Origin: Mya arenaria
Taxonomy: Eukaryota; Mollusca; Bivalvia; Myida; Myidae
DNA length: 64,000 nt
Direction of reading: 5' to 3'
Assembly (NCBI RefSeq): GCF_026914265.1
Contig: NC_069125.1
Location: 10,085,117 to 10,149,116, forward strand
Shown one piece after another: positions 1 to 64,000 of the stretch. A program made the translations under genes and the position numbers. Numbering within the stretch: position 1 is the stretch's first letter; every line of letters starts with the position of its first letter. The notes under the pieces were generated by a model, which was not told the origin of the DNA, ran no database searches, and saw nothing but the letters and a program-made list of their open reading frames with translations.

Positions 1-89
1 CAATGTTAACAGATAAAACCAACTAGGTCTATCCGTCTATTTGGGTTAAGGTGTTTCTCAAGTAAGGTCTAACGAGTGCTCCCACATAA

Positions 90-356
90 TGCACCAGCCA
101 ATTGTAACCACGGCCCCCCCAGGTCCGGGGAATAGCAGGGACTTTGACTTTCTGTCCAGCCAAGCCCGGGCAAAATCCACACCCTGCGGAGACGAACTGT
201 TGGTAAAACCCCCGCCAAATGCCCTGCACCCCAGGGACACTAGGTAAGGCCCATTCCCCGCTATATTTGGCACGAAGACAAAACCACCGATTCACCCGGC
301 ACCACGGCTATCCCTGGTATACCCCTGGGGGGCTGTGGTAACAATTGACTGGTGCA
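90..356. mobile_element. GC-rich MITE, full-length copy
   Basis: The ends are inverted copies: TGCACCAGCCAATTGTAACC at the left and, reading inward from the right, TGCACCAGTCAATTGTTACC. The flanks TAA (87-89) and TAA (357-359) look like a 3-bp target duplication. The interior is GC-rich and has no credible protein; the reading frame across it is chance. Further copies lie at 8899, 33252, 39606, 44130 and 61303, so this is a dispersed family. With no transposase present, the superfamily is unassigned. Confidence 0.8.
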
Positions 357-359
357 TAA

Positions 360-587
360 TATAGTCCAAATAATTGTACGTTGACAGATTTTTTTTAGAT
401 TTTTGATATGGCAAATCCTTCACGTACAAATTGTTTGGTATCAAAAGTGGGTAGTTGTTCCGATCAGGATTCCGGGTTAAAGCATATAGCGTATATAAAA
501 TATTATAAAAACAAACAATATTACCAGATAATATTATTTTATATTAGTTCCGTACACAAAAAAAATAAATATCCAACTTATAATTAT
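360..587. other. AT-rich spacer
   Basis: No gene, repeat or RNA is recognised here. Short open frames have no domain-like composition. Confidence 0.5.
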
Positions 588-1479
588 GAGTTTGACAGCT
601 TTTTTTCATTTCATTCTTTCCAAACATAACGATATATACATGAAGGGCACCTGCAAGGCTTTAGGGCACAGTTTTAAATCGCTCGGAACATTTCGGCCAT
701 GGCCGAGTTGTTACGATTGTACAACAAGGTCTATCTCGAAGCTTTGTCGGAGGAGGCCGAGCTATTACGATTGTATCGAGTTGTTCCCCTTCGCATAATT
801 GTTGTCTGTGTCAGTCAACTTTCGTTTTATTGGAAAGGTAAACAACTTGTTTTAATGCATTAAACAGGGCTCATCCTATCAGGCGACTTAGGCGATTAAG
901 TCGCCCTGCCCGCGGCAACTTCGCTATTTTCTAAGATCAAAGCGAAGTCAACTTCGCCGACTTTTTCAAAGATCAAAAAGTCGATATCGCTAAGAACTAA
1001 TGCTTGTCAAAACAGAGCGACTCCGCCTTCCGCCTGTCAGCTCGATTGACAAACAGCCAATCGTGTTAAACCTAGTAAATATGCTCCTTTGACTTCGGCC
1101 AATGAGAACGCTTGTTTTATTCAATCGAGGCACGTGTTTGCACCATTGACTTTGTGTACATGCGCTACGTCATCGATGTAATAAAATTGTAAGGGATTAA
1201 TATTTACACTTGCCGATGTTTGTAAAATTCAATTTGGGCCAATTAGGATTTATAATTTATGACAATAGCGGTTTAAATGATGTGCACTGATGACAAATGA
1301 ACTTAACTGGGTGTGATTACTGCGAAGTTAGCGAGAAGGGCAAGTGCGAATCACAGTTCCAGGTTTGTTGTTTTTTTTATTTCAGAAATGTTTCCATTAT
1401 TTTTTCTTCAATCGGTTCACATCAATATTCTATATATGAGATATTTTGCATTCGGTTTAATAGTAATCATGCTTTCTAC

Positions 1480-1727
1480 GTGGCTTCTGCGGGATTCCCC
1501 AGGCCTGAAACGTAAAGCTGACGATATTGATAGTGATGACATGATCGACAGTTCAAATAAGAAATCATTCAAAAAGTTAAATTATCAAAATAATTTCAGT
1601 TGGTACAAACAAGATGCAGATAAAAAATGGCACTGCGAAGTTTGTAGATGTGCTAAGTTGGACAACGCCTAAGCCCTTGGACATGACCAACCAGCAAAAA
1701 CAACCAATCATCAGAGACATGGCTTGT
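1480..1727 (+). pseudogene. Zinc-finger (BED/TTF-like) exon of hAT transposase, degraded
   Basis: The frame gives a basic leader (GLKRKADDIDSDD), then an aromatic-rich stretch with NNFSWYKQDADKKWHCEVC, i.e. W-x-C-x2-C as in the zinc finger at the start of many hAT transposases. An in-frame TAA at about 1669 follows, after which the same frame continues ALGHDQPAKTTNHQRHGL up to a good donor (T|GTAAGT at 1727/1728). Joining to 1935 keeps the frame and supplies the expected later histidines (NQHKAAL). The gene is disabled by the internal stop and a downstream frameshift. Family assignment is inference from the Cys/His pattern and the element's ends. Confidence 0.5.
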
Positions 1728-1934
1728 GTAAGTATTTATTAAAACAATAGAAGCATTGCTTAGTCCGCAGATAAATCAATTCAAAGTGGTATTAATTTTA
1801 AGGTGTCTGGTTTTATATATTTTAAAACATGTTGTAATATATGCCCAAATTATTTTAAATGACAGCTGAAAATGATGAGATACTGTGACATATTTTTAAA
1901 GAAATATGTGTATTTTCAGCAAAATATTTTTCAG

Positions 1935-2268
1935 ATAATCAGCACAAGGCCGCCTTGGAGAGACAGTTCTGCGTTCCCAGGAAGCCATGAGGAAAATCGT
2001 ACTGGCCAAACTGTCCAAGGATGACAAGCTTGACCCCAAGCTCCTTAAGAATGCCTACCACCTGGCTAAGCGGGAGCTCCCCAAGGAGGAATTTCAGTAC
2101 CACCTCCAGCTTGCCAGGGCCATAGGTGCTGATCTTGGCCATCTCATGAATGGGCCCTCACCCTCTTACACATCAAACAAGAGTGTAACTGAGTTACAAG
2201 ATGCCATCATGTATTTAAATTCTGATATATATGTATGTGTGCATGATGGGTTAACCGTTTGCATGTAA
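1935..2268 (+). pseudogene. Second transposase exon, frameshifted
   Basis: After the acceptor TTTTTCAG (ends 1934) the frame reads NQHKAALERQFCVPRKP and stops. A +1 frame continues as a lysine-rich helical segment from about 1955 to 2268 (RKIVLAKLSKDDKLDPKLLK and onward), suggesting one frameshift near 1980. ATAATAAAA at about 2265 resembles a polyadenylation signal. No homologue is recognised for the helical part beyond its position after a hAT zinc finger. Confidence 0.4.
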
Positions 2269-2712
2269 TAAAATCTTGACTTCTTTTTAAAGGTGTATAC
2301 AACAAATTAATTCCAACTAAAAACAACCAGTATGACTATTTTAAAAACAATTTAAACACCTATTTAAATGCATAGAAAAGTTGTCCAGGACACACCAGAA
2401 CCCACCATTTGACAATTAAAATCTCAAAATTTTCCGACCTACAGGAGGGGGAACCCCCCTCCCGCACCCTCCCCCGTTCTCACTTCTCTCAAAATTTCTG
2501 TCTAGGATGAGCTCTGATTAAATGCTTGTTTAGTGCAAAATAACATTTCACTTACATGGTAAAATATGAATATAACTCTTTATGATCAATTTCAACCATA
2601 AAATACTTCACTTAAAACAATTTCAATATTTTTAAAACACCCCCGTTTTTTGCACATTCCCGTTTAGACATTAGGGATTGGAAGAATCCCATATAACACG
2701 TCTATTATTTTA

Positions 2713-3500
2713 GACTAGTGCATAATAATGATACTGTGATATAGCGCAACAATGCCTCTACATTATACAAAACACTGTCATCATTGATCATAGCTTTTTG
2801 GCTAGTGGCCAGAAAAAAAGTTAAAACATATAAGAAGTAAGCACATCCAATGACAGAATAATAGAAGTAGAAAGTTAACAGAAAGAGTGCAAAATACATA
2901 GTCATAGTTCCTTGACTGCGTCAGTTCTTTAATGTATTCTACATGGCAACTCACGCCAGTTTCCAGAACACAACGTTCATACCAGTGCTGGCTTGTCACA
3001 TTACTATTTTCAACATTGATTCTAACAAAAGTTCCTAAAGGACAAAAACTATCGTAGATATTTTAAATTTAACCTTCAATGTCACATATTTTCGCGATGA
3101 ATCCGCATTATTGCATGCATGTAGGACTTATATCATTGCAGTTAAGCCTTTGAAATAGCAATCATGTATGCATACTATTATTATATACCTGTATTTAATG
3201 TAATTTCTTTCCATTTGTTTGAGCCTACACCGGGAATATATATTTCTTGATACAACCGGCTACTTTCCTTTCCGATGGCCGCCATTTTTCGATCGCAGTT
3301 CCTCCCCCTTACCAAAGGTTACATCTAACTAAAATTTATTATCAAAATTGATCTCCGAACGAAAAGCTGGCATTTAAAGCGTGATGATCACACGAACCTA
3401 TTCACATGAATTTAACCTTGTATTATACACTTAAAATGTACAATACATGATTTGAATAAAAATGATTGAAAATTATTGTTAAGTTAAGAAATGCAGAAAA
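2713..3500. other. Spacer without recognised features
   Basis: AT-rich sequence with no conserved protein, tRNA-like box or tandem repeat that I can see. Confidence 0.45.
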
Positions 3501-3504
3501 ACAA

Positions 3505-4954
3505 CAACAACATTGGTGTCGGCCCCTCTGAAAAAGAAAGGTATAACTTGTTATCGGACGCCAAGGGAAAGCAGAAATTTTAATTGATCAGTTCCAATCA
3601 GTATTCACTTAAAGCAATGAAACAACTACACCCGAACTTTTAAATAGAAACTCCTACCCCAACGTATCTCACCTCTAGATAACATCGAAAGGAGTAAAGA
3701 AACAACTTGAAAATATTAACACATCAAAAGCAGTAGGACCAGACAACATACCTAATATAGTATTAAAGAACTGTGCAAATGAACTATCAACAGGCTTGAG
3801 AATGATATTCCAACACTCTTTAAACAGCGGTGATCTTCCCCTGGACTGGAGAAACGCAAACATTACCCCTGTGTTCAAGAAGGGCGACACACATACAGCT
3901 GAGAACTATCGACCAGAGAGCCTTACATCGGTAACTTGCAAAATATTAGAACATATTATCTGTAGCCACCTACTAAAACAATTTGAAAAACATAATGTAT
4001 TAACATCACTAAACCATGGCTTTAGATCTGGATTCTCCACTGGAACGCAGTTGGTGCATGGTCACCTTACATGACCTCCTGAAACCCTTTTAAAAGAAAC
4101 ATCAAATGGACATAGCTATACTTGACTTTAGCAAGGCATTCGACACTGTGCCCCATGATCTCCTACTGCAGAAGATGTCGCATTACGGGATAAAAGGCCA
4201 TCTCCTGACGTGGTTGTCATCTTTCTTGAAAGACCGGTCCATGAATGTAGTGTTGGAAGGTATAAACTCAAGGGGCATTCACGTAGACTCAGGAGTACCA
4301 CAAGGAACAGTCCTAGGACCGCTGATGTTTCTCTGCCATATAAATCTGCCATTGAGCGTCCAGTCACAGGTTCGAACCTTTGCAGATGATTGTTTGCTGT
4401 ATCGACTGATAAAGAACACCTCAGACCACATTCAACTCCAGGCAGATTTATCGGAACTAGAAAAGTGGGCATCCACATTGGGCATGAAATTCAATGCTAA
4501 AAAGTGTTATATTCTGTGTGTCAAAGTGTCAAAAGTAAAATCATCACACTTTTATGAACTTGACAATACAATACTAAAACACGTGGACTCAAACCTTTAC
4601 CTTGGATTACTTATATTAAATGACTTAACATGGTCTAACCACATAGCAATCATCTGCAAAAAGGCAGACTCTACACTTGGATTCCTTCGTCGTTACTTGA
4701 AACATTGTCCACCAGAATGCCGGAAAACCGCCTTTATCGCATTCGTAAGATCTCAATTAAAATATGGCTCAATTATATGGGACCCATACCTGAAGAAAGC
4801 TATTGATAAACTAGAAAAAAATCACCGCCTAGGAGCACGCTTCATCCTAAGCAACTACAAGACAAAGGAAGAAGGCTGTGTGACAGAAATGCTTAGCACA
4901 CAGGAACTTAGCCCCTACAACCGGCGTGCGAACCCCATCATATTGCCCCATTGA
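3505..4954 (+). pseudogene. Non-LTR retrotransposon (Jockey/CR1-like) reverse transcriptase fragment, frameshifted
   Basis: From about 3540 the translation shows the linker and fingers of a LINE reverse transcriptase: ...SDAKGKAEILIDQFQSVFT, KAVGPDNIPNIVLKNCANEL, then LPLDWRNANITPVFKKGDTH. A frameshift near 4060 separates this from the palm, which is open from 4106: AILDFSKAFDTVPHDLLLQK, SGVPQGTVLGPL and the catalytic box FADD. The thumb region follows to about 4900 (ILSNYKTKEEG). Stops near 3600, the frameshift, the absent endonuclease and an abrupt 3' end show a dead, 5'-truncated copy. It is a different lineage from the LINE at 48850-50930. Confidence 0.9.
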
Positions 4955-4969
4955 ACATTAAATGGCAAG

Positions 4970-6330
4970 ATGATTAAATAATATCCATTGATCAATACAT
5001 CAAAATGCATCAAATTAGTTTGTAAGTAGCCAAACATATTTCGGCATCGGAGGAGAGGGGCTCACTTGGAGCGAAAACTTCCGGCCCCTCTAACATCAAT
5101 TCCTGGATCCGCCTATACTACAATATTCAAGATACAAGAATCTTTATATAATGTCGGGTATACGCTAAAAAAACCCATTAGCTCAACGCTCAACGAGCTA
5201 TATTCTGGCATGAATTAATAACATGTCAAAACATAAGAAAGACCTGGTGACCTGGAAATAAAAGCTCTTAATTATGAGGTACACTATTTGAACAATTATT
5301 TACAATAGCCGTAAATATATTCATGCATAACATTACAAAAAGTAAGATGGATTAGAGCACTGTATATAGTGATACCATCAACTAATTTATTCGCCTGTTT
5401 GGGCAATCCACACGTGCACGGTTCCTCTAGATATCACCGTACAATGGTTAGTTCTTTCCAGAGTATAATTTAATTCTGGGTACGCGTATACATTTAAAGC
5501 AACACCATTGTAAGTAGCATTAGGGACATGGTAATTACAGCATGGTACAGTGATGTGTAGTTGGTAAAATGTTGTTTTTTTTTAATTCAGCTTTCTAGAA
5601 GAATCTTTATAAAATATTGCTAAGAGGAGGTACCTTATCATTTACTTCTTGATGTCGCTGATATAATCAGAAACAGTAGCGTACACAGGCACGGTTGCTC
5701 CTATGATAACCGTCTGACACCTATAGAAAATTGTTCCGTGCTGCTATTGTGAGTTATTATTTGCTCGATACATATGAAATGATTTACAAGCATATTACAA
5801 TTATATAATTTCGGTTCATTTTTGTGCGTGAATGTCCAAATGTTTCTCCCACTAACGTCCTGGACCAGCACCTGAAATATATAGCTATTGTCAATGCCAT
5901 GACATTTGGAGTCGTTCATGAGACAAAGAATTAAGTGCCTTGGTCTATGGAATATGGTTCAAGAATTTGTTAATTTTATATCGTTCTGCAGCAATCTTTT
6001 TTATGGATACCATTCTATCATCATGCAACCGTGCTGTTGCGAAATTATTCATTCGTCACGTCGGGAAAATCTCTTAAAAGTGACGTCGGTAAAAAGCTCT
6101 TTCAGCAAATGCTTTTCTTTTTATATATCCAACTTTAAAACAAATGTAGCTTGTATGGTGCATACATGTTTATAATCACGTCGCCATGCCTCGACCTCGT
6201 GGAGCGGGGTAGATTGATATACTTACTTCGGCATTTGTGCATTACATGAATAATAACACATAAACTTGTAACTATTCATGGTGGATGCTATTCTCAAAAT
6301 CCATTGGAGCAGTTAATCGTCCAGCCCCTA
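4970..6330. other. Spacer without recognised features
   Basis: No conserved coding region or clear repeat; open frames at 5701-6175 have no domain signature. A few short GC-richer patches (5040-5110, 6180-6215) are not explained. Confidence 0.4.
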
Positions 6331-6354
6331 GAACGGTAATATTAGTAGTATATA

Positions 6355-6520
6355 ACCATTTGACAGAAAAGCGTCCCATCCGGAGCTTCTCGGACATTTT
6401 GTTGTTTTCGATAAAAATGGCCGAGGAATTCCGAATGAAAAGCGTCCAAGTATTAGACTGGTACCCTCCGTTACTTTTTGATAAAAATCTAGAATTTTTT
6501 GTAGAAAAGAGAATAAGGGT
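6355..6520 (+). repeat. Dispersed repeat fragment, second copy near 52220
   Basis: The stretch with GTTGTTTTCGATAAAAAT followed by GCCGAGGAATTCCGAATG recurs with few changes at about 52225-52262. Extent and ends are uncertain. Confidence 0.5.
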
Positions 6521-6889
6521 ACCAGTCTACCAAGTATCGGGTGGTGCTGAAACCCGGAACCCGGTAACTATATTAGGAAAAGCCGATATCACAGTTTATG
6601 ATACCTGATTATGTTGTTACCGGGTTTTGGGTCACAGTCGGTCCGGGTAATATAAGATTTTTTTCGTAAGAAATCCTGGTATTGATAGGCCCAGTATCAA
6701 TGTCAGCAATAATATATTTTATCTTTGAGTGTGTAATAAACAGAATAGTGAGTTTGATTAAACGAAAAATAGTATAATAAACATGGGTTGACAGTCCCGT
6801 TTAAATTGTACACTTTAAACAAACTGTAAATGTTAAGTACAGTAGTGAAAGATTTGATTTTATTAGAATGACGAATGTCGTTGTTCGGG

Positions 6890-7235
6890 CGGGCGACGTC
6901 AAACTCACCTATGAAACTGAAAAAATCAGAAAGGGTTGACATATCTTGACCAATCATGGTCTATAGGAAGAGTTTATGGATACCTTTCATGGGATTGCGC
7001 TTAGGGTCCCTAGAGGTAAGGTCACTGTTACTAAAAATAGAAAAACGGTTGAAACTGAATAACTTTAGATAGGGTTGACATATCTTGAACCAACTTGGTA
7101 TAAAGGAGGAGTTTATGGATACCTTTCATAGGATTGCGTTTGGAGTCCCTAGGGTCAAGGTCACTGTTACTAAAAATAGAAAAACAGTTGAAACTGAATA
7201 ACTTTAGTCAGGGTTCACATATCTTGTTTTACTTT
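6890..7235 (+). repeat. ~150-bp tandem repeat, about 2 copies
   Basis: The unit contains AACTTTAGTTAGGGTTGACA-like sequence, then GTTTATGGATACCTTTCATG and GTCACTGTTACTAAAAATAG. It is the same family as the larger array in RetSat intron 8 (20337-21506), including the lead-in GCGTCAAACTCACCTATGAA. Confidence 0.8.
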
Positions 7236-7239
7236 TATT

Positions 7240-8620
7240 ACACTTACTGTTTTAATTACTAAAATGAAATAATGTTCCGATCGTTTAAACGACGATATAT
7301 TAATGATATATTCATAATTATTAAATATAACCTTGATTTAAAATGCATATTGAACTGCTATATATTTTCGTGTACGCTATTGGTTTTTTGTTGTTGCCAT
7401 TTTGCCTTTCTTATAATTCAATAATATAAGAAAAATTCAATTTAAAATGGTTGTTTGTATTATTTTGCACTTGAAAGTTAACTTATAACATTGAATGAAA
7501 ATGCATACTGCACACACTCCACATATATATATATCAATTTATGTTATTTTTTATGTAATAAAATTGTGTTTTGTATTATTTTGCATTCAGTTATGGCTAA
7601 TTTAATACCAAGTTAAGTTTCAAAACAATATAACTAATTTTCAAAACTTTCATTATGATTAATTAAATTGAATTAACATTAATTTAAATTAAAATTAAAA
7701 TTAAAAAAAATGAAATAATTTAAATGAAATTAAATTACTTTAAATTAAATTTACTTAAAATAGAATTAAAATTTAATTTAAAAAGAAAAATAAATAAAAA
7801 AAAAATTATTAAGATAAATGAAATTCAAATACAACGATCATATATTGCAAAATCTTATCCTGACTAAGCAAATTTCATCTATCGTCTAACCGTTAGGACG
7901 AAAGATTCTTGCATACCGGACGTGTGTTTCCGGTCATGTGACCAGTGCTGGAAAACCCCATATTACATACCCCATGTAAGATGAGTCACGTGTATCAACG
8001 CGCCACTTCTTATTTCATTTATTTCAGTATGGTTTATGAAAGATATAGTAAGGTTATGACTTACCTGTAAGGTCTGCGCCCCGAGAGTAATTTACAACTT
8101 TAGTATTTATAAACGAAATGACCAATCTCGCACGCACACCCAAGAAGTTATTCTGGTTATCTTACAGTTTTGTCTTCTGGTCGTGTTTCGGATTGAGAGA
8201 CATAACCTGGTACCTCTCAATGAAAATTGAAAAATGAATGTGAGCTTCGCTTCCCCAATTGGTACGAACACCAACATCAGTAACGAAACCAATCCGTAAC
8301 CAATTTTATTATAACTCAAACTATTAAACAAACCAGGTATAACCGAACAATAGAATATACCGACAACATCAGAAATCTTTATCCGATAATCACACCTTCA
8401 AAAGGCAATAATCAGGTCATGTCATACCGAGATCTGTCACCTGATAATATATCCTGGTAGCACTTAATCTGGTATCGGAAGGTGATGTTGGGTACCGGGC
8501 GATACCGGGTGACGGGTTTTTGCACCCCAAGAGTAATCTCCAAGCGCCCAGCTACATAGATGTTTGCGTCCGATGTCCAATGTCTATGAACTAAATTATT
8601 GTGAAAAAATATCGTAATAC
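7240..8620. other. AT-rich spacer upstream of the RetSat gene
   Basis: 7640-7815 is low-complexity AATTTAAATTAAA-type sequence. The rest up to the first RetSat codon has no coding signal. The RetSat promoter and 5' UTR should lie here, but I see no clear TATA box or initiator. Confidence 0.45.
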
Positions 8621-8627
8621 GTAAATC

Positions 8628-8832
8628 ATGGTCGTTAGTGAAATTATATCTTACATTTTTTCCAACCCCTCTATTCTCATAGCTCTATTTTTACTATACT
8701 GTTTTGTCTATGGGTTGTCAATCTTGTTTTCGGGTCCGAAACCCGGACGGAACCCGTTTGCTGCTCGGTATGTCAGGCCTCCACCGCCGCTCGTTACCGA
8801 ACATTCGGAGAGATACAAGGTGCTCAAATACA
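8628..8832 (+). CDS. RETSAT: RETSAT exon 1
   Basis: Codes for the membrane-anchoring N-terminus and a proline-rich linker (YVRPPPPLV). It ends in TACA|GTAAGT, phase 1. The first codon is ATG in AAATCATGG. Confidence 0.88.
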
Positions 8833-11800
8833 GTAAGTTAAAAATGGAAGAAGTGTTTCTTTGTAAATTACTAACAATTAGCTGTATATATTTTGTTATG
8901 CACCAGCAGGCCAATTGTTACCACGGCCTCCCCAGGTCCAGGGAATAGCGAAGACTTTGGCTTTTGATCCAGCCAATCCCAGGAAAATCCTCTACAACCG
9001 TATATATAAACTCTAGAGGCGGGAATATCATATTACTAAATAAAGTACAAAACTATTTTTTTGGCCAAATGTTCCTACAAGAAATGTGCTAACTCATGAA
9101 GATATTGCAATGCAAGTTTTAATTGTGAACAAAAATAGGGGCGATACAATTTGCCGGTCCCGGTCTCATCCGGTCCCGGTCTCCTCCGGTCTCTGTTTTC
9201 AAAATTTTATTGTAGCTATCGGGCGTGATCGAGAAGGTGTGAATGACAGCGGGGGTAATAGGATTACAAAAGATTACAGTTAATTAAAACATTAGATATT
9301 TAATGATAATTATTTCACCATTTATTTCATATTTTATATCAATAAAACAAAAAATAAATTAAGGCAAAGATAAAAACATAATGTATGCACATGTTCTAAA
9401 ATTAATGTAATGAATAACAAACACATTGTGTTTTTTTTCCTTATTAAATTCAGTTATAAGTAAACTTTTGATAATAGTAATATAAATAGAAATGCAAGAA
9501 TACATGTAAATCAAATGTGTAAGTTAACTCAGTACTTCATAAATTCTAACATTTCTGTTTTGTTTAACTATTGATTTTGTTACAAGAGATGCAGTGCCAC
9601 GTCCAGTTCCTGCATGTTCTATTTTCGCAAATCACTATCGACGAATTCTAGCATTTCACATAAACAGAATGGTTAGTTTTTTTTAAAGTCTAAGGGATCG
9701 CGCCTTTTCATTTTCTTTATGCAACAGTTTTTTTATGTTTTCTAGACTGACTAGATGTTCCCTCATTTCACTGACAACGAGTTTGGCATAAGTATTTACA
9801 CAGTCAGATTTCTTAAACAGTTAGAGATTTATTGCAAACTTAAAGTTGACAAATAAAATATATTCTGCTAATGTTGTGTAATAATGACGAAGGTATTCGA
9901 ATTTATTCAATGTTAGCGAATAGCACAAAAAATATATACGAAAAATGGAGACGTAATGTTTTTCTTACTTAAGAATGGCGCAACTTCAAATAAACACTCT
10001 TCATCTAGTTGTAGATTTTGTGTACTTTTTCACCATTCATTGATTTACTTGTTTACATGCTATGAACACTGTATAATGTTTTACGCAATAAACATATCTT
10101 ATCGTAACGACATGCATGGGTTGGATATGCAACCATGGAAACGTTTTCAATTGTAATCATTGATTTTACACAATGCTTCAAATAGAACCGTGCACACTCA
10201 TAGCTGGACTGCTTAAACAATATTATGTGTGTTTGTTTTTAAACAGAAGAGAAAAACAATAAACCAACTTGACAAAACACAATTTAAAACGTGCAATTCT
10301 AAGTTTCTCCATACTCTAGCCGTCCTTAATCCTTTATTAAAAAAATGAACATTTTTATTGCCATTGCATCTTTCTCTACACTTTTAACAAATTGCATAAA
10401 TAGTTTAGGCCTATAACAAATTGCATAAATTAAGACATAATGTTTATATATGTTATTCTATTTTGTTACATATAAAAGCAAATAAGATTGTAAAATTAGT
10501 TTAACAAACATCGGCAACACAATCCGTCGCCTCGGGCCATAAGTTATGAACCGGGAATTATGAGACCGGATGAGACCGGATTTTACGAGGAGAGACCGGG
10601 AAATAGTATCGCCCCAAAAATAGTCCCTTACTCTAGCCTAACCCTATGTGATTATTTTTTCTCATCATGTTGCTGAATATAAAGTGGCTGCTGACTGTAA
10701 AGTGGTTGGTTGGTTGGTTGATTGGTTGGTTGGTTGGTAGGTTGGTTCAATGGATTAGTATTCAACTTATGTAAAATATATATTCAATAAACAAAGAAGA
10801 AGATTATCATAAAAAGTATTTCATTCCTGATATCAACCCAGTTATAAGTCAGTTACTGGTAAGCAGTATTGACTTGAAAAAGGCTGACCAGGTTGGTCAG
10901 CGAGCAGAAACTAAGCTTTCTTGTTACACTTTGTGCTTAAGTTTTACAACTGATCAATAGTATTCAACTAACATAAAAAATATTTAATTAAACTGACTAT
11001 TATGAAATGTTATGTCTGAATTATTTCCAGTTACATCGACAAAGTTACTGGTCAGCAGTACTAACTCAAAAAAGGCTGACCTCAAATAAGACTGACCAGG
11101 TTGGTCAGCGATATAAAGTACCGTAAATGACTGGGTATTAGACGCCCTTTTTTCCCTCAGATTTCGCTGCAAATAAATGTCTGCGTATAATACCCAGTAA
11201 CAATTTTTTAACTTTTATTCTCAGGTTGATTTCAAGCCAAGAGTTTGTTTAGATTTATGTAGAAAGGGATGTTACTTGCGTCATATTGATCGAGTATATA
11301 CAAGTTAAAACGGCAGTTGAAGATCGGGATACGGTATATCGTAAGACGTTTATAATTTAAACAAAAATATTTTTTGATTCAAGTTATTTAATATTATTTT
11401 GAATAATAAATTGAATTGAACAATAATTAAACTTGCATATAAAAAAGCAAAGTTGGGGACTGTCCTTTTTTTTTGTCAGCTGTTCGAGAAAGCGTGAAAA
11501 ACTCGACTACCTTTAACCTGTTTAACATACCAATACTACAAACTGTTGCGATAATGGTCTTGTTTTTTCGCACTTTGTCACATTCTTTATTCTTTTCTGT
11601 AGGTGTTGACATTTTGAAAATAAACCCGTACAATATAAGGTTTTTCCATAACTTAACTTTTCATTCACGACAGTTTATCATTGTATGGTTTTAAAGATAA
11701 CCGTGGCCATTTTCACAAAAAAAACTTTTTTTTGTCACTGTCTACAAACATGGTGGCCAAAAATGCCAGACAATTTGACATCTTTTCTATGCGTCTTTTA

Positions 11801-14800
11801 ACCAAAAACATAGATTAAAAGTTTTTTTCTTGGACTTTTCACAGATTTTTTTCCCTGCGTCTAATACCCCCTATCGTCTTATACCCAGTCATTTACGGTA
11901 CAATATCCACACAGCGTTAACAAAGTAATCAGCACAGCGACAATGCAAGGTTCAAATGGCAAAAACTTTTACTGTGTTGTCAGTAGAAATTTTTGAAATG
12001 AACTGACTCTGTTTCTTGCTATTAATTTTTAAAATTTGTAAGAACAACGTTGGACTTTTATCATCCCAGACAAACAATATTTTACCGTAATTCACCTAAG
12101 AGTTCGGACACCTTAAATTAATTATTTTCTTCGCTGTCCAAATACATAGAAAATTACCATTTTCACATTTTATTTACATGTTTGTTTAACCTGCCTTTTT
12201 TCTTCATATTTGCATTTTACCACTTGTTAATTTATCCGTAGTAATCAATGGTCATAAACTTATTTATTACGCCTATAAGTGTAAATCCTTCATCAAGTTA
12301 GTTAAAACACCATTTTATACATGCATTGAACTAAATTAACACATTCTATCGGCTTCAGATCAAAGAGTCACACTGTGTGACGTCACATAACATACAGTTA
12401 TACCCACGAGGATCTCGTGGAGAGCATGGACATTGCTATGCAGTATTAATGTATAACTGTACGATTATTGCTTCATACAGTCTATAAGTGTGGTACAAGT
12501 TTGAAAGTTTATTGGCAGATCGTTTTACAAACATGTCATGTCTATGTTTTCTTAATCCCTTGATTGCCCTTGTTGTTTATTTAATGCTTCAATAAATATA
12601 TCACACTTCCTTTTCAACAGGCAATAAATCGTTTAGGATGGGTAGTAACTAATTAACTTGTCACAGTGGTGTAACAATACGGTTAGGTAATCTAGCCAGG
12701 TATTGTAAAGATAAAAATCAATAATCTTCGTCTGTGAAACTTGGTAACTGTGAAAGTTATGATTGATGTCCTTTGGGTGTCCGAAAATTAGGTACGCAAA
12801 AGAAATTATTTTGGAAAATAATTATGGGTGTCCGAATATTTAGAGTGTCCAAACTCTTAGGTGAATTACAGTAACCTCATTTATAGAGCAAAAGCATAGT
12901 GAGTGTTCTGTAGCATTCTCCATAAGCAAACAGCATCGGCTGCAGCTAATAACAAATCGTTTTCAAGACTGCTGACAAAATTTCATATCACAGATTTTCA
13001 TATTTCTGTTCCAAAATTAATTTTTTATGCATTTTTCTTAAACTGTTAGTAAAGGTTTTAGCCATAAAACATTAATTTTGGAACGGAAATATGAATTTAT
13101 GCGATCTGTCAGCAGTCTTTTATCACTGGTTTGCAGATTTTGATGCAAAAAATACTCATTCCAAGACAAAAAATAAAAAAGTAGGAAAAATGGTAAATCT
13201 GTGAAAGTGCAGCTTTAATTCCCTAGTATTGCACAAAAATAGGATAGTGCTCAGTGTTTTTTTGGTGCAATTTACTGCCTTCTTAAGGCTGTTTCCCCTT
13301 TAACTACGTTAATGGATAAAAAACATTGAATTTCTTAAAAAATCAAAAAAATCTTGACAAGACTAACTGTTTCACAGTATAATGTATGCATAAAAAAGGG
13401 AAAACGTGTATATGCCATTATATAAGCAATTTTGGTATGATTTTCAATTTTACGAAAGGCAACTTTTTTTTCCAATTTGCAAGGCACAGGCGGATTTAAA
13501 AAAACAACAACCAATCTTCATCGATTTGTGAGAAAAATGATCAATTGTTTATGTTAGTTTATCCCTAGAAGTGAGTGTTGAAACATTTTCGCGATCCAAC
13601 TACAATCTTTTTTCAGACAATTGTACTGAATGACCGATTTTCCCTCAAAGTTGACTTTGGTATTTTATTCTGAATGGCATTGTGTTTAAATTCTGATATT
13701 CATTGCACTTCTTTCTTGGTGCTATTAAACTAAATTTATTATTTTGATTTTAACTCGGGAATTGTCCATTTAAATACTTTAGGAAACCATTGTCTTTCAG
13801 GATTCAAGCAAAACAGGATACCAGACGACATTGACACCATTATTGTTGGGAGTGGAATTGGCGGGTTGACCACGGCTGTGTTACTGGGGCGGGCCGGTCA
13901 TAAAGTTCTAGTTCTGGAACAACATGACCAGGCAGGCGGCTGCTGTCACACCTTTGTGGAAAAGGGATATGAGTTTGATACAGGTATTAATATTTATGCT
14001 TCTATTTATTTAAAATGGATGGTATTGATTAACTTAAGTAAGGGTCAACAAATTGCATGCACACTTGGTACCAGTAGATATATAGAGTTTATAGAGACCT
14101 TTCATGAGATTGTGTTTTGGGCCCCCAAGAGTTATGGTCACTGTTTACTTTTTACTTTTATTTTTTTTATTGATTTTGACAGGCACATACATCATTATTG
14201 TATTCACTTCTAAGACAAAGCGGCCTAGTGCGCTGTCTTACGACAGTTCTTGATATTTTATGTCTTCGATTTTTTTGTTATGATTTAATTATTGTTTATT
14301 GCATGAAGATACATTAAGGTTAAAGAAAAGCATAGACAAACACAACAGTGCAATGTAACATCTTTTAAGTTCATATAAAAAATAAAATGCAAAGGGTTTG
14401 GGCCACAAGTTGATGGCCCAACATCAGATACGGCCATTTCCCAGATTGTAATGTCTACTGCGTTAGCATGGCAGGCATATATGGATCATGTTGTCCAACA
14501 TCTGTGTCATCATCCTTGGCGGCACACTTTCATGTCAACTCCCCAATCTTTAGCAAACTTGGTCACAAAGTTTATTGGCATAATAGCTCATCTACTGAGT
14601 TGATGTAATAAAATCAGTAGATACATGACAAAATCTGATCATTATTTATTCAATAATATCTATAGGGGTTTACCTTAAGAGTTATGGGAAGTTGCAGCAC
14701 TGTGTCCTGTTTTGGTAACACCCATCTGGCTTCATGAGACCAGCATTGGCACCCTTCTGCCTTCATAGAATATTATGATAAAAAGTTAAAATATGGTAAT

Positions 14801-17800
14801 ACATAACAGTACATTCAAAATTTACATATTAAGCAGTTGAAACCTCATATTGCATTTGTTAAAAAACAAGTCTTACTTTTTTCTGTCAAATGCATATTGT
14901 TCACTGTTCTTCACAGCTCTTGTGCCATTGTCTCCCTTACCAATCTAAATCTGTCTCTCTGCAGCACCCTGTCCTTTTTAAAACCTGGCTAAAACTATGG
15001 TATAAACAATAACCATTTATGGCTCACAAAGTTTAAAATTGATAAAGTTGGCAATAATTTCTTATCTTTTGTCAAAATTTAATTCCTTTTTAAAAGATAG
15101 CTTAATTTTTCATTTATCAGGCATACACTATGTTGGTAAGATGATGGATGGTGACCAGACAAGAGTGTTCACAGATCAGGTGACAGAAGGGCAGGTTGTC
15201 TGGACTCCCATGGACAATGTCTTTGACACAGTGAGTGAAACAGACTAAGCACAGCCCTGCAGTGCGTTCAGTAAACATGTTCGCGACGAATGTTTGCTGT
15301 TTGGTTCCCGCTTTCAGTATATGCGCTGCGTTGCAACATGGATACAAAACAAAACGTTTGCTAGCATTTTGTAAACACTTGCCTTACTGAACGCACTGCT
15401 GGTATGATGGTACATGATCACCATAGGGTCAGACATCAAAATCTGAAATCTGAACAAAATGCTTATTTCAATGATAGTACAACATGAAAAGTTGGAATTT
15501 TAAGCTTTTATTTACAATTCTTTAAAATGGTACAGAAAATTCTCTATTTTTTGCCAAAAGCATTAGTAACGCTTTTTAGAATTAAATTATTTCGGGATTA
15601 GATTTACAAAATTCTGTTGCCTTGAGTGTCTGCCAGTTTCTGTTGATGTCTGGTTCTTGTTCATAAATTTAAATTTAATAAATCATGTTTAAAAAGAACA
15701 ATGATTTAATCCAATTATTCTGATTTTTAAAATATCTTACCATTTTTATCTGCTGTATTGTAGGTGACTTTGGGCCCGTCAGAGAAGGCCAAGTTTTACC
15801 CTCTCAAGTGTGGATCCAAGGAAGAGTTCGCTAGAAATGCTGAGGAACTTTTTCCCAAAGAGAAGAAAGCAATTGCTGAGTTCATGAAACTGCTTGATGT
15901 AAATATTCATCTGATTACACTTTTTAATGCACTGGAAGGAATGCATTAGCAACAAATTAAAGTCTATTAATTATACAGTCAAAACTCGCTATGTCGATGC
16001 CGTTGGGACCCCGGGAACTACTTCCAGATAATGAACATTCGATATAACAGAAATACAAAAAGTGTATGACTAAATCAAAATAAAAATCAACATAACCAGA
16101 ACATTGAGATAACAGAGTTTGACATAGCGAGTTTCGACTGTATGATTATTTTTCCCAAATAATAAACGTGTACACATTCTTAGTCTTGATTTCAAGCAAA
16201 GATAACTGATACCAATATCAACAGCTTTGATCTCTGTTCTACTGAAATGTTTGAAAGATAATAATTAAGCACAATTTTGGTAATTATGTCCCTAAAAGCT
16301 TAGTAAACATATATGAATATTACAACAAGTTTTAAGTATTAAATGTTTTATTATAACGTACAATCTATCATGTAAATTACTTTAAACGTAGTTTGTCTTA
16401 AAGGGGCTATACAGTACACCATATGAAAAAAAAAGAGAAAATTGTGGAAAACTGACATAAATTTGGTATATTTGTACAATGCATTGAAACTAACGTACTG
16501 AAGTACCACATAGTTGATACAACACTGGACTGCAGTTTTGGCGGCACCGGTTCGAACCTGGTCTCCGACATGATTTTTCTTAACATTTTGATTTTTTTTT
16601 TTATAATTATGATATCAAAGAGTAAAACATTTTATGAAATAATTGTCCTAAGATTTGTTACAGAAAAAACTGTTTTTGGTGCCAATCTGGTGTATAGTCC
16701 CTTTAAATCATAATCTTTCATTGATTTGATACAGGACTGCAGAGGTACATTCCTCGGAGTAATGGTCCCCAAGTTTCTGCCCCGCTGGCTGGCAATGCTG
16801 TCCATTAAGACAGGCATCTACCAACTTGTCATGAGAAAGTTCATGAGGCTGACAAAACTCACCGTGAAACAAGCCCTCGATGATTTGTCCGATGACCAGG
16901 AATTCAAAGCCTGCATGAGTTACATCTTTGGAGACATGGGTTAGTGACGTATAGATTTAAATTTTTAACGGCATTTCGTTGGTGGTATTTTTTGACTAGT
17001 AAAAGATTTATTTATCTTTTGAAATGACACTCCTTTCTTTGAAATGGGGCCCAGTCACAGAAGAATCTTAAGAAATTAAGAAAAATGAATTAACAGTGTA
17101 ATAATTTGATTTGTTTTATTTCCAAAAAATATTCTGCTTGAAGATTGTTATTTAATTTTTTTAAATTTCATATTTAAATAGAATATATATTACCCATAAC
17201 ATGCAAAACAGTTCAGGAAATTGTTGAATATAAGGATAATGTGGGTTTTTTTAACTTATATATATATATATAAAGATGCTTCTGTAATATTGGCCCTGAT
17301 GTTTGGAAAAGGTTGCAAATTCAATGCATTGTTCTTTAACATTATGTTTAATAGTATAAAATATTTCCATGTATCTTGGATACCAACTTCATGCTTAAAA
17401 CTTCTACAAAGTACACACACCTGGATGATATAGTACTCAAAAGTAAATCACACGTAGATGTACATATAAATGTCAGGTAGAATTTCGCAACTTGGCTATT
17501 CATTGAAAAAGTTTTTTTCCTTTCTTAAAACAATTATTTAAATACATGAATGAGAAATGGCATATGTTTTGTTAAACTTTTGACTGGGACATGTGTTCAT
17601 ACTTCAGGCGTTGTGCCGAGCAAGCTGAGCATGATGGGGTTTGCGACGGTGTTGAACCACTACATTCCGGGCTCATTCTACCCACTGGGGGGGACGAGCG
17701 AGATCGCGTTCCAGATTGTTCAGGTTATCGAGAAGTACGGGGGTCGTGTAATGGTGGATGCTCCCGTCTCTCAGATCCTCGTTAATGAGAAAGGCAGAGT

Positions 17801-20800
17801 GCATGGTAAGTCTTATTTGTTGACTCTGAAACATTTTGATTTGTCTTTATACTGGGGCTAAGTTTAGCCTCATACACACTCATAATGTTATCCATAATGT
17901 TAATATATATATATATATCTTTTATACTCATATATATATGTTCCGGTGTTCAAATTTCCATCGACAGAACATAAATTTTATAACCAATCACTTATACAGT
18001 GAAAACTCACTAAACCGGACAAGGTCCGGACCGGGGAAAATTTCCGGTTTAGTGAGGATTCCGGTTTAGTGAGGATTTGATGTACGGAGTAAGGTCAGAC
18101 GGAGGTTGAGACATGATTAAAGCACATGCAAAAGTGATAAACATATTTCTGCGTTTTTATAATCATCTTTTTTCCGAGTCTAAAAAAATAAAACAACTCG
18201 CGTAATTTAATGCTTGTTAAGTATATTGATATTTTAATCAACGCACCGCTCTAATTTGATTCACTCATAGAAGTCTTTAGATAAAACAACCCCCCAAAAT
18301 GATCACTTAATAACCGTTTCTAGTTCTTTATTTTCTACAACAAACAAATTAATGTCTCAATCAATTTTTCTTTTCACAAGTTTGATTAACGTTTGATTAT
18401 CGCGCGGCAGTCAATCCACAGCGGAATCATCATTATCGATTATCGAGTTATCACAACATCAAAGGTGCAATATTTAACGACGCACCGGCTGTCAAAACAA
18501 AGTGACACGCGATTCGCAAATTCCTAATACACAAAATCATTTTGACATGTTTGAACAAATAAACGTCCGGTTTTGCGAGGTAAAATAACGTTGACAACTA
18601 ACAAATTTTCTCGATTTTTTTGTCCGGTATCCGGAATTCCGAGGTTCCGGTTTTGTGGAGATTATTTTACATTGAAAAGTATAAGGGAAAAATCGGGACT
18701 CTGAAAAAAGTCCGGTATCCCGAGGATTCCGGTTTTGTGGAGATCCGGTTTAGCGAGGTTCCACTGTACTATTATACTACTGTAATTGTTTAACTCTGCA
18801 TTCTCTGCATTATAAGAGTCTTAAAGTTCACTTTTGTTTAGTAGTTTTCCAATCAACTGAGCACAAAAATAAACTGTATCCCTAAAATTAATGAATGGGG
18901 GAGGCGATTTATTTTGTCTGTGATCATTAAATTATCGCATAGAGGAGAATCACTATTTTCTTGATGGGAGTGTTGTTATAAATATAATTCGAGACATAAT
19001 ATGAAATATGTTTAGTATGTACCAGACCTTCATCTTTTGATATCTGTTTGCAGGTGTGCGTGTAAAGAAAAGTAGCGGAGAAATTGACATCTTTGCCAAG
19101 CGAGTCATATCTGATGCCGGGATTATCAACACTCTGAAGCACCTGCTTCCAAAAGAAGTTGCGGAGAAGAGTCGTAAGTAAAATGATTTAGATACATTTT
19201 ATGGCTGCCCATGGAAGCATATAGTATTCTGCTTTGATTGTCTATCCCTTTATCTGTTTGCTTTATGAAGAACTCAACTTCCATTAACTAGGTTTTTAGA
19301 ATTAAAAAGGATGTTTCATTGTTTCATTACTCTAAACTATTGTAATACAGTCGAACCTCTTTGGCTGGAACTCGCTTGGGTCAAATTTCTTGTTGGCTCG
19401 AACTGGAGGTAAAGGGTCGATTTCTTTGTACTGACAGTAAAATTTCCCGCTTGGCTCGAATTTTCCAAGGCTCGAGGTATTTTGCTGGTCCCTGGGAGTT
19501 CGTGCCAACGGGGTTCGACTGTATGAAGCAAGATTGGATAAGAAACAGCTAAGCAGTTGACCATTAGGGTTATTGAAATATGTGATATAAAATTAAAAAA
19601 GCCCCCTTTGTAGAAATACCTATGTAACAAACTGCACATATTGCTATTAGAATTTATCAGGGATCGAGCCCATGACGTCTTGCTCTGCAGGTGGACTCTC
19701 TACCGTATCATTATAAAAGCTAGTTCTGTAGTGAAACAGTATAAGTGCTGCAATGTACATAGCAATCAACACAGTAACACATTCCCCTCCTTTTGAAATT
19801 TGTCCTCTTATTTTGATGATAAAGGACAATTTGCACTGACCTTGAGATTTATCGTGCAACATCGTGTTTTTAACTTTGTGTGCCAAATTGACATGTGCAT
19901 ATGTCAGGGATCTAACCCACATCACTATAACAGCTTGCTTCATAAAGACAGTATAAGTGCCACTATATATATATATATTTATATATATACATCGCATACC
20001 TGGTAACACTTATACTCAAAGTTATAACAATTTTAGATTTGTTGCTGTTCTATTAGTACCCATGACCTCCAATATTTCAGCAATCTACCCGATGCTTGGT
20101 CAGCAGCTTAAGCCAAGTGTCTCATATCTGACAGCCTTCATAGGCCTGGAAGGATCCCAGGAAGAACTGCAGCTACCCAAGGGAAACTTCTGGTCATTCT
20201 GCAAGTAGGTTACAGAAATTTAACTTTTCTAATAAACATGTCTGTTTGTTTAAAAACAAAAGAATAAAAGGTTTTTGTCAAAGCCTATGCTTTGTCATTT
20301 TATTAACCAGGTTTTCACATAGTGGGGCGGGCGGCCGGGTGGCGTCAAACTCACCTATGAAACTGAATAACTTTAGTAAGGGTTGACATATCTTGACCAA
20401 ACTTGGTCTATAGAAAGACTTTATGGGTACCTTTCATGGGATTGCATTTGGGGTCCCTAGGGTCAAGGTCAAGGTCATTGTTACTAAAAATAGAAAAACG
20501 GTTGAAACTGAATAACTTTAGTTAGGGATGACATTATGTTGATTAAACTTGGTGTATAGGAAGAGTGTATGGAGACCTTTCATGGGATTGCGTTTGGGGT
20601 CTCTAGGGTCAAGGTGAAGGTTACTGTTACTAAAAATAGAAAAACAGTTGAAACTGAATAACTTTAGTTAGGGATTACATATCTTGACTAAACTTGGTCA
20701 ATAGGAAGAGTTTATGGAGACCTTTCATGGGATTGCGTTTGGGGTCCCTAGGGTCAAGGTCAAGGGCACTGTTACTAAAAAAGAAAAACAGTTGAAACTG

Positions 20801-23800
20801 AATAACTTTAGTTAGGGTTGACATATCTTTACCAAACTTGGTCAATAGGAAGAGTTTATGGAGACCTTTCATCGGATTGCGTTTGGGGTCCCTAGGTTCA
20901 AGGTCAAGGTGACTGTTACTAAAAATAGAAAAACAGTTGAAACTGAGTAACTTTAGTTAGGGTTGACATATCTTGACCAAACTTGGTCTATAGGAAGAGT
21001 TTATGGAGACCTTTCATCGGATTGCGTTTGGGGTCCCTAGGTTCAAGGTCAAGGTGACTGTTACTAAAAATAGAAAAACAGTTGAAACTGAGTAACTTTA
21101 GTTAGGGTTGACATATCTTGACCAAACTTGGTCTATAGGAAGAGTTTATGGATACCTTTCATGGGATTGCGTTTGGGGTCCCTAGGGTCAAGGTCACTGT
21201 TACTTAAAATAGAAAAATGGTTCAAACTGAATATCTTTAATTAGGGTTGACATATCTTGACCAAACTTGGTCTATAGTAAGAGTTTATGGATACTTTCAT
21301 GGGCTTGCGTTTTGGGGTCCCTAGATTCAAGGTCAAGGTCACTGTTACTAAAAATGGAAAAATGGTTGAAACTGAATAACTTAAGTTAGGGTTGACATAT
21401 CCTGACCCAACTTGGTATAAAGGAAGAGTTTATGGATACCTTTCAATGGATTGCATTTGGGGTCCCTAGGGTCAAGGTCACTGTTACTAAAAATAGAAAA
21501 ACAGACATAGGCTGAAGTTCTATTGTCAATCATTAAAAACCTGGTTTAGTTGCATTGCGGCGTTTCTTGTTTGATGTTTTATCTATTTAAAGTGTGACAC
21601 AGTTACTCCTAAAATGTGTTTTTAGATATTAAATATTTGGGATCCATGGCAGAATAGTGATTTTACCGATCATTATGTGTTGGAGCTGCAATTAATGTTT
21701 TGAGTTATGATGAACTGAAATAATACTCCTCTGTGAACTTAAGTTATGCCCCATTTAAACTGAAGTTATTCCCCAGGAGGAACAAAAGTTATTCCCATTA
21801 TTGAGCCCTTTATGCCCTTTGGTGAACTGAGGTTATTCACATTGGTGAATGAAAGTTATTCCCCTTGGTGAAGTTATGTTATTCTGCTTGGTGAACTGAA
21901 GTAATACACCTTTATTAAACTGAAGTTCTGCCCACAGGTGAACTAAGGTTATTCCCCTTGTTGAACTGAAACTATGCCCTTTTGGGATCATAAGTTATGC
22001 CCCTTGGTGATCTGATGTCTCCCCAATAATGTGGAGACATATTGTTTATGATTGAGGTGTCTCTCCATCCGTCCAGTTTGTGTCCGTTCCATATCTTTTG
22101 AACCTTTTAAAGGATTTGAAATAACTTGACACAAATGATCACCATATTGAGACATTGCGCAGAGGGGGGAGACATCAGTTTAAAGTCTATTTAACACTGG
22201 TATTCTCCATTTCTAGTGCAAATTTTGAGGATGACCTGGAGGCATATGTGAAAATGTCAGTGGAAGAGGCTGCTGACGGAGAGGTCCCGCTAATGTTCAC
22301 CTCATTTCCATCAGCTAAGGATGCTGCATGGGAGGAGAAAAACCCAGGTATACATATGATTTTCAATAGTACTTATTATAGTAATTATTTTTTACTTCAA
22401 ATGTCATAGTATTTTCCTATTATTTGTCATGTGTTGTAGGCCTCAATCTCGGCATTTGTGTCCTGCAAAAAATATTTGGTAATGTTTGCCATATGACAAA
22501 AAAGTTGAATATATTAATAATATGAATGTTGATATTTGTATTTAGATTGACAATAGGCATGTGATGATGTGAAGCAAGCCACATTACTCATGCCTGACTA
22601 TTTCTTGAGTGTTGCTTCTAGATCACCAGGGGTCCTTTTGAAAAGGCTTTTCAATAAAGATCTTAGTCGTTTTAAGTCGAAAATTGAAATTATCTTAGTG
22701 TCATATTTTTTTTGGTATTTTGCTACATATTTGAGTGAGTTAAACAATGAAAAATTGATGGAATAATAAAATTCAATGTATTGCCATTTGGGACTAATAG
22801 ATCCTTTAGAAAGATATATCATTGTATATTGTTCATGGATTGTCAAAAGGTCTGATAAGCCCTTTTTGTTCTCTATGGTGATAATTATGTTATTCTTTAA
22901 TGAAAGTCAGTTGCCATAGTAATCATGTTGTTGCTATGGAAATGTAACACTATGAGCATCTTCACTATTTTTTAGAAATCAAAAATCCTGTGTACAAGTT
23001 TATATGTTGAATTTCAGAGTAGTCTTCTGCCTTGGTAATCAAGCTGTTGCCATGGAAACATACCACAATGAGAAGGTTTACTATTTCAGAGGAAATCTGA
23101 TGCCTTATGTTCATGCATTTATATTGTATTTCCAGGGAAGTCAGTTGCCTTAGTAATCACACTGTTGCCATGGGAATGGTTTAGTCGCTGGGAGACGGAA
23201 AAGATCAAACATAGGGGAGATGACTATAACGGCCTGAAGATGAGGATCGGACAACAGATGTGGCGACAGCTTGAGAACATGTTCCCTAAACTACAGGGCA
23301 AGGTGGCAATGGTTTCTTATTTAAATGCCAGATGGTACTAAAAGACATTCAAATATACAAAAACATACATATGCTTTAGTGGTTTTGTAAATTCTGGCAT
23401 TAACTCGAATGTTGGCCTTAACTTGTTAACTGTTAAAGATTTTTACCTGAAGCTTACACATTATGACATGCACGCAATACACAAAAGCATAGGCGCAGTA
23501 AGTCCTGTCACTTCTTGAGAATGTTTAGAAAAAACCTTTCAATGTGCTTATTATTTTACACAGTTGATTAAAGAACTCATTTAATCCCTACACCTTTCCT
23601 CAGACGCCTGTCCAACAAGTACTACTTGTGCAAGCCAATAACTTGTTCTCTCAAAGATAAAACTCTATACTGATAAGAATTGTGTGTTCTATGAAACTTC
23701 ATGAAAGTACTCACTTATTTCAATGGAGTACCTAGATGTGGGTACTCCTTTGTCCAACAAGTGCTACCTGTGTTAGCAAATAACTTGTTCTCTCAAAAAT

Positions 23801-26800
23801 AGAACTCTATACTGATAAGAAATGTTTGTTATATGAAACTTGAAAAAGTACTCACTTATTTTAATCGAGTAGATGTTGGTACTCCCTAGTCCAACATGTT
23901 CTACCATAGTCAGCCAATTGCTTTGTTCAGTGTGAAATAGGACACTGTAATGATAAGACACGCTGGTTACATGAAAATTGGTTAAAGTTTTCACTTATTC
24001 AGATTGAATACCTATATGTGGGTACTCCATTGTCCAATGGGTTCTCCCATTGTAACCAATTACTATGTTCAGTGTGAGATTGGACACCATACTGATGAGA
24101 CATTTTTGTTGCATAAAAATTGCTCAATTTTTCAGATAAAGTACTTAGATGCGGCTACTTTTTTGTCCCATAAGTACTACCTGGACCAGCCAATTACCTT
24201 GTTCAGTACTCCTTTATCCAAAAAGTACTACCTTGGCAAGCCAATTACCTTGTTCAGTTCTCTTTTATCCAACAAGTACTACCTGGGCCAGTCAATTACC
24301 TTGTTCAGTTCTCCTTTATCCAAAAAGTACTACCTGGTCCAGCCAATTACCTTGTTCAGTACTCCTTTATCCAAAAAGTACTACCTGGGTCAGCCAATTA
24401 CCTTGTTCAGTTCTCCTTTATCCAAAAAGTACTACCTTGGCCAGCCAATTACCTTGTTCAGTTGTCCTTTATCCAACAAGTACTACCTTGGCCAGCCAAT
24501 TACCTTGTTCAGTTGTCCTTTATCCAACAAGTACTACCTGGGCAAACCAATTACCTTGTTCAGTACTCCTTTATCCAACAAGTACTACCTTGGCCAGCCA
24601 ATTACCTTGTTCAGTTGTCCTTTATCCAACAAGTACTACCTGGGCAAACCAATTACCTTGTTCAGTACTCTTTTATCCAACAAGTACTACCTGGGCCAGT
24701 CAATTACCATGTTCAGTTCTCCTTTATCCAAAAAGTACTACCTGGTCCAGCCAATTACCTTGTTCAGTTCTCATTTATCCAAAAAGTACTATCTGGGTCA
24801 GCCAATTACCTTGTTCAGTTCTCCTTTATCCTAAAAGTACTACCTTGGCCAGCCAATTACCTTGTTCAGTACTCCTTTATCCAACAAGTACTACCTTGGC
24901 AAGCCAATTTCCTTGTTCAGTACTCCTTTATCCAACAAGTACTACCTTGGCAAGCCAATTACCTTGTTCAGTACTCCTTTATCCTAAAAGTACTACCTTG
25001 GCCAGCCAATTACCTTGTTCAGTACTCCTTTATCCAACAAGTACTACCTTGGCCAGCCAATTACCTTGTTCAGTTGTCCTTTATCCAACAAGTACTACCT
25101 GGGCCAGCCAATTACCATGTTCAGTTGTCCTTTATCCAACAAGTACTACCTGGGCAAACCAATTACCTTGTTCAGTACTCCTTTATCCAACAAGTACTAC
25201 CTGGGCCAGCCAATTACCTTGTTCAGTACTCCTTTATTCAACAAGTACTACCTTGGCCAGCCAATTACCTTGTTCAGTACTCCTTTATTCAACAAGTACT
25301 ACCTGGGCCAGCCAATTACCTTGTTCAGTACTCCTTTATCCAACAAGTACTACCTGGGCCAGCCAATTACCTTGTTCAGTACTCCTTTATCCAAAAAGTA
25401 CTACCTTGGCCAGCCAATTACCTTGTTCAGTACTCCTTTATCCAACAAGTACTACCTTGGCCAGCCAATTACCTTGTTCAATTTTCCTTTACCCAACAAG
25501 TACTACCTGGGCAAACCAATTACCTTGTTCAGTACTCTTTTATCCTAAAAGTACTACCTGGGCCAGCCAATTACCTTGTTCAGTTCTCCTTTATCCAAAA
25601 AGTATACCAGGGCCAGCCAATTACCTTGTTCAGTTCTCTTTTATCCAACAAGTACTACCTGGGCCAGTCAATTACCTTGTTCAGTTCTCCTTTATCCAAA
25701 AAGTACTACCTGGGTCAGTTGATTACCAATAATATGCTCACTAATTCAGATGACCTACCTAGATGTGGGTACTCCCCTATCCAACAAGTACTACCTAGGC
25801 CAGTCCGAGGGAGAGATGTATGGCCTTGACCACAACATTGATCGCTTCCTGCCAGAGGTCTCCATGGAACTGAGGCCTGAGTCTGGTATCAAGGGGTTAT
25901 ACTTTACAGGTAAGACATGCCTCGGACCTAAGAGTTTGTAGGTTTGATATCCACCAGGGACTTTCCCTTGGTTCTTAGCTGATTCCACAATCCAGCTAAA
26001 GTAAATAGTATAAACTAAGACATCTTTGATGAATGCACACACTTCTTATGAACTATGTATGTATTTTAGACCTTGCGGTCAAGGTTAACCCGTGAAAGTG
26101 CAAGTACTTTTTCCAACAGGGTCCTTTGTTTTTGCTGAAGGGACAGCATGTGGAAGAGACAGTGGTGGAATACAAGAAAGTCTGGGTGCTATACCCTAGC
26201 TCTTTTTCAAAGAGACTCCTTGGTTCTTTTATGTGCTCGGTGTAAAGCACCGATACACAGGGTACAACTTGGTTAAACCAGTTCTGAGTACACCACTTTT
26301 CCAAGCACTACCCTTTAAATGCCAAGCGCCAGGCAAGGGAGCTACTTGTACCAACTTTTAACGTCTTTTGGTATGACGCGGCCAGGGATCGAACTTACGT
26401 CCTCCCGCTCCATATTTGAAAAGTACTTTAACTTAAATTGTAAAGTGTGAATGTAGTATTACCTTCAAAGTATGCAATTTAAGTGGGTTATATTCATTTA
26501 TCAGTAATGAAAAACCTGATATGAGTTAACAATTGTACCTACTTATGAACATACACACTTACAAAGCTACACTCTTGTCATTGTTCCCACTTTGATAGAA
26601 TGACATTTTTGGTAACATTTACACTTTAAAGATTACCTTGCCTCTTAAAACACTTTCTAAAGTGAATGCAATCTGACATACAGTCAGTCTTGTGACCAGA
26701 CATTTTTATTGGTCCACTATGTGATGAGTATATCCCAATTCAAGAACAGAAATTTTCACAGTTTTATTGTGTTTTTCAGGCCAGGATATTCTGACGTGTG

Positions 26801-26928
26801 GCTTCAGCGGAGCGATGCATGCCGGGCTGTTGACTGCCTCAAAAGTTCTCCACAGGAACCTGCTCAATGACCTGACGGCAGTCACCAAGGAAGTACGAGC
26901 TAGCAACAAGAAGGTGAAAACAGAGTGA
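8628..26928 (+). CDS. RETSAT: All-trans-retinol 13,14-reductase (RetSat), 12 exons
   Basis: This flavoprotein family saturates the C13-C14 double bond of all-trans-retinol, giving 13,14-dihydroretinol, at the ER membrane. Coding exons: 8628-8832, 13801-13983, 15121-15230, 15764-15898, 16735-16939, 17608-17805, 19054-19173, 20081-20204, 22217-22347, 23136-23302, 25750-25909, 26780-26928. They join in frame into 628 residues with GT-AG introns, close to the usual ~610. The N-terminus is hydrophobic (about residues 5-34), fitting an ER anchor or signal. Exon 2 has the dinucleotide-binding fingerprint GSGIGG (85-90) ending in [10 protein letters not shown]. Later exons carry the phytoene-desaturase-like signature, including [11 protein letters not shown] and the C-terminal [17 protein letters not shown]. 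The start is the first ATG before the hydrophobic segment. Introns hold many transposons; introns 9 and 10 hold tandem copies of the following exon's 5' end. Orthology within the RetSat/CrtI-like family is strong by order and length, but the reaction is inferred. Confidence 0.93.
8899..9000. mobile_element. GC-rich MITE fragment in RETSAT intron 1
   Basis: Starts TGCACCAGCAGGCCAATTGT and follows the element at 90-356 for about 90 bases, then stops; the far terminus is missing. It begins only 66 bases after exon 1. Confidence 0.7.
9139..10614. mobile_element. Mutator-like non-autonomous element in RETSAT intron 1
   Basis: Termini GGGCGATAC and GTATCGCCC are perfect inverted copies. The flanks CAAAAATAG (9130-9138) and CAAAAATAG (10615-10623) form a perfect 9-bp target duplication, as Mutator-superfamily elements make. 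Both subterminal regions carry repeats of CCGGTCTC in inverted orientation, possible transposase-binding sites. The interior is AT-rich with no transposase. Confidence 0.75.
10700..10750. repeat. (GGTT)n microsatellite
   Basis: About ten GGTT units with single-base changes. Confidence 0.9.
10745..11115. repeat. Two-copy tandem duplication, ~200 bp
   Basis: Both copies run from TAGTATTCAACT to GACCAGGTTGGTCAGCGA, with AAAAAGGCTGACC before the end. The end motif CTGACCAGGTTGGTCAG is itself palindromic. Confidence 0.7.
11121..11898. mobile_element. TA-flanked MITE with CCGTAAATGACTGGG ends
   Basis: The ends are CCGTAAATGACTGGGTATTA and the inverted copy ATACCCAGTCATTTACGG, with TA on both sides, as for Tc1/mariner-type insertion. 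No transposase frame is present. Confidence 0.75.
12085..12871. mobile_element. TA-flanked MITE with CCGTAATTCACC ends
   Basis: The ends CCGTAATTCACCTAAGAGTT and inverted AACTCTTAGGTGAATTACAG are flanked by TA (12083-12084, 12872-12873). It is similar in size to the element 180 bases upstream and shares the outer CCGTAA, but differs inside. Confidence 0.75.
12965..13215. mobile_element. Hairpin (foldback) element, copy 1
   Basis: Bases 12965-13119 form two arms of ~65 nt ending in AAGACTGCTGACAAA and its inverse GTCAGCAGTCTT, around a ~35-nt loop. A ~95-base tail follows (to GTGCAGCTTTAAT). A second copy lies at 57426-57695. Confidence 0.75.
13240..13300. repeat. Short dispersed repeat, inverse copy near 35030-35088
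   Basis: TTTTTTTGGTGCAATTTACT through GGCTGTTTCCCC matches the reverse complement of 35038-35088 with few changes. Confidence 0.6.
13801..13983 (+). CDS. RETSAT: RETSAT exon 2 (FAD-binding fingerprint)
   Basis: Acceptor TGTCTTTCAG. Codes [15 protein letters not shown] through KGYEFDTG; donor ACAG|GTATTA, phase 1. Confidence 0.95.
14057..14160 (+). repeat. Diverged single unit of the ~150-bp repeat family
   Basis: Carries ACTTGGTACC..., GAGTTTATAGAGACCTTTCA and GTTATGGTCACTGTTTACT in the order seen in the array at 20337-21506. Confidence 0.5.
14680..14995. repeat. Dispersed repeat, related to 37060-37385
   Basis: Shares the cores TTCTGCCTTCATA and CCTTTTTAAAACCTGG / CCTTTTTAAAACTTGG with 37060-37385, similarly spaced. 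The alignment is patchy. Confidence 0.4.
15121..15230 (+). CDS. RETSAT: RETSAT exon 3
   Basis: Acceptor CATTTATCAG; codes [19 protein letters not shown] to DNVFDT; donor GACACA|GTGAGT, phase 0. Confidence 0.92.
15259..15399. mobile_element. 141-bp MITE with perfect 16-bp inverted ends
   Basis: Ends GCAGTGCGTTCAGTAA and TTACTGAACGCACTGC are perfect inverted copies. It starts 28 bases into intron 3. Confidence 0.8.
15764..15898 (+). CDS. RETSAT: RETSAT exon 4
   Basis: Acceptor GCTGTATTGTAG; codes [15 protein letters not shown] to EFMKLLD; donor CTTGAT|GTAAAT, phase 0. Confidence 0.9.
15974..16142. mobile_element. TACAGT-type MITE in RETSAT intron 4
   Basis: The ends TACAGTCAAAACTCGCTATG and inverted CATAGCGAGTTTCGACTGTA bound 169 bases; TA is the likely target. 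Same end style as 17995 and 19346 but a different subfamily. Confidence 0.8.
16398..16706 (+). mobile_element. TIR-bounded element containing a tRNA-like Pol III promoter
   Basis: The ends TTAAAGGGGCTATACA and TGTATAGTCCCTTTAA are inverted (one mismatch). Inside, 16518-16570 has a tRNA-like segment: an A-box-like TAGTTGATACAACACTGG and a B-box GGTTCGAACC. It could be a MITE that captured a SINE or a SINE with inverted ends. Confidence 0.6.
16735..16939 (+). CDS. RETSAT: RETSAT exon 5
   Basis: Acceptor TTGATACAG; codes [20 protein letters not shown] to MSYIFGDMG; donor ATGG|GTTAGT, phase 1. Confidence 0.92.
17608..17805 (+). CDS. RETSAT: RETSAT exon 6
   Basis: Acceptor CATACTTCAG; codes [18 protein letters not shown], then the conserved [15 protein letters not shown]; donor CATG|GTAAGT, phase 1. 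It is more GC-rich than neighbouring exons. Confidence 0.95.
17995..18768. mobile_element. TACAGT-type MITE with CCGGTTTAGTGAGG repeats in RETSAT intron 6
   Basis: The ends TACAGTGAAAACTCACTAAA and inverted CGAGGTTCCACTGTA bound about 774 bases. Subterminal TTCCGGTTTAGTGAGGATT occurs twice at the left, and variants (TTCCGGTTTTGTGGAGAT) occur at the right. No transposase seen. Confidence 0.8.
19054..19173 (+). CDS. RETSAT: RETSAT exon 7
   Basis: Acceptor TGTTTGCAG; codes [20 protein letters not shown] to KEVAEKS; donor AGTC|GTAAGT, phase 1. Confidence 0.9.
19346..19523. mobile_element. TACAGTCGAACC MITE in RETSAT intron 7
   Basis: The ends TACAGTCGAACCTCTTTGGC and inverted CCAACGGGGTTCGACTGTA bound 178 bases. 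A second copy is at 58699-58866 and an end fragment at 56543-56577. Confidence 0.8.
19655..19960 (-). mobile_element. tRNA-derived SINE heads, two in tandem
   Basis: On the - strand, B-box-like GGGCTCGATCCCTGA (about 19657-19671) and GGGTTAGATCCCTGAC (about 19905-19920) each follow tRNA-like sequence. Both heads are preceded in that orientation by GCACTTATACTGT-like sequence. Confidence 0.5.
19962..19993. repeat. (TA)n-rich microsatellite
   Basis: Interrupted TATATA run about 90 bases before the exon 8 acceptor. Confidence 0.8.
20081..20204 (+). CDS. RETSAT: RETSAT exon 8
   Basis: Acceptor AATATTTCAG; codes [20 protein letters not shown] to NFWSFC; donor TGCAA|GTAGGT, phase 2. Confidence 0.9.
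20337..21506 (+). repeat. ~150-bp tandem repeat, about 8 copies, in RETSAT intron 8
   Basis: Each unit runs GTTGAAACTGAATAACTTTA, GTTGACATATCTTGACCAAA, CCTTTCATGGGATTGCGTTT, GGGTCCCTAGGGTCAAGGTC, CACTGTTACTAAAAATAGAA. Copies differ by a few percent and small indels. Same family as 6890-7235. Confidence 0.9.
21700..22020 (+). repeat. Degenerate ~33-bp tandem repeat
   Basis: Variants of GTGAACTGAAGTTATTCCCC / TTGGTGAA recur about nine times with much divergence, just before exon 9. Confidence 0.6.
22217..22347 (+). CDS. RETSAT: RETSAT exon 9
   Basis: Acceptor CCATTTCTAG; codes [20 protein letters not shown] to WEEKNPG; donor CCAG|GTATAC, phase 1. Confidence 0.9.
22900..23135 (+). repeat. Two diverged tandem copies of the RETSAT exon 10 5' end (intron 9)
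   Basis: Copy 1 (about 22902-22946) reads AGTCAGTTGCCATAGTAATC... and copy 2 (about 23018-23062) reads ...CTGCCTTGGTAATCAAGCTG. The real exon 10 reads AGTCAGTTGCCTTAGTAATC.... Spacing is ~117 bases, and the intervening sequence also aligns, including the ATTTCAG acceptor region. The period is thus an old tandem duplication of intron end plus exon start. Confidence 0.75.
23136..23302 (+). CDS. RETSAT: RETSAT exon 10
   Basis: Acceptor TTGTATTTCCAG; codes [20 protein letters not shown] to NMFPKLQGK; donor GGCAAG|GTGGCA, phase 0. Its first ~45 bases have two diverged copies upstream in intron 9. Confidence 0.9.
23597..24150 (+). repeat. Older ~135-bp tandem copies of intron 10 end plus RETSAT exon 11 start
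   Basis: Five copies start near 23597, 23719, 23862, 24000 and 24134. They keep sequence such as GAGTACCTAGATGTGGGTAC followed by TCCTTTGTCCAACAAGTGCT, i.e. the opening of exon 11 (CTACCTAGATGTGGGTACTC), and several keep a preceding TTCAG. They are more diverged than the 51-bp units that follow. Confidence 0.8.
24170..25735 (+). repeat. 51-bp minisatellite, about 30 copies, derived from RETSAT exon 11
   Basis: The unit is CAATTACCTTGTTCAG joined to TACTCCTTTATCCAACAAGT and ACTACCTGGGCCAGC. The second part matches exon 11 (ACTCCCCTATCCAACAAGTACTACCTAGGCCAG at 25773-25805), and the first part resembles the intron end before exon 11. In exon frame it reads [17 protein letters not shown], 17 residues. 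Three units carry TAA in that frame (about 24832, 24985, 25544), and one unit near 25600 has a 1-base deletion. Because 51 is a multiple of 3, all three forward frames stay open for hundreds of codons; these are not genes. Confidence 0.9.
25750..25909 (+). CDS. RETSAT: RETSAT exon 11
   Basis: Acceptor CTCACTAATTCAG. Codes [20 protein letters not shown] through IKGLYFTG; donor TACAG|GTAAGA, phase 1. The nearer AG (CCTACCTAG at 25764) is out of phase with exon 10, so 25750 is preferred. The block [11 protein letters not shown] is the unit amplified upstream. Confidence 0.88.
25940..26415 (-). mobile_element. Bivalve-type tRNA-derived SINE, - strand
   Basis: Read on the - strand, the head has a B-box (AAGTTCGATCCCTGG, about 26386-26400), and the body runs through CAAGTAGCTCCCTTGCCTGG and ACCAAGTTGTACCCTGTGTA. 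Long SINE-like repeats of this kind are widespread in bivalves; that link is from memory of the family. It lies in RETSAT intron 11. Confidence 0.5.
26780..26928 (+). CDS. RETSAT: RETSAT exon 12 (C-terminus)
   Basis: Acceptor GTGTTTTTCAG; codes [20 protein letters not shown] to KKVKTE and TGA at 26926-26928. The GFSGAMHAG stretch is the C-terminal FAD-proximal motif of this oxidoreductase family. Confidence 0.93.
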
Positions 26929-27720
26929 TTCAGGAATTGTTTATAGTAATCACCAGGAGTTGTTTAAGTTTAGAATTCGTTCAAATTATGATTCCAGGCC
27001 TCAGTTGAACACTGTTATACCATCAGTGCATACTTTCCAGATAAAAAAAAATGGCTACCGGATAGTTTAAATAAAATGCTTTTAAGAAAAGAACAAACCC
27101 CCCAAAAATACTTTGCTGAAGCGAATATAATTTCTATAAAAATCATCTTAGTTAAGGACAAAAACCTGGTTTTCTGAGAAAAATCCCCTGGTTTTCTGAG
27201 CAAAATCCCCTGATTTTATGAGCAAAATCCCCTGGTTTTCTGAGCAAGATCCCCTAGCAAGATCCCCTTGTTTTCTGAGCAAAATCCCCTGGGAAGCCTT
27301 CCATCAATATGGCATGTTTGATAATGTAAGGTCAAATTAAAAAATTTAACCATGACAATTTCATTTACACCAATAATTGTGAACAATATTGTGCCTATTA
27401 ATGACTGCACCCAATGTCTTGGTAATAAATATTTATTTACATATCCTTCGACCTCTTTGTACAAAAATGTACCTTTTGCTAGTACTAGCATGAACTTTTA
27501 ATTTATACTTTGTATTTGTTAAATTTTATGATTTACAAACAAATTAATAATGTCTTTTTTATACAAATTTATTGTTCTGCTGTACATGCGCATTTAGTTA
27601 TGTTAAACTTTTTGTTTGGAAGTATCAAAACTTGTCAAAGTGGAGTGTTCAAATTTGAAAAAAATGTTGATTTTATGTTATTTCATTCTTGGACATTTCT
27701 TTTATATTGTAATAAAGCAC
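26929..27720 (+). other. RETSAT: RETSAT 3' UTR (predicted)
   Basis: Non-coding after the stop. Polyadenylation-signal-like AATAAA occurs at 27070-27075, about 27423, 27711-27716 and near 28156. Which is used cannot be told from sequence. Confidence 0.5.
27165..27292 (+). repeat. ~22-bp tandem repeat in the predicted RETSAT 3' UTR
   Basis: Units of CCCCTGGTTTTCTGAGCAAA repeated about six times, with one partial unit. Confidence 0.8.
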
Positions 27721-27779
27721 ATCTCATCAACATGTGTATGTAAAACACGAAATATAATCATGATTTGTTAGTCTTTTAT

Positions 27780-29440
27780 CTTTGAAAATGATATGTTTTT
27801 GCTGTTGTATATTATTTATAACTAAAATATTTTGAATCTGTGATAAACAACTTACATGTACATCATGGTTTTGTGAAAATGACGGTTGTGTGATATTTAG
27901 TTGTCAGGATCATAGATTCACATTCAATTTCAATATTTAACACAGTCATAGAAATTAAGGTTTGAAGCGTGGCTATTAACAGGTATACATTATGTTTAAG
28001 AAAATTGCTTGGATTATTTATGGATTTTTGCATTATTCTTGTGTTTAGTTTAAGAATATTTATAGGATGGTGGTTTGTTGTGGTGTAAGATTGTAATATA
28101 TTCCACCGAGTCAGCACCAAAAGTGTTAGATGTAATTAATTGTGATCTTACACTGAAATAAACAATTTTTGTTTTCATGATGTGCCTAAAAACGATATGA
28201 AAAGGACAGTTAACTGTGTTTTTTAGAAAAGAGTATCAAATTGTATTTGAACATAAAGACATGCCCTAATGATGTCGTTGAAATTTCTTGCGTGCCCTGT
28301 GCACAATACTAGATTTGGACGTGAGACCGAACTAAAATGTCAAAACAGCAATAGTATGAAATTGGGAAGCATATGATAAATGAAATGTATAGGTGGTTTG
28401 AAATGTATAGGTGGTTATTATTGAAATTGAATGTGTTAAGGTAGAAATATGATTGCATATATATAATATATAATACATTTTATTGTTAAAATTTGGAGGG
28501 TCCGTGGGTGTGGGGCAGTTTGAATTTTTGAATTTGTCATCCTTTGTAATGCAACATACATTTGATAATGATATAATTGAACCACTAGTAGCAATAAATT
28601 AGCAGTATACAATCTCTTAATGAACAAGGAAAATGTAAAACAGAAGACATATAGTTAATGGTATTTTTTTCTGATCTGCGTTGTGCTTTGTCTAGTTTGG
28701 ATGAGCGGTGTTTTGCATTTTTTTATATTTTTTTTATTCTTAACCGAATTCCATAGGCCAATTCATTAAGTGGTCTTATATATATCTTAAAAACACACAC
28801 AACATATTATTCATTAATGTACAGTGTTAATTTCACATTGGTTAAGATAACAAATAAAGATCATTTCAAGTTACAATTAAAATCATTTCTAAAACCAGGA
28901 ATGACATATTTCAAAACGATTATTTTTATAAGATCTTTATAAGATTTAAGCTTCTGATAAAATTTTGGAATTTTTGTATTGGAATATTCGTTGCCATTAG
29001 AACCCTTTAATGAAAATAAAATATGATAAAACCAAACTAAATATTTCACTCAGATTACACATGCCCTAAATGATAGTACTTAGTGCTTTAGTCTTTATTT
29101 TCAGGGATAAATTATTTATCTTATGCATTCTAATTTTGTTTAGTTATGCTATATATATAAATATATATATACACATGTAATAAATCCTTCAACTACAAAA
29201 GTTGGGTTATGTTTCTTGTGTACCTTGTTTTGTTTCATATGATAACGAACAGCCGAAGAACATTAGTACTGTAGAAAAAGTTATAAGTGCATTTGTGCAT
29301 CCCTGTATTATTCTTTCTATTTGACCTACATTTACAAATACAACATGTAAGATTGATGGATCAGAATTCATGATCATACAAATAATGATTGGATATATTT
29401 TATAACACATGACATATTTTGTAACATTGGTATATGCAAT
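27780..29440. other. Spacer without recognised features
   Basis: AT-rich, with no coding or RNA signal that I can support. Confidence 0.4.
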
Positions 29441-29444
29441 TAAT

Positions 29445-29810
29445 TAAAGATGCACTATTAATCCCAAAAAAGATTTTAATACCACAATTAATACTTTGGT
29501 TTAAATATTTCAAAAAAGGATGAAAAAGTGTCGAAAACAATGGTTCTTATGAAGGATGCTGAGTTTATTTTGAATGAAATGAGCCTAAAACACGGTATTT
29601 CTACCTTATGAGACTACAGTAGAACACAGTAAATCTTTTAGCATTCACCAATCATTTAATATCTTTGCGTTTTCTGTTTATTAAATACAGGGTTACAAAC
29701 TTGTTATCAGTTATAAATATTTTCCATAAATGCATTATATAGGAAGTGGTTGAAGGTTTATCAGTCAAAATTGATGTTGGTTATACATGTGTATGTATTG
29801 TTTTTGAATA
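29445..29810 (+). repeat. Dispersed repeat D, copy 1
   Basis: Starts AAAGATGCACTATTAATCCC and contains AACAATGGTTCTTATGAAGG and TAGCATTCACCAATCATTTA. Other copies: 46171-46505 (+), 59835-60178 (-), 60977-61300 (+). No protein and no clear terminal repeats. Confidence 0.8.
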
Positions 29811-29929
29811 AGAATGTCACTTTAAACATTCAAAGGTATACAAGTGTGTCTGTTGTTATGGATTGCATCAGTTACACCAATGATTCACATGATAGGTTGA
29901 TAACTGATGTTCACAGTTATGATGACATA

Positions 29930-32625
29930 TCACTTCTGTAATAAACTGACTCTACATAATACCATAATACTGTATGTGATATCACATCACTGCTGTAATA
30001 AATTGATTCTACATAATACTATATGCGATAACACTAATTCTACATAATACTGTATGTGATAACACATCACTGCTGTAATAAACTGATGCTACATAATACT
30101 GTATATGATAACACATCACTGCTGTAAAAAACTAATTCTACATAATACTATATAATATGGGATAACACATCACTGCTGTAATAAACTAATTCTACATAAT
30201 ACTATATAATATGGGATAACACATCACTGCTGTAATAAACTGATTCTACATAATACTATATAATATGGGATAACACATCACTGCTGTAATAATCTGATTC
30301 TACATAATACTATATAATATGGGATAACACATCACTACTGTAATAAACTGATTCTACATAATACTATATAAACTGATTCTACATAATACTATATAATATG
30401 GGATAACACATCACTGCTGTAATAAACTGATTCTACATAATACTATATGTGATAACACATCACTGCTGTAATAAACTGATTCTACATAATACTATATGTG
30501 ATAACACATCACTGCTGTAATAAACTGATTCTACATAATACTATATAATATGTGATAACACATCACTGCTGTAATAAACTGATTCTACATAATACTATAT
30601 AATATGGGATAACACATCACTGCTGTAATAAACTGATTCTACATAATACTATATAATATGGGATAACACATCACTGCTGTAATAATCTGATTCTACATAA
30701 TACTATATAATATGGGATAACACATCACTACTGTAATAAACTGATTCTACATAATACTATATGGGATAACACATCACTGCTGTAATAAACTGATTCTACA
30801 TAATATGGAATAACACATCACTACTGTAATAAACTGATTCTACATAATACTATATAATATGGGATAACACATCACTGCTGTAATAAACTGATTCTACATA
30901 ATACTATATAATATGGGATAACACATCACTGCTGTAATAAACTGATTCTACATAATACTATATAATATGTGATAACACATCACTGCTGTAATAAACTGAT
31001 TCTACATAATACTATATAATATGGGATAACACATCACTACTGTAATAAACTGATTGTACATAATACTATATGGGATAACACATCACTGATTTAATAAACT
31101 GATTATACATATTATTGTATGTGATAACACATCACTGCTGTAATAAACTGATGCTACATAATACTGTATGTGATAACACATCACTGCTGTAATAAACTGA
31201 TTCTACATAATACTATATAATATGGGATAACACATCACTGCTGTAATAAACTGATTCTACATAATACTATATAATATGGGATAACACATCACTGCTGTAA
31301 TAAACTGATGCTACATAATACTGTATATGATAACACATCACTGCTGTAATAAACTAATTCTACATAATACTATATAATATGGGATAACACATCACTGCTG
31401 TAAAAAACTAATTCTACATAATACTATATAATATGGGATAACACATCACTGCTGTAATAAACTAATTCTACATAATACTATATAATATGTGATAACACAT
31501 CACTACTGTAATAAACTGATTCTACATAATACTATATAATATGGGATAACACATCACTGCTGTAATAAACTGATTCTACATAATACTATATAATATGGGA
31601 TAACACATCACTACTGTAATAAACTGATTCTACATAATACTATATAAACTGATTCTACATAATACTATATAATATGGGATAACACATCACTACTGTAATA
31701 AACTGATTCTACATAATACTATATGGGATAACACATCACTGCTGTAATAAACTGATTCTACATAATACTATATAATATGTGATAACACATCACTGCTGTA
31801 ATAAACTGATTCTACATAATACTATATAATATGGGATAACACATCACTGCTGTAATAAACTGATTCTACATAATACTATATAATATGGGATAACACATCA
31901 CTGCTGTAATAAACTGATTCTACATAATACTATATAATATGGGATAACACATCACTGCTGTAATAATCTGATTCTACATAATACTATATAATATGGGATA
32001 ACACATCACTACTGTAATAAACTGATTCTACATAATATTATATGTGATAACTCATCACTGCTGTAATAAACTGATTCTACATAATAATGTATGTGATAAT
32101 GCATCACTGCTGTAATAAACTGATTCTACATAATACTATATGGGATAACACATCGCTGCTGTAATAAACTGATTCTACATACTATTGTATGCGATAACAC
32201 ATCACTGCTGTAATAAACTGATTCTACATAATACTATATGTGATAACACATCACTGCTGTAATAAACTGATTCTACATAATACTATATAATATGGGATAA
32301 CACATCACTACTGTAATAAACTGATTGTACATAATACTATATGGGATAACACATCACTGATTTAATAAACTGATTCTACATATTATTGTATGTGATAACA
32401 CATCACTGCTGTAATAAACTGATTCTACATAATAATGTATGTGATAACTCATCACTGCTGTAATAAACTGATTCTACATAATAATGTATGTGATAACACA
32501 TCACTGCTGTAATAAACTGATTCTACATAATACTGTATGTGATATCACATCACTGCTGTAATAAACGGATTCTACATAATACTGTATATGATAACCCATT
32601 ACTCCTGTAATAAATGATGTATGCT
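29930..32625 (+). repeat. 54-bp satellite array, about 50 copies
   Basis: The main unit is GGGATAACACATCACTGCTG, TAATAAACTGATTCTACATA, ATACTATATAATAT. A shorter variant lacks about 8 bases (TATATGTGATAACAC junction). Blocks of near-identical multi-unit strings recur, indicating recent local homogenisation. Edge units are more diverged. Every unit carries TAATAAA and stops in all frames, so it is non-coding. Confidence 0.95.
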
Positions 32626-33080
32626 TTTCTGTAATAAACTGAAGCTCCTTAATATTATTAGTATGTCATATCACATCATTGCTGTTATGAACACTTCTTT
32701 AATGGTGCATCATTACTGTCAATATACATTTGTATAACATCTTTGTTGCCAATAATTAATAATATGGTAAATACATCACATCATATCTCATCACTGCTGT
32801 GATAAATAAAAAAAATGATGTGATATTACATCACTGTTGTCAATAAATAGTGGAGTATTGCTTTAAGTATGTCATATCAGGTCATTGCTGTTTTGAACAC
32901 AGCATTTAATGGTGCAAGTCTACTGTCAATGTAAAGCAACTTTGTTGCCAATAATAAATGATATGGTAAACACATCACATTATATCTCATCACTATTGTG
33001 TTAAATAAAAAAAATGGTGTGATATCACATCACTGTTGTCAATAAATAGTGCAGTATTGCTTTTCTCCAGTATATAACAG
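32626..33080 (+). repeat. Diverged satellite-related repeats, two long copies
   Basis: Two ~190-base copies share GTCATATCA..TCATTGCTGTT, TTGCCAATAAT and GATATCACATCACTGTTGTC. The GTGATATCACATCACTG core links them to the 54-bp array. Confidence 0.7.
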
Positions 33081-33251
33081 TAAACACATCAATGCTATAA
33101 TAATGTTTTTGTAGAACCAGTCCCTGGTCATTTGCATCCATTTTGATAGGCAACGAGAAAGAATAATCCTGTGTGGATTGAACCCATGGATGGACACCAA
33201 CAAAACAACACCTTTGACGTGTTTAAAGATCGCACAGACTTGTTAAACGTG

Positions 33252-33525
33252 TATACCGGGGATAGCCAGGGAAATGGGCCGTGTTTTACCTTTCAGTTGG
33301 CCCCGCTGTGCGGGGTGAAAGCGGTGGTTTTGTCTTCGCGCAAAATATAGCGAAGAATGGGCCTTACCTAGGGTCCCTTGGGTGCGGGGGCATTTGGCGG
33401 GGATTTTACCATCAGTTCGTTCCCGCAGGGCGGGGATTTTACTCGGGGTCGGCTGGACCGAAAGTCAAAGTCCCCGCTATTCCCCGGACCTGGGGGGTAG
33501 GGCGTGGTTACAATTGACTGGTGCA
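33252..33525 (+). mobile_element. GC-rich MITE copy lacking its left terminus
   Basis: Matches the element at 39606-39915 from GTATACCGGGGATAG to the right end GTTACAATTGACTGGTGCA. The left inverted end is missing. The open frame inside is shared by chance among copies. Confidence 0.75.
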
Positions 33526-33894
33526 TTACAACCTCTCGAAATGTAATGGTTTCTACCCCAGGAAACGGACTCGAGAGTGATTCTATAAGCTATCAACTTA
33601 CGTTAAAATCAAGCTTAAAGAAATGATTATAAACTAACTCCCTCAGATGATATTTTAATGCGGATATTGAGCTGGTAGAAACTTCTTATTTTATATTGAC
33701 CATATTAAAAGGCCATCAACTGCAGCAAGTATCTAAGATTAAGTCAAACCATTGGTGATAAAGCAAGAAATAGTGTGCGAAACTGTACGTTATATACAGA
33801 AGTAATTGATTTAGTTATGAAAGCGTGGGTTTTATAATGTTTACTCGTTGAATTAAACTAGTCAAGGAAATAGCTTTAAATTCTTCAAACAGAA

Positions 33895-34647
33895 ATGTCT
33901 TTTGATTTTAAAGGGAAATCCATTCTTGTGACTGGTGCCTCTCGTGGGATTGGTCGGGAGCTCTCTGTGGCTTTTGTGAGGAGCGGAGCAATAGTTTATG
34001 CCCTTGCTACCAACGGCGAACTACTGGAAGCTTTAAAGCAAGAATGTGGCGAAAATGTACGCCCAATTGTGGCCGATTTACGAGACTGGGATGCTACCCG
34101 CGCGGTGTTGGAACCACTTCCGCCAATGGACGGTCTTGTTAACAACGCGGGTGTATCGCATGAGTTGATACCGTCTTTGGACGTAAGCAAAGAGCTGATT
34201 TACAAGATATTTGACGTCAACATCATGGCCGCGATAAATGTGACTCAGGTTGTCGGAAAGAAGATGGCTGCTGCGGGCAAAGGAGGTTCCATCGTAAATG
34301 TTTCAAGCATAAACGGAATCAATCCATTGCGGGAAACTATGCCGTATAATTTGTCAAAAGCCGCTCTCGATATGATGACCAAACAATTTGCGTTGGAGCT
34401 AGGACCGATCAAAATACGAGTGAATTCCGTCAATCCTACGGTCGCGTTGACGGACATGAGTCGCGGGTTTTGGAACCACCCACCGGAAAGAGGTGACCTC
34501 CTCCGGAGTCATACGCCGCTCGGGCGGTTTGCTGAAGTCTCCGAGGTGGTGCAACCCATCATGTATCTCCTAAGCGATTGTTCCAGCATGGTTACTGGAA
34601 CTGTGAACCCGATTGAGGGCGGACTGCTCTCAAACATACAGTGCTAG
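33895..34647 (+). CDS. DCXR: L-xylulose/dicarbonyl reductase-like SDR, copy 1 (single exon)
   Basis: A classical short-chain dehydrogenase/reductase of 250 residues; human-type DCXR has about 244. Family members reduce L-xylulose to xylitol and dicarbonyls with NADPH, usually as tetramers. Visible motifs: cofactor loop TGASRGIG (13-20), ADL (60-62, adenine contact), NNAG (83-86), N109 in FDVNIMAAIN, S137/S138 in NVSSINGIN, and the catalytic Y151-x3-K155 (YNLSK). The end shows the DCXR-type ...MYLLSDCSSMVTGTVNPIEG. No intron interrupts the frame. About 92% identical to the copy at 47771, with homology extending ~190 bases upstream and, in blocks, downstream. The ATG is preceded by AACAGAA and the alignment to copy 2 starts there. 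Substrate is inferred from family only. Confidence 0.88.
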   Translation: MSFDFKGKSILVTGASRGIGRELSVAFVRSGAIVYALATNGELLEALKQECGENVRPIVADLRDWDATRAVLEPLPPMDGLVNNAGVSHELIPSLDVSKELIYKIFDVNIMAAINVTQVVGKKMAAAGKGGSIVNVSSINGINPLRETMPYNLSKAALDMMTKQFALELGPIKIRVNSVNPTVALTDMSRGFWNHPPERGDLLRSHTPLGRFAEVSEVVQPIMYLLSDCSSMVTGTVNPIEGGLLSNIQC

Positions 34648-34649
34648 GT

Positions 34650-35260
34650 GACGTTTGAGTATATGCGGAAAACTCATTTTTCATAGTTAACGTTTATAAC
34701 AGTTTAAGTGGGTAAATATATAATTTTTATGTTAACAGGCATTTTAAATTTTGTGTTGTTAACTTTGTTTTATAAACAGTGTTGTTGTTTTTGGAAATAT
34801 TTATACCGCCTGTGCCTTTGAAATTGGGAAAAAAGTAAAGATTGGGAAAAATACAAAATCTGATCAAAATAGCAAATATAATGGCAAATGTACATGTTTT
34901 CACATTCTTATGCATACATTATGTGAAAGAGTTAGTTTTGTCAAGAAATTCATTGCTTTTTACTCACTAACATAATCTGCATTTATCAAATTGGGGAAAA
35001 AAATATTAATATTTGGAAAAATGGACATTTTTCCACAAGGGGAAACAGCCTTTATAAGGTAGTAAATTGCACCAAAAAAATCACTGATAAATAATACACA
35101 ACTCAGTATTACCAATCTTTTATTGCAGTGGATGGAACTGTTTTGCAAACGTTCATCAATGATAATCTATATAAAGCATATAGTAATTATAGCTAAGGCC
35201 TAAATTGGTGCATTTAACGTAATCATTTGTACCATTATTTTTTTTCATTTTATGTACGTG
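34650..35260. other. 3' flank of DCXR copy 1
   Basis: Homology to the flank of copy 2 resumes at about 35085-35125 (CTCAGTATTACCAAT, TTTATTGCA), so ~300 bases here are extra. They contain GGGAAAAA-rich repeats and the short repeat at 35030-35088 (inverse of 13240-13300). Confidence 0.5.
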
Positions 35261-35266
35261 TATGAA

Positions 35267-35817
35267 TCAGGGGGGTCCAACGTGTTTTGTGTTTGCTGAA
35301 TTTTAAGAGAGGGAAATGTGTGATGTGGAATAAAATGGCGGTGTTCGAAGAGATTTTGGTGCTTTTGGAGGATATTTTCACCTGGTAAGTAAGTTTTATC
35401 ACTTTTCTCGCAATATAAATGCGCCTACCTGGAGGCCATATGTGTAAGCTTCTCTCAGTTTTTTAACCTATGTTTCTAGAGGCATTAACAAAAAAGTTAT
35501 TGAATGTATAAGCCGAGCGATTAGTTGTTTACAATGTGAAAATAGAAAATTGCGTGACTTGAAACTGTGTTTTTTAGTCAAAGTGCACCTTTCTTGTACA
35601 TGTACCTATATTAGCGTTTTTTCTTTGAATTTTTGTATATTTTTTTTATTTTCGACAGTAAGTGCACTTACATACGGTCGATTTTTCTATGTTTAAGCAC
35701 CTTTTATGTTGGGGGAGGAAAAATTATGCAGTTTTTGTGTGACGAAGAATCAGAATAAGCGTGCGTTAATAGAAGTGTAATTTAGACACGGGCTGCAAGA
35801 CATGTTGGACCCCCTGA
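35267..35817 (+). mobile_element. 551-bp TIR element with a candidate small exon
   Basis: The ends TCAGGGGGGTCCAACGTG and inverted CATGTTGGACCCCCTGA are flanked by TGAA (35263-35266, 35818-35821). Inside, 35334-35383 reads MAVFEEILVLLEDIFT and ends at a good donor (CCTG|GTAAGT), possibly the first exon left from a lost transposase. Superfamily not determined. Confidence 0.6.
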
Positions 35818-35819
35818 TG

Positions 35820-38050
35820 AATGGTTTAAAAAAATATGCAGCTTGCTGTTTTGCGTGTACAGTCAACGTTTGGATATATAAGTAACATACGACGTTTTAA
35901 CTTAATTAATATTGAAAGAACAGAACAGACAGTTTATTCGACTTATACAAGAGTACATCGTCGTAGTACATATAGTTAAATATGTTAACATGTCACATAT
36001 CTAAACTTAAAAAACATAATATAATAAAATATAATTTAACCTTGGCACTGAGGGAAAGTTTCATAACAACTTTATTAAGTTAAACTATTTGTAAGTAGTT
36101 TGCGTATAAGAAAAGCTTCTTTTATATGCTTACAAACATTCATAACTTCCTTTTTATCACATGATGCCAATAATTAAAACGAAATACATTAAATTACATG
36201 TCCAGGGTGCGTTTTTTTACCAAGCACCATGGTTTCATATTATTCATTATATAATAGTTAGAATTTGTTTCTCGTGTACATTCACATATTATTTAGGAAT
36301 TAAAATATTTAGTAACAAGTTTACATTTTTGGGTAGTCAGAATAAAATGTCCTTGTGAAGTAAAGACATTTTATAGATTATAACATTAATAATTAATTGG
36401 ATAGATCACACATGGATTTGAACTTTCACCTTCTCTTTACAATTCCACAGGTGACCATTGGGCAGAAGCTTCTTCCAGAAGAACCAAAAGACTTTCAAAC
36501 ATTGCTTACATTTCGATCGGCTGTGCTGTTAAAAAAAACTACACTTAGATAACCTAGTCGTAATTGCGAAATTAAAACTGCTATTCATGAGAAAATATAA
36601 ACATTCTTTGTACAATAAAACACCTTTAATTCACCTTATATGTATAGTTCGCAAATTCAAGTGAAAAGAAACAAATATGAAAAATCTTATTCCATAGATC
36701 TTACTAAAACTGGATCAAAAGCAGTGCACATTTGTTTTTCTGAGATTTTATATTTTTGATGACAGAAGATGATATAGTGCAAGTGCAATCAAACAAGTTT
36801 CTGCAGTTACAATGCGGTTAACTGTTTTCTCATCCTACTTTGTGGTTATAATAAATCTTAAAATTAACATATCTTTACATATATCATACCGTATCTTGAT
36901 TGTAATGAAACAAACAACATGATGTAGAAACTGTTCATGACTGAAAATGATTAAGTAAAGCTTATACACTAATATGTTTTGTGTTTTACCTGAATTAAGA
37001 TATAATTGTTATTGCATTTGATTTAAAGGTATGTTAAGTGTGTATAATGTGGTGTTTTTACTATAGAGTTATGGAAGGATGCTTATTCATATTCTTCTTT
37101 TGTAGCACTCTGCTGCCCTCACGGAAAGCAGCATGTTTTGCCGTTCTGCCTTCATAACACTAAATTCATTTAATACATAGATATACTTTAAATACATACA
37201 TTTTTGGAAGTTGAAATATTATATTACTTTTATTAAACACCATATCTAAGATTTTTTGTCGTATTGCTACGACATGTATGTTAACTTTCTTCATAGCCCG
37301 ATACAATGTGCCCCTTCTTCCTTAGCACCATGTTCCTTTTCCGAAGCACCCCTGCTCCTTTTTAAAACTTGGTTAGAGCCCTTATAAGGATATCAGTGAA
37401 ATACTACATTTCAATATAGTTACCATAGCAACAAAAGAACACTTTGATAAAGAAATGAAAAATAACAAGTGTTTCTTAACACATAGCTACTTAATAATAC
37501 ATCCTCAAAGCATGCTATATGATTATATACTATAGGAATGTTAGAACATTAGAACTTTGCGAAAAACAACATTAACTTAAAATTATAAACCATTGCAACA
37601 TTCTTGTTGTGTAATATCTTGAACAATTTGTAGCATTTGGAGCACTCTAGTAATCATTTTAATTTTGAATTGTTCTTATGGAATAACATTTATGGTTTAT
37701 GTTGCTTATGATTATCTTATTTTCTTTTCCCATTTTTTTTTGTATTTCTGACATGAATTTATTTCTTTAAAAAAAACAAAATTGTAAGTTTGTGAAATAC
37801 AAAACATCTTTTTGATTCAGTTTGTTTGTAACTTTTGTCATAGACGCTGTCTAACCATAAAATGACATGATACACATGTGACTTTAAAGTAATGCACCCA
37901 AGTAAATCGAAAATTGCCATAGCAACGCCAAAATATGAGATATTCTGATTTTCTTTGCACTGAAATGCTCCCAGGATTATACTGCTTCGGATTCAGTTTA
38001 AAACTTATTTTAATATTGCCACTTTTGGTTCCCTTTTAACTCGACTATTC
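35820..38050. other. Spacer
   Basis: AT-rich, no gene seen. 36420-36500 (- strand) has a weak tRNA-like B-box (AGTTCAAATCC). 37060-37385 resembles the repeat at 14680-14995. Confidence 0.4.
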
Positions 38051-38079
38051 GAAAAAATAAGGATGCTTTTATATAATAC

Positions 38080-38360
38080 TCGCCCCGGCTACTCTGCCGA
38101 GGCGTCTGCATCGGCGTTGGCGTTCGTGTCAAGTTTTAGGCCAAATTGGAATTTTCACTTGTCACTCGAATAACCTTCAGTCAATACAAGTCATACTTTA
38201 CACAGTTGTTCAGGACCACCACACAATGAGATTACGTAACTCCATATTATCCGAGATACAAATTATAGCCCCTTATTGACATAGGAACTTAGGTTGAAGT
38301 TTTATAGCACATTGTGTCAGTTCAAAGTTTTAGGGCAAGTTGATCTTTTTACTAATAACT
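38080..38360 (+). repeat. Probable dispersed repeat of the closing-rich type
   Basis: Starts GCCCCGGCTACTCTGCCGAG, then GTTGGCGTTCGTGTCAAGTT. The composition resembles a common molluscan interspersed repeat, but there is no second copy in this window. Confidence 0.35.
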
Positions 38361-39099
38361 CCTAAACCCTTCTTTTAATTGACTTATTACTGCACACAAT
38401 TTTGACGACTATAGAGCAATAATAAATAAATACATAACATCATTTTATCCTAAATACAAACTTTGGTTTCTGGTTGAAGAAGATATCCTTTACCATATTT
38501 GTGCACAATTATGCCTACTGCTATTCCTAGAGTATTTTCTAGGACTTGGTAATCTTTGTTGATGATGGGTCATGATTTTTATACTGATTACAGACGTCTT
38601 CCTTTATAAAATTATGTTGTTGTTTTTAAATTGCATTTAATTATATTTAAATTTATGTTTGATAGGATCAATGGAACAAAATGTCAGAATGGTGTCTTCA
38701 TTTTTTTTTATTCAATTCCATTCTATCATTACCTATCTGTTATAAGCAAGCAAGTGTCCTCACTATATATATCGTAAGACGTAATATAATCATGATATTT
38801 CAGGCTTTCCTTTTAAATAATATGTTGTTGTATAATTATGTGTTCATCATGATTTTGTGTACAACATGGCTGTATGATATTTGCGTACACTTTCACTTTC
38901 AAAGAAAGGTATACATTATATTAAAGAAAAACGTGCTTTTTTTAGTTATGTACAGTGTTTGTTTGGTTTTTAGACTGGAAATTGAGCCCAAATTTGTCTT
39001 ATTCACAATTCAAAAAGTATGCATCATCGCTGGAATTGGACAAAAAAATAACTTTTTTTATTTTGATTGTGAACCTAAAGTGCAGATATGTTTAAATGC

Positions 39100-39595
39100 T
39101 CAAAATCAATAGGGGTTATTACACTGATCATGCTCATCATTCATGTCAAGTTTGAGGGCCATGGGTACAGGCATGGTCAAGTTATGACTTGGACAGGCTT
39201 TTTGCATTTAAGGTCACCATGACCATGACCTTTGACCTGATGACCTCCAAATTAATAGATGTCATCTACTGGTTACATCCAGCCTCCAATTCAGGTTTTA
39301 GGATCAAATGTCGACGCATTGTCGTGTTATCACTATCACAAGCTTTTTGCGTCCAAGGTCAATGTGACCTTGACCGTTGACCAGATGACCAAAAATATAT
39401 AGGAGTCATTTTTATGACATACCAAGTAGCAACATAAGTTTTAGAACTAAAAGTCCGAGCGTTGTCGAGTTATCACTCGGGCAAACTTTGATCTACTGAC
39501 CAACTGACATACTGACCGACCGACCGACCGACCCCATGTGCTAAGCAATATACACCCTGTTCTTCAAAATAGGGGGAGGCAAAATAAACGATCCC
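39100..39595 (+). repeat. Interspersed repeat with TGACCTTTGACC motifs, ending in (GACC)n
   Basis: Two internal sub-copies (39180-39345 and 39340-39490) share TTTTTGCRTYYAAGGTCA, TGACC..TTGACC, AGATGACC, CATTGTCG/CGTTGTCG and GTTATCACT. It ends in GACCGACCGACCGACC. Repeats of this kind are common in molluscs. Confidence 0.65.
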
Positions 39596-39605
39596 TGATT
39601 AGTTA

Positions 39606-39915
39606 TGCACCAATCATTTGTAACCTCGCCCCCCCCCCCCCCAGGTCCGGGGAATACCGGGGACTTTGACTTTCGGTCCAGCCAAGCCCGGGCAAATTTC
39701 CGCCCTGCGGGAACGATCTACCGGTTAAACCCCCGCCAAATGCCCCCGCACCCAAGGGACCCTAGATAATTCCAATTTTCCGCTATATTTGGCGTGAAGA
39801 CAAAACCACCGCAGTCACCCGGCACTGCGTGGCCACCTAGAAGGTAAAAATACGGCCCATTTCCCCGGTATACCCCCGGACCGGGGGGGGGGCGTGGCTT
39901 CAATTGACTGGTGCA
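39606..39915 (-). mobile_element. GC-rich MITE, full-length copy
   Basis: The ends TGCACCAATCATTTGTAACC and inverted GGCTTCAATTGACTGGTGCA bound 310 bases, with runs of 13-14 C or G just inside both ends. Best full-length reference for the family in this window. Confidence 0.85.
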
Positions 39916-40179
39916 GTATGTTTTTGTATGTTGTTTGCTATTCATACTATAACTAACATCTGCAGGCTTCTAGTTCAGTACAGGGTTCAGTTACAAGCGA
40001 AAATGTGTATCCCTGTCTTTACTTTTTATTTCGCTTACATTTCAAAAAGTAAAGATGTTAGATAAATGTTTATACACATAATTATTTTATACAATTTATA
40101 ACTGTGATATGACATTTTTGTCACATTTGTATCCAAACTTAATTAAACATTCACAATAAAAAGATTGTAACTGATATAA

Positions 40180-40560
40180 TAAACACTGTATTACATCACT
40201 TCTGGAATAAAATGAAACTACATAATTATCACATAATCACTTAATACTTTATGTGAAATCACATCTCTGTTATTATGAACACTCCTTAATACCCATAAAA
40301 ACAAATAATGAGCATGATATGTTGTTTATTGCTGTTAATAAACAGCATGATATCACATCACTCCTCTAAAGAACTGAAGCTACTTCATACTATATGTGAT
40401 AACACATCACTGCTTTTATGAAGAAACAGTAAATATACTAGTATTACATCATTGGTGCCAAATATTAATAATATGATAAACAACCTTCATATCACATGCT
40501 TTTTTTTGCTAAATATAGCACGGAACATGTACACAAACAGCTGATAAAATGACACTGTAA
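40180..40560 (+). repeat. Diverged relatives of the 54-bp satellite
   Basis: Contains TATATGTGATAACACATCAC, TGATATCACATCACTCC and the longer TTATGAACACTCCTTAATA unit, as at 32626-33080. A shorter trace is at 41485-41515. Confidence 0.7.
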
Positions 40561-41154
40561 ATGTGTCAAGTTTTATAAAATTTGACACGTAAAATGTCGA
40601 AATGCTTTTTTTCATCATAAGAATGATATAATGGTATCCCTCATATTAAAGAAGAATATTTTAAAATATCATAACTTATTATAAAACAACATTTGAATCT
40701 GGCACCCAGATTTGAATACATGAACTGATTGGAACCTGTCAAATTGTCATGTATTTTTCGAGTTAACAATCGTCTTAAAGTGTCAATTCGAGAAGACTTG
40801 CACATCATTAAACTACAGTTTGATAGAAAAAAATAAAAGACAACAAAAAAATAGTATTTTGACGCTATTTTTACCTGTAAAACTGAACGTAATCATCGTG
40901 ACAACATTTATTATGCCCACTCACATTGGTCATGCATATGTAAAACAGGAGTTAACATATAATCAATATATTTCGTGATAGAATACAAGAATATTACAAA
41001 GGAAACCATTATAACCACAATAGGTATTATACTTACAGTAACTAACAAATGAATCTTGGATTATTATATTTTTTCTGCAAATTATTTTTGGACTATTTAT
41101 CATGCGGATGATAAAAAGAACGCCAAGCTTAAAAACCAAGGGCGACAAGTGCTC

Positions 41155-41549
41155 TTACTATTTATTTTTGCTCTCGCGTTCTGTTCCCTTTGTTGTAATT
41201 AAAGACTTGTTCTCGAACTGTTTAGGTCGAAAGAAATAAACAAATAAAAAGGGAAAATGTAAATATAAGTATTGATTCTTATTTTTTGTGCGTTCATGCA
41301 TTATGAACGCTCGGCCGCGATTTTGCATATTTTCCAAGAACCGCTGGCGCGGTTTATGGATATGCGAAATCGCGGCCGAGCGTTCATACTGCATGAAAGC
41401 ACAAAAAATAAGAATCAATCCTTAAATAACGTATCACTGTTGTTAGAACACAAATAATGCTATTTCTGCTGTTGATGGCATACGTGATATCACATCACTA
41501 TTGTTAAATAACTTCATCACATAAGCCAACTAGAACGTGATAACGGTTG
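41155..41549 (-). other. GGT 3' UTR (predicted)
   Basis: Follows the stop on the - strand. AATAAA lies at about 41161-41166 (- strand). A long palindrome occupies 41267-41423. Confidence 0.5.
41267..41423. repeat. Near-perfect ~157-bp palindrome
   Basis: The arms read ATTGATTCTTATTTTTTGTG inward through GAACGCTCGGCCGCGATTT on both strands, with a handful of mismatches. The centre GAACCGCTGGCGCGGTTTA is also self-complementary in part. It lies 127 bases past the GGT stop and would fold as one long hairpin in the transcript. Both strands show mirror-image open frames, a consequence of the symmetry. Confidence 0.9.
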
Positions 41550-60513
<18,964 letters not shown>

Positions 60514-60960
60514 ATCCAGGGTGTCTTAGATCACTCCAAATAATTGCGTATCCAGAGATGCACCGCAAAACTATACTCCGCAGTCTTTAAACTCTTGTGA
60601 GTTGTAATTTTAGATAGGACATGGGATTTTAAACATTGCACAAACAGTTCCTTCCCTTGCTTTTAAACTATTTGATATGCAAGACTTGTAAAGATACTTT
60701 AAACAAACACCACTGAAACACGTGTGTTCCTATTACAGGCAATAAAAAGTTTTAATTTGACTTTTTATCCAAGTTTATAGTACATTGCTCTATTAGTTCC
60801 ACTTGAAATCTTTAACAGTTAAAAGTCATAAATAATTTTTGATTTATTCACCTGCATGATATTAAATTGTATATTTGTAGAGACGATTTCGATGATAAGT
60901 ATTTACATATTATCTGCGCCTGTCAAACGTGCCCATACATTTTGGGCCGTCAGATCTTAT
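60514..60960 (-). promoter_or_regulatory. Presumed GGT 5' UTR and promoter region
   Basis: Upstream of the inferred GGT start on the - strand. No TATA box or initiator is clear. Inferred from gene position only. Confidence 0.3.
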
Positions 60961-60976
60961 GAAATCACATCGGAGT

Positions 60977-61300
60977 GATTAAAGATGCACTCTTACTCCC
61001 AAATAAGATGTACCACCGTAAAGGATGAATAAATATCGAAAACAATGGTTCTTATGAAGGATACTGTGTTTAATTTGAAAGAACATGGTATTTCTACCTT
61101 ATGAGACGATAGTTGGTCACTATACATCTTTTAGGACCCACCAGTCATTTAATGTGTGGGCTTTCAGTCACTAAATACATGGATACAGTTATTAATTCCT
61201 GATAGCAAGATTGTTATCAGGAATTAATATGTCCATCAATGCATTATTTAGTAAGTAGTTCAAGGTTTATCACTCAAAGTTTATGTTTGTTATACATGCG
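60977..61300 (+). repeat. Dispersed repeat D, copy 4
   Basis: Starts TTAAAGATGCACTCTTACTC. It carries an extra inverted pair AATTCCTGATAGCAAGA / TTATCAGGAATTAAT not seen in other copies and runs into the MITE at 61303. Confidence 0.8.
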
Positions 61301-61302
61301 TA

Positions 61303-61588
61303 TGCACTATGGGTATAACGGGGATACCCGGGAAATGGGCCGTGTTTTTACCTTCCATGGTGGCCCCACAGTGCCGGGTGAATGCGGTGGTTTTGTGTTC
61401 GCGCCAAAAAATAGCGGGGAATTGGCCTTACCTAGGGTCCCTGGGGCGCGGGGCATTTGGTGGGGAGTTTACCAGCAGTTCGTCCCCGCAGGGCGGGGAT
61501 TTTACCCGGGCTTGGCTGGACCGAAAGTTAGTCCCCGCTATTTCCCGGACCTTGGGGGGGGGGGGCGTGGTAACAATTGACTGGTGCA
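61303..61588 (+). mobile_element. GC-rich MITE copy with shortened left end
   Basis: The left end goes straight from TGCAC to TATGGGTATAACGGGG. The right end is full (TAACAATTGACTGGTGCA). Inserted at the end of repeat D copy 4. Confidence 0.75.
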
Positions 61589-61619
61589 TTAAACTTTTAT
61601 GAATATCACATCGGAGTGA

Positions 61620-63590
61620 TAAACATAAAGTTATTATTTACTCTATTGGGTTATACCTGGATCTGTAAGCCTTTCAATTGATTCTTAAAATAACCCACAA
61701 AATATCCTAAATATTGCAGTAAGATTATTTGCATATATATGATACAGAATTTTATTTTTCCAATCATATAATTCATACTCACGTGTGTGGAAGTAAACAC
61801 AATGCATAGCTGCGCCACGGAAATGTCGACAGCTCATTTTCTTTGTGGTGGAGCTGGCGTTTAGTGGCCATGTATAAGGATGAGATGTTAACGTATAGAC
61901 ACGAACTAGGCAGTGGGCAGTTTCTATATTTACATTTATATCACAATTACTTTATCAATTAACTACCCTGTCAAATCACATGATCATGACCTGAGGCCGT
62001 AACGGTATATACATAAAGAATCTGAGTGAAAAATTTCAGCTTCGTGTAAAACTGTTGTTGTTCTTTTAAGTTGAACACAAAGAAATCTAAAAAATGTTTT
62101 TAACCAAAGTATGTCCATAAGTAAAAAAACAACAACAAAAAACAACAACCGCATATATGAATGAATTTTATGAAAAAAGACTAATCAAAATATTCATAGC
62201 TAAATATTTTTTCAGGAAGTTGATAATTTTTCACTAAGAATCGGTATTATTATGGCCCCTGGATTACTTAATAGCGCACCAGGCTTTGTTTGTGAGCAAT
62301 ATCTTAACATTACGCACACATGTGATTTAAACATTGGCCTCAAAGCTGGAATTACCCATAATGAAAACAGTTTTAATAATGATTCCAATACCGATATCTT
62401 TCAATATTAACCAATTGCTCAGTTGCTTCTTAATTGTCAAACCTAGATTTAACTTAACCTTTAGTAGCTTACAGTAACAATACAGTGAGTTGCTCTATTT
62501 GAATGCTTAAAAATCGGTCACAGTTAAGAAAGCTGGGCAACCGGCCACACGTAACATTTTTGAGGTTAAAAACTTTGTTTTAAATCATACTTTGTATCAC
62601 AATGCTATATTGTAAGATCATAATCATTTACAGGCTGCCCATACATGGCATAAGCGTATAAATGATCAAATGAAATGTCTTACTAATGCCCTATCAACAA
62701 CACTACGATGGAATAGAGAATGTTGCTAATAACTTTGTATCAGCGACAGAGTGCCGTGCAGCCACCTTTTGGAGTGTTCGAGTGCAATACCATGATATGC
62801 TATTCATATTGAACTGTATTCATATTGAGTATATATGTATACTAATTAAATGCACATAAATAATGACGTTTTTTATTAATGTCATTAATAAATGTACCAA
62901 AATGAGATTGAAATCCCTTTAAATCTTCGTAAAAAAGGCTGAAAATTTTAATTTAATTATATTTTATTGCATGAGACAATGAGAATATCAACGAAAATTG
63001 AGCGTATAAGAGGCTATTTTAATATAAAGCATGCCTTAAGATAATTAGCTTATTTTAGTCATAATTGATAAATGTTTGTCGGAAGTGTTTCTTTTAATGT
63101 CAAAACAATCTGGGGGCACCATGTACAACTTCCCGGTATTTGACAGGGGGAGATTACTGTGTATGAAACTGCACATAAACTGTTGTGTGCTACCTTGTCA
63201 AGCTCTTGAACGATTTTGTAAGATATTTATAAGTGTGTACTGCTTATCGAAAACACACAGGTACCTGAAGGAATTAATCAGTCGTATTTATGCATTATGA
63301 TATAGTAATTGATTAATTAAGCTTTACTTCCAAAGTTTTGATTCCTTCAATGATTACAAACAAATGTTAAGTCACTTTTTTATCTGGCTCACCAAACGCC
63401 TTACCAACGGTTACACTCAACTATAACATTCTTTATATGCTCGAGATTAAATACAGTAGTACAGTACACTCAATGAGTTAGACCCTCTATCCTTGCTCAT
63501 TACAAGGGATAAACCTGATAATAGCGGGTTTCCCCCGAGGATAAAACTGTTTCCCATGTAATCCTGAGTTTCTAGGAGTTGCTAGTCTAG
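61620..63590. other. Spacer without recognised features
   Basis: No gene or repeat recognised; open frames such as 63076-63300 show no domain pattern. Confidence 0.4.
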
Positions 63591-63599
63591 TGAAAATAT

Positions 63600-64000
63600 T
63601 AATCTAAAATAATAGAAGTGTTATACGGGATTCTTCCAATCCCTAACGTCTAAATGGGAATGTGCAAAAAACAGGGGTGTTTTAAAAATATTGAAATTGT
63701 TTTAAGTGAAGTATTTTTTTGTTGAAATTGCATAAAAACAAGTTGTTTACCTTTCCAATAAAACGAAAGTTGACTGACACAAACAACAATTATGCGAAGG
63801 GGAACAACTCGATACAATCGTAATAACTCGGCCTCCTCCGACAAAGCTTCGAGATAGACCCCGTTATACAATCGTAACAACTCGGCCATGGCCGAAATGT
63901 TCCGAGCGATTTAAAACTGTGCCCTGAAGCCTTGCAGGTGCCCTTCATGTATATATCGTTATGTTTTGACAGAATGAAATGAAGAAAAGCCGTCAAACTC
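63600..64000 (-). repeat. Dispersed repeat, intact inverted partner of 588-2712 (cut by window edge)
   Basis: Reverse complement matches 588-860 joined to about 2590-2712, about 94% by eye. It continues past the end of the window. Confidence 0.85.

Follow-up and report, generated by a model that had tools for sequence, protein, structure and literature searches.

A probable mirage-type minisatellite derived from the intron 10/exon 11 junction of a RetSat-like gene in the bivalve Mya arenaria

Introduction

The closest described systems are the mirages of amphioxus, which the portions of the published accounts available to us define as minisatellite-like tandem duplications across an intron/exon boundary and report for BflGb6, BflGb9, Adh3, TnC and PGBD5 (PMC3087553, PMC3902484). 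The BflGb6 mirage lies on the acceptor side, with units of 150-160 bp that combine the end of the intron with the start of exon 2, and the BflGb9 mirage lies at a 3' exon boundary. Many of the units, though not all, contain AG/GT signals, and the authentic exon is intact (PMC3087553, PMC3902484). Related arrangements are found in human. Genes in segmental duplications contain internal tandem repeats at exon-intron boundaries, where minisatellite expansion alters gene structure (from the available part of PMC2812944), and the minisatellite of IFI6 (6-16) is cited as carrying multiple splice donors, with two repeat units used (Turri 1995, cited in PMC4526556).

Here we describe an array in a RetSat-like gene of Mya arenaria. 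As far as the amphioxus accounts reach, it resembles the mirages in its boundary-spanning units, its intact real exon and the cryptic AG signals in several of the units.

Results

The RetSat-like gene

The window, by which we mean the whole 64-kb stretch of DNA analysed, contains a gene with the following features on the forward strand.

8628..26928, + strand: RetSat-like gene, 12 coding exons joined in one open frame
23136..23302, + strand: exon 10, from the RetSat-like gene model
23303..25749, + strand: intron 10 (phase 0), with a low-scoring donor, AAG/GTGGCA
25750..25909, + strand: exon 11, from which the array derives (segment 25756-25803), shown by blastn, the gene model and unit alignment

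The coding sequence is 1887 nt long (628 amino acids plus stop) and all 11 introns are GT-AG. The protein matches Pfam Amino_oxidase (1.3e-18) and the NCBIfam carotenoid isomerase model TIGR02730 (3.4e-36), the latter far under that model's cut-off. The name RetSat follows the initial annotation. A genome search returned 12 matches, which were its own 12 exons, making the gene single-copy in that search and removing paralogues as a means of dating the array. The open coding sequence and GT-AG introns show that the authentic exon 11 and its splice site lie intact outside the array. Prokaryote relatives of the protein were sought as a guide to the age of the exon motif; 18 stretches matched in a contig scan and none was confirmed. 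In a PDB search the best three alignments stop before exon 11 and give no independent check of the motif.

A 51-bp array and five older copies in intron 10

Two kinds of repeat occupy most of intron 10.

23597..24206, + strand: five old long copies (L0-L4) of the end of intron 10 and the start of exon 11, from blastn and alignment
24207..25684, + strand: 29 short units, each of 34 bp from exon 11 and a 17-bp intron-derived spacer, from TRF, segmentation and exon alignment
25685..25749, + strand: partial last unit joining the real intron end CTCACTAATTCAG, from repeat segmentation

TRF identified a tandem array at 24172-25718 with a period of 51, 30.4 copies and 92% matches, bearing out the initial annotation of about 30 units of 51 bp. 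Of the short units delimited by segmentation, 28 are 51 bp long and one is 50 bp. The spacer ends in CAG, or CAA in one unit, and the exact ending CAATTACCTTGTTCAG is present in 26 of 30 segments (the 29 short units together with the last of the long copies). The short unit equals 17 codons and is open in several frames. Because 23 of the 29 units are distinct in sequence, assembly stutter of a single unit is excluded. Identical units lie far apart (3=30, 4=12, 8=10=20, 9=18 and 21=24 in the segmentation numbering), which points to block duplication within the array; similarity between adjacent units showed no significant excess over random order (P 0.155), so slippage from neighbour to neighbour lacks support.

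The long copies are anchored at 23611, 23753, 23890, 24033 and 24166, with spacings of 142, 137, 143 and 133 bp, and match exon 11 or its junction with 74-95% identity over 19-69 bp (blastn). For L1, L3 and L4 the alignment crosses the junction at 25737-25803. Against the rest of intron 10 the exon 11 junction scores 65, where 200 dinucleotide shuffles gave no score above 30. The five older copies of about 135 bp noted previously are thus present, but the exon's first codons, said to be retained in all of them, are kept in some form in four and are absent from the most 5' copy. Homologues of the true acceptor retain their AG in two of four cases, before 24003 and 24136.

In one search each of the 1.2-Gb genome, the short array was recovered only at its own locus, and the long copies found no partners besides one another and exon 11. 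This kind of search scores best candidates only and skips very common words; it failed to list the similar short array when queried with the long copies, so weak copies elsewhere may escape it. Within that limit, we rejected a dispersed satellite or transposable element as the origin, having found no second place for either the array or the long copies.

The array is derived from exon 11

The short-unit consensus shares 31 of 34 positions with exon 11 (25770-25803) and 3 of the 17 that follow; single units match at 26-31 of the 34. None of 5000 shuffled consensus controls exceeded 22 of 34, and in a scan of the whole coding sequence the best 34-mers fell on the 25770-25803 region. The match to exon 11 that had been proposed therefore holds, and stands well above the shuffled controls.

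Identity alone gives no direction, and a sequence common to array and exon could also arise if exon 11 had been built from a pre-existing satellite, making the array older than the exon sequence. To this reading we assign next to no probability. All three differences between exon 11 and the array consensus are synonymous (25% expected; P 0.016), whereas each of the five long copies carries between two and eight nonsynonymous differences. By this contrast the exon remained under selection while the copies escaped it, and the synonymous consensus differences show that the array was derived from exon 11. In addition, the long copies run from intron end into exon as the gene itself does at this junction, they have no other matches in the genome search, and the homologous stretch falls within residues 80-594, the span matched by the family-level model TIGR02730. 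Both the blastn and the alignment homology place the origin at the intron 10/exon 11 junction, as the initial annotation had it, and its two rounds, old long copies followed by a young short array, are likewise supported.

The same alignment changes the reading of the unit itself, which had been described as carrying the exon's splice site and a 16-mer like the intron end. Short units contain exon and intron pieces, and the splice junction itself is absent. Their CAG corresponds by homology to the spacer that, in the long copies, directly follows the exon piece; the true acceptor copies sit 63-72 bp beyond that spacer CAG, and none remains in the short unit. By this homology a deletion would have joined intron spacer to exon piece, so that the short-unit CAG is no copy of the acceptor; the 16-mer is spacer-derived and resembles the intron end other than by descent.

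Splicing and coding potential

Using a small local score matrix, built on 10-11 sites, we found that all 31 acceptor-like unit sites (mean 4.9, range 0.0 to 7.3) score higher than the real acceptor of exon 11, whose -0.7 makes it the weakest of 11. Among 673 other intronic AGs, 6.7% reach the unit mean and 42% equal or exceed the real acceptor, so the ranking chiefly reflects an acceptor that is poor by this matrix. The higher scores of the unit sites fit uneasily with simple neutrality.

It is conceivable that the array acts as a splicing regulator, with about 30 acceptor-like sites competing with a weak acceptor, early stops following their use, and repeat number tuning the level of RetSat. 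The scores above are in keeping with this, as is the low score of the intron 10 donor (1.1), and splicing to any of the 31 sites would yield a premature stop, at 25827 for 28 of them, at 25730 for two and at 24832 for one. We nevertheless regard regulation as very unlikely, given the size of the matrix and the many other AGs that match or beat the real acceptor. The predicted RNA fold of six units is ordinary (z -1.2), the amphioxus globin, Adh3 and troponin C mirages are reported, in the available parts of the accounts, without disturbance of splicing (PMC3087553, PMC3902484), and the same anatomy recurs at intron 9 and in ALDH genes, as described below. An in-frame extension of exon 11, or a coding repeat, was rejected since a stop follows all 31 sites, 30 of which are also out of frame with exon 11. 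No coding role for the array was seen.

A second junction of the same gene

The preceding intron contains a similar, decayed arrangement.

22885..23181, + strand: the real intron 9/exon 10 junction and, before it, two decayed tandem copies (intron 9 3' end plus exon 10 start), from blastn, scan and alignment

The copies lie at 22904-22944 and 23003-23058, with offsets of 234 and 117 (a period of about 117 bp) and identities of 85% and 79% (blastn). The nearer aligns across the junction at 23120-23176; the farther aligns at 23138-23178, by blastn only. The exon 10 junction scores 52 against intron 9, where the null maximum was 24, and the local-duplication scan also picked up these copies. Of the 22 RetSat junctions, with intron 1 represented by 4000 bases per side, only acceptors 10 and 11 are copied within the intron that they bound; the other 20 junctions are not.

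Two adjacent junctions of one gene raise the question of whether tandem duplication in this genome preferentially strikes splice junctions, for example through transcription- or splicing-linked breaks. After low-complexity masking, the 64 kb contain 11 local-duplication clusters, two of which span RetSat junctions. Random placement of one-period footprints would give 0.47 junction hits, with a probability of 0.079 for two or more, so targeting is unnecessary to explain them.

Other genes of the genome

We surveyed 66 exon matches (45 distinct groups) from three families, covering 19 of 19 Aldedh matches, 30 of 96 myosin, 17 of 17 AMP-binding and none of 132 kinesin. ALDH exon L019 has a donor-side array with a 37-bp unit in 7.9 copies (TRF), containing six extra predicted CAG/GTAA donors beyond the presumed true one, and a second ALDH exon has a single old donor-side copy. 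The claim that the RetSat arrangement is unusual was too strong, given intron 9, these two ALDH exons and the amphioxus mirages. L046 is a candidate only (25 bp, 88%); by eye L051 holds the same copy, and the scan flagged one of the seven loci of that group. L042/L043 and L062/L063 were rejected as mirages, their repeats being confined to the intron, as was L031, by eye a decayed copy that extends past the exon edge into the exon. Mirage-type copies were found in none of the 17 AMP-binding exons and in none of eight presumed gamma-glutamyltranspeptidase-like ORF pieces picked by eye from the window.

To the question of targeting the survey contributes, from its 66 matches, two donor-side cases that are clear and a short candidate on the acceptor side. 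However, it sought only copies of exons and their edges, and duplications internal to exons should be purged by selection; junction cases are therefore over-represented in view. Together with the compatibility of the two RetSat hits with random placement, this makes preferential targeting improbable.

We tentatively raise the possibility, which we think somewhat less probable than its opposite, that tandem duplications across splice junctions abound in this bivalve genome and touch a few per cent of its exons, at acceptors and donors alike. If so, RetSat, ALDH and other genes would bear ready-made arrays of splice sites that vary in number between alleles, a natural laboratory for site choice among dozens of near-copies and for intron growth, sliding and gain.

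Discussion

We conclude that the intron 10 array is very probably a mirage-type minisatellite, produced by tolerated tandem duplications that straddled the junction and by later minisatellite expansion. The homology described shows, as a first step, a tandem duplication of about 140 bp across the intron 10/exon 11 junction. Of its copies, the outermost on the 3' side remained the real acceptor and exon, the inner ones became intronic and decayed, and repetition of this step left the five long copies. The alignment suggests that a deletion in an exon-near copy then removed the copy of the true acceptor along with the exon's first codons, giving the product of 34 bp of exon and 17 bp of spacer. 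Slippage or unequal exchange may finally have expanded the 51-bp unit into an array of about 30 copies, within which blocks were also duplicated. The order of these steps is inferred from one sequence and 34 comparable bases. Presumably the whole array is removed with intron 10 in splicing, and it would be tolerated because the exon and the last acceptor are untouched. Intron 9 and two ALDH exons show that local tandem duplication gives rise to such copies recurrently, as a by-product, with nothing special to exon 11.

The comparisons that follow are drawn from the parts of the cited accounts available to us. The same anatomy is absent from those of PMC4039745 and PMC6823432. The Rogers model of intron gain (cited in PMC3087553; PMC4974935), like RetSat, involves tandem duplication with splice signals; in RetSat, by contrast, an existing intron was lengthened and no new one formed. 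We rejected intron gain by tandem duplication here because the copies hold the end of the already existing intron 10. In the human segmental-duplication genes the repeats can create new introns in recent paralogues (PMC2812944), whereas the RetSat intron pre-existed and the gene is single-copy. ALDH exon L019 is like IFI6 (PMC4526556) in having donor-bearing units beside the exon, its own donors being predicted from sequence.

RetSat differs from the amphioxus mirages in its bivalve host, in the passage from long junction copies to a shortened 51-bp unit of about 30 copies that lacks the true acceptor, and in the involvement of two adjacent introns of one gene. The amphioxus mirages are documented by data on splicing and on length differences between haplotypes or somatic cells, the RetSat case by the sequence of one assembly. 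The near-identical acceptor-like arrays of RetSat and donor arrays of ALDH offer a direct test ground for splice-site choice and intron growth. As far as these sources describe them, the mirage class, though rarely reported, is already known from amphioxus and a related class from human, and RetSat introns 9 and 10 and the ALDH cases are new; mirage anatomy in these mollusc genes suggests that in some animal genomes this is a general outcome of local tandem duplication.

Exon 11-like repeats in RetSat intron 10

The genome searched comprised 1.216 Gb in 18 contigs, with the window at C4:10085117-10149116. The 12 joined exons of RetSat, separated by GT-AG introns, form one open frame of 628 codons. 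The protein matched the Pfam family Amino_oxidase (1.3e-18) and, with a sub-threshold 125 bits against a cut-off of 586.9 bits, TIGR02730 (carotenoid isomerase). The name RetSat was given in the initial annotation, and we take it to fit.

Tandem Repeats Finder (TRF) placed an array in intron 10 at 24172-25718, with a period of 51 bp and 30.4 copies. When cut at the recurrent CAG this yielded 29 short units (24207-25684), which comprise 23 distinct sequences and have a mean pairwise identity of 0.919. Their consensus equals exon 11 at 31/34 positions, beyond which the match ends (3/17). Shuffled consensus sequences reached at most 22/34 in 5000 trials. The resemblance of the 51-bp units to exon 11 described in the initial annotation, which had named shuffled controls as a check, is real. 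The five longer copies said to precede the array (L0-L4) were also found, spaced 142, 137, 143 and 133 bp apart. All five align to exon 11, and L1, L3 and L4 align across the exon 11 junction as well. This junction scored 65 against intron 10, compared with a maximum of 30 in 200 shuffles of the intron. In a genome search that scored the best candidates and skipped very common words, the array matched only its own locus, within a sensitivity at which weak copies could be missed. The same search with the long copies returned only themselves and exon 11; the short array went unlisted, so weak copies elsewhere could be missed here too.

Order of duplication and fate of the acceptor

Each 51-bp unit had been thought to carry the exon 11 splice site. 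Judged by alignment, the terminal CAG of the short units looks acceptor-like yet does not descend from the acceptor of exon 11. Within the long copies, the spacer homologous to the short-unit end comes directly after the exon piece, and the true acceptor copy lies 63-72 bp past it, as TCACTTATTCAG before 24003 and GCTCAATTTTTCAG before 24136; in the two long copies upstream of these the acceptor AG is gone. Origin from the exon 11 junction stands, while the short-unit CAG is spacer and not a copied acceptor.

Exon 11 and the short consensus differ at three positions, all synonymous, and each long copy carries 2 to 8 nonsynonymous differences from exon 11. The Leu codon before Ser has G in all long copies (TTG/CTG/TAG) and A in exon 11 and the short units (CTA/TTA), which probably means that the short units diverged from exon 11 more recently than the long copies did. 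Since the spacer CCAATTACCTTGTTCAG is common to short units and long copies, we infer that the short units derive from the youngest long copy, with no separate event. The 51-bp unit would have arisen by deletion of the stretch with the true acceptor copy.

Using a matrix built from the RetSat acceptors, the exon 11 acceptor ranked lowest of 11; all 31 array sites scored above it, and 42% of 673 other intronic AGs scored at least as high. As the matrix is small, the higher scores of the array sites are a lead only. Splicing to any of the 31 would, as computed, run into a stop codon. A fold of six units gave no unusual RNA structure (z -1.2).

Other junctions and repeats in the window

We compared all 22 RetSat splice junctions with their own introns and with shuffled introns. 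One further positive emerged, acceptor 10 (score 52, shuffle maximum 24), where blastn, the junction scan and alignment located:

22885-23181, intron 9: two decayed copies of the intron's 3' end joined to the exon 10 start, period ~117 bp, offsets 117 and 234

The 20 other junctions gave z <= 2.4, with intron 1 covered for 4000 bases per side. The 64-kb window, with low complexity masked, holds 11 local-duplication clusters, and three shuffles had 0 bases covered; in the other RetSat introns 1400 of 13179 bases (10.6%) lie inside clusters. Random placement of 11 one-period footprints put 0.47 clusters on RetSat junctions on average, and at least two in 7.9% of 20000 trials.

Further features of the window were as follows.

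6920-7212 and 20346-21513 (intron 8): 2.3 and 8 copies of one kind of ~140-bp tandem unit, TGAAACTGAATAACTTTAG..., 13 kb apart
29913-33073, downstream of RetSat: 3-kb tandem array with mixed periods of 54, 49 and 108 bp
33880-34647 and 47765-48523, plus strand: two closely similar intronless ORFs 13.9 kb apart, presumably short-chain dehydrogenase-like; the second sits within the span of a minus-strand gene, which resembles gamma-glutamyltranspeptidase
3679-4954 (plus) and 48765-50869 (minus): ORFs presumably resembling non-LTR element reverse transcriptase and endonuclease

Boundary copies in other genes

A survey of three families in the same genome gave two clear cases and one candidate among 66 matches (45 distinct groups). 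Both clear cases, from 19 Aldedh exon matches, are donor-side. The first, L019, is an array:

L019 1237-1527, G000 C6, minus strand: 37-bp unit, 7.9 copies

Its unit copies the final ~24 bases of the exon together with its donor. Six further CAG|GTAA sites follow what is presumably the true donor, at offsets of 37, 74, 148, 185, 222 and 259. The second, L021, is a single old copy that extends across TTATACAG|GT, with 57/76 aligned bases identical and 18 gap positions. A third Aldedh locus, L031, looks like a decayed copy that takes in more of the exon than its edge, and we left it uncounted. In myosin, for which 30 of 96 matches were taken in, we kept one short acceptor-side candidate, L046, flagged at 1/7 loci of its group, and dropped two repeat pairs. 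None of the 17 AMP-binding matches had boundary copies.

Myosin exon matches also occur in closely similar pairs, distant within single contigs (for example G000 C7 46.57-46.76 and 60.71-60.90 Mb). The members of a pair are inverted relative to each other on C7 and C1, whereas on C2, C4 and C3 they point the same way. These may be large duplications or leftover second haplotypes.

Comparison with known systems

An exon-derived intronic minisatellite had been considered unusual; the kind is already known from the amphioxus mirages, minisatellite-like tandem duplications spanning an intron/exon boundary. Splicing is reported as undisturbed in globin, Adh3 and troponin C, and suggested to be so for PGBD5 (PMC3087553, PMC3902484). 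Boundary minisatellites in human genes are described as able to make new introns (PMC2812944), and IFI6 is cited as having a donor minisatellite (in PMC4526556). Among the literature covered, mostly titles and few subscription journals, we found no boundary minisatellites reported outside amphioxus and human. At the sequence level, RetSat intron 10 has the anatomical features of a mirage. Added to this known kind are a probable second animal group, repeated occurrence both within a single gene and in several genes of the same genome, and the history of a unit that became shorter and lost the original acceptor.
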